Of a DNA stretch of 63,481 bases, positions 1 to 63,481 are shown in pieces (the first letter of the stretch is position 1; every line of letters begins with the position of its first letter). The DNA comes from Ruminococcus sp. (GTDB lineage: Bacteria > Bacillota_A > Clostridia > Oscillospirales > Ruminococcaceae): NCBI RefSeq assembly GCF_024684275.1, contig NZ_JAIKXF010000029.1, forward strand, positions 1 through 63,481, in the 5' to 3' direction. A program made the translations under genes and the position numbers. Under the pieces are notes generated by a model, which was not told where the DNA came from, ran no database searches, and was given only the letters and a program-made list of their open reading frames with translations.

Positions 1-74
1 TCTGATTGGCTTCGCCGCACATTTTCGGCTTTTTGTCAATACCTTTTTGCAAAAATTTACATTATATTCATAAA

Positions 75-110
75 AATAGTCACAGGATCTTTGTTCACCC
101 TGTGACTATT
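75..110 (-). terminator. Hairpin terminator downstream of integrase remnant
   Basis: Perfect 12-bp inverted repeat (75-86 with 99-110) around a 12-nt loop. Read on the minus strand it is followed by a run of T. It overlaps the last codons of the integrase remnant, so it may have been joined to it by a deletion. Confidence 0.65.
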
Positions 111-445
111 TTGTTTTTCCTTAGCTTAATGACATTAGGCAGATTGCGGAACAGCTTTTTAACCTCGTCAAGAGTGTATATTTCCTTTTCCGATTGTTCA
201 GTTTTCTGAACTACTACGCGCCTGCAAGGATTGTCCGTCATCATACCCATTCTGACAGCACAGTTGAACACATCGCTTATAAAATTCAGGTGATGCACAG
301 CCGTTTTCCTTGAAAGTGCCTTACCATTGTTCAGGTTTTTCTCATTCACAAGCAGACCGGTGATGAATTTTTGTATGTCGCGTGACGTTATCTTGTCCAG
401 TCGCTTGTGACCAAGCGCAGGATATATACGCTTGGGGACTTGAGT
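95..445 (-). pseudogene. Tyrosine recombinase (integrase) remnant
   Basis: Reading on the minus strand from about 445, the frame gives PALGHKRLDKITSRDIQKF and continues through LSRKTAVHHLNFISDVFNCA and EIYTLDEVKKLF. This is the SAM-like core-binding domain of phage-type tyrosine integrases and the very start of the catalytic domain. The catalytic R-H-R-Y part is absent, because the frame stops at 95 inside a hairpin, and the N-terminal DNA-binding part is missing too. The only start codon in the frame is a GTG at 349, in the middle of the domain. I call it a broken leftover of an integrative element; it marks the left edge of a region full of debris. Confidence 0.75.
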
Positions 446-521
446 CTATGCCGAATGATATGAGAAGTATATTTTTCGATAAAAATGCTGTTCATAAATA
501 AACTTTTGAAAAAGCAGGGCT

Positions 522-944
522 ATGCCTTCCGTACACGGTTATCAGAAGCAGAGCGTATATATAAGAGCTATTATAAGCAGTAAATACGGGAAGCTGTTCC
601 TCTCGGAAAAAGAAACTGCGGAGTTGATCGACGATCTTGGTGATGTTCCTGATATACCGCTAAACGATTATCTTATATCAGTGCCTTCAAGAAATCATGA
701 ATACAATGACAAGTTCATAGCTGACATTCGACTGCTGCTTATAGCGATAAGAGAGGGGAAGGAAATAATCTACTCCAATAAAACGAGAACGGCAGTATAT
801 GAGAATATGCACGGCTATCCAATAAGAATAGAATACTCTGCATTATATGATCTGTTTCAGCTTTCGCTTGAGGGTTGGGAAACTTGCCATTCCAACCACT
901 TGTTTACCACTTATTTGTACCAAAAACCGTCAAAATTCGCTTGA
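522..944 (+). pseudogene. WYL-domain-like regulator fragment
   Basis: A 140-residue open frame. Residues 10-40 (ISSKYGKLFLSEKETAELID) and 65-118 (IREGKEIIYSN, then YPIRIEYSALYDLFQLSLEG) resemble the middle and WYL part of clostridial WYL transcription regulators, which sense ligands and control phage-defence or stress genes. The N-terminal winged helix is missing, and after LSLEG the frame runs into unrelated sequence, so it looks truncated at both ends. A weak AGGG lies before the ATG. It may be a remnant rather than a working gene. The family call is moderate because only short motifs match. Confidence 0.4.
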
Positions 945-1252
945 AGTCACTAAAATTCAAATCGCAGAAATCCGCTAAACACAGCCATTTTCGCATTTTA
1001 CTGAAAGTTGCAGAAAGGCTCTTGCTCAATTCAAGTCCCCTATGCTCCACCAGAATAAATGGCTGTATTTCGGGAAATTGGAGTGCAGCCATTTTTGCTG
1101 CATAAAGCACTACGACACTTACTACGACACTTGTACCGTTTTTAGAGTCGTGAAAGTATTATGAGATATGCTTTGACCTTAATCTTATTATACAAATCTT
1201 TACATTTTTATATAGTGAAGTGTAACAAGGTATATTTCGCTAAGTAAAAAAG

Positions 1253-1281
1253 GCTCTAAAGCAATCGCTTTAGAGCTTTTT
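1253..1281. terminator. Bidirectional rho-independent terminator
   Basis: Perfect 10-bp stem (1253-1262 with 1267-1276) with loop AATC, an A-run before it and TTTTT after it, so it could stop transcription from either side. Confidence 0.75.
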
Positions 1282-1493
1282 CAAAATACGTTATTCAGTT
1301 GTTTTCTCCACCGGCTTGGCTGTTACTCTCTTCAAGTAAACCACTATACTTATGATTGTCGTACTCAAGTGCCAACTATTCACGGCATATAAAATTAGAG
1401 GACTGTCAATACAATCCTCTTTTATTTTTACTGGCGACTGGGAATGGTTGGCGCTTACCGATTAAAAGGCAGTATAACGATATTAAAGAAGAC

Positions 1494-1520
1494 AGCTCCC
1501 TTACGGGAGCTTTAAATATT
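1494..1520 (+). terminator. Hairpin, probable terminator
   Basis: AGCTCCC / GGGAGCT stem with TTAC loop followed by TTTAAATATTT. It lies about 100 bp before the promoter of the alpha/beta hydrolase and would insulate it. Confidence 0.5.
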
Positions 1521-1614
1521 TCTAAAAGTTGATTATACTTTATGTATTATATCTACAGAGCCATATTACCTGTTATCAAAACCTGAATAATTTTTGAATA
1601 TTGAAAATAAGCTA

Positions 1615-1643
1615 TTGACAGGCAAAATGATTGATGCTATAAT
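1615..1643 (+). promoter_or_regulatory. Sigma-A promoter of alpha/beta hydrolase
   Basis: TTGACA at 1615-1620, 17-bp spacer, TATAAT at 1638-1643: both consensus hexamers. It lies 53 bp before the hydrolase ATG. Confidence 0.85.
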
Positions 1644-1695
1644 GTTTGCAAGGGGAATACATTATGTATATTAAATATGTGGGAGGGGTATATAA

Positions 1696-2478
1696 ATGTT
1701 GCATAATACATTTTATCCTGCTGAGGACGGCAATACGGAGACAATCGTTCTTCTACATGGTTTCGGAGGTAACTCACGTATTTGGAAATATCAGCTGCCT
1801 CTGCTCTCAAAACATTACAATGTTCTTACTATTGATCTTCCAAGTCATAATGAAGGTAATTTGCAGCTTTCACAGCTTGAGGTAAGTTTGGACGCGATAA
1901 GCAGGGAAATACTTGCTGTATGCGATCAGTATTCTATACGCCATGCTATATTTATGGGAGTATCACTTGGTACGATTTTTGTGAAATATATTCAAGCGTT
2001 TTATCCTGAATATGTTGACTTCGGAATCTTGGTCGGTGCAGTGGCTACAGTAAATGCATTGCTTTACGGATGTGCTCATCTTTTTTCAAAAATAGGTGAC
2101 AAGCTTCCGTTTGCGGCAATTTACCATGTTTTCAGTTGGATCATTATGCCTGGTAAGCGTAATGAGGAGAGCAGAAGTATTTTTCGTAAATGTGCTATCG
2201 CTTTGAATAAAAAGGAATTCAGGTTATATATGCATATTTTCAATCAGGCTTTTCGTTTCAGCAAGGTATTTGAAAAGGAACATCATCCAGAAAATATATA
2301 TATTTCCGGTAAGCTTGACTCCTGTTTTCTGCGTCGAACAGTACGTGAAGCTAAGAGCACCTGCGGTAGGATGATACGGATGGCTTCATGTGGTCATGTA
2401 TGTAATATTGTACAGAAAGAACGCTTTAATGAGCTTATGTTAAAGGTACTTGATAGGGATTTTACTGTCCCGGGCTGA
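1696..2478 (+). CDS. Alpha/beta hydrolase fold protein
   Basis: 260 residues. The N-terminal strand and oxyanion motif LLHGFGG (about residues 19-25) and the nucleophile elbow GVSLGT (Ser near residue 93) are those of alpha/beta hydrolases. Near the C-terminus SGKLDSCF fits the acid-loop region and GHVCNI holds the likely catalytic His. A hydrophobic lid segment (about 115-150) suggests a lipid or aromatic ester substrate, but the substrate cannot be read. The start is well set by GGGAGGGG at 1681 and a consensus promoter. It is the only intact enzyme gene in the left debris zone. Its last residues abut a transposase remnant on the other strand, so the final few codons may have been replaced. 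Confidence 0.8.
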   Translation: MLHNTFYPAEDGNTETIVLLHGFGGNSRIWKYQLPLLSKHYNVLTIDLPSHNEGNLQLSQLEVSLDAISREILAVCDQYSIRHAIFMGVSLGTIFVKYIQAFYPEYVDFGILVGAVATVNALLYGCAHLFSKIGDKLPFAAIYHVFSWIIMPGKRNEESRSIFRKCAIALNKKEFRLYMHIFNQAFRFSKVFEKEHHPENIYISGKLDSCFLRRTVREAKSTCGRMIRMASCGHVCNIVQKERFNELMLKVLDRDFTVPG

Positions 2479-2612
2479 TGCAAATTCGTCAATAGATTCC
2501 AGAGCAGCTTCCTCATCTACAGCGGTATAGGCCTTTTTCAGGTCAATCAAGACAACAGATCCTGTTATCTTCACAGAAAGTTTTTCCCTCAGATCTTCAG
2601 TTCAACCGCTAT
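2466..2612 (-). pseudogene. IS256 (Mutator)-type transposase fragment
   Basis: On the minus strand about 48 codons read in one frame, including LKKAYTAVDEEAALESIDEF. This pattern is typical of IS256/Mutator transposases in the region after the DDE catalytic Asp pair, where LK-x-x-Y-x-A...EEAAL...F is common. There is no start, no catalytic triad and no visible terminal repeats, so it is a small leftover of an insertion. It sits directly against the 3' end of the alpha/beta hydrolase and overlaps its last 13 bases. Confidence 0.55.
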
Positions 2613-2761
2613 GGAGAACTATACAGAGTCTCAGGAGAGCTATGAATCCTTGTTCAAAGATAAGAACAAGTATAACGCTATCATGAGAGCTATTGCAGGA
2701 GTATATATCGTGAGATGCGTACATAAAACACAGATAACCATAATCAATGATTTATCCATGA
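2611..2761 (+). other. Unrecognised gene fragment
   Basis: Reads SYESLFKDKNKYNAIMRAIAG, which looks like the amphipathic C-terminal tail of a larger protein. I cannot assign it; large nucleases or helicases are possible. The frame goes out of context at about 2700 and is followed by a terminator. Treat it as debris. Confidence 0.25.
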
Positions 2762-2788
2762 GGACCGCCTACTGGCGGTCCTTCTGTT
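2762..2788 (+). terminator. Rho-independent terminator
   Basis: 8-bp GC-rich perfect stem (2762-2769 with 2774-2781), loop TACT, then a T-rich stretch. Confidence 0.6.
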
Positions 2789-2868
2789 ATCTTGAAAAAT
2801 GTATCTTCATATGATACAACAAAACAGAACGTATTTTCTGCTTTGCCGCGATTTGAGGTGAGCTTCAT

Positions 2869-3129
2869 GTGTACGTCATTGCGCATAGAGGCAAGAGAAA
2901 TGGCAGAGGTTCTTATAAAGATAAGAAAATGTCCTTAGCTCAGGAGATTGCGGTTAAGCTCGGAAAGAGCCTTATCATGTCCGGAGAACTTTATCCAGCT
3001 GATATAGCACCTGTTCTGGCACCGAATAAGTACAGAAAAATGACTGTATTTCCTATGGCATGGGGATTCACACATAAGGCTATGTACTGGCATCTGCAAC
3101 TTTCTCTGCAGATTAAGAAAATACCATAA
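2869..3129 (+). pseudogene. SRAP (YedK/HMCES-like) protein remnant
   Basis: The middle of this 86-codon frame reads GELYPADIAPVLAP followed by MTVFPMAWGFTHKA. This matches the core of SOS response-associated peptidase (SRAP) proteins, which crosslink abasic sites in single-stranded DNA: the P-T/A-D-x-x-P-V motif followed by the W-G-F motif. The essential N-terminal Met-Cys is not in this frame; an ATG-TGT is present at 2867 but in another frame. The C-terminal half, with the catalytic Glu/His region and substrate loops, is gone. It is therefore a truncated and probably frameshifted pseudogene. Confidence 0.5.
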
Positions 3130-3310
3130 ATTTTATAGTCTAAAAATTTTTTTGAGTTTTTTGTCCTATTTGAGATCTTGTGTGCGAGTGTATATTATGA
3201 AAGCGATGATACGTATCAAAAACAAAGCGATCAACAGGGGCGATGAGTATGGTGCATAAAGCAGCCAGCGTCCTAAATTTAAAAATTATGAAAAAGAGAG
3301 GATGTTTTCT

Positions 3311-4237
3311 ATGAATATCAATAAGTATAATGCAAATTACAATAACCAGAATGGCAAAGAGGCAAGAGGTACAGACAAGTACACAAGTCATAAACACCAC
3401 AGATATGCAGCAATTGCAGCAGCATTCGCAATCATTGTTGGAGGAATTGGCGGAAGCGTTGCTCTTGGTAAAAAGATGGACAAGAACAGCCAGCATTTTG
3501 CTGCTGTTGCTGCGGAAATCACCACCACAGCAGCATCAACATCAGCTATAGAGACTGCTGCGGTTCATACCACTACAGCAACTACGACAACAAGCCTTAT
3601 AACAACAAATGTTGCATCAGCTGCAACAGAGCCGGCTACAGCTGAAATGACTGCTTTCGTTGAGACAACAGCACCCGAGGAGATCACAACAGCAGCTTCT
3701 GATAAAGGACATGGGCCTGCTGATATGGATGCATTCGCACAGGAGTGGCTCGACAATTACAATGAATGGTTAAAGATACCTAACGGATATGTTGAGCACG
3801 AAGAGGAGAGTGTAAGCTTTAAAATTGCTGAAGGTTCTTATGTACCTGCAATTGATGCATGGAAAATAACAGACGAAGAATACTGTTCAGCTGATGCAAT
3901 AAATAAGCATCTGCACGCTTTCTGGGCTCCCGGAAGCAAAGACGATATAGTTCCAGCTGAGCTCACAGAGAAAATAGACAACGGAACTGTTTCATATAAC
4001 GATTTCTTAAGCGGCATATATTTCACTTATAAGAATGATCTTTACAGCAGAAAATGTAATTCATGGGTAGAAGGAAGAAGAACTTGTCCATCTGCTGAAA
4101 AACTGAATGATAATGAAATACTCGTTCGTTTTACTCTTGGTTATGAGGGCGTGACCGAGCAGCAGACTATGCATCTTGTATGGGTCGATGAGCTCAATGA
4201 CTGGCGTGTTGACGATATATTCTTTGAAGGTGAATAA
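3311..4237 (+). CDS. Single-pass membrane protein with Thr-rich linker and extracytoplasmic domain
   Basis: 308 residues from ATG 3311, chosen because GAGAGG lies 9 bp upstream; the alternative ATG at 3302 touches it. A basic, Asn-rich cytoplasmic tail of about 35 residues is followed by one membrane helix (IAAAFAIIVGGIGGSVALG), then about 95 residues rich in Thr, Ala and Glu, typical of exported linkers in ruminococci. A C-terminal globular domain of about 170 residues includes DAFAQEWLDNYNEWL and ends in LVWVDELNDWRVDDIFF. The topology resembles an anti-sigma or sensor-type protein with the domain outside, but no sigma gene is adjacent. Function unknown; it looks intact among pseudogenes. 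Confidence 0.75.
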   Translation: MNINKYNANYNNQNGKEARGTDKYTSHKHHRYAAIAAAFAIIVGGIGGSVALGKKMDKNSQHFAAVAAEITTTAASTSAIETAAVHTTTATTTTSLITTNVASAATEPATAEMTAFVETTAPEEITTAASDKGHGPADMDAFAQEWLDNYNEWLKIPNGYVEHEEESVSFKIAEGSYVPAIDAWKITDEEYCSADAINKHLHAFWAPGSKDDIVPAELTEKIDNGTVSYNDFLSGIYFTYKNDLYSRKCNSWVEGRRTCPSAEKLNDNEILVRFTLGYEGVTEQQTMHLVWVDELNDWRVDDIFFEGE

Positions 4238-4454
4238 TACAGTAAATCAATAGAAAAAAGCTTCAAAAACAGCTAAAGAAATATTGAAGCAGCCACCATA
4301 ATACTTTTTATCATGGATTTTCGAATGAGTTTGTAACAGAATAGAAAAACTACTCTGAAATTTTCTAATACTTTTCGAGTCTATCCTAAAATTTGTGTAA
4401 ACCTCCAAAGTAGTGTATAATAGAAGAAACACTGCTTCGGAGGTTTTATTTACC

Positions 4455-4622
4455 GAAATAATAACAAAAGGTGTATTTTACACAGCGATAACTCGCACAA
4501 AGAAAAAACTAATGATTTACTGGAGTTCCGAAACGATGGAAGCAATTATTTCTGGCTTTCCATCTGAACATAGTGGATTTAAGAGCTTACAAATAATAAA
4601 AGATAAACTGTCTCTGACATAA
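4455..4622 (+). pseudogene. UvrD/RecB-type helicase C-terminal fragment
   Basis: The frame contains GVFYTAITRTKKKLMIYWSS, the motif VI region (YTAITRAKK) of superfamily 1 helicases such as UvrD, RecB and AddA, followed by a natural-looking short C-terminus. No other helicase motif exists upstream, so only the last 50 or so codons remain. Debris from a larger element or a deleted gene. Confidence 0.65.
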
Positions 4623-4850
4623 GAACTTGTATAGGGTCAAGATACGATGTAAGCTCTATATAAATACTCAAATCTCATAAAAAATAAGGACGATACCTGA
4701 CAGAAGTCAGATTTGCTGTCGAGTGCCCTTCGCTGAAGAACATTTATCGCCTTTTCATGTTTTTAGATTCATCAGGCTTTGTGTCATCAACAACAAGAAG
4801 AACCGAATCATTCAGCAGATTGCTTGCACGTTAGATATGAAGACTCGTTT
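4623..4850. other. Intergenic, possible minus-strand debris
   Basis: About 230 bp without a gene. One minus-strand frame reads LLNDSVLLVVDDTKPDESKN before a stop, which looks protein-coding in character but matches no family I recognise. Confidence 0.35.
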
Positions 4851-6272
4851 TTATTCCTTTACTTTTCCTGCTTTTAGCCTTATTAGATAATCCTTTGTCT
4901 CAGAGGTTATAACTCCCGAGAGAAGAATTATCGCTATAACATTAGGTATCGCCATAAGTCCGTTGAATATGTCCGCAAGATTCCAGACAGCTTCAACTGC
5001 AAGGTATGGTCCTATGAAAACTGCGGCAATGTATACCCAACGATATACCACTGTTACCTTCATGTTAGCGCCTGTAAGATAAGAAAGACAGCGCTCTGAA
5101 TAATAGTTCCAGCCAAGTATGGTGGTGAATGCAAACACCGTAAGACACGACATGAGTATGAACGAGGATATCCTCTCGCTGAACGGCAGACCGTAGTCGA
5201 ATGCGTCCATAGTTATCATAACACCTTTAAGCTCAGAGGTGTTGTGGCTTCCTGACATGATTATGGCAAGTCCTGTCATAGTACAGACGATAATAGTGTC
5301 GATGAATGTTCCTGTCATTGTTACAAGCCCCTGACGTACAGGCTCTTTGGTTTTAGCGGCTGCGGCTGCAATCGGGGCAGAGCCGAGGCCTGCTTCGTTT
5401 GAGAAGATACCTCTTGCAACACCGCTTTTCATAGCGTACATCATGACAGTTCCTGCCGCACCGCCTACAGCGGCTTTAAGGCTGAAAGCACCTTTGATTA
5501 TCGATGATACTGCCATGGGTATCTCTGATATATGACAGAAAATTATGGTAAGACAGCAGCCTGCATATGCAATTATCATTACGGGAACTACTATCTCTGA
5601 AACTGTTGCGATACGCTTGATTCCGCCAATAACGATAAGTGCGGTCAGAAGAGTTATGACAGCTCCTGCTATTACGGTAGTCCATGTGTATTCCATTCCC
5701 AATACTGAAACTGTATGGATTTTCTGTGGATCAAAGAAATTATTTGCTGCTGATGTGATACCATTTATCTGGGTTATAGTGCCTATTCCCATGATACCTG
5801 CAAGAAGTCCGAAAACCGCAAACATCTTACCAAGCCATTTCCAGCTCTTTCCAAGTCCGTTTTCAATATAATAGAAAGGTCCGCCGAGAATATTGCCGTT
5901 CTCATCCTTTATACGGTACTTTACCGCCAACAGTCCCTCTGCGTATTTTGTAGCCATACCGAAAAATGCGGCAAGCTCCATCCAGAACAGTGCTCCTGCA
6001 CCGCCTGCCGAAATAGCAGTTGCTACTCCGACTATATTGCCCGTTCCGACAGTAGCCGAGAGAGCTGTGCAAAGTGCCGCAAAGCTCGATACTTCTCCGT
6101 TTCCGTCTTCTTCATTCTTCACCATGTACTTCAATGCCTTGCCAAGTTTGTGTACCTGCAGAAACCTTAGCCTGAATGTAAGTAATATTCCGCAAGCCAT
6201 GATGAGGATAATAAGCGGGAGTCCCCACACATAGCTGTCAATCTGACTGATTATATCGTTGATCTTATCCAT
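4851..6272 (-). CDS. Alanine/glycine:cation symporter (AGCS family)
   Basis: 473 residues. Multi-spanning membrane protein that takes up alanine or glycine with Na+ or H+. The family signature SATVGTGNIVGVATAISAGG is present near residue 90, as are GPFYYIENGLG, SNEAGLGSAPIAAAAA and GWNYYSERC. Length is normal. The start is set at 6272 by GGAGATGTG just upstream; an upstream in-frame extension to 6383 would run through the promoter and is rejected. It is transcribed alone from a consensus promoter 32 bp upstream, so no room exists for a glycine riboswitch. Confidence 0.92.
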   Translation of the reverse strand: MDKINDIISQIDSYVWGLPLIILIMACGILLTFRLRFLQVHKLGKALKYMVKNEEDGNGEVSSFAALCTALSATVGTGNIVGVATAISAGGAGALFWMELAAFFGMATKYAEGLLAVKYRIKDENGNILGGPFYYIENGLGKSWKWLGKMFAVFGLLAGIMGIGTITQINGITSAANNFFDPQKIHTVSVLGMEYTWTTVIAGAVITLLTALIVIGGIKRIATVSEIVVPVMIIAYAGCCLTIIFCHISEIPMAVSSIIKGAFSLKAAVGGAAGTVMMYAMKSGVARGIFSNEAGLGSAPIAAAAAKTKEPVRQGLVTMTGTFIDTIIVCTMTGLAIIMSGSHNTSELKGVMITMDAFDYGLPFSERISSFILMSCLTVFAFTTILGWNYYSERCLSYLTGANMKVTVVYRWVYIAAVFIGPYLAVEAVWNLADIFNGLMAIPNVIAIILLSGVITSETKDYLIRLKAGKVKE

Positions 6273-6303
6273 TGACACATCTCCTATTTCAAACTTCGTT
6301 AAA

Positions 6304-6332
6304 ATTATATCATACTTTTGTGTGAAAGTCAA
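6304..6332 (-). promoter_or_regulatory. Promoter of AGCS symporter
   Basis: On the minus strand TTGACT (6332-6327), 17-bp spacer, TATAAT (6309-6304). Confidence 0.8.
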
Positions 6333-6579
6333 TCGAATATATGTACATATTTGGATTTTGTCCGTGGTATTTCCATATGCCATGATATATAAATGCAGCC
6401 TGTAAGAACAGCGTCAGAAAAGACGATATACTGAAAAGCTCCCACAGCCGAAACTGCGGGATATCTGTCAGCATAGGCTTTGGGTTTCGAAGAACGTAAA
6501 TCATACAAAATCAATTATTTAACTGTGAGAACCGCCCTTTGCGCGCTATCCTTAATGCGAATTAAAAAAATTGCCGGCA

Positions 6580-6692
6580 TCGCATTTGGCAGTCCGCCAA
6601 ACGCTTACTGGTCGGGGAATCCCCTATTTGGGTGTTGATAACACCGATATGAAATGCGACCACTGAGAATGTTTCTCAGTGGTCGCTGCTTT
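6580..6692 (+). ncRNA. Candidate structured RNA with overlapping terminator
   Basis: On the plus strand an 8-bp stem (TCGCATTT 6580-6587 with AAATGCGA 6652-6659) encloses three small hairpins: TTTGGC/GCCAAA (6585-6601, sharing bases with the outer stem), GGGG/CCCC (6614-6624) and GGTGTT/AACACC (6631-6645). A perfect 14-bp hairpin (6656-6669 with 6673-6686) followed by TGCTTTT comes next and shares GCGA with the outer stem, so the two are partly exclusive. This resembles a regulatory-RNA fold, but no plus-strand gene follows before 8361 and no clear promoter precedes it. It may instead be an inert repeat or a double-sided terminator between convergent units. Confidence 0.35.
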
Positions 6693-6807
6693 TAATGTCA
6701 TTTCTAAAAATCTATTTGGTCACGGGAAAATCAGATAGGTGCGGCAGAGGCAAAAAAGCCTCCGAAGCATTGAAAGTCTGCTACCGATACCGCAGTAGGA
6801 GCGTTTG

Positions 6808-7563
6808 TTATTTCAGACTTCCGTAATCCTCGTCAGAAACAGGCTCACACCATTCTGTGCTGCCGTCTGCGCCCTCTATCTCAATAGCCAGATGTGAGAA
6901 CCAGCTGTCGGGAGCTGCACCGTGCCAGTGCTTGACCTCCGCAGGGATATTAACTATATCCCCGGGGTGAAGCTCTCTTGCCTCCTTGCCCCATTCCTGA
7001 TAATATCCTCTGCCGCCTATGCAGATGAGCATCTGACCGCCGCCGCTCGTAGCGTGGTGTATATGCCAGTTATTGCGGCACTTAGGCTCGAAAGTCACAT
7101 TGAACATAGAAATTTGCTTATCCGATACGGGAGCAAGATAGCTTTGTCCCACAAAGTATTTGCCATAAGGGTTCGGCTCGCCGATAGGGAAGAATATCTC
7201 ATTCTGAAACCTGTCCTTGTCGGTCTGAACTGGTATATTTTCGTTCCAGACCTCCTTTGCAAGTCCGAATACAGCCCATGCAAAAGCCCAGCTTGTGTAA
7301 AATGCAGCGTGAGTGATTATTGCGGCTATCTCCTTTTGGGATACACCGTGATTTTTTGCATTCGTCAGGTGGTATTTCATGGAGCTGTCTGTCACTCCCT
7401 GAGACATCAGTGCAACTATGGTAATGATACAGCGTGTTTTCACGTCAATGTCGTTATTGTTCCAGTTTTCACCGAAAAGCACATCATCATTGAAGCGGGC
7501 AAAATCGGGAGCAAACTTTCCGAGCTGTTCTCTGCCTGCGGTCTGTACTATCTTTTCAGCCAT
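6808..7563 (-). CDS. Carboxymuconolactone decarboxylase-cupin fusion protein
   Basis: 251 residues in two domains. Residues 1-110 are a CMD/AhpD-like helical domain (RCIITIVALMSQG, HLTNAKNHGVSQKEIAAIITHAAFYTSW). Residues 130-245 are a cupin with metal-binding type motifs NNWHIHHA and PGDIVNIPAEVKHWHG. No Cys-x-x-Cys of AhpD is present. Such fusions are usually uncharacterised oxidoreductase-linked proteins; the exact substrate is unknown. A GGAGG ribosome site precedes the ATG. It lies 17 bp after the alcohol-dehydrogenase remnant and is probably co-transcribed with it. Confidence 0.85.
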   Translation of the reverse strand: MAEKIVQTAGREQLGKFAPDFARFNDDVLFGENWNNNDIDVKTRCIITIVALMSQGVTDSSMKYHLTNAKNHGVSQKEIAAIITHAAFYTSWAFAWAVFGLAKEVWNENIPVQTDKDRFQNEIFFPIGEPNPYGKYFVGQSYLAPVSDKQISMFNVTFEPKCRNNWHIHHATSGGGQMLICIGGRGYYQEWGKEARELHPGDIVNIPAEVKHWHGAAPDSWFSHLAIEIEGADGSTEWCEPVSDEDYGSLK

Positions 7564-7580
7564 TTTATTTTCCTCCTATG

Positions 7581-7988
7581 TCACATACTTGCTTTCAGTA
7601 TCTTTACTATTTCGTCACGGTCAAGTACCTTATATCCGCCATTTAGGATAAGTGTAGCGTCGGCAATGCCTTCTATCATTTCATCAGCTGCACCCAGCTC
7701 TGAGATCTTCATTACAAGCCCGAGCTCTTTCATCCAGCCTTCCATAGCCGCAAGACCGGCTTCTGCAAGCTGTTCATCGGTCTTGCCCTCAGGAGAGATG
7801 CCCCATACATTCACAGCGAAACGTGCAAATTTTTTCAGACTATAAATACCATTTTTCCTGACAGAGCCTCCGCCGTAGACCAGCAGAACGTTTTTGCCGT
7901 AATTTGCAAGCTCGTCCTTCAGATAACAGAGGGAGTCTTCGCCGAAATAGAGCTTTGTGGGGTTGTGATATGAAAAGTTGCCTAACAT
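7581..7988 (-). pseudogene. Iron-containing alcohol dehydrogenase with internal deletion
   Basis: The 135-codon frame begins as a normal butanol-dehydrogenase/YqhD-like enzyme (FSYHNPTKLYFGEDSL, then LLVYGGGSVRKNGIY) and from about residue 51 jumps straight to the normal C-terminus (KKFARFAVNVWGI, MEGWMKELGLVMKISELGA, GGYKVLDRDEIVKIL). Normal enzymes have about 385-390 residues. Roughly 250 residues, with the NAD(P) loop and all metal-binding His/Asp, are missing, yet the frame is kept. It cannot be an active dehydrogenase. The RBS GGAGG and promoter-side palindrome are intact, so the downstream CMD-cupin gene may still be expressed from here. Confidence 0.88.
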
Positions 7989-8120
7989 GGTTATACCTCC
8001 TTGATTATATTATTTAATGTTTGATCATTTTTATATTGATGTGGCAAATAAATCTTGAAGTTCAGACATATCAGATTCATGATTTAGTTGGTACATAAAT
8101 ATTATACCATAGAAACACAG

Positions 8121-8146
8121 CTATGCCAAATACTTATTTGGCATAG
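8121..8146. promoter_or_regulatory. Palindromic operator in divergent intergenic region
   Basis: Perfect 12-bp inverted repeat CTATGCCAAATA / TATTTGGCATAG with a 2-bp centre; a further half-like AAATAGGCATAT lies at about 8158-8169. It sits about 135 bp upstream of the ADH remnant on the minus strand and 215 bp upstream of the EAL gene, a likely binding site for a dimeric repressor or activator. No regulator gene is adjacent. Confidence 0.6.
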
Positions 8147-8291
8147 ACGGTTATTACAAATAGGCATATCACTGAGCACAGTAAATACTTTTTTGACATT
8201 GGAGATTAAATTCAATTTTTTATGAATCACAGGATAATGACCATGAAAATTTTAAGCGATTGTAAATTTTAGATGATTTTGTTTAAATGAC

Positions 8292-8320
8292 TTGAAAATT
8301 AAAAGGAAAAATGATATAAT
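8292..8320 (+). promoter_or_regulatory. Promoter of EAL-domain gene
   Basis: TTGAAA 8292-8297, 17-bp spacer, TATAAT 8315-8320, followed 40 bp later by the ATG. Confidence 0.8.
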
Positions 8321-8360
8321 ATGTGCAAAGCTGTATTCTGTAAGTAAAGGGGGGAGTACC

Positions 8361-10424
8361 ATGTCGGAAAAGAGCAATGACTGCCTGTGGATACATGAGC
8401 TGCTGTGCAGACTTAAAGATATTTCAACGGACAGCGAAAGAACGGCGCTTATTGAGCAGTATCGCCGTGATCATGCCGACGATGCAGGAAAGCTCATAAT
8501 TGACGACGCGGATACTCTCGCTGAGATGCTCATAGGTCTGAAAAACAGCAGCACAGGACATAAGCTTGCTAATCTTTCAGAGACCGAACGTGCTGAATTG
8601 CAGGAAACAGAGCATATTATCGACGAAAACCTCTTCGATTACTATTTCCAGCCTATTGTAAGTGCAAAGGACGGCGAAATATTCTCCTATGAGGCTCTTA
8701 TGAGACCTAAGAGCAGTATGAAGCTCACCCCCTACCATATATTGAAGTATGCGACACTTGTCAACAGACTTCCCGATATTGAGCGCGGAACATTCCTCAA
8801 TGTACTCGGCATAATAGACCTGCGAAAGGAGGATTTCCTCGGCAGGTCGGTATTTATAAACAGTATCCCTGAAGCCAGACTGGGTATGGACGATTTCAGG
8901 CGCGTAACGAAAATGCTTCTGAAGCATTCTGATACTGCGGTTGTCGAGATGACCGAGCAGACAGAGATAGACGACGAGAGACTTGAGGCTCTTAAAGAGA
9001 GATACCGGAATATGGGCGTAAAAATGGCTATCGACGATTACGGCTCAGGATATTCAAATGCAGGCAATCTCCTTCGCTATATGCCAAACTTCGTAAAGAT
9101 AGACCGCTCGCTGCTTACTGATATTCAGAACAGCTCGAAAAAGCGCCATTTCGTAAGAGAAATAATCCATTTCTGCCACGAAAATGACATTCTTGCGTTG
9201 GCAGAGGGTGTTGAGACCGAGAAAGAGCTCCATACCGTAATACTTCTTGGAGCAGACCTGATACAAGGTTATTTTACGGCAAGACCTGCACCTGAGATAA
9301 TCAGTTCTATCCCCGAGGACATCAAGCAGATGATAAAGCGCTATCATCAGGAGCGTGAGGACGGTATCGGACAGCAGGTATATATTGCCGATATATCCGA
9401 GCGCATAATCCTCGAAAGACTTATGAAAACAGGTATGAAATGCGTCATAGTCGGTTCTAACGGCAGCGGCGACATCAGTGTCGAGGGCAGTACAGAGCTT
9501 GACAGCCAGATACGCATTGAAACGCGAAAGGGCTACAGAGGCAGGATAACTCTTGAAAACGCATGGCTCAGCACTATAAAGAACAAGCCCTGCATAGATA
9601 TCGGTGAGGACAACGAGGTAACACTTGTGCTCAGCGGCGATAACAAGCTGGATATGGGCGGAATACGTGTTCCCCAGTCATCTAAGCTCACCATAGCAGG
9701 TGAGGGCAGGCTTGAAATAAATGTAACAGGCAAGGAATTCTACGGCATAGGCAACGGAGCAGGACTGTGGCACGGCGATATAACCTTTGAGCAGTCGGGC
9801 AGAATAACCGTTAATGCAGACGGCGAAAAGGGAGTTGCCATAGGTTCGGGAAACGGCGGCGTTATCAACATCAACACAGGTCAGTACCGACTGAATGTAC
9901 AGGGCGACGTCAACGTAGGTATCGGAGCTCTTTATGCCGAGAGCGACATGGTGATACACGACTGTGACATCGGTATGGAGATGAATTCTGCAAGAGGAAC
10001 GGCTATCGGCTCTATCGGCAAGAGCGATTTTATCACTATTTTCAAGACCTCAATAAAGGTATTCATGACGGGTATCGAGCTTGTGGGCATAGGAACTCTT
10101 GACGGCGAAAAGACCGAGTTTGCTATCAGAGAAGCCAGCTGCTTCATAACCATAAAGGGGGAGCGCTGCTCGGCTATCGCGGCACTTGAAGGCATCACAG
10201 ATACTTCTATCGACAGAGCAGCCTTCGGTCTCACCGTATCGGGCAGGCAGGCTCTTGGCATAGGCGGCTTTACGAAGGATACCACTATCCACCATAACGA
10301 AGCCGAGGTACATATAAAGGTAGATACGCCCATAGATATAAACAATTATATCGACCGCCAGCGTATAAGCATAGATAAAACTTCCTTTGATATAATGTAT
10401 AACGGAAAAGAGTTTACACTTTAA
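8361..10424 (+). CDS. EAL-domain c-di-GMP phosphodiesterase with C-terminal beta-helix-like domain
   Basis: 687 residues from ATG 8361, set by GGGGGGAG just upstream. Residues 93-330 form an EAL domain with its catalytic and metal residues visible: EALMRP (Glu111), VFINSIPEA, VVEMTEQTE, AIDDYGSGYSN, FVKIDRSLL, ALAEGVET and QGYF. It should hydrolyse cyclic di-GMP in the cytoplasm; no signal peptide or membrane helix exists. Residues 365-670 are a Gly- and Asn-rich run of short strands (GVAIGSGNGGVININTGQ, AIGSIGKSDFITIF, SAIAALEG, ALGIGGF) like a right-handed beta-helix or a carbohydrate-binding repeat domain. That combination in a soluble protein is unusual. No GGDEF partner lies nearby. Confidence 0.88.
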   Translation: MSEKSNDCLWIHELLCRLKDISTDSERTALIEQYRRDHADDAGKLIIDDADTLAEMLIGLKNSSTGHKLANLSETERAELQETEHIIDENLFDYYFQPIVSAKDGEIFSYEALMRPKSSMKLTPYHILKYATLVNRLPDIERGTFLNVLGIIDLRKEDFLGRSVFINSIPEARLGMDDFRRVTKMLLKHSDTAVVEMTEQTEIDDERLEALKERYRNMGVKMAIDDYGSGYSNAGNLLRYMPNFVKIDRSLLTDIQNSSKKRHFVREIIHFCHENDILALAEGVETEKELHTVILLGADLIQGYFTARPAPEIISSIPEDIKQMIKRYHQEREDGIGQQVYIADISERIILERLMKTGMKCVIVGSNGSGDISVEGSTELDSQIRIETRKGYRGRITLENAWLSTIKNKPCIDIGEDNEVTLVLSGDNKLDMGGIRVPQSSKLTIAGEGRLEINVTGKEFYGIGNGAGLWHGDITFEQSGRITVNADGEKGVAIGSGNGGVININTGQYRLNVQGDVNVGIGALYAESDMVIHDCDIGMEMNSARGTAIGSIGKSDFITIFKTSIKVFMTGIELVGIGTLDGEKTEFAIREASCFITIKGERCSAIAALEGITDTSIDRAAFGLTVSGRQALGIGGFTKDTTIHHNEAEVHIKVDTPIDINNYIDRQRISIDKTSFDIMYNGKEFTL

Positions 10425-10467
10425 AAAGGGACGGCGTTTAGTCGGATATAATATATAGCAGATATTG

Positions 10468-10502
10468 CCCCGAGGCGTTTAATAATGCTTCGGGGTATTA
10501 TA
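10468..10502 (+). terminator. Terminator after EAL gene
   Basis: CCCCGAGGC (10468-10476) pairs with GCTTCGGGG (10487-10495) with one wobble; a T-rich tail follows. Confidence 0.55.
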
Positions 10503-10565
10503 TCTTTATTTTGCCACTTAGATAAATCATAATATAACGCTAGAACTTGCTGAGCCCATGAACGG

Positions 10566-10800
10566 GATTCCAAAGGGACTGTGTTCCTTTGGCAGAGTCC
10601 AGAGACAGCGTCTCTGGTGGGGGGGCAAGCTTAACAAGCCCGTCCCCTTTGTCGCCGTGCGACATCTCCCCACACTGTGGGGAGTAACCCCGCAGTTACG
10701 AAGGCGCTTCGCAAGGGTGAATCCCGAAAACAATCCAGTGAATTGTTTTCGGGAGAGGGACGCCTTGCAAGTGAAGGCGTCCCTTAACGGGGGGGGGCGA
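10566..10800. repeat. Palindrome-rich intergenic repeat island
   Basis: No gene. It holds a chain of nearly perfect short palindromes: CCAAAGG...CCTTTGG (10570-10592), CCAGAGAC...GTCTCTGG (10599-10617), CTCCCCACA-C-TGTGGGGAG (10666-10684), GTAAC...GTTAC (just after), a 13-bp-arm hairpin at about 10722-10754, and AGGGACGCC...GGCGTCCCT at about 10757-10785. The GACATCTCCC-ACACTGT-GGGAGT module recurs in inverted orientation at about 12728-12765. Confidence 0.7.
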
Positions 10801-10966
10801 GGACACCAGCCCTACACTTTTTCAACGGGCGGATATTATCCGCTCTCTTTTATTGTAAAAACAAAAAAATATATCCCGAAATGTTACGCAGCCCCTGCTG
10901 CTGATGAATAGATATTATGAAAGCCAACACAATGCATTGCTAAAGCTTTACAAGAGGTGATGAACT

Positions 10967-11542
10967 ATGACAAATGAAGAAATACAGAATGCAGCGGAAA
11001 AATCAAAGGAAAATGCTCAGAGAGCCATCTTTGATCGTTATTTCAGCTATGTATACACTATTATTTTCAGCAAGCTCCGAAGCTGTGCAAGCCGCGAGGA
11101 TATTGAGGAATGTGTGGGAGATGTTTTCTCTGACATATACATATACTATGAGGAGAGCAAGGCTGTAAACGGCGATATATCAGGCTTTGTGGGAACTGTA
11201 GCGCGGCGTAAGGCTATTAATGTCTTTAACCGCATTACACGTAGAACTGTACCTGCGGTCTCAGTTGACAGCGAAGAAGCTGCGGCTATAGAGGCTCCAG
11301 ACAATACAGTTGAGACCGTGGAGCGCAGAGAGCTCCGCAGTACACTGCTCAGGTGCATAGAGGAACTGGGCGAGCCTGATTCCACCATAATCATGCAGAA
11401 GTATTTTTTCGACCGCAGCTCAAAGGAAATAGGCGAGCTTGTTTCAATGACGCCCGAAAACGTCCGTGTGCGCAGCGGCAGGGCACTTGACAGGCTCAGA
11501 AAGCAGCTGGAAAATCTTGGGATAAAGGAGTGTAATATATGA
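10967..11542 (+). CDS. ECF-type RNA polymerase sigma factor
   Basis: 191 residues. Region 2 (AIFDRYFSYVYTIIFSKL, then DIEECVGDVFSDIYIYYEES) and region 4 (ELGEPDSTIIMQKYFF through SKEIGELVSMTPENVRVRSGRALDRLRKQL) match sigma-70 family extracytoplasmic-function factors. AAGAGGTGATG lies before the ATG. It overlaps the next gene by 4 bp (ATGA), so sigma and the membrane-bound PASTA protein are translationally coupled, the usual arrangement of a sigma factor and its anti-sigma factor. Confidence 0.92.
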   Translation: MTNEEIQNAAEKSKENAQRAIFDRYFSYVYTIIFSKLRSCASREDIEECVGDVFSDIYIYYEESKAVNGDISGFVGTVARRKAINVFNRITRRTVPAVSVDSEEAAAIEAPDNTVETVERRELRSTLLRCIEELGEPDSTIIMQKYFFDRSSKEIGELVSMTPENVRVRSGRALDRLRKQLENLGIKECNI

Positions 11543-12654
11543 ACGATAAGGAACTCGGTTTTGATGCTCTTGAAACAGCAGACGACGAGGAGATAAGACG
11601 CATTGCTGCTGACTGTCCTGCTTCACCCGAAGAAAAGGAAAGGATGTTCAAGTTGAGCAGAAAGATATATAATGAAAGAACAAACGAAAGTAATGAAGCT
11701 CATGCCGATGAAGTATCGGGCGTTGAGCAGTATAAAAAGCCCATATGGCAAAAGATAGTGTCCTTAGCCGCCGCCCTTGCGCTGGTTGCAGGACTTGGTA
11801 CGGGAGGCTATATGCTTCTCAGACATGAGAAATGGGAGCCGCTGATTGATGTAAGTGAAGAACGACTCCCGGAAAGCAATTACACTTTCGGAGACCTTAA
11901 TAACGGCACCGAAGCTGATAATGCTGAGGCAGAGAAAATAGAAATGCTCGACTTCACGGCTATGAATGCAGAGCTTGCAAAGGAACAGCTTAAAATTCGC
12001 GGACTTAACTGTGAAGTTATAAAGCAGTCAAGCAGCGAAGTGCTGCCAAACTATGTAATAAGAACAGAGCCCGAAGCAGGCACCGAGCTAAAACAGGGCG
12101 ATACTGTGATATTATATGTAAGCATGGGTTCAGAGGGTGAGAACGTCACAGTAGATGATTATATCGGAAAAATGGCTGAGGACGCTTCCATTATGGCAGG
12201 CTACAAGAACTTTAAGGTATACACTTATGAGATACCTTCCAACGAACCGCAGGGCACAGTAGTTGAACAGTATCCTGCGGCAGGAAATGAGGCGGTTTCG
12301 GGAGGAAATGTAACCCTATTTACTTCTAAGGGCGGCTATACCGCAGGTGAGATAACCTACAAATTTATAGTTCCCGATGACATAAACGGAAGATATGCCG
12401 TAGATTTTATATGGACTGACGGAGATGGAATAACAAAGGTAGAGTCAAGCGGTAATTTTGTGCTGCCTGAGTATGGGAATGTGGTTCTTACAGAGATAAG
12501 TGGAAAGGGGAATGGATGCGAAGCAACAGCGTATTTAACAAACCTTGAAAATAATAAAAAAGCAGAGCTGGGACATTATATCCTTGACTTTGATAAGGGA
12601 GACTATACTGTAATTGATGAGGATATAGAGGGAGCATTTGAAGCAATAAAGTAA
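11539..12654 (+). CDS. Membrane-anchored PASTA-domain protein, probable anti-sigma factor
   Basis: 371 residues. A cytoplasmic part of about 72 residues (EEIRRIAADCPASPEEKERMF) precedes one membrane helix (KIVSLAAALALVAGLGTGGYML, about 73-93). Outside are two PASTA-like repeats: AKEQLKIRGLNCEVIK...VIRTEPEAGTELKQGDTVILYVS, and MAEDASIMAGYKNFKVYTYE...VVEQYPAAGNEAVSGGNVTLFTS. A C-terminal beta-rich domain of about 100 residues follows. PASTA repeats sense muropeptides or lipid II in kinases such as PrkC; here they sit on a probable anti-sigma protein. The inference is that cell-wall state controls the adjacent sigma factor. A terminator follows directly. Confidence 0.85.
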   Translation: MNDKELGFDALETADDEEIRRIAADCPASPEEKERMFKLSRKIYNERTNESNEAHADEVSGVEQYKKPIWQKIVSLAAALALVAGLGTGGYMLLRHEKWEPLIDVSEERLPESNYTFGDLNNGTEADNAEAEKIEMLDFTAMNAELAKEQLKIRGLNCEVIKQSSSEVLPNYVIRTEPEAGTELKQGDTVILYVSMGSEGENVTVDDYIGKMAEDASIMAGYKNFKVYTYEIPSNEPQGTVVEQYPAAGNEAVSGGNVTLFTSKGGYTAGEITYKFIVPDDINGRYAVDFIWTDGDGITKVESSGNFVLPEYGNVVLTEISGKGNGCEATAYLTNLENNKKAELGHYILDFDKGDYTVIDEDIEGAFEAIK

Positions 12655-12662
12655 ATACACAG

Positions 12663-12690
12663 AAAAAAGGAAGCGAAAGCTTCCTTTTTT
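12663..12690 (+). terminator. Rho-independent terminator of sigma/anti-sigma operon
   Basis: AAAAAAGGAAGC-GAAA-GCTTCCTTTTTT: a GNRA-capped perfect stem with a T-run. Confidence 0.85.
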
Positions 12691-12714
12691 CATTATAGGG
12701 GCGCCGATGAAATA

Positions 12715-12860
12715 ACCCCATTGTAGGGGACGGTGACTCCCTACAGTGTAGGGAGATGTCCGAAGGACAGAGGGTCGCGGCTTCTGTTGGAAGTCCTCGA
12801 CGTCCCACAAATAAAGTGAGACTAACGGGCTGTCGGGGACGCCAGCCCCTACATTTTTAC
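12715..12860. repeat. Second copy of palindrome-rich intergenic repeat
   Basis: Contains CTCCCTACA-G-TGTAGGGAG (about 12737-12755), GTCC-GAA-GGAC and a terminal GGGGACGCCAGCCCCTACA module. In inverted orientation it shares the palindrome module with the island at 10566-10800, and its end module resembles GAGGACACCAGCCCTACA at about 10799-10817. Confidence 0.6.
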
Positions 12861-12941
12861 TGCTTTTTGTTAATATTTACCATGCAAAGCACAGCAAAAT
12901 CAGCTTCTCACTGTGCAACTCTACAATGTTACTAAAAAATC

Positions 12942-12986
12942 ACAATATTGTATTGACAAACAATATTATACGCCGTATAATATTGT
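12942..12986 (+). promoter_or_regulatory. PadR-type operator overlapping a consensus promoter
   Basis: TTGACA (12953-12958), 17-bp spacer and TATAAT (12976-12981) form a consensus promoter. A perfect 12-bp inverted repeat (12960-12971 with 12975-12986, 3-bp centre) covers the spacer and the -10 box. A second short palindrome ACAATATTGT (12942-12951) just upstream repeats the outer half-site. The PadR gene starts 84 bp downstream, so autorepression by blocking polymerase is the simple reading. Confidence 0.8.
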
Positions 12987-13069
12987 CAGAGCTTGAATAT
13001 TGGAACTGATAAAATATTACAGACAAAACAAGTTCAAGCATAATAACTGAATACGAAAGGAGAAGGACT

Positions 13070-13402
13070 ATGGGTTTTTCTATCAATGCAGGGCTTCTCG
13101 ACGCTATGGTGCTATCGATAGTTCAGAACAACGACACCTACGGCTATGAGATAACCCAGTATCTGCGAAAGGCTGTGGACATCTCGGAATCAACATTGTA
13201 TCCCGTCCTCAGACGCTTGCAGAAAGGCGAGCTCCTTGAAACTTATGATAAGGAGTTCATGGGCAGGAACAGGCGGTACTACCGAATAACGCCGCAGGGA
13301 AACGATTCACTGGAGGAATACCGTGAGGAATGGCGGAGCCACAAAAAGAAGATAGATAGTATTTTATTGAATGAGGGAGCTGAAAGCAATGAACAAACTT
13401 GA
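13070..13402 (+). CDS. PadR-family transcriptional regulator
   Basis: 110 residues. Winged-helix protein with the PadR pattern LDAMVLSIVQNNDTYGYEITQYL, STLYPVLRRLQKGELLETY and RRYYRITPQGNDSLEEYREEW. AAAGGAGAAGG precedes the ATG. It likely binds the palindrome over its own promoter. It overlaps the next gene and is coupled to DUF1700- and DUF4097-type envelope proteins, a common set in Firmicutes. Confidence 0.93.
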   Translation: MGFSINAGLLDAMVLSIVQNNDTYGYEITQYLRKAVDISESTLYPVLRRLQKGELLETYDKEFMGRNRRYYRITPQGNDSLEEYREEWRSHKKKIDSILLNEGAESNEQT

Positions 13403-14009
13403 ATTTCTGACGAGATTAAGGAACAGCCTTGAAAGAGGCGGTATGCCTGTTGAGGATATAAACGACGCGCTTACATATTATGAGGAAGTATTCATGGACG
13501 CTGGTTTCGGCAAGGAGGAGGAAACTGCTGCTTCTATGGGAATGCCCGAGGACGTAGCAGTGAATATTCTCCGCGAGAGCGGTATCACACCGCCTCCGCC
13601 GCCTGTACCGCAGAATATTGCCGCAGCACCTCAGCCGAAGAAGAAAAAGCCATCGGGCGGTGCAATTGCAGCAAGCATCATTATCGGAGTTCTGACATTC
13701 CCAATATGGCTGCCTTTGCTTATCGTAGCAGTAGTAATGCTTTTCGTTATCATAGTGGTGCTTTTTTCACTGGTAATTGCGTTCATCGCAGCAGGCATTG
13801 GTCTTATCTTTGGCGGCATTGCATTGCTCTTTGAGCTTCCGTCGATAGCTCTTATGGCATTGGGTGCAGGCTTCATCATCACAGGTCTTGTGATACTTAT
13901 CTGCAAGCCTGTTTTCGGAGCAGCTATACCTGCCTGCGGCAGAGGCATAAAGAAGCTTTTTACATGGGTAGGCGGATTATTCAAAAAGGGAGGAAAAGAA
14001 AATGTATGA
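13389..14009 (+). CDS. DUF1700 (HAAS-type) membrane protein
   Basis: 206 residues from ATG 13389, preceded by GAGGGAGCTG; the upstream in-frame ATG 13371 lies inside padR without a ribosome site. Residues 1-65 (NKLEFLTRLRNSLERGGMP, ALTYYEEVFMDAG, AASMGMPEDVAVNIL) are the helical DUF1700/HAAS domain. After a Pro- and Lys-rich hinge come three or four long hydrophobic segments (about 85-185). The cytoplasmic domain is thought to take part in signalling with PadR-type regulators. It overlaps padR by 14 bp and the next gene by 8 bp. Confidence 0.85.
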   Translation: MNKLEFLTRLRNSLERGGMPVEDINDALTYYEEVFMDAGFGKEEETAASMGMPEDVAVNILRESGITPPPPPVPQNIAAAPQPKKKKPSGGAIAASIIIGVLTFPIWLPLLIVAVVMLFVIIVVLFSLVIAFIAAGIGLIFGGIALLFELPSIALMALGAGFIITGLVILICKPVFGAAIPACGRGIKKLFTWVGGLFKKGGKENV

Positions 14010-14874
14010 GAATAATAATGGGATAACACAGGAGATACAGACAGCTCCTCAGAAAAAGAGCAGCGGAAACTGGGTATGGATAACATTTCTGATTTTAGGC
14101 GTGGTATTGCTGGTTACCGGAATTATCCTTTTCAACAATACCGATTTCAAGAGACACGGCAAGATAAAGGACTTCAGCGAGAGCTTCAGTGCAGCTGATG
14201 TAGAGAGAGTGAACCTTGAAATAGGCTGGGCAGACCTTACCGTAAGCAAGAGCAATGACGATAAGATATATGTTGAGGCTAAGAATGTGCCCGAGGGGTT
14301 TACAGCGGATGTAAAGGGCGACACATTCTCGACAGATTTTGACAATGAGAAGATACATATCGGTATGCTCCCTGCGTGGCTCAAAAATGATGATAACGAA
14401 ACAGTTGTTGATATAAAGCTCCCTGATAAGGAGTACGCAAGCTTTGTTCTTGATCTTGGGGCAGGCGAGACGAGCGCTGCAGGCTTCAGCTGCGGCAAAT
14501 TCAGGATAGAATGCGGAGCAGGAGAGGTGACATTTGAGGACATCGAATGTGAGACAGGAAGCTTTGACTGCGGAGCAGGCGAAGTGAATATTAAGGGTAT
14601 CAAGTGCGATGAAAAGCTGTATATCAACGGCGGAGCAGGCGAGGTAAATATTTCAAGTGCGGTTCTCGGCGGAATAGAGGCTGACCAGGGGGTAGGTGAG
14701 CTGAACTTCACAGGAACCGTAAACGGCGACATTGACATTGACGGCGGAGTAGGTGAGATAATCGTAAATCTTACCAATCCCGAGAGTGACTTTGTTGGCA
14801 GCGGCAGCAAGTACAAGCTGGATATAGATACAGGTGTTGGCTCAAAGACAGTAAACTATAATGTTTCGCGCTGA
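14002..14874 (+). CDS. DUF4097-type beta-helical membrane protein
   Basis: 290 residues. A short cytoplasmic tail is followed by one membrane helix (WVWITFLILGVVLLVTGIIL, about 25-45). The exported part is a repeating beta-structure with GAGE and GVGE turns (LDLGAGETSAAGF, IECGAGEVTFEDIEC, FDCGAGEVNIKGI, INGGAGEVNISS, GGVGEIIVN), the DUF4097 pattern. Three of the repeats carry paired Cys. Proteins of this kind accompany PadR/DUF1700 units and probably monitor or protect the cell surface; the exact role is not established. Confidence 0.85.
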   Translation: MYENNNGITQEIQTAPQKKSSGNWVWITFLILGVVLLVTGIILFNNTDFKRHGKIKDFSESFSAADVERVNLEIGWADLTVSKSNDDKIYVEAKNVPEGFTADVKGDTFSTDFDNEKIHIGMLPAWLKNDDNETVVDIKLPDKEYASFVLDLGAGETSAAGFSCGKFRIECGAGEVTFEDIECETGSFDCGAGEVNIKGIKCDEKLYINGGAGEVNISSAVLGGIEADQGVGELNFTGTVNGDIDIDGGVGEIIVNLTNPESDFVGSGSKYKLDIDTGVGSKTVNYNVSR

Positions 14875-14879
14875 AGGCC

Positions 14880-15086
14880 ATGCTTGACCACACAAAAATA
14901 AAAAAAGGCGACCGTGTCCGACACCGACTTTTCGGAGTTGGAACGGTCACCGATACACTGCCGCTGGGAGGCGACACAGTAGTTACCATAGAATTTGACA
15001 ATGGAACTACAAGAAAGCTCTGCGCTGAGATAGCCAATCTGGAAAGTGCGGAAGCTCCCGAACATGATATAGATGATATAGATTAA
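14880..15086 (+). CDS. Small UvrD/PcrA tudor-like domain protein
   Basis: 68 residues starting 5 bp after the previous stop, with GAAGG upstream. The sequence KIKKGDRVRHRLFGVGTVTD...VVTIEFDNGTTRKLCAEIANLE matches the small C-terminal tudor-like module that ends PcrA/UvrD helicases and contacts RNA polymerase. It is free-standing here. Last gene of the PadR operon; whether it is functionally linked to the envelope genes is unclear. Confidence 0.65.
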   Translation: MLDHTKIKKGDRVRHRLFGVGTVTDTLPLGGDTVVTIEFDNGTTRKLCAEIANLESAEAPEHDIDDID

Positions 15087-15099
15087 AAATCAGCCCGTA

Positions 15100-15234
15100 T
15101 AAATCAAAATTTAATGATGTAGGGGCGCACAATGTGCGCCCGCAAACATACACATCAATTTTGACACGGGCGAACAATGTTCGCCCCTACAATACAAATT
15201 TTTCGGGACGCCAAAGGCGTTAAATTATGATTTA
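15100..15234. repeat. MITE-like element, copy A (135 bp)
   Basis: Ends TAAATCAAAATTTAA and TTAAATTATGATTTA are inverted repeats with one mismatch. Inside are two palindromes, GGGGCGCACA-ATGTGCGCCC and GGGCGAACA-ATGTTCGCCCC. The whole element is nearly the exact reverse complement of copy B (39201-39335) and has the same length. Confidence 0.8.
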
Positions 15235-15242
15235 TAAAATAA

Positions 15243-15275
15243 AAACCTGTGTCAATTGCGGCACAGGTTTTTTGG
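15243..15275 (+). terminator. Terminator of PadR operon
   Basis: AAACCTGTG (15243-15251) pairs with CACAGGTTT (15262-15270), followed by TTTTGGTTTT. Confidence 0.7.
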
Positions 15276-15343
15276 TTTTATGATACAAAAATCGACAGCG
15301 TGTTTTGTGCAGGTATACAATGCTGAAAATTATTTTTTTGAAA

Positions 15344-15388
15344 TTCAACGTGTTTGCATTGAAAAAATGCGCTTTTGGAAGCATATAT
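15344..15388 (+). promoter_or_regulatory. Shared promoter/operator, copy 1
   Basis: TTCAACG-TGTTTG-CATTGAA (one mismatch to a perfect inverted repeat) overlaps a -35 TTGAAA (15359-15364); a 17-bp spacer leads to CATATAT. The same block, nearly base for base, stands before the gene at 39636. It leads into three small genes of unknown function. Confidence 0.65.
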
Positions 15389-15447
15389 GAAAGCGTTTCC
15401 AAAGCTTCATATTCAAACCACACCCTTGACTCAGGAAAGGAGTATCA

Positions 15448-15588
15448 ATGAAAGGTCTTTATGAAACATTCAAGCTGGTCAGGCTGATGACCGACTGCGC
15501 CTGTATTCGCAGGTGCTATTTTACCACAGAAAACAAGAGGTACTGCACAAGCAGCACCGAGATGTACCTATTAAAGGAGGGAACATAA
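15448..15588 (+). CDS. Small Cys-containing protein, 46 aa, unknown
   Basis: 46 codons from ATG 15448, with AGGAAAGGAG just upstream at ideal spacing. It contains four Cys (two in TDCACIRRCYF, one after NKRY) and several Lys/Arg. Its stop overlaps the next ATG by one base, and the next gene's ribosome site (AAAGGAGGG) lies within its last codons, so the two are coupled. I recognise no family. It could be a small metal-binding or leader peptide. Confidence 0.55.
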   Translation: MKGLYETFKLVRLMTDCACIRRCYFTTENKRYCTSSTEMYLLKEGT

Positions 15589-15896
15589 TGGCAGTTTATC
15601 GCGGAGCCTACAGCGGACCTGAAATCGACAGGCTCCTTGCAAAGGCTGACCTTTCCGATGTTTTTTCGGAGCAGCGCCTCAACGGTCTGTCCTTTGAGCA
15701 GATAAGCAAGGAGGACTTTGATTCTCTTTCCGAAAAGGACGCTGACAAGGTCTACTTTGTCTATGATGAAAAAGGCAAGGTAAAACAGTATATCGGAGAA
15801 GCCGAGCTTGGCGGACCGGCTTTTACCGCAGGAAAAATGTCCGCCGTTTCAAATAATTACGTGAGTATGCTCACAGGTATCATTGAGGAGGAATAA
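15588..15896 (+). CDS. Unknown 102-aa protein, possibly phage-tail-like
   Basis: 102 residues from ATG 15588 with AAAGGAGGG upstream. It starts MAVYRGAYSGPEIDRLLAKA and contains DKVYFVYDEKGKVKQYIGEAE. The opening resembles short segments found in phage or phage-like tail and baseplate proteins, where a Y-x-G-x-Y-S-G-x-E-I-D motif is common, but this is weak evidence. No signal peptide or membrane segment. It belongs to the three-gene cassette behind the shared promoter and is separated by 2 bp from the next gene. Confidence 0.6.
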   Translation: MAVYRGAYSGPEIDRLLAKADLSDVFSEQRLNGLSFEQISKEDFDSLSEKDADKVYFVYDEKGKVKQYIGEAELGGPAFTAGKMSAVSNNYVSMLTGIIEEE

Positions 15897-15898
15897 AA

Positions 15899-16585
15899 AT
15901 GTCAACAGTAGTTTTAGATAAGGCTTACGCAAATTCATCAAGCCGGTACTCGGACATTGTATCCGATGTGACAGATTTATGGGATTGGGCGGATATTTCG
16001 ACTGTCTATGACGGAACAATGTTCAAGCTTCATGTTGAAGATAATTTTGGATTGATGGTATATAACGGCAATTCCAATTTTACTACTATAGCTGTTAGAT
16101 TTGGCTCAAGTAGTTACCATATCGCAGGTCCGTCAAGTACAGCTGCAAAGCTTCTTATTAAGGCTGAGAGAGTGGGGGAGGATACCCTGATACTTAGTGT
16201 ATGGAGAGTCAGCGATAGCCCAAATATTGTTTCAGCTAATCTCTGCGATAAGTACATCATCTGCCGTGGAGTGAATACCATTACAGAGGAAGAAGAAACG
16301 GTGCTGGTATATCTTGGCTCAAACTCGACATCAGGTACAAATAAGTGTATGCTGCTTGCCGGTGATGTTATGCAAGCAACTGATATAGCAGCACAGAATG
16401 CAAACGCTAACGTCAATGCCAAAAACACCAATATCATACCATTTTTCAGTCCTGCTTCTGTATATATCACAAAGGACGTCTATCAGTCTCTTTGTTCGAA
16501 TGTGTCCTCGTGGTATTTCAGCGATGTAATTCTGAACGATAAGCCATACCGCATGAGCGGCTCTGTCTTTGTACTTGACGAGTGA
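15899..16585 (+). CDS. Unknown 228-aa protein of the small-gene cassette
   Basis: 228 residues, GAGGAGG upstream of the ATG. Composition is beta-rich and polar, with WDWADISTVYDGTMFKLHVED near the start and an aromatic end (WYFSDVILNDKPYRMSGSVFVLDE). No transmembrane segment, signal peptide or catalytic motif is seen. It looks like a structural or binding domain, and phage receptor-binding-like proteins are one possibility. The gene ends just before a compact inverted-repeat element. Confidence 0.6.
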   Translation: MSTVVLDKAYANSSSRYSDIVSDVTDLWDWADISTVYDGTMFKLHVEDNFGLMVYNGNSNFTTIAVRFGSSSYHIAGPSSTAAKLLIKAERVGEDTLILSVWRVSDSPNIVSANLCDKYIICRGVNTITEEEETVLVYLGSNSTSGTNKCMLLAGDVMQATDIAAQNANANVNAKNTNIIPFFSPASVYITKDVYQSLCSNVSSWYFSDVILNDKPYRMSGSVFVLDE

Positions 16586-16605
16586 TAATACCGCGTTAAA
16601 AAACA

Positions 16606-16725
16606 ATAACGTCCCGAATTCAGGCAGCTCCCTTCAGCGGAAAATATGGTTACCGAGCCTGAAAAATAGTCTCGTAAATATAACCTGAGATCCGCCGGAG
16701 GGGACTCCCTTTTTCGGGACGTTAT
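16606..16725. repeat. 120-bp inverted-repeat element or structured RNA
   Basis: Perfect 13-bp terminal inverted repeat (16606-16618 with 16713-16725, ATAACGTCCCGAA). Inside, TCAGGC (16620-16625) pairs with GCCTGA (16657-16662), and CCCT-n3-GCGG can pair with CCGC-n3-AGGG further in, giving a pseudoknot-like or extended-TIR structure. It lies between the convergent ends of the small cassette and the serpin gene. It may be a MITE, a double-sided terminator or a small RNA. Confidence 0.5.
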
Positions 16726-16733
16726 AATATTGC

Positions 16734-18710
16734 TTACTTTTCCTCTAACTGAGTAGCTGCGCCTATAAACAGCGGAACGTTGTTCTCGTCAACTATCATA
16801 TAGACGAAAGGCTTATCAAGATAAATATTGATCTCCTTCTTTGGTATAGGCATACTGGCGCCTGCTGCCATCATAACAGCTGTTACCGCAGCTGCCTTTG
16901 TGCCCTTTTCTGTCACCTCTATCTTGGTCTTGTGGAGAACTTTGTCGATGTAAAGCTGATCGGCGTCCTCAACGGAAAGGTCGTTTATCTTTGAAAAATC
17001 AGCCTTTTTTAGATCAAATGCAGAAGGCATACCCATATTCTTGAGCACCTTGCTCAGTGACTTACTGTACTGATACTTGAACTTTGGTATCATAACGTTG
17101 AGCTCTATACTTTCGGGATCTTCATATTCCTTGAGCCCTTCAAAGAGCTTTTCTGCGTCGAGGTCTTTTACATAGCTTACGATATCCTTTTCCTTAGGCA
17201 TTATGCCTACGAAGCTGTATTTGCCGCCTGCATACGGCTTCTTGAAGGCATCGGCATCTCCGAGGTCATAGTAGTATCTCTCATGACTGTACATTGCCTG
17301 TATAGGGTGCTTATCACCGTTGAGATCGGTAAATATGCTGTCTCTTGAACTTTTATATGGTATATCCCATTCAGCCTCAAAGTAAAGGGTATTGATGAGC
17401 ATCATCAGTATTTCCTTTTCGTCTGTAGGCGTAAGGTCGCCTTTTTTAAGCAGAGATGGTATCATACCCTGAGTATTCTTGTTTACCCAGCTATTTACGT
17501 CTTTGACTGTAGAATCGTCAAAGACAGCCTTATAAAGCTCTGCATTATAGAACTTCTTATTCTTTTCAAGGAACTCATCATAGACCTTGAATGAGGGCTT
17601 ATCCTTGAACCAGATAGAATCTGCAAGGAAAACCTTCTGCTTTTTCTCATTTGGAAGCTTGCTGATGTAGTAAGCCATATACTCATTGAGCTGGTCTAAG
17701 GTAAGACCGCTGCCGAGGACCTTTTCCATTTCAGCCTTTGTCTCGCCGTCAGCTCCGTTTGCTGTCATAGCAAGTGCAGCCGATACAGACATAGGCGAAA
17801 TAAGCAGGTTCTCCTCGTCCTTCTCAGTAGGAGCAAAGCTGTTTTTCAGCAGATCAACGCCGAACTTCATTTCAGCGGAAGCAAATTCTTCGTCAGTAGT
17901 CTTTCCCTCGGAAGCCTTTACGTCAACAGTATTGTCAAGGCGTATGCTGCCGATAGTTCCGACGCCGTTGAATTCCTTGATCTTTCCAATCAGATAGTCC
18001 TGAACCATTTGCAGGTCTTCCTCGTCGATCTTGTCGTTCATATTTATATCGCCGTTGAGCAGCTGCACTTCTGTGAGCTTGGTCCCGATATTGCCTGCAA
18101 GCTGCTTTCTGTAGGTGATAGAGTCAAAGCTGTCTACAACTCCGTCATCGTTTATATCGCCGTAATAATGGATACCCAGACCTCTTACGCCCGAGATAAA
18201 GTCCATTCTGTATTCGTAGCTTGGTGATGAGCTTCCCCAGTAGCCGCCCTGCTTTTCGAGCTCAGCCTGAAGTGCGTCAGCCTGTTCCTTATCGTAGGTA
18301 GTGAACTTGAGTGTAACGATGTCATCACGGTCAAACATTTCGTAGTATTTAAGGGTGCTGTTCCATTTTTCGTAGAACTCCTCGTCAAGCTCCTCACGGA
18401 CATATGCCCTGATGTCAGGAGATTCAAGAATAATATCTATTTTTGAATAGTAGTCGTAATAATCGTTTTTCTTAGGTATTATGCTAAGCTGTAAAGCCGG
18501 AGCCTGTGACAGATCATCATAGACAGAGACATTGCTTATATAAGCGTCAGGTATCTCGATCTCGTATGCAGTATCACCTGCGTATCCCTCCGCGATAGCC
18601 ACAGCCCTGTTTCTGCTGACACACGGCGGAAATGTTCCCACAGCTCCTACAGCCAGTGCAAGGCTGAGAAATCCAGCTGTAAGCTTAGACAGTTTTTTCA
18701 TTTTTCCCAT
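16734..18710 (-). CDS. Secreted serpin with internal dockerin
   Basis: 658 residues. A signal peptide (KLTAGFLSLALAVGAVG) is followed by an unassigned domain (about 40-180). A dockerin pair of calcium-binding repeats lies at about 184-245 (GDINDDGVVDSFDSITYRKQL and NGDINMNDKIDEEDLQMVQDYL). A full serpin domain spans about 280-658. The serpin hinge EKGTKAAAVTAV is intact with small residues, and the reactive loop continues MMAAGASMPIP before the C-terminal FVYMIVDENNVPLFIGAA. It should be an inhibitory serpin docked to the cellulosome, presumably shielding it from serine or cysteine proteases; the scissile bond lies near the Met-rich stretch. Start 18710 fits GGGAGGAG upstream. Confidence 0.93.
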   Translation of the reverse strand: MGKMKKLSKLTAGFLSLALAVGAVGTFPPCVSRNRAVAIAEGYAGDTAYEIEIPDAYISNVSVYDDLSQAPALQLSIIPKKNDYYDYYSKIDIILESPDIRAYVREELDEEFYEKWNSTLKYYEMFDRDDIVTLKFTTYDKEQADALQAELEKQGGYWGSSSPSYEYRMDFISGVRGLGIHYYGDINDDGVVDSFDSITYRKQLAGNIGTKLTEVQLLNGDINMNDKIDEEDLQMVQDYLIGKIKEFNGVGTIGSIRLDNTVDVKASEGKTTDEEFASAEMKFGVDLLKNSFAPTEKDEENLLISPMSVSAALAMTANGADGETKAEMEKVLGSGLTLDQLNEYMAYYISKLPNEKKQKVFLADSIWFKDKPSFKVYDEFLEKNKKFYNAELYKAVFDDSTVKDVNSWVNKNTQGMIPSLLKKGDLTPTDEKEILMMLINTLYFEAEWDIPYKSSRDSIFTDLNGDKHPIQAMYSHERYYYDLGDADAFKKPYAGGKYSFVGIMPKEKDIVSYVKDLDAEKLFEGLKEYEDPESIELNVMIPKFKYQYSKSLSKVLKNMGMPSAFDLKKADFSKINDLSVEDADQLYIDKVLHKTKIEVTEKGTKAAAVTAVMMAAGASMPIPKKEINIYLDKPFVYMIVDENNVPLFIGAATQLEEK

Positions 18711-18758
18711 AGTACATTACTCCTCCCATAATGAATTGGATAAACTATCCATAATATC

Positions 18759-18787
18759 AGTATAACACTAAATTCTGCATATGTCAA
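18759..18787 (-). promoter_or_regulatory. Promoter of serpin gene
   Basis: Minus strand TTGACA (18787-18782), 17-bp spacer, TATACT (18764-18759). Confidence 0.78.
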
Positions 18788-18964
18788 TGGAAAATGGCTA
18801 TATTGCACAGAAAAACAATAAATAATGATCTATTGTGCTTATTAAAATTTGTTTTGACTGCAAAAGCTCATATATTCTCTGTAAAAACAGTAATATTGCT
18901 GACTTATTGAATATTTGTGGGAGTATAATCACCTTGATTCATAACTTTTTGTACAAAAAGACGA

Positions 18965-18993
18965 TTGACTATGTGTATATTGAAGTATATAAT
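18965..18993 (+). promoter_or_regulatory. Promoter of LRR-dockerin gene
   Basis: TTGACT (18965-18970), 17-bp spacer, TATAAT (18988-18993), 36 bp before the ATG. Confidence 0.78.
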
Positions 18994-19029
18994 ATACCTA
19001 TAATAATTTTTAAGGAGGAGCGTTGAAAA

Positions 19030-22000
19030 ATGCTGAAAAAATTTACTGCCGCTGCACTCAGTACAGTTATGTGTGTATCGGCAGCTCTGCCAGGTACTGC
19101 GGTGAGTGCCGCAGCTGTTCAGAGCACTGAACTAAACGACAGCAGCAAGACTGTCGATTATGATGCAAGGCTGCAAACAGCAGATACTCTCGGAGAAGTA
19201 ATAGCAGACGCTGCGCAAAAAGACGATATGGCTAACGCTCAGTCTGCGTCCACGGTCTCTGTTGAGGCTGAAGAGACAGCAAAGGTACATGACAAAGAAA
19301 ACGTAAAGAAGCTCCCGTCGGCAGAAAATCTGACCGCAGCCTACAGCACTGTTGCAGCGGAGGACGCAGATGCCCCTGTAACAGGAACTCTCGGCGATAA
19401 TATCACATATCAGCATTTTGCGTCAGGAGCTGTTATAATCACAGGTCACGGTGCCATGAAGAGCTCCGGCAATCCCTTCAAGAAACCTGAGACTATCACA
19501 AGCGTGGTTATCGAAAATGACGGCTCTGCTGAGGGCGGCATCACAGACATCAGAGCAAATCTGTTCAATGGCTGTACGGCTTTGACAGGCATAACTATGC
19601 CAAAGACCATTGCATCTATAGGCACTGGTGCCTTTGACGGCTGTTCTTCACTTACTCAGATAACATACGACAAGGAAGATTCCGCAAAGGCAGGACAGCT
19701 TACTCTGCCTGCTTCCGTAACGACTATAGGCTCAGCTGCATTCAGGGACTGCGCAGCATTTACCGAGCTCCTTATCCCATCAAGCGTTACCTCTCTGGGA
19801 GAGAGTGCATTTGAGGGGTGTACAGGTATCACAGAGATAAATGTTCCTGCAAATGTCAAGACCATAGGCAAATGTGCATTCAAAAGGTGTTATGCCGCTA
19901 AAACTGCTGTAATTGCCGAGGGCGTTGAAACTATCGGAGATTTCTGCTTTGAGCAGTGTGCTTCTCTTGAAAGCCTTACTCTCCCGTATGCGGCAACCTC
20001 TGCTGCTTCGGCTGAAAAGATGAGTCAGAGCACCTGTGTTGCCGACCTGTTCGACAAAAACAGCACAGATGAGAAATATGCGGAAATGATGTATGAGACA
20101 AAGTGCAGTCACAACTATACACGCTATATCCCTAAGTCTCTCAAGACTATCACCGTTACGGGCGGAACTCTTGTACCGAATCATATATTTACGGGCTTGT
20201 CAGGTGTTGAGACTATAAATGTGCCCGAGACCGTTACAGTTATCGGAGCATATGCTTTCAATGGCTGTGCTTCACTGAAGGCTGCTCCCATACCCAAGAG
20301 CCTTGAATCCATAGGTGAAAAAGCTTTTGCAGGCTGTAAAACCTTTACGGAGATAACCCTTCCAAAGACAGTTGCCTCTGTAGGGAATAGCGCTTTTGAG
20401 TCATGTACGGGACTTAAAACTGCTGTTATCGAAAACTGTGAAAACGGTATCGGTTCTTTCTTGTTCAATAAGTGTGCCTCACTTGAGAGTATTACACTTC
20501 CGTTTGCAGGCTATAAGCTTGCTGATGTAAACAAGGCGAATTCTTCAGCTTATCTCCTTGACCTGTTTAACGAGGATTTCGGCGATGCCGCAGTTAAGTG
20601 CGTAAACGCTAACGGTTATGAGAGATATGTTCCGAAGTCGCTGAAAACTATTACGATAACAGGAGGTACAAGACTGCCGAATGGTGTATTTTCCGGCTAT
20701 AAAGGAGTTGAGAGCTTCGTTATTGCTGACAGTGTAACATCTGTGGGAAATTATGCTTTTACGGACTGTCAGGGTATCAAGGATATATTCATGAACAAAA
20801 ATGTTACAGCTGTTGGAAACTATGCATATTCAGGCTGTACAGGTCTTACAGATATAACTGTCCCGGAAAATGTACTTACTATAGGCGAACACGCTTTTGA
20901 TTCCTGTACAGGAATTAAAAATGCAGTTATAGCAGGCGGAGAAAATGGTATAGGTGCATGGCTGTTCAATAAGTGTGTCTCACTTGAGAGCATTACGCTT
21001 CCGTTTGCAGGCTATAAGCTTGCAGACGTAAACAAGGAGAACTCAAATGCCTGCATTATAGACCTTTTCAATGACGACTGCGGCGATGAGACCTACAAAT
21101 CAGTGAACGCAAGCGGATATGAAAGATATGTTCCAAAGTCTCTGGAAACTATCACTATCACAGGCGGCGAAAGAATACCTAACAATGCATTCTACGGCTT
21201 CAGCGGCGTAAAGAAATTTGTTATTCCCGACAGCGTTGTTTCTTTCGGCAATGGCTCGTTCCAGAAGTGCGCAGCACTTACCGAGAATGTTATGACAGAC
21301 AATATAACAGCTGTCGGAAATCGTGCCTTTGCAGAGTGTACAGGTCTGAAAAATGCTGTATTCGGCAAGAAGCTCACAGATGTGGGCGGTTACGCATTCG
21401 CTGGCTGTACATCTCTTGCAGATGTGACTGTTCCCGAAACAGTAGTCTCACTGGGTGAACACGCATTTGAGGACTGCTCTGCTCTGAAGACAGCTGAGAT
21501 AAAGGGCAAGAACATAAAAATGGGCACATTTATCTTCAATAAGTGCAAGTCTCTTGAAAAGCTGACTCTGCCCTTTGCAGGTTATAATCTTACAGATGTA
21601 AACAAGGAGAATTCCAACGCATACGTTTTGGACCTTTTCAATGACGACTGCGGTGATGAGACCTACAAAGCCCTGAATGCAAGCGGGTATTCGAGGTATG
21701 TTCCGAAATCTCTGGAAACTATCGTTATTACAGGAGGAAACAGGATACCTAACTATGCATTCTACGGTTTCAGCGGCGTAAAGGAATTCGTTATCCCCGA
21801 CAGCGTATCAAGCTTCGGTAATTCTTCATTCAAGGGCTGTGCTGCTCTCGAAGAAAACGTAATGACCGAAAAGGTAGCAACTATCGGCGAGCGCGCATTT
21901 GAAAACTGTACAGGCATGAAGGATATATACATCGGCGCAAACGTCAAGAGTATAGGAAACTATGCATTTGCAGGCTGTAAAGCTCTTACAGAAGTTACTA

Positions 22001-23001
22001 TACCTTCAACTGTATCAACTCTGGGCACCTATGTTTTCTCAGACTGTACAAAGCTTAAAAATGCTGTGATAAGTGACGGAGTTGCCGAGATAAATGCTTT
22101 CATATTCAATAAGTGCGAGGCTCTCGAATCTATCACACTTCCCTTTGCAGGCTATAAGCTCACCGATGTAAATAAGGAAAACTCATCAGCATATCTTATC
22201 GAACTCTTTAATGAGGACGCAGGCGATACAACATACAAGGCTGCAAGTCCAAGCGGTTATACAAGATATGTTCCCAAGACACTAAAGTCCATTACTATCA
22301 CAGGCGGCGAGAGAATACCTAACTATGCTTTCGCAAACATCTCAAAGGCAACAGATATAACTATCCCCAACAATATAACCTATATCGGAAACAGCGCTTT
22401 CAGCGGCTGTGAGGCTGTTGCAAATGTGTTCTTCCCCGATACAAAGGAGAATTGGGAGGCAGTATCCGTTGGCGACAAGAACGAGCTTATTGACGGCAAG
22501 GTAAGATGGCTGAACAGTGACGGTGCTTACGTTATGCCTGAGGGAACTATGACTACAACTACTACTGTAACTACTCAGCGTACCACAAAGGTGACAACTA
22601 CTACAGAAAAAACTCCTGTATCAACTACAACAGAGGAGCCTACACTCACTACAAGCGCAACAAAAGCAACAGGCACTGCTACAGCCACAACAACAGCACC
22701 TGTGACTACAACGACTACAGTTCCGACAGTCAAGTACGCTCTCGGTGATATATCAGGCGACGGAGAGGTCAATGCGGTTGACGCTTCGATGGTCCTTTCA
22801 TATTACGCAATAGCATCGACTACAAAGGACGCTGATGTAAAGCCCGAGGAGCTTGCGGCAGGTGATGTTGACGGAAACGGCACTCTGAATGCAACAGATG
22901 CTTCGTTTATCCTCAGCTATTATGCTTACGCGCAGACATCTAAGGAGGAAGTGAAGTCTATGGCTGATTACATGAAGGACTATATCAAATCTGACAAATA
23001 A
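19030..23001 (+). CDS. Giant BspA-type leucine-rich-repeat protein with dockerin
   Basis: 1323 residues. A signal peptide (FTAAALSTVMCVSAALPGTAVSA) and an acidic linker precede about 1000 residues of BspA-like LRR_5 repeats (for example IGEYAFxGCxxLxxVxIP units). Inside the array a larger module recurs about five times: NKCxSLESITLPFAGYKL, then DLFN, then YVPKSLxTITITGG. After a Thr-rich linker (about 1170-1235) comes a dockerin with GDISGDGEVNAVDASMVLSYY and GDVDGNGTLNATDASFILSYY. It is exported and should dock to a cohesin; BspA repeats usually bind proteins or polysaccharide. AAGGAGGAG precedes the ATG. No catalytic domain is present. Confidence 0.93.
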   Translation: MLKKFTAAALSTVMCVSAALPGTAVSAAAVQSTELNDSSKTVDYDARLQTADTLGEVIADAAQKDDMANAQSASTVSVEAEETAKVHDKENVKKLPSAENLTAAYSTVAAEDADAPVTGTLGDNITYQHFASGAVIITGHGAMKSSGNPFKKPETITSVVIENDGSAEGGITDIRANLFNGCTALTGITMPKTIASIGTGAFDGCSSLTQITYDKEDSAKAGQLTLPASVTTIGSAAFRDCAAFTELLIPSSVTSLGESAFEGCTGITEINVPANVKTIGKCAFKRCYAAKTAVIAEGVETIGDFCFEQCASLESLTLPYAATSAASAEKMSQSTCVADLFDKNSTDEKYAEMMYETKCSHNYTRYIPKSLKTITVTGGTLVPNHIFTGLSGVETINVPETVTVIGAYAFNGCASLKAAPIPKSLESIGEKAFAGCKTFTEITLPKTVASVGNSAFESCTGLKTAVIENCENGIGSFLFNKCASLESITLPFAGYKLADVNKANSSAYLLDLFNEDFGDAAVKCVNANGYERYVPKSLKTITITGGTRLPNGVFSGYKGVESFVIADSVTSVGNYAFTDCQGIKDIFMNKNVTAVGNYAYSGCTGLTDITVPENVLTIGEHAFDSCTGIKNAVIAGGENGIGAWLFNKCVSLESITLPFAGYKLADVNKENSNACIIDLFNDDCGDETYKSVNASGYERYVPKSLETITITGGERIPNNAFYGFSGVKKFVIPDSVVSFGNGSFQKCAALTENVMTDNITAVGNRAFAECTGLKNAVFGKKLTDVGGYAFAGCTSLADVTVPETVVSLGEHAFEDCSALKTAEIKGKNIKMGTFIFNKCKSLEKLTLPFAGYNLTDVNKENSNAYVLDLFNDDCGDETYKALNASGYSRYVPKSLETIVITGGNRIPNYAFYGFSGVKEFVIPDSVSSFGNSSFKGCAALEENVMTEKVATIGERAFENCTGMKDIYIGANVKSIGNYAFAGCKALTEVTIPSTVSTLGTYVFSDCTKLKNAVISDGVAEINAFIFNKCEALESITLPFAGYKLTDVNKENSSAYLIELFNEDAGDTTYKAASPSGYTRYVPKTLKSITITGGERIPNYAFANISKATDITIPNNITYIGNSAFSGCEAVANVFFPDTKENWEAVSVGDKNELIDGKVRWLNSDGAYVMPEGTMTTTTTVTTQRTTKVTTTTEKTPVSTTTEEPTLTTSATKATGTATATTTAPVTTTTTVPTVKYALGDISGDGEVNAVDASMVLSYYAIASTTKDADVKPEELAAGDVDGNGTLNATDASFILSYYAYAQTSKEEVKSMADYMKDYIKSDK

Positions 23002-23069
23002 GCCTCATGTACTCGGAACTCAGAGCTAAGTATGGGCGGTTTAACGCCGCTATGCGCATAAGAAAAACA

Positions 23070-23097
23070 GAGGGCGGCTTTAATGCCGCCCTCTTGA
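23070..23097. terminator. Bidirectional terminator between LRR and VanY genes
   Basis: GAGGGCGGC-TTTAAT-GCCGCCCTC perfect 9-bp stem lying between two convergent genes, with an A-run on the left and T-rich sequence on the right. Confidence 0.75.
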
Positions 23098-23102
23098 TTT
23101 TA

Positions 23103-23981
23103 TCAATGATAATAAGAATCTATCCCGAAGTATTCCTCAAGTGTGAGTCCGCTGGCGTGTATCTGAGTTGCAAGGTCTGTTCCTACATAGCGGATATGCC
23201 ATGATTCGTACTGATAGCCTGTGATGTCCTGCTTGCCCTGTGGATAGCGGAGTATGAATCCGAACTCGTGACAGTGGTTTTCAAGCCATATAGCTTCAGG
23301 AGTTCCGATAAAGCTGTCGTCAATCTGGTTTACGTCGATAGCAAGTCCTGTCTGGTGCTCGGAGTATCCCGGACGTGCGGAATATGTATCTGCGGCAGCT
23401 TGTCCGTTTGGTTCCCTGGCAACGTAGTTGTTGTAAATCTGAGCCTGATCATTATATGAGCGGAATCCCGACGAAAGGTAGATGTTAAGTCCCTCCTGAG
23501 CGGCTGCGCTTGAAAGCTTGCAAAACTGATTATAACAGGTAGAGTCAAGTCCAGGATTGAAGTCTGCAGGGAGGCTGTAGCTCTTGTTGGCGATGAGAAC
23601 TCCGTTTATATAGGTAAGCCCCGGTATATCGTACTGAACCGGTGCAGGACCATAGTTTGAGTCGGCAGAGGCAGCCGATGACTGTGACTGAGCGCTCTGC
23701 TGCTGAGCAGGTGCAGCGGCGGTGTTCTCAGCAGTGCTTGCAGCAGTAACATCTGCTTCTGTGCTTGTTGTGGTCACAGTTTCTGAGCCCTCTGCTGCTG
23801 CGGAAGTCGTTGTATCAGTGACAGTCGTGAGCTCCTCTGCTGCTGTTTCTGTAGCTGCTTCGGTGACAGCTGTTGCAGGCTGCTGCGGGATAGGGAGGCT
23901 TGAACGCTCGCCCACCTTGCCGCAGGCTGTCATTGAAGCGGCAGCCATTAATATTAGAGTTATCTTTGATATTCTTTTCAT
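23103..23981 (-). CDS. VanY-type D-Ala-D-Ala carboxypeptidase lipoprotein
   Basis: 292 residues. The lipobox ASMTAC ends a short signal peptide, so the protein is lipid-anchored outside. A Thr/Ala/Glu-rich stalk (about 30-100) leads to a VanY/peptidase M15B domain with the zinc motif SEHQTGLAIDV, the partner His in ESWHIRYVG, and the substrate loop SSGFRSYNDQAQIYNNYV. It likely trims the terminal D-Ala of peptidoglycan stems. The start was taken at 23981 (AGGAG upstream); the longer frame to 24068 would add a non-signal extension and lacks a ribosome site. Confidence 0.9.
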   Translation of the reverse strand: MKRISKITLILMAAASMTACGKVGERSSLPIPQQPATAVTEAATETAAEELTTVTDTTTSAAAEGSETVTTTSTEADVTAASTAENTAAAPAQQQSAQSQSSAASADSNYGPAPVQYDIPGLTYINGVLIANKSYSLPADFNPGLDSTCYNQFCKLSSAAAQEGLNIYLSSGFRSYNDQAQIYNNYVAREPNGQAAADTYSARPGYSEHQTGLAIDVNQIDDSFIGTPEAIWLENHCHEFGFILRYPQGKQDITGYQYESWHIRYVGTDLATQIHASGLTLEEYFGIDSYYH

Positions 23982-24123
23982 TTTTATTCTCCTTCTGTGC
24001 AGAGACACCCCACTGAGTGACTGCGCGTTTTTTGCTGTCATAAAAAACAATCGGGCAGAGACAGCCATGTGTTACATTCCGACAAATATTTTTTTATTTT
24101 GACAAAAAACTTTCTGTACCTTT

Positions 24124-24152
24124 ATATTAGCACATTCTTTTCAGGCTGTCAA
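24124..24152 (-). promoter_or_regulatory. Promoter of VanY-like gene
   Basis: Minus strand TTGACA (24152-24147), 17-bp spacer, TAATAT (24129-24124). Confidence 0.65.
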
Positions 24153-24168
24153 CCTTTTGATGATCGCC

Positions 24169-24197
24169 TTGAAAAAACGGTCCGTATATGGTATACT
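24169..24197 (+). promoter_or_regulatory. Promoter of GNAT gene
   Basis: TTGAAA (24169-24174), 17-bp spacer, TATACT (24192-24197), 20 bp before the ATG. Confidence 0.72.
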
Positions 24198-24217
24198 TAG
24201 GAAAAAGGAGGCGGAAT

Positions 24218-24640
24218 ATGGAATACAGAATTGAACATAACACACTTACTCCCGATGAGCACATGGCTCTGTGGGAGTCGGCAGGGTGGGGAAGTCTTGA
24301 CCGTGAGCTGGTGGAGAACTCTCTCCGCGGCAGCTACGCCACATTTGCAGTAAGGGACGGAGGACGTATCATCGCTATGGCTCGGCTCATCGGGGACGGC
24401 GGCATGGCATTTTTTCTGAAGGACCTCGTAGTTTCTCCTTATTATCAGGGAAAGGGCATTGGCAGGGAGCTTCTTGCGCATATTGAGGATTTCATCAGAG
24501 GTGAGCTCAAGGAGGGCTGGTGGTCGTACCTACAGCTTATGAGTGCTAAGGATAAGGAGGAGTTTTACCTTAAATGCGGCTATAAGGCTCACCCTCATGA
24601 GCACAGCGGAGCTGGCTTCACTAAGGTGATAGAAAGGTAA
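24218..24640 (+). CDS. GNAT-family N-acetyltransferase
   Basis: 140 residues from ATG 24218 (AAAAGGAGG upstream). The acetyl-CoA loop is LVVSPYYQGKGIGRELL, with the preceding strand AMARLIGDGGMAFFLKDLVV and the later EEFYLKCGYKAHP. A small stand-alone acetyltransferase of the GNAT fold; its substrate is not readable. It lies 4 bp before a P-loop kinase gene and is probably co-transcribed with it. Confidence 0.9.
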   Translation: MEYRIEHNTLTPDEHMALWESAGWGSLDRELVENSLRGSYATFAVRDGGRIIAMARLIGDGGMAFFLKDLVVSPYYQGKGIGRELLAHIEDFIRGELKEGWWSYLQLMSAKDKEEFYLKCGYKAHPHEHSGAGFTKVIER

Positions 24641-24644
24641 TTAA

Positions 24645-25121
24645 ATGGCAAAAGTTATAATGACCTGCGGAAAAATATGCAGCGGCAAAAGTACCTACGC
24701 AGAAAAGCTCAGAAAAGAGTCGGGAGCGGTGGTGCTGTCCATAGACGAGCTTATGACCGCCGTACTTGGCAGAGAGCTTGGAGATATGCACGATGAGTAT
24801 GTCCGCCGCTGTGAGCAGTATCTGTATAAAAAAGCCGCGGAAATTGCCCTATCGGGCACAAATGTTATCCTTGACTGGGGCTTCTGGAAGAAGGCGCAGC
24901 GAGAGTACGCAAGGGAGTACTTCCGTCAGCAGGGAACAGACTGCGAATTCCATTATATCGCAGTCAGCGATGATGAGTGGAAAAAGCGGATAGCTTCCAG
25001 AAATGCGGAGGTAGTAAGTGGCAGGAGCGATGTTTATTTTATTGATGACGGATTGCTCAGTAAGTTCCTGACGTTGTTTGAAGAACCAGACAGACAGGAA
25101 ATGGATATATGGATAGAATAG
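24645..25121 (+). CDS. P-loop (AAA_33-type) kinase
   Basis: 158 residues. Walker A GKICSGKST near the N-terminus, the strand LDWGF in the middle and an arginine-rich lid (EWKKRIASRN). The pattern is that of small zeta-toxin/polynucleotide-kinase-like nucleotide kinases such as AAA_33 proteins. It may phosphorylate a small molecule such as an antibiotic or nucleoside. Second gene of a two-gene unit with the GNAT protein; together they look like a modification or resistance pair, which is inference. Confidence 0.85.
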   Translation: MAKVIMTCGKICSGKSTYAEKLRKESGAVVLSIDELMTAVLGRELGDMHDEYVRRCEQYLYKKAAEIALSGTNVILDWGFWKKAQREYAREYFRQQGTDCEFHYIAVSDDEWKKRIASRNAEVVSGRSDVYFIDDGLLSKFLTLFEEPDRQEMDIWIE

Positions 25122-25124
25122 AGA

Positions 25125-25157
25125 AACAGCCATAAGGAAAAACCTTATGGCTGTTTT
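25125..25157. terminator. Bidirectional terminator
   Basis: Perfect 14-bp stem (25125-25138 with 25144-25157) with an AAAAA loop and T-runs, between the convergent kinase and histidine-kinase genes. Confidence 0.85.
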
Positions 25158-26459
25158 TTACTGTTCGATATATATCATGAATTCCATTTCCGAGGTCTCA
25201 TCAATGCGTCTGACATAGGCGTTTCCGCCGAGAGCCTTTGCTGTTTCGTGTACTACGTACAGTCCTATGCCGCAGCCGCTTTTGTCGGCGGCATTTGAGC
25301 CTCGCCAGTAGCTTCTGAATACGTATGGCAGCTCGTTTTCGGGGAGCAGTCCGCCCTTGTCGCGTACGGATATGCAGAACGCCTCGTCCTGCTTCATCAT
25401 ATCAACGGATATGCCGCTTCCGTCGCCGTATTTCAGCGCATTTTCAAGAAGCTGGCTCACAGCGCGGTACAGTGCGTATTTGTCGCTTTCCATTATCGGA
25501 GCCCCCTCGCACTTTACGGTAAAGGGTATGCGCAGAAGCGCCATTCGGTCTGTATATTCACTGCGGATAAGGTCTGCAAGCTCTGACAGAGGGAAAAGGC
25601 TCTTTTCTATGTCATAGCCGTCATTTGTCACCTCAGAGGCAGTCATCAGCTCGGCAGCCATTGACTCTATTTTTGCAGTATTGCTGTCTATCTTATCGGC
25701 TATGTCTTCGGTCATGCCCTTGTCAGAGTAAAGCCCCGTCCTGACTGCATCGGTGTAGAGACGTATATTCGCCACGGGAGTCTTTACGCCGTGGGCAATA
25801 GAGCTTACCAGCTTCTGGTGTTGTCCCTCAAGCATATGTATCCTTTGACTGCTGGCGGCAAGAACGTCCGAAAGCATATTCATGCCCCAGATATACTTGC
25901 CGAAGTATCGGCTCCTGCTCTCGGGGAGCTTCTGTATATTGCGCAGCCGTGCAAGCCTTTCGGGATAATCGGAAAGCCTGCGGAAGGGCTTGAATACTGC
26001 AAAGTGAATGAACAGCACAGCTCCAACGATGAGGGCAAAGCAGACGGCGAGCATGATATTTACCGCAAGCCTTATGCGCTTAATGATACTGTCTGAATAG
26101 GTGTACTGCACAAAGCCCGAGAGCTCGTTATTTCTGCCGTAGATACTGCATACTGCACATCTTCTGTCAACGGCTGTATAGAATACGCTGCCATTATTAT
26201 TCAGAGGGATATAGACTATGCTCTCGGGAGTATTGCTGCCGTAGGTCTTTTTCCATTCTGCTTTCCTTTCGGCTATAGTTTCATCGGGCGAAGCACCGTT
26301 TTCGGCAGCGTCTGATATTTCGCGGTTTATCCTGTTCACGGCAACATTACGGCTGCGGAGCTGATTCTTTACGGCAGAGCTGAAGCCCGAATTGAAGCCG
26401 ATTATCAGCGCCGTGAATACCACGGCTATTATTATGAGTGAGTGTATCAGCTTCTTCAT
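25158..26459 (-). CDS. Sensor histidine kinase
   Basis: 433 residues. Two membrane helices (about 5-27 and 132-154) frame an extracytoplasmic domain of about 105 residues. The cytoplasmic part has an H-box (VSSIAHGVKTPVANI), an N-box (LLENALKYGDG) and G-boxes (DKGGLLPENE and GCGIGLYVV). The H-box reads S-S-I-A-H-G-V-K-T-P, close to the BaeS/PhoR type. It overlaps the response-regulator gene by 4 bp and ends the five-gene operon with an ABC exporter and a C45-like hydrolase, so it probably senses the compound that the exporter handles. Confidence 0.92.
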   Translation of the reverse strand: MKKLIHSLIIIAVVFTALIIGFNSGFSSAVKNQLRSRNVAVNRINREISDAAENGASPDETIAERKAEWKKTYGSNTPESIVYIPLNNNGSVFYTAVDRRCAVCSIYGRNNELSGFVQYTYSDSIIKRIRLAVNIMLAVCFALIVGAVLFIHFAVFKPFRRLSDYPERLARLRNIQKLPESRSRYFGKYIWGMNMLSDVLAASSQRIHMLEGQHQKLVSSIAHGVKTPVANIRLYTDAVRTGLYSDKGMTEDIADKIDSNTAKIESMAAELMTASEVTNDGYDIEKSLFPLSELADLIRSEYTDRMALLRIPFTVKCEGAPIMESDKYALYRAVSQLLENALKYGDGSGISVDMMKQDEAFCISVRDKGGLLPENELPYVFRSYWRGSNAADKSGCGIGLYVVHETAKALGGNAYVRRIDETSEMEFMIYIEQ

Positions 26460-27136
26460 TGGCTGTCACCGAACTTGTAGCCCACCTTCCACACAGTCCG
26501 TATGAGCTGTGGGGAATTGGGATCGTTTTCAAGTTTTTCGCGGAGCCAGCGGATATGTACGCTGACTGTGCTGGGCTCGGTGAAGCAGTCTGTGCCCCAT
26601 ACCGCATTGAAAAGCTCGTCCTTGCTGACAGCCTCGCCCTTGTGCTCCATGAGATAGCGAAGCAGCTCAAATTCCTTTGCGTTGAGCCTGAGCTCTCTGC
26701 CTTCACGGGTGACTGTACGGGAATCAGGATCAAGGACTATGCCGCAGCAGGTGAGGGCGCTGCTCCCTGTCTCTGCGGATTTACGCTTTATAAGAGCCTT
26801 TATCTTAGCAGTGAGGACCTTGACTGAAAATGGCTTGTCGATGTAGTCGTCAGCACCTGTCTCATAGCCTAAAAGCTTGCTGTCCTCGTCGGTCATGGCA
26901 CTCATCATGAGTATCGGTATATCGCGGCTGCTGCGAATGGCGGTGCAGGTCTCATAGCCGTTCATGCGCGGCAGCATAACATCAAGCAGCACCAGTCGGG
27001 ATTCCTCCTCTTTAAGCAGCACAAGGGCTTCCTCGGCAGTTTCGCAAAGCCTTACCGAGAAGCCCTCTTTTTTTATGAAATCATGTACGAGCTGACCAAG
27101 CTCGGGATCGTCTTCAATAATAAGAATGTCGGTCAT
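26456..27136 (-). CDS. OmpR-family response regulator
   Basis: 226 residues. Receiver domain 1-115 with acidic pocket IIEDD, phospho-acceptor Asp52 in LLDVMLPRMNGYE and Lys in DKPFSVK. A winged-helix DNA-binding domain (130-226) follows, with FELLRYLMEHKGEAVSKDEL and VSVHIRWLREKLE. A likely target is the inverted repeat at 31837-31857 in front of the operon's first gene. It overlaps the histidine-kinase gene and follows the C45-like gene by 25 bp. Confidence 0.94.
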   Translation of the reverse strand: MTDILIIEDDPELGQLVHDFIKKEGFSVRLCETAEEALVLLKEEESRLVLLDVMLPRMNGYETCTAIRSSRDIPILMMSAMTDEDSKLLGYETGADDYIDKPFSVKVLTAKIKALIKRKSAETGSSALTCCGIVLDPDSRTVTREGRELRLNAKEFELLRYLMEHKGEAVSKDELFNAVWGTDCFTEPSTVSVHIRWLREKLENDPNSPQLIRTVWKVGYKFGDSQ

Positions 27137-27161
27137 AATTTTTATATCCTTTGGTAATATA

Positions 27162-28607
27162 TCATTTCCAGCTGCCTAAGTCTATGAACTCGGGTGAGTC
27201 CTCTACACCGTCTGCCCCTGTAAGTACAGCCTGCATGGTCTCTGTGGAATAGTCAGCGATAAACATATGCACCAGTCCGTCACTGCGTATGCGGTCAAGG
27301 TCGTTGTCGGTGCTCTCGCAGGTCATGAGCTCCTTGAAGCGGTCAAGGGTGATGTCCTTTTTGCCGCAGAACAGTTCTTTATAGCGCTGCCACCTGATGA
27401 GGTTGTTTGCCGCCTGAGATATATCCATGAGGTTCTGCTTTGTAACGAAGCAGTTTACTGCGCAGATATAATTGCTGTCCTCCCATGAATACTGTCTGTG
27501 GAGCTCAACAGAGCTGTCGCGTACTACAGGAGCGCCGGTGATAGTGATCTCCTCCTCGTCGGGATCGTCGCCTGGTTCAGGCAGCTGGTCCTCACGAACC
27601 GTAAAGAGCTCAGCCACAAGCGCTTCATTTTTGTCTGTGGCAAGAACATTGACACAGTAGGGATAGCTGTATGCGTTGGCAGCAAGGTACTCTGACGCTT
27701 CTCTTGCAGTGGTAAAGTTCTCAAGGGCGTATCTTATGCCATAGGTATAGCTGGTCTTGTTTTCACAGGTATATTTTACCATACTGCCGCTGCCCACGTC
27801 AAGCTCTCCAAGCATAACTCCGTCATTGTTCACGGCAGTGAGTATGGTCAGAAAGCCAAGATATGACAGAGAGGTGAAGCTTTTTTCGCCGTTCTTCATA
27901 TGTACAAGGGTATGGGCGCGGCATATCTGATTATCGCTGCCAAGCTGCCATTCCAGCAGACGTGCTGTGATGCGCTCGCCTGTTGCAGTGGCTTTGCCGT
28001 CGGCTGAGAGTGCGCTGCAAGCCGTATTTCTGAGAACGTCGGGTATGAACTGCATCAGCAGAGCTTCGTCGCGGCTGATGATACCGTCCTCAATGAAGCC
28101 TTCGGAATCGCCCTTCAATGCCTCAGCAAAGCCGTTAAGCTCCTGTTTGTAGTCATCGGGGAGAGCATTGTAAAAGGCGTCGGTGCGCTTCTTTATCCCC
28201 GAATAATCACCGTGGAGATGAGAGAATACAGCCTTGATGTTTTCGTAGATGTAGCCCTCGCACATTTCGGCGTATCCTGTATAGGCAAGGGGGATAGTCC
28301 TGCCGTAGGCTGCGCCTACCTGTTCGGGAGTGCCCTTTTCGTAATCGAGAGTTACGTCAAAATAGCTGTCCATGCACTCGATAACGCAGAGCCCGTCGTC
28401 GCTTTTTATGGTTTTGTTAGCTTTTTCCTTTGTAGGAGCCGTGCCCTCATAGTGATTGTCGATATATATGTCGGATACAGGGCGGAGAGTGCTCGGTCCC
28501 TGCTCGGGGAAAACGAAGTTGTCGTAGCCCTTGCGTCCGCAGCCTGCGGCTGAAGCCAATACCACCGCGGAAGCAGCAAGGACGGGGAATAATCTGTTCT
28601 TTTTCAT
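27162..28607 (-). CDS. C45-like Ntn-hydrolase/acyltransferase lipoprotein
   Basis: 481 residues. A lipoprotein signal (VLASAAGC) places it on the outer face of the membrane. The centre holds NTACSALSADGKATATGERITARLLEW, in which Cys-Ser-x-x-x...G-x-x-I-x-x-R-x-x-x-W is the nucleophile region of C45 peptidases and acyl-CoA:6-aminopenicillanate acyltransferase-like Ntn hydrolases. TILTAVNNDGVMLGE matches the following core strands. Normally the Cys is exposed by self-cleavage. A hydrolase that could cut amide bonds in an antimicrobial, embedded in an export/two-component operon, suggests a role in resistance or signalling. Substrate unknown. Confidence 0.7.
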   Translation of the reverse strand: MKKNRLFPVLAASAVVLASAAGCGRKGYDNFVFPEQGPSTLRPVSDIYIDNHYEGTAPTKEKANKTIKSDDGLCVIECMDSYFDVTLDYEKGTPEQVGAAYGRTIPLAYTGYAEMCEGYIYENIKAVFSHLHGDYSGIKKRTDAFYNALPDDYKQELNGFAEALKGDSEGFIEDGIISRDEALLMQFIPDVLRNTACSALSADGKATATGERITARLLEWQLGSDNQICRAHTLVHMKNGEKSFTSLSYLGFLTILTAVNNDGVMLGELDVGSGSMVKYTCENKTSYTYGIRYALENFTTAREASEYLAANAYSYPYCVNVLATDKNEALVAELFTVREDQLPEPGDDPDEEEITITGAPVVRDSSVELHRQYSWEDSNYICAVNCFVTKQNLMDISQAANNLIRWQRYKELFCGKKDITLDRFKELMTCESTDNDLDRIRSDGLVHMFIADYSTETMQAVLTGADGVEDSPEFIDLGSWK

Positions 28608-28617
28608 AGTACGCTCC

Positions 28618-29376
28618 TTACCAGCCGCGCTCCATGAGCCAGCTGCTCAGACGGCGTTCCCTGCCTGAAAGCTCTGCTTCTCCATCGAGCTTTCCAAGCT
28701 CTATCTCGCCCTGAATATCGCCGTCCATGAGATAGAGTACCTTGTCACTCATGGCTGCCACCTTTATGCTGTGAGTTACCATCATTATGCTTGTGCCTTC
28801 ACGGTTTGCAGCCACAAGCTCGCGCATGACGTCTGCCGCAGCCTTTGAGTTGAGAGCGCCTGTAGGCTCGTCTGCGAATATCACCTTTGGTTCGTTGATA
28901 AGAGCTCTGCAAAGGCAGGCGCGCTGGAGCTGTCCGCCCGAGACCTCGTTTACCTCATGCTCGGCAGTTTCGATTATATCCAGCCTGCGCATGAGAGATT
29001 CGGCGCGTTTGTTGGCTTCGCTCCGCGGCATTCCCGACTGATAGGCGGGAAGTACGATATTATCGAACACGCAGAGCTTTTTCATCATGTACATCTGCTG
29101 AAAGATAAAGCCCATTTCTGTAAGGCGGAGCTTTGACATTTCCTTTTTGCTTAGTGAGCTTATATCACGTCCGTTGAAATCCACCTTTCCCGAGGTCATA
29201 TTGTCCATGCCGCTGACGGTGTAGAGCAGAGTTGACTTGCCGCTTCCGCTGGGGCCCATGACGGTGACGAATTCGCCCTCGCCAAGCTCAAAGCTGATAT
29301 TTCTCAGCACATTGTTGCTGTTTTTCTTGATTATATATGTTTTGCACAGGTCCTTTACCTGTAAGACTTTATTCAT
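28618..29376 (-). CDS. ABC transporter ATP-binding protein (MacB/LolD type)
   Basis: 252 residues. Walker A GPSGSGKSTLLY, Q-loop FIFQQMYMMKKL, signature VSGGQLQRACLCRALIN, Walker B VIFADEPTGALN and the H-loop MMVTHSIKVAAM are all intact. The pattern is that of MacB/LolD/BceA ATPases that drive FtsX-type permeases. It lies 13 bp after the permease gene and 10 bp before the C45-like gene. Confidence 0.94.
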   Translation of the reverse strand: MNKVLQVKDLCKTYIIKKNSNNVLRNISFELGEGEFVTVMGPSGSGKSTLLYTVSGMDNMTSGKVDFNGRDISSLSKKEMSKLRLTEMGFIFQQMYMMKKLCVFDNIVLPAYQSGMPRSEANKRAESLMRRLDIIETAEHEVNEVSGGQLQRACLCRALINEPKVIFADEPTGALNSKAAADVMRELVAANREGTSIMMVTHSIKVAAMSDKVLYLMDGDIQGEIELGKLDGEAELSGRERRLSSWLMERGW

Positions 29377-29389
29377 CTGAATTCCTCCG

Positions 29390-31807
29390 TTATTCCTCGG
29401 ATATCTTCCAGATACCGATGTGTTTTATGTTTCTGAGGTTGATTATTGTTGTGAAAAGTACAGCCGCTGTGATTATTAGCGGTATCACTATGAAGCTTAC
29501 AGGAAGCTCGAAATAGAGCTTCATACCTGTTACCTCATACTGTGTCATGAAGCTTCCGAAGAATACCGAGCCTGCTGTCCACAGATATATTTCGCCGAGG
29601 ACTATCGAGACTGCAAGAAGTATCAGCATTCTCAGAAGATACCATGCCTTTATGGATATATTTCGGAATCCGAGGCTCTTGAGCAGAGCTGTCTCGGGTA
29701 CCTCCTCGGCTACGAAAATGCTCATGTAAAGATAGGTTATCAGCATGAGTATCAGCACTATAGCTCCGCCTACCACGTATTCAAACAGCATGAAAAGCGT
29801 GTCGAACTGGGTTACCTGTTCTCTCAGTGCCTGCATACCGTCCAATATCTGCTTCTCACCGAAAAGCTCTCTCATCTGAGCTAAAACGGCAGGCTTATCT
29901 TTTTCCGGCGCATCTATTGCTAAGCCTGTGCAGTAATTCCACTGTGCAAAGCCCTCATCGTATTCATCGCCCATAATGATGATAGGATCGCCGTTTTCCA
30001 TGTAGTCTGTCAGACCTGTTATTACTAACTCTCTTTCGTTCTCGACATAGTCTGTTCTGTCTTCGTTTTTCTCATTTATGCTCACCTTTATCACGTCGCC
30101 TACGTTTATACCAAGCTTTCCTGCGGTATAGGCACTCATTGCGGCTTCGTTTGCAAGCCTCGGAGCAGTTCCGCCCTTGCGGTATACCTGCTTTTCTGGC
30201 TCGCCCTTTTTCCAGAGCACATCAAAGTATTCATATTTGTCGTCTATCTTCATATATCCTCTGGCCGTATGCATGGAATTAACGTGGGCAGGTATATCTG
30301 CGTCAGCAAGCTTCTGATTTACGATGGTATAAAAGTCCTTACCTGTTTTTTCTTCCTCTTTGGCGATCTCATCCAACTGTTCAGAGGTGAAGTTAAAAGA
30401 AAAGTCATAGCTGCTGTACAGCCAGTACTGGGTATATTTAGGATTGATGACGCTGTTTCTTACGTTGAAGCCGAGAAGAACTATCACTGCTCCGAGTGAA
30501 TAGGATATAAGCAGGAATATGTAGCGCTTGAAGCGCATGAGTATATCCGTAAGAGCAATGAAAAACGGCACGGACATTTTCTTTCTCCTGTGGAGAAACA
30601 TGGGGAAGCGCTTGCTGAAGCGTTCGCCCCGGTTCTCGCCGTGAATGGCGTCGATAACGGATATTTTGTTTATCCTGCGCATTACGATGAGTGAGAACGC
30701 TATCATCATTATGATTATGGCAATAACGGATATTATGCCGATGAGTATCATCTGCCAGCGCTCGGGAAGTATGCAGTCGGGACCAAACATATTTATAAAG
30801 GCTCCTGCGACTGGCAGACCTGCGATTATTCCCACAATGCCGCCGATCACGGCAAAGGCGATGTACTTGGCGGCAAACAGCCAGCGGAAGCTGAATGAAT
30901 CAACTCCCAGAGCCTTCATCATGCCTATTTCCTTTTCCTCATTCTTCAGATCGGCTATCATGGTGAAGCGGATAGTCATGAATATTATCAGTATGAGGAA
31001 AACACTGACTATTACAACGAATACCGAGATTATCTCCATGAATATCACATCGTCGCTCATGCCCGTGTTATATGAAATGCTGAGTACGGGAATATCCTGA
31101 TCGTACATTTTTTCCTTGAACTCGCTTATCCTGTCCTCAGTGGCATTTTTCATGCATATATTGTATACGATGTATGAGCGGATATGTTTTTCGGTAAGCA
31201 CCTCATAATCTGCGTCAGAAACGATGTACCTGACAATGCCGTTGTCCATGTTGTCCTTGAATATACAGCATATCTCAAGCTCATATACCTCGCCCGTTTC
31301 CTTTGTGTACTTTACCTTGTCGCCAACCTTTACTCCCAGTGTGGACTGCACCTCGATAGGTATGGCGATACAGCCGTTTGGCACGTAGAACGGGCGGTCA
31401 TTGAGGTCGTATACAAGGTCATGTTCTCTGGGCATGGTAGTGAGCCCCTGTATCTTCATCATGTACATATACCTGTTCTCGTGCAGGTCGATATCGGGAT
31501 ATTCAATGGCAGTCTCGGATATCCTTGCAAGCTTTGTCCTGCTCCAGTCAGTGACGTCCTCTTCTTTTCCGAGAGCTTCGGATACCTTGTCGCCAAGATC
31601 TCCTTCGGTGAAGCGCTCAGACAGCACCCAGAACTGGGTGTCGGAGCTTTTGCAGAGCCGCTTTGCAGTGGCTTCACGGGTGAAATTGGAGAATATCTGC
31701 ACTGAGCCTGAGAAAACAAGCATCGAAGCTACAGATATGAATATGAATAGTATCACATTCAGACCTTTTTTGCGTTTAAGGTCACTTTTCAGCATTTTAA
31801 AAAACAT
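29390..31807 (-). CDS. FtsX/MacB-type ABC transporter permease
   Basis: 805 residues from ATG 31807 (AAAGGAGA upstream). The topology is an N-terminal helix (GLNVILFIFISVASMLVFSG), a large exported domain, three helices of a first FtsX unit (about 260-375), a helix at about 430, a second exported domain and a terminal FtsX unit of three helices. The length and duplicated FtsX arrangement resemble BceB/MacB-like exporters of peptides or lipids. First gene of the operon. Confidence 0.88.
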   Translation of the reverse strand: MFFKMLKSDLKRKKGLNVILFIFISVASMLVFSGSVQIFSNFTREATAKRLCKSSDTQFWVLSERFTEGDLGDKVSEALGKEEDVTDWSRTKLARISETAIEYPDIDLHENRYMYMMKIQGLTTMPREHDLVYDLNDRPFYVPNGCIAIPIEVQSTLGVKVGDKVKYTKETGEVYELEICCIFKDNMDNGIVRYIVSDADYEVLTEKHIRSYIVYNICMKNATEDRISEFKEKMYDQDIPVLSISYNTGMSDDVIFMEIISVFVVIVSVFLILIIFMTIRFTMIADLKNEEKEIGMMKALGVDSFSFRWLFAAKYIAFAVIGGIVGIIAGLPVAGAFINMFGPDCILPERWQMILIGIISVIAIIIMMIAFSLIVMRRINKISVIDAIHGENRGERFSKRFPMFLHRRKKMSVPFFIALTDILMRFKRYIFLLISYSLGAVIVLLGFNVRNSVINPKYTQYWLYSSYDFSFNFTSEQLDEIAKEEEKTGKDFYTIVNQKLADADIPAHVNSMHTARGYMKIDDKYEYFDVLWKKGEPEKQVYRKGGTAPRLANEAAMSAYTAGKLGINVGDVIKVSINEKNEDRTDYVENERELVITGLTDYMENGDPIIIMGDEYDEGFAQWNYCTGLAIDAPEKDKPAVLAQMRELFGEKQILDGMQALREQVTQFDTLFMLFEYVVGGAIVLILMLITYLYMSIFVAEEVPETALLKSLGFRNISIKAWYLLRMLILLAVSIVLGEIYLWTAGSVFFGSFMTQYEVTGMKLYFELPVSFIVIPLIITAAVLFTTIINLRNIKHIGIWKISEE

Positions 31808-31836
31808 GGCTATCTCCTTTGCTGTGATCATCTGAT

Positions 31837-31857
31837 ACTATGATAACACATCATAGT
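31837..31857. promoter_or_regulatory. Inverted repeat upstream of ABC/two-component operon
   Basis: ACTATGAT-AACAC-ATCATAGT, perfect 8-bp arms, 30 bp before the permease ATG. A TATGAT within it could be a -10 box for the minus strand, although no good -35 is seen, which would fit activation by the operon's own response regulator. Confidence 0.5.
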
Positions 31858-31917
31858 TTAAAAAGTCTTTAAAAAATAAAGAAAAATGAAAAATTGACGA
31901 AAATCGCAATAAGTGTG

Positions 31918-31946
31918 ATGACAAATAGCGGGATATGTGATATAAT
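31918..31946 (+). promoter_or_regulatory. Promoter of EF-hand-like lipoprotein gene
   Basis: ATGACA (31918-31923), 17-bp spacer, TATAAT (31941-31946); 62 bp before the ATG. Confidence 0.6.
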
Positions 31947-32008
31947 CAGATTGTACGATGTACAGAGACATCGGAAAATCAAGATAATCTCATTACGGAG
32001 GCAAGAGC

Positions 32009-33304
32009 ATGAAAAGGTTCATGGCTATTCTTTGTATGACCGCACTTTTATGCGGCTGTTCATCAAAAAATACAAGCAGCAGTTCTTCTCAGCCTGCTGC
32101 TTCAGGTAATAATACAGGTTCGGAGGTGTCTACAGAGGCTGATACAGCCGGCGGCTCACAGGAGGGGACCACTGAGAATAACGCTCCTACTGATCCGAAT
32201 CTGGAGAGCGATCCCTCAGAAATACTTGTAAACGGCGAAAAGACCGATATGAGCACAGTTTCAAACGTGAGCTGGGACAAGGTATACCGCTCTGCGCTGG
32301 AGGACTTCAAGAAGTCGGATAAATTCAGTGACGACGCGCGTTTTACCGTCTATGACATCAACGACGACCATGTACCTGAGCTAATAATATCATACGGCGG
32401 CTACGGTGACAAGACATTCTTAGTCAAGACTCTCAGCCAAAGCGTTTTCACTGAGTTTGAGCCGATGACAGGCTGTGACCAGCTCTCATACGTCATGGAC
32501 AGAAGCCTTCTGACAGCTGTCCGTCTGCACGACAATATACAGGTACAGAACATTCAGCTTTACCGTATCAAGAGCGGTGTAATGGCAAATGTAGGTTCGT
32601 TCCAGCGTTCATCCAGCGCAGCAAAGGTTGACGGCGTTCCGGTCACCGACGATAAGTTCGATGAGGAATACACACATTATATATCAGGCGTTATCAAGAG
32701 CATGGGCTTGGATTTCGGCTTTGACGACGCCACCATTGATGCAGCCCTCGGCAGCGCCGACAGCTGGGAAAAGGGCTATGAGGCAGTACTTAACGATTAC
32801 CTTAAATATAAGAAGGCAAACGACGATAATCACTTCTCACTTTACGATATAAACGGCGATGACGTCCCCGAGCTTTTTGTTTCCGGCGGATACCACTACG
32901 GTCCGTATGTTGACATATTCTCATGGAACGGATGTGTAGTCCCTGTAGGTTCATTTGGCACAGACGGTACTATCGGCTTTGCTCCCGACAGCAAGGAGCT
33001 CATTTCACTTGTTGATAACCCGAGCTATACCGCAGGCAGCGTTTACAGCTTCGATACAGAGGGCAATTATAAGTTCTCAGAGCTGTTCAGCTACGGAAAT
33101 ACAGAAAACAGCAAGCAGCAGGACGAAAATGCCGAGGTCATCTACAAGGTGAACGGTCAGCTCACAGATAAGAGCGACTACGAAAAGCAGGTCAAGGAAA
33201 AGGTCAAGAAGTCCTATTATGTTCTTGGTCAGGACAACGACATTACCGCAGACACTGTAAAGAGCGTAGGCGAGGGAAAGTACAAAGAGGCTTCCAAAAA
33301 ATAA
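32009..33304 (+). CDS. Lipoprotein with two EF-hand-like repeats
   Basis: 431 residues. The lipobox LLCGC ends the signal. A Ser/Thr/Glu-rich stalk leads to two related domains, each with a calcium-loop-like motif followed by PEL: DINDDHVPELIISYGG and DINGDDVPELFVSGGY. This D-x-N-x-D-x-x-P-E-L pattern is common in ruminococcal and clostridial surface proteins of unknown role. CGGAGG precedes the ATG. A single-gene unit with its own promoter and terminator. Confidence 0.82.
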   Translation: MKRFMAILCMTALLCGCSSKNTSSSSSQPAASGNNTGSEVSTEADTAGGSQEGTTENNAPTDPNLESDPSEILVNGEKTDMSTVSNVSWDKVYRSALEDFKKSDKFSDDARFTVYDINDDHVPELIISYGGYGDKTFLVKTLSQSVFTEFEPMTGCDQLSYVMDRSLLTAVRLHDNIQVQNIQLYRIKSGVMANVGSFQRSSSAAKVDGVPVTDDKFDEEYTHYISGVIKSMGLDFGFDDATIDAALGSADSWEKGYEAVLNDYLKYKKANDDNHFSLYDINGDDVPELFVSGGYHYGPYVDIFSWNGCVVPVGSFGTDGTIGFAPDSKELISLVDNPSYTAGSVYSFDTEGNYKFSELFSYGNTENSKQQDENAEVIYKVNGQLTDKSDYEKQVKEKVKKSYYVLGQDNDITADTVKSVGEGKYKEASKK

Positions 33305-33318
33305 CAGATCATCAGAAT

Positions 33319-33363
33319 AAAAGGCTTGAAAGCACATGGATAACGGCTTTCGGGCCTTTTTTT
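33319..33363 (+). terminator. Terminator of lipoprotein gene
   Basis: AAAAGGC-n2-GAAAGC (33319-33333) pairs with GCTTTC-n3-CCTTTT (33346-33360) and is followed by T residues. Confidence 0.6.
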
Positions 33364-33377
33364 GATATAAAAAGCAA

Positions 33378-33400
33378 GAGCTCCCGAAAGTCGGAAGCTC
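33378..33400 (-). terminator. Terminator of adaptor gene
   Basis: GAGCTCCCG pairs with CGGAAGCTC with one wobble, loop AAAGT, followed on the minus strand by a T-rich tract. Confidence 0.6.
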
Positions 33401-33411
33401 ATATTTTTTGC

Positions 33412-34845
33412 TTATTTCTCCGGCGGAGTAAGATCAAGTGAGTCTCCGTCGGAAACGCCTCTTGGGTTTGTGAGTACGAGGTCGTTTTCATGGATATTAT
33501 CTGAGGTGACCTCAAGATAATCATCTCCGTCAAAGCCCTTTTCGATCTTGCGCTTTGAGATTATGTATTCGCCCTTGCTGTTTCTGGAAGCGACGAATAC
33601 GTAGTATCCGCCTTCGTTGCTGCTTATAACGGCATCATAGGGAATGCAGAGTGCGTTCTCGCGCTTGTCAAGAATTATCTTCACATTTGCAGTTTCTCCT
33701 ATAGCAAGCTTGCTGTCGCTGTCGTCGATGCCGACATCTACTGTATAGCCCTCTTCACTCTGATTTTCGCCAGATGCAGACTTTCTTTCGATACGCTTTA
33801 CCGTGCCGTTTACTGCCTTGTCGCCTGTAGAAGCTGTTTTGATCTCAGCAGACATATCCTCACTTATCTTGTTGATGTCAGCCTCGCCGACCTTGCCTGA
33901 GATAAGGAACTTTGAAGCGTTTGAGATAGTAAAGAGTTCAGCTGATGAGGGTATCTTGCCTGAAACGGCATTTACCTGTGTTACAACGCCGTCCTTCGGG
34001 GACTTGATGACACAGCGGTCGATCTTGTCCTGAAGAGCCTTGAGCTCCTTGTTTGAGTCAGCGGAAGTTGCAGTTGTTTTCTCGGCATCGAGAGCATCCT
34101 GAGCCTTTTTGATCTCAGCGTCAGCTTTTTTTACAGTCTCCGCATAAGCAGCTTTTGCCGCAGGGATAGCATTTTCAAAATCAGGGAGTTTTGCTTTGAG
34201 CTCGTCTGCTTCATTGCCTATTTTGCCTGCTCTTTCGAGGATAGACTCCCAATTGGCTTTTTTTGCATTTGCATCGTCGCCTGTAGCTGCAACCATTTCA
34301 TCGTATGCGCGGTCAGCTTCGCCGATGAGAGCGTTGTACTGATCTACCATGTTGTTATAGTCAACATAAGCCTGATCGCGTCTTGATGTAGCGTTTTCGA
34401 TCTCTTGCTGAGCTTTTTTGACGTTATCATCTTTTGCTTTTTTTGCGTCGCTGAGCTTTTTCTCGTTGGCGGCATGAGCGTTCTTTGCGTCGTTCTGAGC
34501 TTTTGTCTTCATGTCTTCGATCTGCTTTTTGAGATCGGAGGAATCAAATTCACAGAGAACGTCGCCTTTTTTTACCTTATCGCCAACCTTTACGCTGAGC
34601 TTTTTGACCTTGAGGTCAGTTTCACCTTTTACTGTGACCTTGTCGCTGCCGGCTACCGATCCGGTCATACTTACATTTTTTTCAAGATCACGGTATTTGA
34701 TGTACTCGCAGCCGCTTGATTTTTCAGTGTCCTGAGTTTTCGTCTTGCCGTCGGCGAGACCTGCAAAGAAGAACACAGCTATGCCGATGATAGCGATTAT
34801 CAGCACTGCTAAAAGGATCTTTAGTAGTTTACTCGATCTTTCCAT
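33412..34845 (-). CDS. HlyD/MacA-type efflux adaptor (orphan)
   Basis: 477 residues from 34845 (AGGAGATG upstream). An N-terminal membrane helix (ILLAVLIIAIIGIAVFFFAGL) precedes a biotinyl-lipoyl-like half-motif VKGETDLKVKKLSVKVGDKV. A long Lys/Ala/Glu-rich coiled coil (about 125-285) follows, then the second half-motif VIKSPKDGVVTQVNAVSGKIP and a beta-barrel with GETANVKIILDKRE. This is the membrane-fusion adaptor of a MacAB-like ABC exporter. Its partner permease and ATPase are not adjacent; the nearest candidates are the genes at 28618-31807, which have their own regulation. Confidence 0.88.
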   Translation of the reverse strand: MERSSKLLKILLAVLIIAIIGIAVFFFAGLADGKTKTQDTEKSSGCEYIKYRDLEKNVSMTGSVAGSDKVTVKGETDLKVKKLSVKVGDKVKKGDVLCEFDSSDLKKQIEDMKTKAQNDAKNAHAANEKKLSDAKKAKDDNVKKAQQEIENATSRRDQAYVDYNNMVDQYNALIGEADRAYDEMVAATGDDANAKKANWESILERAGKIGNEADELKAKLPDFENAIPAAKAAYAETVKKADAEIKKAQDALDAEKTTATSADSNKELKALQDKIDRCVIKSPKDGVVTQVNAVSGKIPSSAELFTISNASKFLISGKVGEADINKISEDMSAEIKTASTGDKAVNGTVKRIERKSASGENQSEEGYTVDVGIDDSDSKLAIGETANVKIILDKRENALCIPYDAVISSNEGGYYVFVASRNSKGEYIISKRKIEKGFDGDDYLEVTSDNIHENDLVLTNPRGVSDGDSLDLTPPEK

Positions 34846-34883
34846 ATAAACATCTCCTTCAGAAATGACATTAAGTCTTCTAT

Positions 34884-34912
34884 ATAATACCATATTTTTC
34901 ACATATCGTCAA
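34884..34912 (-). promoter_or_regulatory. Promoter of adaptor gene
   Basis: Minus strand TTGACG (34912-34907), 17-bp spacer, TATTAT (34889-34884). Confidence 0.7.
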
Positions 34913-35078
34913 TGATTTTTTCCCTTAAATAAGCAATAAATAGAAAATTTACAATTTAATTGCATTTATTGACGGAATGTTCACTAAAGTATGAAAAAAT
35001 TTTGAATTATGGAGAGTTTTTTATTGCTTTTTAAGCTTTTCGTGTTTGTTATATTTTTCATGATTTGCCCGCAAATCC

Positions 35079-35355
35079 TTTTTCGTGTCGCAGCTGAATA
35101 AAGCACAGATATTTCTTCGCGTCTGTTGCTATTTCTAAGCTTTTATGATATAAGCGGCGAGCCGCCGCAGCCTTTTTCGCGTAAAAGTATTGCAGAACAG
35201 GAAATCTGATTCCGCGCAGCTTGCTATTCCGAAACTTTTATGATATAAACGGCGAGCCGCCTCAGCCTTTTTCGCGTCGCAGCTGAATAAAGCACAGATA
35301 TTTCTCCGCGTCTGTTGCTATTTCTTTGCTTTTATGATATAATAAACTGTGAAGT
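35079..35355. repeat. Three tandem repeats of about 95 bp
   Basis: Units begin with TTTTTCGYGT at 35079, 35173 and 35268 (spacing 94-95 bp). Each contains CTTTTATGATATAA near its end, and units 1 and 2 add CGGCGAGCCGCC, a short palindrome. Unit 1 and unit 3 are nearly identical in their first 60 bases (GCAGCTGAATAAAGCACAG...); unit 2 diverged in that part. The last unit leads into the yccF gene, its TATGATATAAT lying about 55 bp before the ATG. Confidence 0.8.
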
Positions 35356-35392
35356 CATCATAAATGACAAATTAAATGAAAAGAGGATAATT

Positions 35393-35752
35393 ATGGGGTG
35401 CTTGGGAAATATTTTATGGTTCATATTCGGCGGATTTGCCAGCGGAATGAGCTGGGTGCTGGCAGGACTGCTGTGGTGCATTACGATAATAGGTATACCC
35501 ATTGGCAGACAGTGCTTCAAGCTGGCTAAGCTGTCATTTTTTCCATTCGGCAAGACGGTTGAGTACGGCGGCGGAGCAGTTTCACTTATCGCCAATATAT
35601 TCTGGCTCATATTCAGCGGTATACCGCTGGCTGCAGGCTTTGCGGCGTGGGGAGCGGTCCTTTGCGTGACTATAATCGGGATACCATTCGGTATGCAGAT
35701 GTTCAAGCTGGCAAAGCTGGCGCTCATGCCGTTCGGAGCTAAAGTTGACTGA
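35393..35752 (+). CDS. YccF-family inner membrane protein
   Basis: 119 residues from ATG 35393 (AAGAGG upstream). Two similar halves, each a membrane hairpin followed by CITIIGIPIGRQCFKLAKLSFFPFG or CVTIIGIPFGMQMFKLAKLALMPFG: the duplicated YccF/DUF307 domain. The role of the family is not established. It overlaps the next membrane-protein gene by 8 bp. Confidence 0.9.
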   Translation: MGCLGNILWFIFGGFASGMSWVLAGLLWCITIIGIPIGRQCFKLAKLSFFPFGKTVEYGGGAVSLIANIFWLIFSGIPLAAGFAAWGAVLCVTIIGIPFGMQMFKLAKLALMPFGAKVD

Positions 35753-36293
35753 GCATATCCATAAAGTAAGAGCAGAAATGAAAAAGGATTTTACGCGGAT
35801 ATTCTTCCGATATGTATTTGAGTTTACTGCGGCAGGCTTTGTCGGCTGGCTGTATGAGGTCGCTACTGTATGGATAATGTACCGATATTTCGACAACCGC
35901 GGAATGCTCCACCTTCCTGTGATACCCATTTATTCTGTGGGAGCATTTATACTTCTTGCCCTTCTGAGAAAAAAGCGCAGTCCGCTGTTCATATTCCTGT
36001 TTGCGACAGTGGTGACGACGATATTTGAGCTTGGAGCCTCATATCTTCTGGAATTCATTTTCCACGAGCAGTTCTGGACCTATGAAACATGGTATTTCTC
36101 CATACTTGACAGGTCGAGCCTTATATCCAGTGCTATTTTCGGTATCATGGCAGTTGCTTATTTCTATGGGCTTCACCCGTTGTCCGAAAAGCTCAGCGAG
36201 AAGCTCCCCGAGCCCGTATGCCTCGGTACAGGTGTCTTTATGGCAGGAGCTATACTCACGGACATAGTTATATCCTTCAGCGAACATCTGTAA
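35745..36293 (+). CDS. CmpB-like putative ABC-transporter type IV membrane protein
   Basis: 182 residues if the TTG at 35745 is used (GGAG 6 bp upstream); ATG 35778 is the alternative and would remove 11 residues. Four or five membrane helices, with family hallmarks AAGFVGWLYEVATVW, NRGMLHLPVIPIYSVGA and FELGASYLLEFIF, match the ABC_trans_CmpB (type IV) membrane family. No ATPase is nearby, so transport is unproven. Its stop codon TAA is the first three bases of MITE copy C. Confidence 0.82.
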   Translation: MTEHIHKVRAEMKKDFTRIFFRYVFEFTAAGFVGWLYEVATVWIMYRYFDNRGMLHLPVIPIYSVGAFILLALLRKKRSPLFIFLFATVVTTIFELGASYLLEFIFHEQFWTYETWYFSILDRSSLISSAIFGIMAVAYFYGLHPLSEKLSEKLPEPVCLGTGVFMAGAILTDIVISFSEHL

Positions 36294-36378
36294 ATCAAAA
36301 TTTAACGCCTTTGGCGTCCCGAAAAATTGGTATTGTAGGGGCGAACATTGTTCGCCCCTACATTATTAAATTATGATT
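36291..36378. repeat. MITE-like element, copy C (short form)
   Basis: Starts TAAATCAAAATTTAACGCC exactly like copy B and runs through the GGGGCGAAC-ATT-GTTCGCCCC palindrome, then goes straight to the terminal ATTAAATTATGATT. The second palindrome module and its linker are absent, leaving about 88 bp. Its first three bases form the stop codon of the preceding gene. Confidence 0.8.
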
Positions 36379-36416
36379 CAGGGCTTCGTTTTTTGTGTAT
36401 TCGCAGTGCCTCGCTA

Positions 36417-36445
36417 TTGACAAAATGAGGGTATAATGATATAAT
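36417..36445 (+). promoter_or_regulatory. Promoter of DegV gene
   Basis: TTGACA (36417-36422), 17-bp spacer, TATAAT (36440-36445): both hexamers consensus. Confidence 0.85.
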
Positions 36446-36509
36446 CACCCTATGGGAAAGATGTTCCGCATCTGGCGGAAATGAAGCGGAAAATGAAATG
36501 AGGTATCTT

Positions 36510-37391
36510 ATGAGAACTGCGGTAATGACCGATACAAACAGCGGCATAACTATAGATGAAGGCGAAAAGCACGGAGTTTATGTGCTGCCTATGCCTGTTA
36601 TCATAGACGGAAAGGACTTTATGGAGGAGCTCACCCTCAAGCACGAGCAGCTCTACAAGGCTCTGAATGAAAACAAGGATATAGTGTCCTCACAGCCCTC
36701 CCCGGGAGCGCTTACTGCTATGTGGGACAGGATACTTGCCGACGGATATGACGAGCTGGTTTATATACCGATGTCAAGCGGCCTCAGCGGTTCGTGCAAT
36801 ACTGCAAAGGCACTTGCTGCGGACTATGATGGCAGGGTGGAGGTCATCGACAACCACCGTATCTCAATAACTCTGCTGGACGCGGTATATGACGCGAAAT
36901 TCCTTGCTGAAAACGGCAGGTCAGCAGCGGAGATAAAGGCTCATCTTGAAGAAAATGCCTACCAGAACGATATATATATCACTCTCAATACTCTGAAGCT
37001 CATAAAAAAGTCGGGACGTATCACCGCCGCAGGAGCTGCTATCGCTACAGTGCTAAATCTGAAGCCTATCCTCAAGATACAGGGCGGCAAGCTGGACGCT
37101 TATGCGAGAGTCCGCGGAATGGCAGCTGCCGAGGAGAAAATGCTCGAAGCAGTTCACAAGGACTTGGAAAGCAAATACGCAGGTATACCAAAGGAGCACC
37201 TGAGCATAGGTGCGGCAGGTACTATGGAGACCGCCGAGGAGATAAAGCGCTGGGTGGACATAGTCAAGAATGAGTTCAAGGGCTATAAGGTCACATACAG
37301 ACCGCTGTCATGCAGTATAGCCTGTCACGTAGGCACAGGAACACAGGGCGTAGCAGTCGGACTTACCGACCGTGCTCTGGAAATAGATTAA
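36510..37391 (+). CDS. DegV-family fatty-acid-binding protein
   Basis: 293 residues from ATG 36510 (GAGG 7 bp upstream; the ATG at 36498 lacks spacing). Features of DegV/FakB: TDTNSGITIDEGEKHGVYVLPMPV, SSQPSPGAL, YIPMSSGLSGSCNTA, TLKLIKKSGRI and LNLKPILKIQGGKL. FakB proteins bind an exogenous fatty acid and present it to the kinase FakA for phosphorylation. No fakA gene lies nearby. Monocistronic with a terminator after it. Confidence 0.92.
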   Translation: MRTAVMTDTNSGITIDEGEKHGVYVLPMPVIIDGKDFMEELTLKHEQLYKALNENKDIVSSQPSPGALTAMWDRILADGYDELVYIPMSSGLSGSCNTAKALAADYDGRVEVIDNHRISITLLDAVYDAKFLAENGRSAAEIKAHLEENAYQNDIYITLNTLKLIKKSGRITAAGAAIATVLNLKPILKIQGGKLDAYARVRGMAAAEEKMLEAVHKDLESKYAGIPKEHLSIGAAGTMETAEEIKRWVDIVKNEFKGYKVTYRPLSCSIACHVGTGTQGVAVGLTDRALEID

Positions 37392-37435
37392 TGCTGTTGT
37401 TTGACTTTACCTAACTATTCATAAACAGATAAATA

Positions 37436-37466
37436 AAGTCCTCACCGATCTGGTGAGGACTTTTGT
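37436..37466 (+). terminator. Terminator of DegV gene
   Basis: Perfect 11-bp stem (37436-37446 with 37452-37462), loop GATCT, then TTTTGTG. Confidence 0.8.
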
Positions 37467-37514
37467 GTATATGCAGGTACTGATGCCAACAAGTCTCCTA
37501 CAAAGGCTAACGGC

Positions 37515-38441
37515 TTATTTGAGGAATCCGTTGATTATCTGCTCCTCAGCTTCCGCCTCTGTAAGTCCTAAAGTCATGAGCTTTATGAGCTGCTCGCCTG
37601 CGATCTTTCCGATAGCAGCCTCATGAACGAGAGCTGCATCGATATTGTTTGCTTCAAGAGAGGGAACAGCGAGGATACGGCCGTTATCCATGATGATAGA
37701 ATCACACTCGGTATGACCGCTGCAGGCGGCGTCGCCTTTGATACAGAGGTCAAGCTTCTGATAGGAATCGTCCCTTGCAACTGAACGTGAAACAACGTCT
37801 GCGCTTGAACCGTCTCCGAGAAGGCTTACCTTATAGATACTTCCTGCGTACTGCTTACCGTGAGTCATGAGCCTTTCGCGGACGATGAGCTTTGCGTCGC
37901 CTTTAAGCTCTGCGACAGTAGTTCTGTCTGTGGAGTCAACGCCCTTTATCTGCACCATTTCCATTTCCATAGTGCTGCCCTCCTCCATGTAGACCTCAGT
38001 CACAGGGTTGAGGATACGCTTGCCGCTGCCGTCGCCGGAGCCGTAGTGCTTCTCGACGTACTTGATACGGGAATTTTTGCCGATATAGAAGCGGTGTATA
38101 CCGTCGTGCTCAGAGTCCTGAGAGCCGCAGTTGTCGATACCGCAGCCTGCTACGATGAGTACATCGCAGTTTTCACCTACATAGAAATCATTGTAAACGT
38201 TCTCCTTGATACCGCTCTGACTGAGCACAACAGGGATATGAACGCTCTCGTTCTTAGTTCCGTCCTTGATGCGTATATCAATGCCGCTGACGTCTGTTTT
38301 TGAAGTTATATCGATATTTGCAGTAGTATTTCTGCCGATAGATTCACCGTTTGCACGTAGATTATATGCTCCCTCGGGGATATTATGGAGATCGGCGACC
38401 TCCTGAAAAAGTCTTTTCTGAACTGCGTCCATAGCTGCCAT
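37515..38441 (-). CDS. sufB: SufB-like Fe-S cluster scaffold (SufBD family)
   Basis: 308 residues, shorter than the usual SufB (about 470). The right-handed beta-helix core is present (GIHRFYIGKNSRIKYVEKHYG, SVARDDSYQKLDLCIKGDAACSGHTECDSI, VHEAAIGKIAGEQLIKLMTLGL). Candidate cluster ligands include Cys in GCGIDNCGS and GHTECD and the Glu/His in VHEAAIG. Together with the neighbouring SufC it forms a two-gene minimal Suf (SmsCB-like) set without SufD, SufS or SufU nearby. GGAGGG lies before the ATG; the gap to sufC is 11 bp. Confidence 0.9.
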   Translation of the reverse strand: MAAMDAVQKRLFQEVADLHNIPEGAYNLRANGESIGRNTTANIDITSKTDVSGIDIRIKDGTKNESVHIPVVLSQSGIKENVYNDFYVGENCDVLIVAGCGIDNCGSQDSEHDGIHRFYIGKNSRIKYVEKHYGSGDGSGKRILNPVTEVYMEEGSTMEMEMVQIKGVDSTDRTTVAELKGDAKLIVRERLMTHGKQYAGSIYKVSLLGDGSSADVVSRSVARDDSYQKLDLCIKGDAACSGHTECDSIIMDNGRILAVPSLEANNIDAALVHEAAIGKIAGEQLIKLMTLGLTEAEAEEQIINGFLK

Positions 38442-38452
38442 ATTATCCCTCC

Positions 38453-39181
38453 TTATGCCATTTTGTGACAGATATTAGTTGCGTTTTCCGTGCCTGTTAT
38501 CTCAGGGAGGATAATATCCCTGCTGCCCTGCTTGGCAATCTTGCCGTCAGCGATGACAACTATCTCGTCAGCGATATTGAGGATACGCTCCTGATGAGAG
38601 ATAACGACGATGGACCTGCCGTGTCGGTCTTTGCGCATATTCTCAAAGATACGGATAAGATTATTGAAGCTCCACAGGTCGATACCTGCCTCGGGCTCGT
38701 CAAAGAGCGCCAGCTTTACGTCACGGGCGAGAACCGTAGCTATCTCGATGCGCTTCAATTCGCCGCCTGAGAGTGAAGCATTTATCTCACGGTCGATGTA
38801 GTCCTTTGCGCAGAGACCTACCTCTGAGAGGTAATCACAGGCTTCGGAAACGGAAAGGTTCTTGCCTGCGGCGATACGAAGCAGGTCGATAACGGTCATG
38901 CCCTTGAAGCGTACAGGCTGCTGAAACGCAAAGCCGATACCCATGCGGGCACGTTCGGTTATGGACTTTTCTGTGATGTCCTCGCCGTCGAAGAATATCT
39001 GACCTGAGGTGTTTTTGATTATACCTGCAACTATTTTGGCGAGGGTGGACTTACCTCCGCCGTTCGGACCTGTAATAACGACGAATTTGTTGTCCTCGAC
39101 AGTGAGGCTGACGTCGCGTACTATGCCAATGCTCTGACCTTCGTCCTCGGCATTGAACGTAATATTCTTTAATTCGAGCAT
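38453..39181 (-). CDS. sufC: SufC, Fe-S assembly ATPase
   Basis: 242 residues from ATG 39181 (AAAGGGAG upstream); the longer frame to 39208 would start inside MITE copy B. Walker A GPNGGGKSTLAK, Q-loop FAFQQPVRFKG, signature NASLSGGELKRIEIATVLA and Walker B LALFDEPEAGIDLWSF, with the SufC-type E-A-G-I-D-L and Q-P-V-R motifs. It powers cluster assembly on SufB. First gene of the sufCB operon; its leader contains a MITE. Confidence 0.93.
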   Translation of the reverse strand: MLELKNITFNAEDEGQSIGIVRDVSLTVEDNKFVVITGPNGGGKSTLAKIVAGIIKNTSGQIFFDGEDITEKSITERARMGIGFAFQQPVRFKGMTVIDLLRIAAGKNLSVSEACDYLSEVGLCAKDYIDREINASLSGGELKRIEIATVLARDVKLALFDEPEAGIDLWSFNNLIRIFENMRKDRHGRSIVVISHQERILNIADEIVVIADGKIAKQGSRDIILPEITGTENATNICHKMA

Positions 39182-39200
39182 TTTTGACTCCCTTTCGCTG

Positions 39201-39335
39201 TAAATCAAAATTTAACGCCTTTGGCGTCCCGAAAAATTGGTATTGTAGGGGCGAACATTGTTCGCCCGTGTCAAAATTGATGTGTATGTTTGCGGGCGCA
39301 CATTGTGCGCCCCTACAAATATAAATTATGATTTA
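39201..39335. repeat. MITE-like element, copy B (135 bp) in suf leader
   Basis: Same length as and inverted relative to copy A; terminal inverted repeats TAAATCAAAATTTAA and ATAAATTATGATTTA, two inner palindromes (GGGGCGAAC-ATT-GTTCGCCC and GGGCGCACATTGTGCGCCCC). It fills most of the stretch between the suf promoter (39359-39387) and the sufC ATG at 39181. Confidence 0.85.
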
Positions 39336-39358
39336 TTGACTTTGTTACTGCTTTATCA

Positions 39359-39387
39359 ATTATAACACGGATACCTGTGCAAATCAA
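39359..39387 (-). promoter_or_regulatory. Promoter of sufCB
   Basis: Minus strand TTGATT (39387-39382), 17-bp spacer, TATAAT (39364-39359). Transcription from here would run through MITE copy B before reaching sufC. Confidence 0.72.
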
Positions 39388-39545
39388 CAGCGCTGATGAT
39401 TTGTTGCACTGGTGTAACAGGGGTAAGCTCCGATATTTGCCGAAAAACAGGGATTTTCAAGTTATGAAATGCTAACAGCTTATAGTTTCAGCTTATAAGA
39501 AGTCTTATCTTCGGAAAATGAACTTTTGGTATAAGTTTTGCAGAA

Positions 39546-39590
39546 TTCAATGTGTTTGCATTGAAAAAAGCAGCTTTTGGGAGTATATAT
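39546..39590 (+). promoter_or_regulatory. Shared promoter/operator, copy 2
   Basis: TTCAATG-TGTTTG-CATTGAA (perfect 7-bp arms) overlaps -35 TTGAAA (39561-39566), with a 17-bp spacer to TATATA (39584-39589). Nearly identical to 15344-15388 over about 50 bp, including GCTTTTGGRAG in the spacer. Confidence 0.68.
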
Positions 39591-39635
39591 GGAAACGCTT
39601 TTTACTGACACCAAATTATTGAAAGGAGAAATAAC

Positions 39636-39899
39636 ATGATCGTTATTCTGAAAGAAAAGTTTGTCAGCTTTGAAGAGGGAGTATCCGTTGTTATTGCGGA
39701 GCTCGCCGTAGACAGCAGGACAGAACTGCCCACAGAGGACGGTATCGAGGGCAGAAAGCTCTCGCCTGCGTCGCTTGCGTGGGAGATAAGCACAGGTGAA
39801 TTTTACGGCTTAGGCAGTGACGGAAAGTGGGTGAACCAGACCACAGGCGAGCCCTATGAGCCCACACCTGCCACAGAGCCCGCGCCTGATCCCGAATAA
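39636..39899 (+). CDS. Small acidic protein, 87 aa, unknown
   Basis: 87 residues (AAAGGAG upstream). It contains ASLAWEISTGEFYGLGSDGKW and a Pro/Glu-rich end (TPATEPAPDPE). The A-W-x-x-x-T-G-x-F-Y-G-L-x-x-D-G-x-W pattern is seen in small proteins of phage-like structural clusters, but it gives no clear function. No signal peptide. It is controlled by the same promoter type as the cassette at 15448-16585, so it is probably part of the same regulon. A terminator follows directly. Confidence 0.65.
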   Translation: MIVILKEKFVSFEEGVSVVIAELAVDSRTELPTEDGIEGRKLSPASLAWEISTGEFYGLGSDGKWVNQTTGEPYEPTPATEPAPDPE

Positions 39900-39900
39900 A

Positions 39901-39927
39901 AAATGGAGGCGTTATCAGCCTCCATTT
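39901..39927 (+). terminator. Terminator of small acidic gene
   Basis: AAATGGAGGC-GTTATCA-GCCTCCATTT perfect 10-bp stem. Confidence 0.7.
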
Positions 39928-39944
39928 ACCGCACTTATTCTGGA

Positions 39945-40451
39945 TCATATCTCCTTGCGGAACCGTACAAAATATGAGTTCTCGTCCTCATGGTGGATAT
40001 AGCAGCCGTTTTTGAGCATTGCTCTGAGTGATGCGGTATTCTGCCGCTGGACACGCAGGTATATCTCCTCCTCGGGAACGGTTTCACAGGCTTTTTCAAG
40101 GAGCATTGCAAGTCCCTGAGTACCATAGCCCTTTCTGCGGTACTCGGGGGCTATGTAATAGCCGATATGCCCTGCGCCGTTCACAAGTGACTCACAGAGA
40201 TGCTGGCGGAGCTGTAATTCGCCGATTATCTTGTCATCGTCCCAGAGAAAGTAAGTGGTTGCAGGTACATAACCCTCGGGAAGGCGCTCGCCTGCGGAAT
40301 TTGCTATGATAATGTCAAGTGCGCTGTCGAAGTCCTCACGGCTGATACCGTGATATTCGTTGATGAAGCCGTTTTCGTCCTCGGGTATGTCACGGACGAA
40401 GAGGTATTCTTTTTCGATGTCGTCTGTATTGGCTGGTTTCAGGTAAAGCAT
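39945..40451 (-). CDS. GNAT-family N-acetyltransferase
   Basis: 168 residues. The acetyl-CoA site is GYYIAPEYRRKGYGTQGLAMLL, preceded by the strand IIGELQLRQHL and followed by RVQRQNTASLRAMLKNGC, as in RimJ-like and YjaB-like GNATs. GGAGCTG lies before the ATG. It stands alone with its own orientation; the substrate is unknown. Confidence 0.9.
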   Translation of the reverse strand: MLYLKPANTDDIEKEYLFVRDIPEDENGFINEYHGISREDFDSALDIIIANSAGERLPEGYVPATTYFLWDDDKIIGELQLRQHLCESLVNGAGHIGYYIAPEYRRKGYGTQGLAMLLEKACETVPEEEIYLRVQRQNTASLRAMLKNGCYIHHEDENSYFVRFRKEI

Positions 40452-40596
40452 AGGCAGCTCCTTTCGCGTTTTTGATGATACAATGCATTATACATCATAA
40501 ATTCGTCAAAAACAAGGCAGACCTCTGTTTTTATGTGAACATTGTGTAAAATGTAACATATATTTTGGGAGGTCGGGCAAAAAAATATTCAAATTA

Positions 40597-40625
40597 TTGA
40601 CAAATCTTGCATAAGATGATATAAT
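40597..40625 (+). promoter_or_regulatory. Promoter of FHA/kinase/surface operon
   Basis: TTGACA (40597-40602), 17-bp spacer, TATAAT (40620-40625): full consensus, 75 bp before the first gene. Confidence 0.85.
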
Positions 40626-40700
40626 TAGCTTATATGCAGCGTATAGCTGTGCGTTCTGTTTTAACGGAATGTTTATGGGATTTTTTTTAGAGGTGAGGAT

Positions 40701-42044
40701 ATGGCAAGTGTTTCAATCAAGGTAGTTTATCAGAACGAGACCTTTATGCAGGCAGCGGTAAAAAAGAAGGTCCAGATCAGTGAGGATCAGCTCAAGTTTA
40801 TCAACAGAAACAGAAATAAGGGCTTTCTCACAGTGAGCTGGGAAAAGACAGGTTCAAAGAACCTTCTTAAATATAAGGTAAGCAATATGACGTCACTGGC
40901 GGAGTACGTCAAGCAGAATCTTACTCAGGAGAAGTATTTCGAGCTTATACGCCAGATACAGAGGGTGATGGAGGTCGCCAACGATAATAATCTTGATTAC
41001 GATCATCTTGTGCTGACAGATCCGAAACACGTATATTATGACGTGCAGAAGAAAAAGATAGGCGTTGCATTTCTTCCGATGCTGAGCAGGGATTACAAGT
41101 GCGCCAACGTGGTGAAGTTCCTTGCAAAGCTCCACAAATACGCAAATATCACGGTTACAGATCAGGGAGTCATGCAGAAGTATGTTTTCTTCCTCAATGA
41201 CTATCTCAAGACAAAGAAGAGCAGCGTTCTTACACATAATCATCTGTACAATCTGCTCCATGAGGTGCTTGAAGTCACACTTGGCACTCCCTCGCAGATA
41301 GCTGCCGAGGAGGGCAAGCCCACTCCTGCCGACAGCAGCAAGACTGCGGCTGTGGGTGCCGAAGCTGACGCTGACCATACAATAGTTGTAAGCAGCGGCA
41401 AAAAAGCAGAGTGCCCTGCTTACCTTAAAGATGAGAATAACAGGGAATTTGCCATTGACCATTTCCCTTTCACTATAGGCAGAAAAGCCGACAACGACCT
41501 TGCTCTTACGGATAAGGGCACGGTGTCAAAGCTCCATGCGGTCATAACCTTTGAAAACGGCACATTCTACATCGAGGATAAGGATTCCTCAAACGGTACC
41601 TTCCTCAATAATTTTGCCGAGAACAGTCAGCGTGTCATCAAGGAGAAGCTGAACAGCGGCGATGTTATCTACATCTATAATATCCCCTATGTGTTCACTG
41701 TGAATTCAATTGACAGCGCCACTGTCGTCGTAGGGGAAAGCGCAAACCGCAAGAAGTCCGACAGCAAGAACAGCAAGTCAAAGAATATCGCATATCTCGT
41801 CAATTCCTCCAGCAACGAAAAGGTGCCGATCTTCGTTTATCCCTTTACCTGCTCGGAGATCTCGGGTATAGTTATCGGACGTGAAAACAGCCGCGACAGA
41901 CACAGTATCTACATCGAGAATATCTCATGCAGTTCACTTTCCGTTGAGGGAAGCGATATTGCCGAGGGCAGCAGAGAAAGCATATTCTCGGGCTGTAATT
42001 TCCTGTATCACGGCATACCATTTACATTCTTTGAAGAAAATTAA
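40701..42044 (+). CDS. DUF6382-like/FHA-domain protein
   Basis: 447 residues. Residues 1-180 resemble the pseudo-kinase-like N-terminal domain (DUF6382 type) often joined to FHA. Residues about 245-335 are a canonical FHA domain, which binds phosphothreonine: FTIGRKADNDLAL, VSKLHAVI, DSSNGTFLNN. A degenerate second FHA-like segment (VIGRENSRDRHSIYIENISC) ends the protein. It is cytoplasmic. Two T-x-V-V stretches (DADHTIVVS, SATVVVGES) flank the FHA domain and are candidate phospho-sites. First gene of the operon with a phosphatase and kinase, so it is the likely phosphothreonine reader. Confidence 0.86.
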   Translation: MASVSIKVVYQNETFMQAAVKKKVQISEDQLKFINRNRNKGFLTVSWEKTGSKNLLKYKVSNMTSLAEYVKQNLTQEKYFELIRQIQRVMEVANDNNLDYDHLVLTDPKHVYYDVQKKKIGVAFLPMLSRDYKCANVVKFLAKLHKYANITVTDQGVMQKYVFFLNDYLKTKKSSVLTHNHLYNLLHEVLEVTLGTPSQIAAEEGKPTPADSSKTAAVGAEADADHTIVVSSGKKAECPAYLKDENNREFAIDHFPFTIGRKADNDLALTDKGTVSKLHAVITFENGTFYIEDKDSSNGTFLNNFAENSQRVIKEKLNSGDVIYIYNIPYVFTVNSIDSATVVVGESANRKKSDSKNSKSKNIAYLVNSSSNEKVPIFVYPFTCSEISGIVIGRENSRDRHSIYIENISCSSLSVEGSDIAEGSRESIFSGCNFLYHGIPFTFFEEN

Positions 42045-42056
42045 CGGTGATCTTTT

Positions 42057-42836
42057 ATGAAATACGTTTTTTCCTATGTTACTACCGAGGGGGCGGTGAG
42101 AAAGATAAATCAGGACTCTCTGTTTATTGTCACCGCTAAGTATAAGGATGACGAGATATTCTTCGGAGCTGTATGTGACGGAGTGGGTGGACTCTCGGGC
42201 GGAGAAAAGGCAAGCGGCTATGTCTGCAAGCGCATAAATGAGTGGTTTACCAATGACTTTTCAGAGCTCATGAGCAGCGGCGCTTCCATACTGAAGATAC
42301 GCAAGTCTCTTGATGACCGCCTTCACCAGCTCAGCGACAATATCAACGCCTATGCTGAGAAGAAAAACTCGGATATGGCTACTACCTTTACCTCACTGCT
42401 GGTCATTCCTCAGATGAGACATATCCTCATTGCTCATGTGGGAGACTCACGTCTGTACAGGATAGACTACGAGGAGATAAAGCTCATGACCTCTGACCAT
42501 TCAATAGTTGCACAGGAGGTCAGAAACGGTGTTATCACCGAGGAAATGGCTGAGAACGATCCAAGACAGAACCAGCTTACAAACTGTATCGGAGCAGGTC
42601 TTGAGGATACCTCATATGACTACAGCATAGCAAATATTGATGAAGGCAGCTGTTATATGCTCTGCTCGGACGGCTTCCGCAAGAAGCTCTCTGCCGATGA
42701 GATACAGGAGTACCTCTCACCCTCAAACAACAAGGACGAGAAGAAGATAACCTATAATCTGGAATGTCTTAAAAATAAGGTCATGAAGCGCGGAGAAAAG
42801 GACAATATAACTGCCCTTATGGTCAAGCTCTGCTGA
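42057..42836 (+). CDS. PP2C-type Ser/Thr protein phosphatase
   Basis: 259 residues. PP2C motifs for the two-metal site are complete: NQDS near the N-terminus, CDGVGGLSGGE, MATTFTSLLV, HVGDSRLYRID, SDHSIVAQEV, CSDGFRKKLS and DNITALMVKL. It should reverse phosphorylation made by the kinase encoded 16 bp downstream. Soluble. Confidence 0.94.
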   Translation: MKYVFSYVTTEGAVRKINQDSLFIVTAKYKDDEIFFGAVCDGVGGLSGGEKASGYVCKRINEWFTNDFSELMSSGASILKIRKSLDDRLHQLSDNINAYAEKKNSDMATTFTSLLVIPQMRHILIAHVGDSRLYRIDYEEIKLMTSDHSIVAQEVRNGVITEEMAENDPRQNQLTNCIGAGLEDTSYDYSIANIDEGSCYMLCSDGFRKKLSADEIQEYLSPSNNKDEKKITYNLECLKNKVMKRGEKDNITALMVKLC

Positions 42837-42852
42837 AAGCGAGGAGATTTGT

Positions 42853-44556
42853 TTGCTTAACGAAGGCTTTGTGCTTGAAAACAGGTACAAGATCGTTAAT
42901 ATTGCAGGAAAAGGCGGTACCTCAGTGGTTTATCGCGCACTTGACCTCAAAGCCAATAACGCCCAGCGAGCTGTGAAGGAGGTCAAAAAGACCAACGGCA
43001 CAGACGCATACAATGCAAGGCAGGAGTCGCTGCTTATCAAGGAATTCTGCGAAAAGGACGTGAAGAATTCCTATTTTCCCAATATTATCGAGATAATCGA
43101 CAATAAGCCCGACGCCCTCTATATCGTTCAGGATTATATAGACGGTGTCTCTATGGAAAAGCTTCTCGCTTACTATCCCTTCCGACACAATATGGTGCTG
43201 AAATACGCAAAGGATATATGTTCTGTTATTTCCTTTATCCATAAGTGCGGACTGATACACAGCGATATGAAGCCTGATAATATAATGGTCGTAAGGACAG
43301 AGGAGGACATGGAAAACTCCAAGCGTCCCGACAAATTCGGCAAGCTGAAATTCATTGACTTCGGCTCTGTTATTGAGAGGCGAGAGGGTACATTTGCGTA
43401 TACCCCTGCTTACGCCGCTCCTGAGCAGTTCCGCAAGGAGGAGCTTGACGAAAAGACGGATATCTTCAATATCGGAGCTACAATGTTCCACATGATAACA
43501 GGCAGAAAGCCCATGAACGTTTCCGTTAAGGGCAAGCTTGTAAGCTCTGCTGAGCGCTTTGTGTTCGACAAGGGCACAAACGCAGGACTTGTGAGGATAA
43601 TCCGCAAATGCGTACACGACGACAAGAACAAGCGATACCGCTCATGTGACGAGCTCTATGCAGACCTTGACAGGGCGGAGAATCATACATATATCAGAGT
43701 TACGGGCATACTTGCAGGTCTCGCCGCTCTTTCACTGGGAATATCCCTTTTCGCGGGCATAATGGCTCACAAAAAGGACAGCGAGGACTTCAATACACTC
43801 CTTGAGATAGCCGAGAGCTCCAATGAATACGAGGAGAGAGCTGCGGCTTTCGAGGACGTTATCCACGCCGACGGCTCATATGCGGACGCCTATATTGAGC
43901 TCATCGAGCTCTACAAGAGCGACCAGGTTTTTGCGGCTGACGAGGTGGAGCAGATACGCAGGCTCATCAACGAGAATGTAAATGTCCTGCAAAAGGCTCC
44001 GGGGTATGAGAATGTTGCCTTTGAACTTGGTATACTCTACTGGTATTATTATTTCTACGGCAGCAATGCCGAGGACCTTATGAACCAGAATACGGGAACA
44101 TCAGGCAAGATAGCTGCCGTTAAGTGGTTCAAGGAGGCTCAGACAGAGAACTTCAAGGATAAATATCCAAAGAAGTATCAGATAGCACGGGTTTACTGCG
44201 CTATCGGTGATTTCTACTCACAGAGCCGCAAAAAGGAAAATGAGCTCCTCGGGAATGATATTTCCGCAGACCTCTGGAGCAGCATGAACGAGCTCAGCGA
44301 GCTTGTCGAGACGGAAAATGCAGATTCGGATATAATCGTGCTCGAGACCTACAAGACTCTTGCAAATCTCGAATACACCAATATTAACGAGTTTTTCAAG
44401 GCAGGCGTAAGCTATGCCGAGCAGAAGAAATTCATCAGGAATATCAAGGAAAAGACCGAAAAGATGAATCCCCAGAGCGGTACTGCCGCAGAAGCAAAGG
44501 ATTATATCCTCGGCTCATATGATATGATAATACAGAGCATAGAGGGCTCTGAGTAA
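42853..44556 (+). CDS. Transmembrane Ser/Thr protein kinase with TPR-like sensor
   Basis: 567 residues from a TTG start with GAGGAG upstream. The Hanks-type kinase domain (about 1-275) has GKGGTSVVYRAL (Gly loop), AVKEVK (catalytic Lys), HSDMKPDNIMV (catalytic loop, with HSD in place of HRD), KFIDFGSV (DFG) and APEQ. One membrane helix (ILAGLAALSLGISLFAGIM, about 284-303) is followed by an extracytoplasmic alpha-helical region of about 260 residues with TPR-like helices. Unlike PrkC, no PASTA domains are present. It probably senses a surface state and phosphorylates partners of the FHA protein. Confidence 0.9.
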   Translation: MLNEGFVLENRYKIVNIAGKGGTSVVYRALDLKANNAQRAVKEVKKTNGTDAYNARQESLLIKEFCEKDVKNSYFPNIIEIIDNKPDALYIVQDYIDGVSMEKLLAYYPFRHNMVLKYAKDICSVISFIHKCGLIHSDMKPDNIMVVRTEEDMENSKRPDKFGKLKFIDFGSVIERREGTFAYTPAYAAPEQFRKEELDEKTDIFNIGATMFHMITGRKPMNVSVKGKLVSSAERFVFDKGTNAGLVRIIRKCVHDDKNKRYRSCDELYADLDRAENHTYIRVTGILAGLAALSLGISLFAGIMAHKKDSEDFNTLLEIAESSNEYEERAAAFEDVIHADGSYADAYIELIELYKSDQVFAADEVEQIRRLINENVNVLQKAPGYENVAFELGILYWYYYFYGSNAEDLMNQNTGTSGKIAAVKWFKEAQTENFKDKYPKKYQIARVYCAIGDFYSQSRKKENELLGNDISADLWSSMNELSELVETENADSDIIVLETYKTLANLEYTNINEFFKAGVSYAEQKKFIRNIKEKTEKMNPQSGTAAEAKDYILGSYDMIIQSIEGSE

Positions 44557-44571
44557 GGAGGAAGGTGCGGA

Positions 44572-44967
44572 ATGGATTCATATGACTGGCAGATATTGTC
44601 ACATATATTTCTCGGGATAGGCATAGTTCTTTTTATCGCCGCACTTATCCTGACCATAAGGTACAGAGTCATATCAAATCTGATCTCTGACATAAAGGTG
44701 AGAAAAATGTCGCCTGAGCCTTTAAAGGCTGCCTCGACCATAAACCTCAGTCTCAGAAGCACCGATCCTGAGCTGTCCGCTCCGCCCGAAAGTGACGAGG
44801 ACGGTCCGTGGACAGTGGTAGTTGCTCCCGTACAAGATGAGGAGAATATCGACAGCACTGTGGTAGTCGGCAATAACAAAAACTCAGAGAGCGACTTTAT
44901 CATTACAAGCAATATCGTAGTAATAAATGCAGATGTAGATGTAATAGACAACGGGAGAAGAAAATGA
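44572..44967 (+). CDS. Small membrane protein with repeated T-V-V-V motifs
   Basis: 131 residues. One N-terminal membrane helix (HIFLGIGIVLFIAALILTI) is followed by a polar, acidic tail facing the cytoplasm by the positive-inside rule. The tail carries GPWTVVVAP, IDSTVVVGNN and SNIVVINADVDV: repeats of a Thr-Val-Val-Val pattern set in acidic sequence, like known FHA-ligand sites. Family not recognised. Its position after the kinase and before the surface genes suggests it is a phospho-acceptor adaptor. Confidence 0.72.
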   Translation: MDSYDWQILSHIFLGIGIVLFIAALILTIRYRVISNLISDIKVRKMSPEPLKAASTINLSLRSTDPELSAPPESDEDGPWTVVVAPVQDEENIDSTVVVGNNKNSESDFIITSNIVVINADVDVIDNGRRK

Positions 44968-45902
44968 GAAAATGCGTCGTTTTCGGCGGTATATCCGCTG
45001 CACTCGCTTTTGCTCCTGTAGGAGCTGTTTATGCGGCGGGGGACTATGAAGCACCGTCGGGAATAGTGCTTTCCATAGGTGATACAGAGATAGACAGGGC
45101 TGACCTCACAGGCGGAAGGCTTATAGAGGTGCCTGTCAGTATTGGCAATAACAGCGGCTTTGTTTCCGTTGAGATGCTCATACAGCTTGACAGCAGGCTC
45201 AGCTATGCCGAGGATTATGAGGCAGTCACAAGAGCCGAGGAGATGTCGGGCGTTCATATCACGGATAAGGAGGATATGGAGAATACGCGCAAGGTGGGCT
45301 TTGTTACCAAGACAAAGTCGCGCTTTACAGGTGACGGAGAGATAGGCTGTGTGAGAGTGATGCTTGCCGAGGATACTCCTGTGGGAAGATACGATATTTC
45401 ACTCTATCCATATACCGACGGACCTATGATACTGACATACAACAACTTTGACGCATATTTCGGCGCTGAATGCTTCTCTGAGCTGAGAGGCGGCACAATA
45501 ACCGTAAAGGACGGGGATACAGTGCCTCAGCAGGAGCAGGCTCCGCCGCGGCATGATGATGAAGCGGACAGAAATGCACCGCAGGAGAAAGAAAGCTCAT
45601 CTGATGAAAACGAAAGTAAAATTGAAACCACTACAGCTTTGACAGTGACCACAACCGCTGTTACTACAGCAAGGACAACGGTCACATCATCATCGGCTTC
45701 TACAGCTTCCGCAAAGGTAACCTCAGGAGTGACAGCTTCGACAGAGACCACTGCTGTTTCGGCTGTGACCGCTGAGCCTTCAGCTGAGACCGATACATCA
45801 AAACACAAGAATAATCATCTGCTGATCCCTGCTATCGCCGCAGCAGTCATCGCACTGGGAGCAGCCTGTTTTATAGTCAGAAAAGGAGGAAGGTCAAAGT
45901 GA
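44964..45902 (+). CDS. Membrane-anchored cohesin-like surface protein
   Basis: 312 residues, overlapping the previous gene by 4 bp. A signal peptide (ISAALAFAPVGAVYA) is followed by a beta-sandwich domain of about 145 residues with the cohesin pattern: IVLSIGDTEID..LIEVPVSIGNNSGFVSVEMLIQLDS..GEIGCVRVMLAEDTPVGRYDISL..GGTITVKD. Then come a Thr/Ser-rich linker of about 90 residues and a C-terminal hydrophobic helix with a basic tail (LLIPAIAAAVIALGAACFIV, RKGGRSK), which anchors it in the membrane rather than through sortase. If it is a true cohesin it would bind dockerin proteins at the membrane. The cohesin call is by pattern only. Confidence 0.65.
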   Translation: MRKCVVFGGISAALAFAPVGAVYAAGDYEAPSGIVLSIGDTEIDRADLTGGRLIEVPVSIGNNSGFVSVEMLIQLDSRLSYAEDYEAVTRAEEMSGVHITDKEDMENTRKVGFVTKTKSRFTGDGEIGCVRVMLAEDTPVGRYDISLYPYTDGPMILTYNNFDAYFGAECFSELRGGTITVKDGDTVPQQEQAPPRHDDEADRNAPQEKESSSDENESKIETTTALTVTTTAVTTARTTVTSSSASTASAKVTSGVTASTETTAVSAVTAEPSAETDTSKHKNNHLLIPAIAAAVIALGAACFIVRKGGRSK

Positions 45903-48900
45903 ATAACAGCAGATTTGATCTTAAAAGAAAGCTTGCTTTTGTGGCGGCACTTGCTTTTGCTGCAAATTCAGCAGGCAGTTTGTCTGCGTCAGGCGCTGAA
46001 GCAGCCATGACTGCGGCAGGCACCAAGCCTGCAAATGTAGGCATACCGGGCGATAATGCTCCGACTCCGCCTGATCACGGCGACAATGGATATGAGACCG
46101 TAACATATAACATATTCATAAACGGCACAGACTTTGATGATGATAGGTTCAAAAGTCTTCTCATGCAGGTATTCGGCACATTGGGCACAAATCCAAGCTT
46201 TAATCCTGAATCGGGCATGGGAAGCGTAACTATCAGCGGCTATCATCATATAAACAGGAACGATATATTCATTTCTGATGATACCAAGCTTGTGCTTGAC
46301 TCTGATGCTGATGATACCTTTGTTTTCAATACCTATTACAAGGTGAATGGTTATTATAACGATGACAAGATAACCATGACAGGCAGAGAAGGCGACACCC
46401 ATTATGAGCTCAGGGACGGCTTTGTCAGAAGCGGTACTGTACTTGAGATAGCTCCTACGGAATACTATAAGCTCGGTACGGGAGGACAGTCTATAGAAAT
46501 AGACGCAGAGGCTCCTATTGATATAAGGACAGAAAATTATTACAATGACGGCTATGAGCTTGTCATAGACGAGACTCATTATACCGTATCGCCAAAGACC
46601 TTTGACCTCAGCATTGACAGAAATGTCTTTGAAGTCAGGTTTGACGGCGAGCCTACATCTCTCAGCAGGTTCAAATGGAAGGACATAAACAGGCTATCTG
46701 TCTATTGCCCGAATAAGCAGGCGCTCTTTGTGAACTGTGAATACGGCGGAGAGGTCATAGAGCTTTTTGATGAATGGTTCAACTGCTCAACACTGACGCT
46801 GAGCGATAAGTTCAGATACAGGCATGACTGCAGCATATCTATACAGGGCGTTGACCGCACTGTTTCTGCTGTAGCAGTATTCGGTGAGGGCGATGAACAG
46901 TATTCGAGGAGATACGAGATACCTGTTGTTCAGAAAGCGGACAGCCATGATTTTGAACTGAAAATACCCTACCTTGCAGGCGACGGCTGCTGCCTCAGCA
47001 GCTATACCTACGGAGGCGAGCCCGAGAAGTCGCTTACCGGTGTATATGACGACCTGACCAATGACATCAGAGAAAAGAAGCTGGACTACAAGTTTGACTG
47101 CGGAGAGATACAGCTTGTCTACAGGAAGCTTGCAGACAGCGAGAATATGTATATTTTCCAGCCCGAAGCAGACCTTTTCGAGAGGAATGACAGGTGCTAT
47201 ACCATAAGCTCTTCTGACGCTCTGGTAAAGCTTATGGACTTTACCTCGCTGTTTGACGGAAGTACGGTGCTTTATGACGTATACAGAAGAAATACGGATA
47301 CTGTTGAGCACAAAAAGTTCGTTATCGGCGGCTCGTCAAGGGAGTTTTCGGAAAATCTTGCGAACAGCCCTAAGTCTGCCCTGTATATCGTAAAGAATAT
47401 CATCAGCCAGACAGGCGACAACGTTTTAAGAGACGGTCTGGACGGGGTGATCTGCTTCTACAGCGACAAGACAGCTCCCAAAGTGGATTTTACAAGAGGA
47501 GAGAATTCCGACCGGTGGGCTGGCAGGGAAGGTATGTCCTTTGCCATGAGGATAACCGATAATGAAAAATGCCCCGTCGAGGAAAAGGATGACCTTACCT
47601 TTGAAGAGGGCGAGATATTAGACATCTACAATAATTACATAAATAAAGAGACCGAAAACAGCAGCGAGATATGCTCTGTTGTTGTGGGAGACTACAGATT
47701 CGACAGACCTGCAAGCGGCTGGGGAGATACAGCCAAGATAAAGGGCTATGTGGAAACTCCCGGCATGAGAGAGAAGTTTGATTCGGCTGTGTCTGTGCTT
47801 TCAAAGCTGAGACTTGCCGATTTCGACAGCAGATACAGTGACCAGCTCAACTGTGACAGCTATTACCGTCAGCTCCTCAGGGAGCACTCTGCGTCTCTTA
47901 TTGAAGATATCAGCAAATATTACAATGCTGAGATAAACGCTGAGGAGGAAAAGGAAGAGCCCGACACCAACAGGATAGATGAGCTGAAAAGGCTGCGTGA
48001 CAAGTATACAGGTGCCGTGGCTGAATATAAGTCTGCTCAGGAAGCTCCCATAAGGACTTCAAAGTGCGTCCCTGTGCTTACCTATGACAAGGAAAGCGGA
48101 GAATTTGTTGTTTCCGTAAAGGCAGAGGCTGCTCACGCAAGCGAGATGATAGACGAATGGCTCAGGGTATTTGCTCTTGACGACAGCAATAATTCAAGCT
48201 ATGACAGCTCTGACAGAAAGCACGTAAGAGTAAAGATAGACGGCGCTCCGCCGGCTGTTGCGGATAACAAGATAACTATCACAGACGATGAGGTGATAAC
48301 CGACGAAGACGGCAAGGAGGCTCACGTCCTGAAGGCAGGCAGCACTATAAGCGCGGTCCTCAGCGATGTACAGTCATCTGTTGACGGCTCGGGCATCAGC
48401 GATGTGAAGATATACTTGGGTGATGAGACCGGTGAAGGCGAAAATATGACGCTGAAAGACGGAAAATATATCTTCCGTATCGTTGAGAGCGCCATTAAAA
48501 ACGTCAATATCAAGACCTGTATAACTATCTACGCTATAGACAGTGTAGGCAACCCTGTTACCATAAAGAGCAGCGACAGCAAGTACGGCGGCTTTAATAT
48601 CATAATTGACGATACTGCTCCCACCTGCTCGGTAAAGAATGCTTCGGACAGCGAAAAACGCTATGTATTCGAGGGCGACGGCAGGGAATGGTACAAGGCT
48701 TATTCCGATGTGAGGATAGCTGTTGCCGCTGAAGACCCGAATACAGAAATATGCTCGGGTATCAAGGAACTGAAGTTCAGGATAAACGGCAGCGAGTGTA
48801 CAGTAAATGCCGATATGAACAGCGGTATCGACCGCGGAGCTCTCAGCAGCGGAAAGTACGGGATCGTACTGGAGCCTGTACAGGATCAGGACAGATTCAG

Positions 48901-51463
48901 GGCAAGGCTTGTGAACAGCACGGATAATTCCGTTGCTGCCGAGCTGGGCGAATTCAGCAGGGATAATGGTGCTGTAAGAGTCGAGCTCAGAGCTGAGGAC
49001 CTTGCGGGAAATGAAAGCTCCATAAGCGAGACTGAGGTCTGGATAGACCTTTCTGTGCCAAGTGTAAATGCCGCTGACGCAGAGGATACTTCTCTCAGAC
49101 GTGACCAGCGATACGGCTATGTATATTTTGCAAGGGAGCAGGCGGTTGTCCGCGTTTCCGTAAACGAAAACGGTCCCGGCGCAGGTATCGGCAGTATCAA
49201 GGCTGTTCTTGTAAACAGCGATGGTACACCGAGTGCCGTTGTGCCCGAGATACGCAGAACAGGCGATACCGATCAGTGGGAGGTAGTTGTTCCTCAGATG
49301 TTCAGGGGCTATATGCGTCTGAGCGCTCTCAGCCGCATGGGCAGAGAATCGGAGGTATTCGAAACTGCACTGTTCATGGTTGAAAAGGACGAGGATCACA
49401 GGGCTAATGCAAGTGTAACACTGGAGCTTCCGCCCACAAGCTTCAAGGACGGAAAGGGCTTGCCGCTCTATTCCGACGATATAGACGCAGATATCCGCGT
49501 TAGGGAGAATTTCTCGGGTATCAGGGATATACGCATATCCGCATCAGGCGAATTTGACAGGCGTCTCACCGTAAACGATATGGGAGAAATATCAGGCAGC
49601 GGCATCGAAAGCTGGGAGGCTGACGACAGCAGCAGAGACCTGAATACCGTCAGGGAGATCGCTACAAAAGTCAAGCTTACAGGAAACTCCAACGGCGACA
49701 GCGTTTATGTGACCTTCAATGATAAAGCAGGCAATCCTGCGGAGGATAAGGCTGTATCAAGGAGCTACAGCATAGACAAGACCGATCCTGTTATGAATGT
49801 TGCCTTTACCGACGCAAGCGGCTCGGCAGACAATGAGTTCAAGCAGATATACAAGAGCACAAGAAGAGCTGTCATTACCATAAATGAGAGAAACTTCGAC
49901 AAGGCGCTCGCTGATATAAGAGTAAACAACAGCAGAAGAGAGCTTGAATGGAGGCTGATAAACGGTACAGAGGGTACTGACAGCGCTGTATATCAGGCGA
50001 ATATACCATTCGATGACGATGGCACCTACAGACTTACCGCAAGCTTCAAGGATATGGCAGGCAGAGAGGCTAAGTCCTATGATTCGGGCGAATTCGTCAT
50101 CGACAGGACTGCTCCTGCTATGAATATAGGCTTTGATAAGAAGATAGCCAATGAGCACTTCTATAACGAGCCTACTATGGCTACATTCAGAATATCAGAC
50201 CAGAATTTCGAGCCCTCACGAGTTGTCATGACGGGTACTTACAACAACAGCGCTGAGGAATTCCCGAAGGCTTCAGAGTGGGTAAAGTCGGGAAACGATT
50301 ATGTATCCACTGTAAAGTTTGAAAAGGACGGCGAGTATACCGTAAATATCACGGGTAAGGACAAGGCTGGAAATACTCTTGAAGCCTATAATGCCAAGTT
50401 CTGTATCGACAGTCAGTCGCCGAAGATCTCTGTAAGCGATGTGAATGCGGCTAATAACAAAAAGGAAATAAGACCGCATATCCAGTTCAACGATGTGAAT
50501 CTTGACAAGGACAGCATAAAGATAAAGCTCGAAGGCGCTAACAGAGGACGCTCTCTTGATTTTGAGGGAGAGCTCCGCGAAAGTGCTGACGGCTATGAGT
50601 ATGTATTCAATAATATCCCCGATAAGGCGGACTTTGATGACATCTACACCATTAAGGCAAGTGCGAAGGACAATGCTTCAAATAAGGTGGAGAAGGACTT
50701 CCGCTTCTCGGTAAACAGATACGGCTCAACATTTATGCTGGACGAGGGAACAGGAAGCATCGTCGGAAAGTATATCTCAAAGGCTCAGGACATCGTTATC
50801 TCTGAGGTCAACGCTAATAAGCACTCAGAGCCATACAGCGTCTATATCACTAAGGACTCGGAAATGGCTGTTCTGAAGGACAATGTTGACTATAAGGTTG
50901 AGTACACAGGCGGTGATGATGAGTGGTCTGAGTACAAGTACATAATCTATGCAAAGAATTTTGAGAATGACGGAAGATATACCGTTTCCATTCACTCTGT
51001 TGATGAGGCAGGAAATATCAACGTCAGCACTTCTGAAAAGAAGAATTCCTATCTTGAATTCTGCGTGGATACTACGCAGCCTCTGTGCATACCGCTGAAT
51101 CTCTCTGAAAACAGTGCATACAGGGGTGAAAGACTTGATGCCAAGATGTCAGTATCAGACAATATCATGCTAAAGGGTGCAAAGGTGTTTGTTGACGATA
51201 AGGAGATAAGGTCGAGATATATCGACGATGAGTATCTTGAATTTACCGTCAGAAATGCTAAACACGCCCAGAATGTAAAGGTCGTTCTCACAGATATGGC
51301 AGGCAATGAGATAGAATATTCCTACAAGAATATTCTTGTTACCACAAACGCTGTGCGAATCCTTGCTCATAAGACATGGTTCAAGTTTGTTTGCGGCGGT
51401 ATCGTGCTTCTCGGAGGTGCAGCTGCGTTCCTTATCAGAAAGCGTAAACACAGACTTCTGTAA
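45899..51463 (+). CDS. Giant Ig-like repeat surface protein with C-terminal membrane anchor
   Basis: 1854 residues from GTG 45899, overlapping the previous stop by 4 bp; GGAGGAAGG upstream. A signal peptide (AFVAALAFAANSAGSLSASG) precedes an N-terminal region of about 450 residues with two Gly/Asn-rich beta domains. At least seven Ig-like domains follow, marked by D-x-A-G-N strands and linkers such as IDKTDPVMNVAF, IDRTAPAMNIGF and IDSQSPKISV. A membrane helix (FVCGGIVLLGGAAAFLI) and basic tail RKRKHRLL end the protein. No LPXTG or catalytic motif. It likely forms a long stalk at the cell surface. Last gene of the operon, followed by a terminator. Confidence 0.88.
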   Translation: MNNSRFDLKRKLAFVAALAFAANSAGSLSASGAEAAMTAAGTKPANVGIPGDNAPTPPDHGDNGYETVTYNIFINGTDFDDDRFKSLLMQVFGTLGTNPSFNPESGMGSVTISGYHHINRNDIFISDDTKLVLDSDADDTFVFNTYYKVNGYYNDDKITMTGREGDTHYELRDGFVRSGTVLEIAPTEYYKLGTGGQSIEIDAEAPIDIRTENYYNDGYELVIDETHYTVSPKTFDLSIDRNVFEVRFDGEPTSLSRFKWKDINRLSVYCPNKQALFVNCEYGGEVIELFDEWFNCSTLTLSDKFRYRHDCSISIQGVDRTVSAVAVFGEGDEQYSRRYEIPVVQKADSHDFELKIPYLAGDGCCLSSYTYGGEPEKSLTGVYDDLTNDIREKKLDYKFDCGEIQLVYRKLADSENMYIFQPEADLFERNDRCYTISSSDALVKLMDFTSLFDGSTVLYDVYRRNTDTVEHKKFVIGGSSREFSENLANSPKSALYIVKNIISQTGDNVLRDGLDGVICFYSDKTAPKVDFTRGENSDRWAGREGMSFAMRITDNEKCPVEEKDDLTFEEGEILDIYNNYINKETENSSEICSVVVGDYRFDRPASGWGDTAKIKGYVETPGMREKFDSAVSVLSKLRLADFDSRYSDQLNCDSYYRQLLREHSASLIEDISKYYNAEINAEEEKEEPDTNRIDELKRLRDKYTGAVAEYKSAQEAPIRTSKCVPVLTYDKESGEFVVSVKAEAAHASEMIDEWLRVFALDDSNNSSYDSSDRKHVRVKIDGAPPAVADNKITITDDEVITDEDGKEAHVLKAGSTISAVLSDVQSSVDGSGISDVKIYLGDETGEGENMTLKDGKYIFRIVESAIKNVNIKTCITIYAIDSVGNPVTIKSSDSKYGGFNIIIDDTAPTCSVKNASDSEKRYVFEGDGREWYKAYSDVRIAVAAEDPNTEICSGIKELKFRINGSECTVNADMNSGIDRGALSSGKYGIVLEPVQDQDRFRARLVNSTDNSVAAELGEFSRDNGAVRVELRAEDLAGNESSISETEVWIDLSVPSVNAADAEDTSLRRDQRYGYVYFAREQAVVRVSVNENGPGAGIGSIKAVLVNSDGTPSAVVPEIRRTGDTDQWEVVVPQMFRGYMRLSALSRMGRESEVFETALFMVEKDEDHRANASVTLELPPTSFKDGKGLPLYSDDIDADIRVRENFSGIRDIRISASGEFDRRLTVNDMGEISGSGIESWEADDSSRDLNTVREIATKVKLTGNSNGDSVYVTFNDKAGNPAEDKAVSRSYSIDKTDPVMNVAFTDASGSADNEFKQIYKSTRRAVITINERNFDKALADIRVNNSRRELEWRLINGTEGTDSAVYQANIPFDDDGTYRLTASFKDMAGREAKSYDSGEFVIDRTAPAMNIGFDKKIANEHFYNEPTMATFRISDQNFEPSRVVMTGTYNNSAEEFPKASEWVKSGNDYVSTVKFEKDGEYTVNITGKDKAGNTLEAYNAKFCIDSQSPKISVSDVNAANNKKEIRPHIQFNDVNLDKDSIKIKLEGANRGRSLDFEGELRESADGYEYVFNNIPDKADFDDIYTIKASAKDNASNKVEKDFRFSVNRYGSTFMLDEGTGSIVGKYISKAQDIVISEVNANKHSEPYSVYITKDSEMAVLKDNVDYKVEYTGGDDEWSEYKYIIYAKNFENDGRYTVSIHSVDEAGNINVSTSEKKNSYLEFCVDTTQPLCIPLNLSENSAYRGERLDAKMSVSDNIMLKGAKVFVDDKEIRSRYIDDEYLEFTVRNAKHAQNVKVVLTDMAGNEIEYSYKNILVTTNAVRILAHKTWFKFVCGGIVLLGGAAAFLIRKRKHRLL

Positions 51464-51475
51464 ATAATAAAAACA

Positions 51476-51507
51476 GCCGCAGGGATAATCCCTGCGGCAC
51501 TTTTTTA
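51476..51507. terminator. Bidirectional terminator of surface operon
   Basis: GCCGCAGGGA-TAA-TCCCTGCGGC perfect 10-bp stem (51476-51498) followed by ACTTTTTTA; an A-run lies on the left for the opposite strand. Confidence 0.85.
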
Positions 51508-51543
51508 TGCAGATAATGAAGCTTTTGGTCATCAGCTGACCGA

Positions 51544-54147
51544 TTAAGCATCAAATTTGTCTAAGAAATCATCTATTGGTATAGGCTTTGAATAATAATA
51601 ACCCTGTAAGCAGTCTACCTGATAATTGAGCAGTATATTCCTCATTTCTGCGGTCTCTATACCCTCTACACATACGGTGGTACTGAAGCTGCGCATCATA
51701 TTGGAAAGAGCCGATACCAGCTGACGCTCCTTTGGACTTTCCTCTATATTCATAACGAGACTGCGGTCAAGCTTTATTATGTCGAATGGCAGGCTCTTTA
51801 CCAAGCCGACAGATGAGAAGCCTGTTCCGAAGTCGTCAAGAGCCATTTTTATGCCTCTGCCGCGGAGATTTACTATGACGTTTTTAAGCAGGTCCATGTC
51901 GAGAAGCCTGCACCGCTCGGTTATCTCAAGGCAGAGAGCCTCGGGCGGATAATTGGTATCGGCAAGAGCTGAAAGCACCATGTCAACGAAGTTGGGCTTT
52001 TCAAGCTGATTGTAGGAAAGGTTGACGTTTATGATGAAGCTGGGGTATTTTTCCCTCAGCCTCTTTGCGCCTATGAGAGCAGTTCTGAGTATCCACTGTC
52101 CCAGCTCGAAGAAGATAGGATCCTTTTCAAGGACGGGTATGAAGCTGTCAGGCGGTACCATGCCGTATTCCTCGTTTTTCCACCTGAGAAGAGCTTCGGC
52201 GCCTGTGACCTTTTCGGTGAGCGCGTCAACTACAGGCTGATACAGCAGGAAGAAGCCATGAAAATCCTGCATGATCGAGGAGCGGATAACGTGGAGAACT
52301 TCTGTGCGGTGCTTCTTGTCCTCGTTTGCTCTGCTGCCGAATTCCACCATGTCGCCCTGCCTGCGGAGCTTTGACTCACCGTAGGCATAATTCAGACAGG
52401 CATAGACGGTCTGAGGATCGATATTGAAGTTATCAACGTTGAGAAGTCCTGCATTGGTGTCAAGTATGATAAGCTCGTCGTCAATGAAAAAATCGTTGCG
52501 GAAATAGTGCCGCATTTCATTGTACTTGAACTTTATCTCATCTAAGCTGCGCAGAGATGTAAGGATAGCGAATTTTGTGCCGTCAAGGCGGTATACTGTG
52601 CCGTAGTTGCCTACGTTCTCATAGAGATATCTGCCGTATTTCTGCAATACAAGGTTGCCGAAATGATAGCCGTATACGTCGTTTATCTCTGAGAATTTTG
52701 CAAGACCAACCATTACTACCTTGAAGGGCTCGTTTTTCAGTATCTTTGCTTCGATATCCTCAAAGAAGCCGTACTGGTTCTGGAGTCCTGTAAGGGTGTC
52801 GATGTGTCCCTGTATGCTGTGGTTGCGGATAGTTCCGCAGAAATATTCTGGTATACCCTTGGGACTGTAAAGAACTGTGCCGCGGCAGGTGCATACGTCG
52901 TATTCGCCGTTTATCTTGCGGGCTCTGTACTGCATATCGTGGGAATTTGTTTTGCCCGAAAAGATAGCCTCGATACCCTCGCGGTATGTATCGACGTCCT
53001 CGGGGTGGATATGGCTGTCCCATATCTTTGCCGCATTGACCATGTATTCGCTTGGCAGACCAAAGAGGTCAACTGCCTTCTTTGACCAGCGTGAATAATC
53101 ATAGCGCATATCGCAGAGATATACAAAGGTGCCCTCTGCGAATATTGAAATAGCATTGAACAGCCTTTCGAGCTTTTCCTTGCGGTCAAGGGGAATAGAT
53201 ATGTCACCGTTAATGTATTCGATTGAAGACTTGCCTGCTTCACCGCTCTTTATTGCTTTTTTGTCCTTGTACATCAGATTCTCGGCACGTTCAAAAACAG
53301 ATGTGAAGCTATTGTCCTCATCGCTGTTGAAAACCGCCATGCCTGCTGCGAGAACAGGACCGTCCTTGCATTTGATATTGTCAACCACCTGCTCATGCAG
53401 ATCCTCAAAGAGGGCGTTTCTGTTCTCGTAGTCTATTCCTCTGAGTAAAACAGCGAATTTGTCGCCATCGATCCTGAAAACAGGGCTGTGGGTGAAGATA
53501 TTGCAGATGAGCTTGCAGGAGGCGATGATATGACCGTCGCCTGCCGCAGACGAAAAGCTCTCGTTAAGCTGTGTTATACCGCCGACGTCGCAGATTATAA
53601 GGGCAAAGGGAAGATACACAAGACCGTTGTTGATGTTTTCCTGTATGGCCTTGGCAAGCTCGTCAAAGGCTGTCTTGTTCTTGATGCCTGTCAGCTCGTC
53701 GCGCCTTGTGACCTCGTTTGCAAGACTGAGCACGTTGGTAAGTGCAGTTTCGCGGCGTATTTCCTCAACGGTATCCTCTACGCCGACTATAAGGTGCAGT
53801 CTGTCTCGTGCCCATGACACGGTTGCTCGTGCAAAACGCGGTTCACCGTCAATGAGCAGGGTATAATCAAATGAGTAGAGCTTTTTTATTTCAAGGGCAG
53901 AAATAATGCTTTCCTTTTTCAGCTTGAATTTTACTCTTTCAATGTCCTTTGGAGCGATTATCTTTTCGGCGTTTCTCTGGGCATCGCTGAAAAAGTTCTT
54001 TCCGTCCTCTTTTATGTGGTCGTCACCGTATATTTTTGCGCTGGTGAAGCGAGTGTAACTGCCGTTCTCAGCGTTGATATAGTAGATGATATCGTAGCTT
54101 CGAGCCAGACTTTCGGCTATGTTGTCAAAGATTCCCTGTTTATCCAT
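51544..54147 (-). CDS. GGDEF-PAS-GGDEF-EAL protein with degenerate GGDEF motifs
   Basis: 867 residues, soluble. Order: N-terminal PAS-like region (1-120), first GGDEF fold (about 145-300; motif FRIDGDKFAV), PAS (about 325-440, DMRYDYSRWSKKAVDLFG), second GGDEF fold (about 445-605; YRLDGTKFAI), EAL domain (about 615-860). Neither GGDEF motif keeps the G-G-[DE]-E-F residues, so synthesis of cyclic di-GMP is unlikely. The EAL domain keeps EALLRW, FIINVNLS, CLEITERC, ALDDFGTGFSS, IIKLDRSLV, VCVEGIET and QGYY, so it should be an active phosphodiesterase, probably controlled by the other domains. Confidence 0.9.
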   Translation of the reverse strand: MDKQGIFDNIAESLARSYDIIYYINAENGSYTRFTSAKIYGDDHIKEDGKNFFSDAQRNAEKIIAPKDIERVKFKLKKESIISALEIKKLYSFDYTLLIDGEPRFARATVSWARDRLHLIVGVEDTVEEIRRETALTNVLSLANEVTRRDELTGIKNKTAFDELAKAIQENINNGLVYLPFALIICDVGGITQLNESFSSAAGDGHIIASCKLICNIFTHSPVFRIDGDKFAVLLRGIDYENRNALFEDLHEQVVDNIKCKDGPVLAAGMAVFNSDEDNSFTSVFERAENLMYKDKKAIKSGEAGKSSIEYINGDISIPLDRKEKLERLFNAISIFAEGTFVYLCDMRYDYSRWSKKAVDLFGLPSEYMVNAAKIWDSHIHPEDVDTYREGIEAIFSGKTNSHDMQYRARKINGEYDVCTCRGTVLYSPKGIPEYFCGTIRNHSIQGHIDTLTGLQNQYGFFEDIEAKILKNEPFKVVMVGLAKFSEINDVYGYHFGNLVLQKYGRYLYENVGNYGTVYRLDGTKFAILTSLRSLDEIKFKYNEMRHYFRNDFFIDDELIILDTNAGLLNVDNFNIDPQTVYACLNYAYGESKLRRQGDMVEFGSRANEDKKHRTEVLHVIRSSIMQDFHGFFLLYQPVVDALTEKVTGAEALLRWKNEEYGMVPPDSFIPVLEKDPIFFELGQWILRTALIGAKRLREKYPSFIINVNLSYNQLEKPNFVDMVLSALADTNYPPEALCLEITERCRLLDMDLLKNVIVNLRGRGIKMALDDFGTGFSSVGLVKSLPFDIIKLDRSLVMNIEESPKERQLVSALSNMMRSFSTTVCVEGIETAEMRNILLNYQVDCLQGYYYSKPIPIDDFLDKFDA

Positions 54148-54194
54148 TATACATATCCCCCCTTTGGGTTTGAATAGGAAGATTAACTATATTT

Positions 54195-54223
54195 ATTATA
54201 ACATTATTGCTCTATTTTGTCAA
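54195..54223 (-). promoter_or_regulatory. Promoter of GGDEF/EAL gene
   Basis: Minus strand TTGACA (54223-54218), 17-bp spacer, TATAAT (54200-54195). Confidence 0.82.
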
Positions 54224-54254
54224 TGAATTATATATTAAATGTGCATTATGACGA

Positions 54255-54289
54255 ACAAAAATCGCGTTCCACATAATGCGGAACGCGAT
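54255..54289 (-). terminator. Terminator of esterase gene
   Basis: ATCGCGTTCC (54261-54270) pairs with GGAACGCGAT (54280-54289); on the minus strand TTTTT follows. Confidence 0.72.
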
Positions 54290-54338
54290 GCTGCCGATGC
54301 CGTTTGATCATCGGCGATTATAAAGGGGAACGAAGAGT

Positions 54339-56885
54339 TCACTCAGTTGCCTGGAATATGCCTCTTACAAAGCAGTAGAGGTGAGAGTGGATAGAGTCGT
54401 CGCCGTGGTGACCGTTCTGGACAACGTGCCATACGTGAGGTACGCTGTTTTTGTTAAAGTTGTTATGGTAGCCCTCGGGAGTATTAAGTCCTACAACGTC
54501 GTCCTGAGTACCGCCTGTTATCATTACGAGATAAGGTGTCTCAGAGGCGCTGTTCCACTTCCATGAGCCTGATGCGCCCGGTGCCGGGCAGATAGCTCCC
54601 ACATAGCCGAACTTGCTGCCGTATTTCATGCCTATCTGGAGAGATTCGCGTCCGCCCATTGAGAATCCTGTTACAGCAGTATTCTCTCTGCCTGTGGCTA
54701 CGCTGTACTTGCTTTCGATATGTGGCATAAGGCTGTCAACGATGTCGTCAACGAAGTTGTCATAGCCCTGATTTGAGCCCTGGTCTGCAAAGCCTGTGGC
54801 GTCATTCATGGTTGCACTGGTGAATACGAATGGAACTACTACTATCATATCCTTAGCTGCACCCTCGGCGATAGCATTGCCGATTATCTGCTGTGTGTAC
54901 ATCTGTCCGTTGCCCTGTGTTATCATGCGGTTCTCGTTCTCGAAGAAGCCGTGGAGCAGATAGAGGACAGGGTACTTCTTGCTCTCGTCATAGTTTGCAG
55001 GGAGCAGGATATTGTAGGGCTTGTTCTTGTTAGCCTTTTTGGAGAAGTAGGTCTCTTTCTTGATAGTTCCGTACTGAACGCCCTGCTTCTTGTTGTGCGA
55101 ATCGCTTGGTTCGTTGTTTACAAGTGCGTTCTGAACTATCTTTGTGAGCTCCTCCATTGTGTACTTCTGCTGACCTGTGGGGGCAGAAGTTTTTGTTGTG
55201 GTAGTTGCGATTGAAGTTGGATTAGAACGTGTTGTGGTTGTCTGATTAGTCGGATTGGTTGAAGCTGTTCCGCCGTCAGTTGCCTGGAATACGCCTCTTA
55301 CGAAGCTGTAGAGGTGAGAGTGGATAGAGTCGTCGCCGTGGTGACCGCCCTGAACAACGTGCCATACGTGAGGTACGCTGTTCTTGTTGAAGTTATTGTG
55401 GTAGCCCTCGGGAGTATTAAGTCCTACAACGTCGTCCTGAGTACCGCCTGTTATCATCAGGAGATATGGCTGTTCGTCGGGTGAGTTCCACTTGAATGCG
55501 CCCGAACCGCCCGGTGCAGGGCAGATAGCGCCTACATAGCCGAACTTGTCGCCGTGCTTCATGCCTATCATGAGGGATTCCATACCGCCCATTGAGAAGC
55601 CTGTTACGGCTGTGTTCTCTCTGCCTGTTGCAACGCTGTACTTCTCCTCGATATGAGGCATGAGGCTGTCAACGATGTCATCGACAAAGTTATTGTAGCC
55701 CTGTACAGAGCCTGCGTCACCGAAGCCTGTAGCGTCGTTCATTGTGGGACTTGTGAATATGAACGGGCATACTACAATCATGTCCTTGGCTGCGCCCTCA
55801 GCGATAGCATTGCCCACTATCTGACGGGTGTACATTGTGCCGTTGCCCTTGGTTATCATACGGTCCTCGTTCTCGAAGAAGCCGTGGAGAACGTAGAGAA
55901 CCGGATATTTCTTGCTCTCGTCATAGTCGGCAGGAAGCAGGATATTGTATGGCTTCTGCTTGTTTGCCTTCTTGGAGAAGTAGTTCTCCTTCTTGATAGT
56001 ACCGTACTTGACGCCCTGCTTCTCCTGATGTGAGCTTGAAGGCTCATTGTTTACAAGCTCGCCCTGTATCTTTTCGGTGAGCTCCTCGGTGGTGTATTTC
56101 TGCTGTCCGGGTACAACAACAGGCTCAACAACAGGAAATTCGGTTATCTTGCCGCATACGAACCTCATAATGAGGACTGCATCTGCAAGCTCGTAAACGC
56201 CGTTGCTGTCGGCGTCGGCAGCCTTGAGAGCTTTTTTATCGGTGATTCCGTTGATGAGTCCCTTGCGGGCAAGGATAACATCAAAGGAGTCGATGCGTCC
56301 GTCGTAGTTGATGTCGCCCTTGTTCATCTTTACGGGAGCAGAGGGCTCGTCAAATGTGGTGCCGCTTGGAGCTGCTGCGACCTCGTCAACATAGAAGCTG
56401 CATTTGCTTTCCTCGGTCTCGATGTAAAGCTGTATGTCGGTAGCACCTGATGGAATTGTGAAGCTGCTTGCTTCAAGGTGAGCCCATTCTCCTTTTTTGG
56501 CGGTGACTTCGGTGATTTTTGGATAGCTGGCAGTTCCCCCGTCATTGCACTGTAACGTCAGATAGAATGTCACTGAATCCTCTGCTTCGGTCATGACATA
56601 GGCGCTGAATGCATAGTCCTGACCTGCCTTGAAGTCGGAGCCGAGAGCGACTGTAGCACCGTTCCATGAGCTTTCGCGTCCGCTGGTGAAGAGAGAGTAT
56701 TCACCTGAGCGTGAAACGCCAGAGACGGTCTTTACTGATGCAGAGCCTCTGCCGCTCCATTTGTCGGTGCCTTCTTCAAAGGTGCTGTGGAGCATGTAGT
56801 CGGATTCTGCGGCTGAGAGGGGCAGGGCACTCGCAGATGAGAGGGCGAGCATGGCTGCCATAAGTGTGGGTATGGATTTTTTCAT
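54339..56885 (-). CDS. Cellulosomal tandem CE1 esterase with CBM and dockerin
   Basis: 848 residues. Signal peptide (1-25), a CBM22/CBM4_9-like jelly roll (about 28-175), a dockerin (about 188-250: GDINYDGRIDSFDVILARKG and AADADSNGVYELADAVLIMRF), CE1 domain A (about 285-537), a Thr/Ser/Pro linker, CE1 domain B (about 575-848). Both esterase domains have LHGFFEN, the nucleophile GFSMGG (Ser431 and Ser742), TGGTQDDVVGL and the HHGDDSIHSH His region. The offset between domains is 311 residues and they are nearly identical, a recent duplication. Expected role: feruloyl or acetyl ester removal from xylan within the cellulosome. No close -10 is seen upstream, though TTGACA occurs at about 56948. 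Confidence 0.93.
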   Translation of the reverse strand: MKKSIPTLMAAMLALSSASALPLSAAESDYMLHSTFEEGTDKWSGRGSASVKTVSGVSRSGEYSLFTSGRESSWNGATVALGSDFKAGQDYAFSAYVMTEAEDSVTFYLTLQCNDGGTASYPKITEVTAKKGEWAHLEASSFTIPSGATDIQLYIETEESKCSFYVDEVAAAPSGTTFDEPSAPVKMNKGDINYDGRIDSFDVILARKGLINGITDKKALKAADADSNGVYELADAVLIMRFVCGKITEFPVVEPVVVPGQQKYTTEELTEKIQGELVNNEPSSSHQEKQGVKYGTIKKENYFSKKANKQKPYNILLPADYDESKKYPVLYVLHGFFENEDRMITKGNGTMYTRQIVGNAIAEGAAKDMIVVCPFIFTSPTMNDATGFGDAGSVQGYNNFVDDIVDSLMPHIEEKYSVATGRENTAVTGFSMGGMESLMIGMKHGDKFGYVGAICPAPGGSGAFKWNSPDEQPYLLMITGGTQDDVVGLNTPEGYHNNFNKNSVPHVWHVVQGGHHGDDSIHSHLYSFVRGVFQATDGGTASTNPTNQTTTTRSNPTSIATTTTKTSAPTGQQKYTMEELTKIVQNALVNNEPSDSHNKKQGVQYGTIKKETYFSKKANKNKPYNILLPANYDESKKYPVLYLLHGFFENENRMITQGNGQMYTQQIIGNAIAEGAAKDMIVVVPFVFTSATMNDATGFADQGSNQGYDNFVDDIVDSLMPHIESKYSVATGRENTAVTGFSMGGRESLQIGMKYGSKFGYVGAICPAPGASGSWKWNSASETPYLVMITGGTQDDVVGLNTPEGYHNNFNKNSVPHVWHVVQNGHHGDDSIHSHLYCFVRGIFQATE

Positions 56886-57056
56886 TTACATTCCTCCTTG
56901 CAAATATATCTATATGTATAATTTGTACCATATTTTACAGCACTTGTCAACTCAAATCTTGCGGAGTTTACTAATTATGAACAGTAGATTAATTTTTGCA
57001 CTGATAAAAAATCCACCCGAGGTATAAAAATGGCCTTTTGTTTGCAAAAAAGGTCA

Positions 57057-58160
57057 TTAAAATCGCTCAATATCTATTATTACGTATTCGGATTTTGTGC
57101 CCGTTTTAAATAGAATTTCCCAGTCGGAAATGCCTGAGGTTACAATAAAATCGGTGTTTTTTCGCCGTTCATGACCATATGTTGCGTCGTTGATGCTGAA
57201 CCACTCTCCCACATAGGTGACGGGAAACAGCTGTCCGCCGTGGGTGTGTCCCGAGACTACAAGGTCGGCATTTGCTGCGGCTTCGTTATCATAGTCGGTG
57301 GGCTGATGGTCAAGGACTATGGTGTAGCTTTCCGCAGGGACGGCTTTCATGAGCTCGGATATTTCCTTGCGTTTTCCTTCACCGTTGTCGCGTCTGCCGA
57401 TAAGGGTGATATTTCCGTCGGAGTAAACCGAATCCTCAAGCACACGGACTCCGTTTTTTTCAAGCTCTGCGGCAAGGTCTTCCGCCGAGAAGCCGCGGTG
57501 CTCGCTGCCGTAGTAGCTCTTGTCGTGGTTGCCGTAGCAGTAAAAGGCGCCGCGGTCAAGCTTTAGCTTTCCGAGAGCACTGCAGGCGGTGAGCATATCC
57601 TCGCGGTTCGTGCTGTCGTCCACAAAGTCTCCTGCAATGAGCAGCATATCGGGTTTTTGTTCCATAATGCGGTCTAACTGCTTGGCGAAGCCCTCGCCGT
57701 CAAAGGTAGTGCCCATGTGAGAGTCTGCTATAAGAGCTATGCGTAAATGAGGGATATTTTTGTCGGTGGAAAGGGTGTAATCAGTCTGCCAGACATGAAA
57801 GCAGAGGTAATATCCTATGGCAAGATAAACCGCAGAGGATACAAGAGATAGCCAGCCTGCCCAGTTGCAGGTGAATTCCTTTTTGCGTACTGCCTTGATG
57901 ATACGGAAGATAAGTCCGTATATCAGGAAGAACATGAGCGTACTCAGCACTATGATTATGGCGTTTGTGACTGAGGTGAGGAGCACCAGTGCTGCAAATA
58001 CTATTGCTATTATGCCGAGGGAGATAAGTCCCTTCAGCCATTTTCTGCCGCCTGAAAGCTTTTTTATCAAGCCGAATCGTCCCACTGCGATCGTCAGATA
58101 GGCTGTTCCTGCCGCAAATGCAGCGAGAACCGCAGCTAAGATGATAAGCCACATTGTCAT
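57057..58160 (-). CDS. Membrane-bound metallophosphoesterase (YaeI/YkuE-like)
   Basis: 367 residues. Four or five membrane helices (1-125) are followed by a calcineurin-like domain with DSHMG, GDFVDDS, YGNHDKSYYG, LDHQP and GHTHGGQLFP, the two-metal site residues in order. It resembles YaeI/YkuE membrane-linked phosphoesterases that act on lipid-linked phosphates; the substrate is not known here. GGAGG lies before the ATG. A single gene between the esterase and the GH9 gene. Confidence 0.9.
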   Translation of the reverse strand: MTMWLIILAAVLAAFAAGTAYLTIAVGRFGLIKKLSGGRKWLKGLISLGIIAIVFAALVLLTSVTNAIIIVLSTLMFFLIYGLIFRIIKAVRKKEFTCNWAGWLSLVSSAVYLAIGYYLCFHVWQTDYTLSTDKNIPHLRIALIADSHMGTTFDGEGFAKQLDRIMEQKPDMLLIAGDFVDDSTNREDMLTACSALGKLKLDRGAFYCYGNHDKSYYGSEHRGFSAEDLAAELEKNGVRVLEDSVYSDGNITLIGRRDNGEGKRKEISELMKAVPAESYTIVLDHQPTDYDNEAAANADLVVSGHTHGGQLFPVTYVGEWFSINDATYGHERRKNTDFIVTSGISDWEILFKTGTKSEYVIIDIERF

Positions 58161-58289
58161 AGTTTTTCCTCCTGTTTTTTCTATACAACTGTTTTTTGCT
58201 ATACAAATATTATACTTGATAATGAGGTCAGTGTCAATTGCAGAAATGTGAACACAGGTGTATTTATTTGTGAATATAGCCTAAAACCC

Positions 58290-58318
58290 TTGACTGCCGT
58301 TGGAAAATCATGTATAAT
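58290..58318 (+). promoter_or_regulatory. Promoter of GH9-dockerin gene
   Basis: TTGACT (58290-58295), 17-bp spacer, TATAAT (58313-58318), 41 bp before the ATG. Confidence 0.8.
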
Positions 58319-58358
58319 AAGTGTAGAATATTGGCTTAGATAAAGGGAGGGCTATCCA

Positions 58359-61300
58359 ATGAACAAAAAAACAAAAAAACTTATCGCAGGCATTATGTCT
58401 ATGACAATGACCGCAGCATCAGCCATCGCAGTGCTTGCTCCTATGCAGGCTTCTGCCGTTCAGGTCCTCGGCGAGACAAGCTTTGAAGAAAAGCTTCTGC
58501 CGTGGCAGGTGGTAGAGCAGAGTCCTGCAAAACAGACCTTTGATATAAAGGACGGAACGGCGCATATTTCTATACTTGTGCCTGAGGGCGGTGACAGGGA
58601 AAAATGGGACCTTGCATTCAGACACAGATACCTTAATTTCAAGGCAGGTCATGAGTACAAGGTCAGCTTTAAGGTCAAAGCCAAAAGACAAGGTATGGAG
58701 CTGTGCTCATATATCGGGAATATGTCCGCAGATGAGGAGTATTTTGAGCTGGACGGACGCAGCATGGAGGACGAAAAAGCCGGAATGCACATGGGACCTG
58801 CTATGGACGGTCAATGGCCTGCGGCTCCTGTCAAGCTCACCACAGAATGGCAGACCTTTGAGGGCATATTCAAGCCTACTAAGGATCTTGAGGGCTGTCA
58901 GTGGACTTTCCAGTATGCAAAGGGAACAAAGTATGTAGGAAATGCTATGGAGGGCGATGAGATATGGTTCGATGATATGTCCATAGACTGTCTGACCTGC
59001 GGCGATGAGGCTCAGGTGGGCGGCTGCGGCTGGCCTGAAAGCAATGAACTGGGCATTATCAAGGCGAAAAACAATGTGCGCGTAAATCAGCTGGGATATT
59101 TCCCGAATGCCGAAAAGAAGGCTACCTATGCGACATCTGAGGAAAAAGCTGCTATGGAGTTCAAGGTGGTCGATAAGGACGGCGAGCCTGTGTTCAAGGG
59201 TACTACCGTGCCTGTAGGATTTGATGAAGCAGCAGGTGAGTACTGCCAGATAATCGACTTTTCAGAAGTGAAAACTCCGGGTACATATGCTGTTATCGTT
59301 GAAGATAAGGACGTGGGCAGGAGAAATGTCAGCCATGAGTTCAGAATTGGCGATGATATTTACGACGGTGTGCTTACAAATGCACTGAATTATTACTATC
59401 AGAAGCGCTCTGGCGTTGATATAGTGCCTGAGAGTATAACATCGGGTGATAAGAACGCACTCATGCATAAGGGACATGATAATTCCGATATAGCTTACGT
59501 TCAGCCGAGGTGGTATAACGATTATATCATAAGGTCTGCTTACTTGAATGATGTTAATAAAAAGGTTCCTCTTGACGTTTCAGGCGGCTGGTATGACGCC
59601 GATAATTACAGCAAGAGCATTACAAGCGGCGGAACTGCGCTCTGGATGCTCCAGAATATGTATGAAATGTCGAAAAAACGCGGTTCTGACAGCAAATGGG
59701 CAGACGGTAATACCATGAAGATACCACCCGATTATAAGCTGTCGGGCGGAAAGGAGATAATCTGCACAAATACTCCAGATATTCTCGATGAGGCGAGATA
59801 TGAGCTGGAATTCATGTTCAGAATGATCGTCGATCCTGACAAGGACGAATTGTTCGGCGAGGAATATGCAGGCTTTGTTTACGATCAGGTAAGAGAGATC
59901 TGCTATAATCCGTATATTAATTATGATTATATCTCATATGAGAAGCCGCCGCGTGTCATAAATCCCCCTTCATACAGAGCTACATACAGTATGATAGCCT
60001 GTGCAGCTCAGGCTGCACGTCTGTGGGAGGGCATAGACGATGATTTCGCTAAGGAATGCCTTGACCATGCAAAAAGGTCATGGGAGGCTATTTCCTATTA
60101 CAGGGCTGAGCATACGGAGAAAAAAGACGAAACCAGCTATGATACGCGGTATGGTTCATATGTGTCATACCATGATGCAGATTCTCACAACGGTGACATT
60201 GATGACGATGCTTACTGGGCAGCCTGTGAGCTTTTTGCAACTACAGGCGATGAAGCTTACTATAACTACCTGAAGAAGTATACGGGCGTAATAGGCGGCA
60301 GCAATGATAATCAGTGCTGGGCTTTCGGAGTTCCGAATTATCTTCCTAAGGAAGAGTCATATGGCTTGTTCTCTTCATTTGACAGAAACAATAAGATCGG
60401 CTGCGGAACGCTTTCGCTTTATCTCAGCGGCAAGACTTCGGAAGCTGACAGGAAGGAAATAGAAGCCAGTCTGAAGCTTACTGCGGATAAGTATCTTGAT
60501 TTTGAAAATGACACCAAGAACGGTGCTATGGGTGTGCCATACAAGTCTGTTCAGTGGCTTGATCCGTACACATATCCAAGTGATATTTACACAAAAGGCT
60601 ATGATATCGGCTCAAACAACACGGTGAATACCAATGCTATGATAATGGCTTATGCCTACGACGCAACAGGGGACAAGAAGTACCTTGACGGCGCTTTGCA
60701 GGCTATGGACTATATCTTCGGCAGAAATGCCCTGGGCTTCTCGTATATAACGGGCTACGGCTCATATCACGTAAACAATCCTGTGGACGAATACTGGTGC
60801 AATGAGATCGACAAGACCATGCCGAAGGCTCCAGACGGGATCATGGCAGGCGGTCCGTACACATGGGTGCCTGACTACTATGTCCGCTCTCTGGGACTTG
60901 ATCCTGACAAGACACCTCCTCAGAAATGCTATGCGGATTCCATTGAGGCATGGTCGGTAAATGCTCATGCTCTTGACTGGCAGGCAGGATTTGCGTGGAA
61001 TATGGCTTTCTTCAATGACACATTTGATAGAAAACCGATAATCACTACAACGACAACGACAGGTACAACTATGACAACGACAGCTACAACTACGACAACG
61101 GCTGTTTCAACAACTACTTTCAGCTACCGCAAGCCTGAGAAAAGCGGTGATGCCAACTGCGACGGCAGTATCGACATGAGCGACGTGGTCCTCATAATGC
61201 AGGCTATGGCTAATCCGAACAAGTACGCCTTCGGAGGTTCTGACAAGAACGCTCTGACGGAGCTGGGCTGGGCTAATGCTGATGTTTATCAGTATGGCAG

Positions 61301-61418
61301 CGGTCTTACTACTCAGGACGCACTGTACATACAGGAGTTCCTTCTCGGTAAAATAAAGGAACTGACAATTGGAACTGACAATTTCCTAATGACTGAATAT
61401 AGCGTAAATTTGCCGTGA
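58359..61418 (+). CDS. GH9-family dockerin protein with replaced catalytic residues
   Basis: 1019 residues. Signal peptide (1-33), a CBM4-like jelly roll (about 38-210), a CelD_N-type Ig domain (about 235-330: NVRVNQLGYFPNAEKKATYA), a GH9 (alpha/alpha)6 barrel (about 340-890), a Thr linker and a dockerin (about 925-1000: GDANCDGSIDMSDVVLIMQAM; LTTQDALYIQEFLLGKI). In GH9 the catalytic base lies in GGWYDAGD; here it is GGWYDADN (Asp413, Asn416 at the base position). The acid Glu of N-E-V/I-A-x-D/N-W/Y-N-A is Ala869 in NAHALDWQAGF, and the H-x-R of motif NPHHR is NPVDEY (808-812). It should bind but not hydrolyse cellulose, unless the residues act differently. GGGAGG precedes the ATG. Confidence 0.92.
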   Translation: MNKKTKKLIAGIMSMTMTAASAIAVLAPMQASAVQVLGETSFEEKLLPWQVVEQSPAKQTFDIKDGTAHISILVPEGGDREKWDLAFRHRYLNFKAGHEYKVSFKVKAKRQGMELCSYIGNMSADEEYFELDGRSMEDEKAGMHMGPAMDGQWPAAPVKLTTEWQTFEGIFKPTKDLEGCQWTFQYAKGTKYVGNAMEGDEIWFDDMSIDCLTCGDEAQVGGCGWPESNELGIIKAKNNVRVNQLGYFPNAEKKATYATSEEKAAMEFKVVDKDGEPVFKGTTVPVGFDEAAGEYCQIIDFSEVKTPGTYAVIVEDKDVGRRNVSHEFRIGDDIYDGVLTNALNYYYQKRSGVDIVPESITSGDKNALMHKGHDNSDIAYVQPRWYNDYIIRSAYLNDVNKKVPLDVSGGWYDADNYSKSITSGGTALWMLQNMYEMSKKRGSDSKWADGNTMKIPPDYKLSGGKEIICTNTPDILDEARYELEFMFRMIVDPDKDELFGEEYAGFVYDQVREICYNPYINYDYISYEKPPRVINPPSYRATYSMIACAAQAARLWEGIDDDFAKECLDHAKRSWEAISYYRAEHTEKKDETSYDTRYGSYVSYHDADSHNGDIDDDAYWAACELFATTGDEAYYNYLKKYTGVIGGSNDNQCWAFGVPNYLPKEESYGLFSSFDRNNKIGCGTLSLYLSGKTSEADRKEIEASLKLTADKYLDFENDTKNGAMGVPYKSVQWLDPYTYPSDIYTKGYDIGSNNTVNTNAMIMAYAYDATGDKKYLDGALQAMDYIFGRNALGFSYITGYGSYHVNNPVDEYWCNEIDKTMPKAPDGIMAGGPYTWVPDYYVRSLGLDPDKTPPQKCYADSIEAWSVNAHALDWQAGFAWNMAFFNDTFDRKPIITTTTTTGTTMTTTATTTTTAVSTTTFSYRKPEKSGDANCDGSIDMSDVVLIMQAMANPNKYAFGGSDKNALTELGWANADVYQYGSGLTTQDALYIQEFLLGKIKELTIGTDNFLMTEYSVNLP

Positions 61419-61625
61419 AATTCTTCTGTAGATCCGACAGAATATTTCCTATCGTGCAAAAGATGCAACTTTTTTGCGTGTGATATGAGCACAATATCAT
61501 CATTTTGTCCACCTTAGTGATATTTTTTGAGTTTACGGAAGATAAATTTCATGGTAAAATATACAAAGTATAAAACTATTATACTCGTACAACTGTAAAA
61601 AATTTGATTGCAGGGGGTTATTAAA
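61419..61625 (+). other. Intergenic region before GH30 gene
   Basis: 207 bp, AT-rich, no gene. TATTATACT at about 61575 is a possible -10, without a clear -35. GCAGGGGGTT at about 61612 is the GH30 ribosome site. Confidence 0.4.
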
Positions 61626-63481
61626 ATGAATATCACTCGTAAACTCAAGACTGCATTATCAGCAGTCATGGCGGGAGCGATGCTGGCAGGCACAGTATCA
61701 TCGATCCCGGCACCTGTACCAATGGTGGCAGACGCTGCCAGTGCATGCAGCATCAACACAAACAAAGAGTATCAGACGATCCGCGGCTTCGGCGGAATGA
61801 ATCACCCGGAATGGCAGAGCTACAACGCTCAGAACGGAGCTCCGGGAGATATGACAGCCGCACAGGTGCAGACAGCATTCGGAAATGGCGACAATGAGCT
61901 TGGTCTGACGATCCTGCGTATCTTCGTAAGCGATGACAAGAACGCATGGAAGAACGCTATCCCGACAGCTCAGAGAGCACAGAAGCTTGGAGCAACTGTG
62001 TTTGCAACACCGTGGAATCCGCCTGCTTCAATGAGACAGAACGGTTCGGGCGGTCCTACAGGCGGTCAGTACGTTCTTAAAAACGGCGCTGAGGCTCAGT
62101 ACGCTCAGCACCTCAATGACTTTATCAAGTACTGCAACAGTCAGGGCGTTCAGCTCAATTCAATATCAGTACAGAATGAGCCTGACTATTCGGGAGAGTG
62201 GACATACTGGTCTCCTGACCGCTGTGCAAACTTCCTCGCTAACTACGGAAAGGCAGTTACAGCAGGTACTACCACAAAGATGATGTCTCCTGAGACCTTC
62301 CAGTACGGAAAGAGCTATTACAATGCTATCCTCAATAACTCAAAGGCAATGGCAAACTGTGATATGTTCGGTACTCACTTCTACGGAACACAGCGCAGCC
62401 AGATGGACTTCCCAGCGCTTGAACAGTGCGGCAAGGAAATATGGATGACTGAGGTATACGTTCCAAACAGTGAGGCAAACTCAGCAGACCGTTGGCCGGA
62501 GGGCGTAAAGGTAGCTGAGAATATCCACAATGCTCTGGTTGTCGGAAACATGAACGCTTATGTATGGTGGTATATCCGTCGTCAGTACAGCCCGATGTGG
62601 GATTCGGGAAAGATCTCAAAGCGTGGTTATGCAATGGCTCAGTTCTCCAAGTGGGTACGTCCCGGAGATGTTCGTATCGACGCTACAGAGCAGCCTGACA
62701 GCAATATCCTCGTATCAGCATACAAGCACAGCGATACACAGGCAACAGTAGTTGCTATCAATAAGGGCAGCAATGCACCTGTACAGCAGTTCAATTTCAG
62801 CGGAAGAACCATTACAGACGTAACGCGATACAGAACTTCTGCAAACGAGAATATCACAAAGACATCAAGTCCTGATTTCAGCGGTTCATCATTCAGCGCA
62901 CAGCTCCCTGCAAACAGCGTTTCCACATTCGTGGTAAGCCTTGTAAGCGACGGCAAGGGCTTCCAGGGCGGCGGAGATCCTACTCCTCCTGAACCTATCG
63001 AGCCTGATTCCAACGGCTATTACTATCACGATACATTTGAGAATGATAACGGCAGCTGGGAGAGCCGCGGCGGAGCTTCCGTAAACACAGGCGGTACAGC
63101 GTATAAGGGCAACAAGGCGCTGACAGTAGCTGACAGAAGCAGTGCATGGCATGGTGCAGCCAAAACTCTCGATTCGCTCACATTCAAGGGTGGAAACGAG
63201 TACAGCTTCAGCGTAGTGGCAAAGGGCTCAGGCAACATGATGCTGTCACTTGAATATAAGGATTCATCGGGCGAGACAGCTTACGCGCATATCGCAGAGG
63301 GCGTTTCCTCGGGTGAGTATGTACAGCTTGCAAACCCGAACTATAAGCTTCCCGAGGGCTCGGGATATATCCTCTATGTTGAGACGGAAGAGGGAACAAG
63401 TGATTTCAGCATTGACGAGGCTATCGTTGCCAAGGCTGGCGTAAAGATCGACGGTCCTGTTGTTACTACAACTACTACAAC
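61626..63481 (+). CDS. GH30 glucuronoxylanase with CBM22-like module (partial)
   Basis: At least 618 residues, open to the window edge. Signal peptide (LKTALSAVMAGAMLAGTVSS), GH30 subfamily-8-type catalytic barrel and its side beta-domain (about 45-435) with acid/base Glu185 in SVQNEPDYSG and nucleophile Glu276 in WMTEVYVPN. The pair R-R at 318-319 in YIRRQYSP matches the Arg that reads the methyl-glucuronic acid side chain. A CBM22-like jelly roll (about 465-605: YHDTFENDNGSWESRGGASV) and the start of a Thr linker end the visible part. A dockerin downstream is likely but not visible. It cleaves glucuronoxylan. Confidence 0.93.
   Translation, partial: MNITRKLKTALSAVMAGAMLAGTVSSIPAPVPMVADAASACSINTNKEYQTIRGFGGMNHPEWQSYNAQNGAPGDMTAAQVQTAFGNGDNELGLTILRIFVSDDKNAWKNAIPTAQRAQKLGATVFATPWNPPASMRQNGSGGPTGGQYVLKNGAEAQYAQHLNDFIKYCNSQGVQLNSISVQNEPDYSGEWTYWSPDRCANFLANYGKAVTAGTTTKMMSPETFQYGKSYYNAILNNSKAMANCDMFGTHFYGTQRSQMDFPALEQCGKEIWMTEVYVPNSEANSADRWPEGVKVAENIHNALVVGNMNAYVWWYIRRQYSPMWDSGKISKRGYAMAQFSKWVRPGDVRIDATEQPDSNILVSAYKHSDTQATVVAINKGSNAPVQQFNFSGRTITDVTRYRTSANENITKTSSPDFSGSSFSAQLPANSVSTFVVSLVSDGKGFQGGGDPTPPEPIEPDSNGYYYHDTFENDNGSWESRGGASVNTGGTAYKGNKALTVADRSSAWHGAAKTLDSLTFKGGNEYSFSVVAKGSGNMMLSLEYKDSSGETAYAHIAEGVSSGEYVQLANPNYKLPEGSGYILYVETEEGTSDFSIDEAIVAKAGVKIDGPVVTTTTT

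Follow-up and report, generated by a model that had tools for sequence, protein, structure and literature searches.

The six-gene operon at 40701-51463 of a Ruminococcus sp. contig (63,481 nucleotides of NZ_JAIKXF010000029.1, the whole of which is called the window here) is probably the signalling and envelope half of a type VII secretion system of the T7SSe/T7SSj kind, joined by a Ruminococcus cohesin-fold protein, that has gone on working after a single loss of the motor and would do so through a phospho-relay. Sequence comparison gives good support to the narrower statement that the operon is a T7SSe/T7SSj control and envelope cassette, that is, a known kind of locus in a new form, motor-less and with a cohesin added. 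As described for T7SSe in the text of Garrett, Higginson and Palmer 2024 (PMC11217815), TseJ combines DUF6382 with an FHA domain, TseF is a PPM phosphatase, TseD is a membrane kinase, TseK has one helix and a short cytoplasmic stretch, and TseI is large, its T7SSd counterpart having a Sec signal, Ig-like domains and a C-terminal helix. Further parts are TseH, TseC (an EssC-type ATPase with FHA), TseB and TseA, and T7SSj resembles T7SSe minus TseH. Set against these descriptions, five of the six operon genes correspond in domain make-up, and at one locus, to TseJ, TseF, TseD, TseK and TseI. An earlier note on this DNA had called the composition unlike any described system; that claim is not supported, since these five genes match T7SSe/T7SSj components in that paper and since EssC follows the giant gene in sister Ruminococcus loci. 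The words "cohesin" and "ruminococc" are absent from the main text of PMC11217815. Elsewhere in the literature, cohesin, dockerin and type VII secretion co-occur in reviews on other subjects, as list items, and R. flavefaciens and type VII secretion co-occur in review text by listing.

The six open reading frames were verified, all on the plus strand, with the coordinates and the tight spacing or overlaps that the earlier note had given. The first encodes a TseJ-like protein of 447 aa (40701-42044) with the Pfam domains DUF6382 (residues 29-140) and FHA (residues about 235-337) and a further beta domain (residues 361-446). It is followed by a TseF-like PP2C/PPM phosphatase of 259 aa (42057-42836, by Pfam) and by a TseD-like transmembrane Ser/Thr kinase of 567 aa (42853-44556, by Pfam) with a kinase domain and a helix at residues 286-304. 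A TseK-like protein of 131 aa (44572-44967) has one helix (residues 11-29) and a tail, presumably cytoplasmic, with two TVVV motifs. The predicted cohesin-fold surface protein of 312 aa (44964-45902) comprises a signal-peptide-like N-terminus, the cohesin (residues about 31-190), a Thr-rich linker and a C-terminal helix (residues 287-305). The last gene (45899-51463) encodes the TseI-like giant Ig-like surface protein of 1854 aa, with Pfam Big_13/Big_3 domains, as the earlier Ig-like assignment had it, and a C-terminal helix at residues 1828-1846. Neither the 131-aa nor the 312-aa protein matches a Pfam family over its cut-off. The kinase lacks PASTA, as had been claimed: the Pfam search finds no PASTA match. 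Its outer region looks helix-rich, and a TPR domain considered there was rejected, with nothing above threshold in nine kinases scanned and sub-threshold traces in three of them (window, L167 and L051). The proposal that the output of the kinase/PP2C/FHA module lies at the cell surface is supported.

Successive genes are spaced by 12, 16, 15, -4 and -4 bp, and the six probably share a single transcript. The consensus promoter reported earlier was found by sequence scan at 40597-40625 (plus strand) as a perfect sigma-70-type TTGACA-17-TATAAT site (12/12) with TG before the -10, and a terminator-like hairpin of 10 pairs with a T-run on both strands was found at 51476-51498 (plus strand). Perfect sites are frequent in the window (6 in 63 kb, none across 100 shuffles), so that the operon promoter by itself is unremarkable. 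A perfect TTGACA-17-TATAAT site also occurs in 18/18 orphan-lineage loci, 1.44-1.51 kb upstream of where the J gene ends; in L177 it fell outside the 250-bp scan because the annotated J start sits upstream. None of 23 other cassette loci has a perfect promoter within 250 bp before the annotated J start, where misannotated starts could hide one. After the operon, on the opposite strand, lies a gene for an 867-aa PAS-GGDEF-EAL protein (51544-54147), and an 869-aa ORF occupies the equivalent place in L001 and L002.

The same six genes occur in the same order in other Ruminococcus genomes. A search for this order bore out the expected conservation in other ruminococci, with J-F-D-K-cohesin-I in the window and 26 other loci (L001, L002, L059, L065, L148, L149, L152, L167-L179 and L181-L186), although in L152 the cohesin frame is broken or cut and the giant gene ends at the contig end. 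DUF6382 was detected in 32/247 genomes sampled from the family and in 48/125 of the genus. Within the same 125 genus genomes, the cohesin profile matched 49, of which 27 at E below 1e-30, many of the weak matches being to the Thr-rich linker alone, while EssC and WXG100 were over cut-off in 20 and 32, respectively. Annotation used HMMs iterated from window proteins and from ORFs of L047, L051 and L056; one chimeric row (P0037) was left out of alignment A2 and kept in A1, the alignment used for the profile search of genome contigs. The L051 YukD and WXG100 queries match PF08817 and PF06013, and the L176 EssC is over the TIGR03928 cut-off. The scanned YukD-like ORFs of L155, L176 and L181 match no Pfam family, so that the name "YukD" rests on the iterated HMM.

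EssC and a YukD-like ORF lie 0.1-2.2 kb past the giant gene in three loci without the cohesin (L155, L156, L157) and in five with it (L170, L175, L176, L181, L183), where cohesin and EssC fall inside one 20-kb stretch. In L155, L156, L157 and L175, whose fetched stretches extend far enough, WXG100-like genes come after these two. In the annotated part of the window (35001-58500) there is no EssC, YukD-like or WXG100 gene after the giant gene, and the same holds for the lineage relatives. Between giant and EssC, L155, L170, L175 and L176 have a conserved gene pair (about 310 and 325 aa) that is not among the T7SSe components given in the text of PMC11217815. Of the L176 pair, the first has no family match and the second has one to Rep3_N, a replication initiator domain of plasmid type.

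In a concatenated J+F+D tree of 33 loci, the 17 EssC-less loci form one clade (99/100, and in 98% of 200 bootstrap trees), made up of the window and loci of G001, G002, G257, G268, G304, G249, G364, G267, G261, G273, G334, G305, G289, G321, G256 and G258. Next to this clade stand the EssC-bearing L176 and L181, and the T7/orphan label changes once over the 31 labelled loci (L149 and L152 being unlabelled). A T7 label was given where EssC lies in the same stretch (L155, L156, L157, L170, L175, L176, L181, L183, L056), on the same contig (L059) or on another contig (L065, L066, L148, L186). L054 and L165 are one gene in two stretches; the kinase tree omits L165, the J+F+D tree omits the pair, and L161, with its broken kinase, is in neither. 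The kinase tree, built by a quick method, recovers the same set of 17 rows (SH-aLRT 98), with two label changes if L149 is labelled orphan. L149 (G272) falls among the EssC-bearing loci and its genome has no EssC over the cut-off, which could reflect a second loss or a gap in the G272 draft. From gene content and these trees, the loss of EssC/TseC and adjoining genes from the locus is well supported, and it probably happened a single time, in the ancestor of the R. flavefaciens lineage.

Whole-genome searches with the nearest EssC as query found an orthologue in 0/16 lineage genomes (the genomes of the tree clade other than those of the window and G258, plus G342). The absence is well founded in G257, since its 3.6 Mb stand in one contig. 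Ten of the 16 gave matches of 55-61 bits, the level of FtsK, against 1478-3612 bits in four genomes with EssC; the G002 match was verified to be FtsK, and FtsK is presumed elsewhere from score and size. A split T7-type ATPase (about 1089 + 580 aa, 145-153 bits), which is a different type of T7SS, was found in G268, G304, G364, G256 and G342, and G334 has a T7-type ATPase match of 92 bits in a 1729-aa frame. The split ATPase (G268:C12, G304:C40, G256:C3, G342:C89, G364:C3) has WXG100-like genes nearby and also occurs in other genomes of the genus. Nine of the 16 lineage genomes have no WXG100 match, and none was found at the operon locus; the other seven have a WXG100-level match elsewhere, that of G305 being 21 bits within a 1261-aa frame. 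Partners in trans may therefore exist, given the six genomes with another T7-type ATPase and the seven with a WXG100-level match. In G258 an orphan-type cassette with cohesin (L180, G258:C7) coexists with a full EssC (1478 bits), encoded at a different locus that has a TseJ and a PP2C of its own.

With the motor gone from the locus in the lineage, the operon could be read as what is left of a type VII system in decay, with no present function, and the missing cohesin in two species and a kinase frame split into two ORFs in L161 would fit decay. This reading is highly improbable and was rejected on the signal of selection and the conserved active sites, to which the perfect promoter in all 18 lineage loci can be added. 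By the Nei-Gojobori method (own script; saturated in distant pairs, where some genes have no ratio), the five nearest pairs give a dN/dS of 0.02-0.10 for J, F and D, and between the window and L002 it is 0.06 for J, 0.04 for F, 0.05 for D, 0.13 for K, 0.24 for the cohesin and 0.15 for the giant gene, values that point to purifying selection on J, F and D. Six whole genes are present in 15/18 lineage loci, the exceptions being L161, L162 and L177, where the contig end cuts the giant gene. Site residues of kinase, phosphatase and FHA are kept across the lineage, except for the broken kinase of L161. The kinase residues Lys42, Asp138, Asn143 and Asp169 (catalytic Lys, Asp, Asn and DFG Asp) are kept in 40/41 loci, L161 again being the exception, and the metal-site Asp residues of the PP2C are kept at every readable position of the aligned loci.

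A functioning cassette might instead control some other machine in trans, such as the type IV pili known from R. flavefaciens 007 or, in some relatives, the system with the split T7-type ATPase. A similar cassette, J-F-D-K-I without cohesin, stands beside Tad-type pilus genes in L039, L041, L047, L050, L037 and L154. ATPase, TadB/TadC and prepilin peptidase adjoin it in L039, L041 and L047, TadC and prepilin peptidase in L050 (where the giant gene appears in one of two annotations); in L037 and L154 the only such gene is that of a prepilin peptidase. Checked against known families, the queries taken from L047 fall to T2SSE, T2SSF (in one case under the cut-off) and Peptidase_A24; for the ATPase the TadA model comes closest, with a score under its cut-off. 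The genomes of these pilus-type cassettes (G101, G108, G076, G117, G141, G295) have no EssC over cut-off and no WXG100 match, which suggests that the cassette can serve unrelated envelope machines. In the kinase tree (midpoint root), the Tad-labelled loci fall outside a group (99) that holds the window and 14/16 T7-labelled loci. In L037, L050 and L154 a WG_beta-repeat protein of 437-448 aa is encoded directly before TseJ. According to the text of PMC3672088, strain 007C has more of a type IV pilin-like protein on cellulose. The split T7-type ATPase of five lineage genomes and the other T7-type ATPase of G334 also speak for such control. Against control in trans, a TadB query matched 3/28 genomes and 0/16 of the lineage, although it also missed the Tad-labelled G295 and its G101 match lay on another contig; a second T7-type ATPase is absent in 10/16; and no pilus gene was seen beside the operon in the partly annotated window. 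We regard control in trans as possible but doubtful, and keep to the reading of a cassette that outlived its motor.

The remaining gene, for the 312-aa protein, is an extra one found in Ruminococcus. Its product is predicted to adopt the cohesin jelly-roll fold: the structure prediction came out in favour of the earlier guess of a cohesin, with R. flavefaciens ScaE among the best matches, and identity to the ScaE cohesin 2zf9 in the structure matches is 13-18%. Searches by sequence found no cohesin family in Pfam at E 0.1 and, with a profile against the PDB, cohesins at E 0.054 and 0.12 only, below significance. PMC4081043 describes, in three R. flavefaciens strains, proteins with a single cohesin and no dockerin, the cohesin being joined to a part whose function is unknown; its text does not settle which putative cohesins are genuine, and the text of PMC5301203 gives ScaK, ScaL, ScaM, ScaN and ScaP as cohesins too divergent to test. 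The 312-aa protein may be among the cohesins of these two reports. Relatives of it occur outside the full cassette, alone or adjoining a giant protein, in L150 (G291), L151 (G367), L147 (G332) and L153 (G313). In L161 (G342) and L162 (G256) the cohesin gene is missing, and about 320-350 bp without obvious gene separate TseK from the giant gene. Cohesin and giant genes stand in one frame in L168, L169 and L172 (G268, G304, G364), with a single TAG between them that could permit a read-through fusion, the open frame being 2189-2255 aa.

The predicted fold raises the question of whether the operon is a cellulosome sensor, as the earlier note proposed, in which the cohesin would bind cellulosome dockerins and the kinase would report substrate contact or enzyme load. 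The likeness to ScaE, the many dockerins of these genomes, and the dockerin-less cohesins of PMC4081043, which may include the 312-aa protein, all speak for it, as do three dockerin-bearing proteins among the ten window proteins scanned: a serpin (16734-18710), an LRR_5 protein (19030-23001) and a CBM-esterase (54339-56885). On the other hand, the cohesin protein is also present in the EssC-bearing loci and is thus no private cellulosome add-on of R. flavefaciens, and two lineage species (G256 and G342) have the cassette without it. In 7/9 pairs no other gene of the six has a dN/dS as high as the cohesin gene (0.19-0.41 over nine pairs), where pairs without a TseK or giant ratio were counted on the remaining genes. 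Dockerin counts proved useless for testing the link: matches (48 to at least 128 per genome) were found in 37/37 genomes searched, equally in those without the operon cohesin, so that co-occurrence cannot decide it. On this balance a cellulosome sensor seems rather unlikely.

Candidate phospho-sites of the relay lie in TseJ and TseK. Thr227 of TseJ (41379-41381, plus strand), in the motif DHTIVV just N-terminal to the FHA domain, was picked out by conservation and motif enrichment; the position is Thr in 41/41 aligned loci and nearly invariant in alignment A4 (missing in P0194). Thr341 (41721-41723, plus strand), in SATVVV just C-terminal to the FHA domain, was picked out by conservation, being Thr in 19/19 ORP-list rows and 13/16 T7-labelled loci and a gap in 6 Tad-labelled loci. 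In the TseK tail, counted on the translation, the candidates are Thr81 (PWTVVVAP, 44812-44814, plus strand) and Thr96 (DSTVVVGN, 44857-44859, plus strand). T-V-V-V-type motifs number 70 in TseK tails against a shuffled mean of 5.2 and 90 in TseJ against 18.8, and are fewer than the shuffled mean in kinase, PP2C, cohesin and giant protein. Both J and K carry the motif in 31/47 loci, and its type is identical between them in 31/31; this agreement tracks the main clades and so reflects few independent events. The strict motif is absent from 9/47 TseK-type rows (L054 and L165 being one gene). The conserved G, R, S, H and N of the FHA domain, which we take to be its pThr-site residues, are kept in 19/19 ORP-list rows. 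In the kinase, the residue before the catalytic Asp is Ser in 18/18 readable ORP-list rows and 14/16 T7-labelled loci, and Arg in the six Tad-labelled ones.

From these features we infer a relay in which the outer region of TseD would sense the state of the giant and cohesin surface proteins and its kinase would phosphorylate Thr in the T-V-V-V-type motifs of TseK tail and TseJ. The FHA domain of TseJ might then bind the pThr of TseK at the membrane or, in competition, its own pThr, as in GarA/OdhI, and TseF would reverse the phosphorylation. In EssC-bearing relatives such a switch would gate the motor; in R. flavefaciens, whose locus has lost the motor, its target would have to be the surface proteins or some other partner. 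PMC11217815 raises phospho-control of T7SSe-type systems as a possibility in its text. DUF6382, from the look of its sequence, may be an EssB/YukC-like pseudokinase. A profile of 27 DUF6382 stretches did not match EssB in the PDB (its one match, E 0.16, was to another protein), and PF10140 was absent among the 25 of 32 Pfam families listed. The fold search, run with the whole TseJ model, was filled with FHA chains. YukC (PF10140) was found in 0/11 genomes searched, 10 of which have EssC over cut-off.

A bolder reading, which we hold to be improbable, is that in this whole lineage the half of a type VII system that controls its gate has become a surface receptor in its own right, in which a kinase/phosphatase/FHA relay with a T-V-V-V phospho-code reads the giant Ig-like stalk and a cohesin that docks a component of the cellulosome. 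If true, contact with plant fibre would be reported inside the cell without a secretion motor, and the relay would be a portable module, at work for type VII secretion and for Tad-type pili in other settings. By comparative genomics, the operon appears to be a secretion-control module retained by selection after its motor left the locus, with a related module beside pilus machinery, and the role of the kinase/FHA/giant part thereby becomes separable from secretion itself. Concrete threonines and a short motif make phospho-control of the T7SSe type testable, and the cohesin raises a testable link of phospho-signalling with the assembly of the cellulosome in a bacterium that is a main fibre degrader of the rumen.

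Among known systems, the PASTA kinase and Stp phosphatase pairs (PknB, Stk1) have kinase and PP2C domains of the same families, but the operon kinase has no PASTA repeats, and kinase and PP2C score below the equivalog cut-offs of PASTA kinase and Stp (118.6 of 450 and 163.9 of 230 bits). With EmbR, the FHA switches of the GarA/OdhI type are among the FHA structures closest to the predicted TseJ model in the fold search. In GarA/OdhI the phosphorylated Thr of an ETTS motif is bound by the protein's own FHA domain; in TseJ, too, a Thr motif adjoins the FHA domain, although there it is T[IV]VV. Like the R. flavefaciens scaffoldins ScaE and ScaG, the 312-aa protein combines a cohesin fold, here a predicted one, with a surface location. 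ScaE is anchored through LPXTG according to the text of PMC5301203, whereas the 312-aa protein has, by sequence, a C-terminal helix, and unlike ScaE and ScaG it shares an operon with a kinase, a phosphatase and an FHA protein. The threonine phosphorylation pathway PpkA-TssL-Fha of T6SS (PMC3953482) likewise equips a secretion machine with a kinase, an FHA protein and a membrane component that is phosphorylated, but that machine is unrelated, and at the operon locus the machine is absent. The closest likeness is to the systems of PMC11217815. As its text describes T7SSe, the DUF6382-FHA protein, PPM phosphatase, membrane Ser/Thr kinase, single-helix protein with cytoplasmic stretch and giant Ig-like protein with C-terminal helix are shared; T7SSe has TseH plus TseK where the operon shows one small membrane protein, and the window lineage locus lacks EssC (TseC) and has the added cohesin-fold protein. 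TsjD of T7SSj is said there to carry a TPR region, of which the kinases here show the sub-threshold traces given above, and the motor is again absent. With one small membrane protein per locus, the Ruminococcus loci are not separable between T7SSe (H and K) and T7SSj (K only), and the D, F, I, J and K set without TseH that the text gives for T7SSj matches what is seen in the operon.
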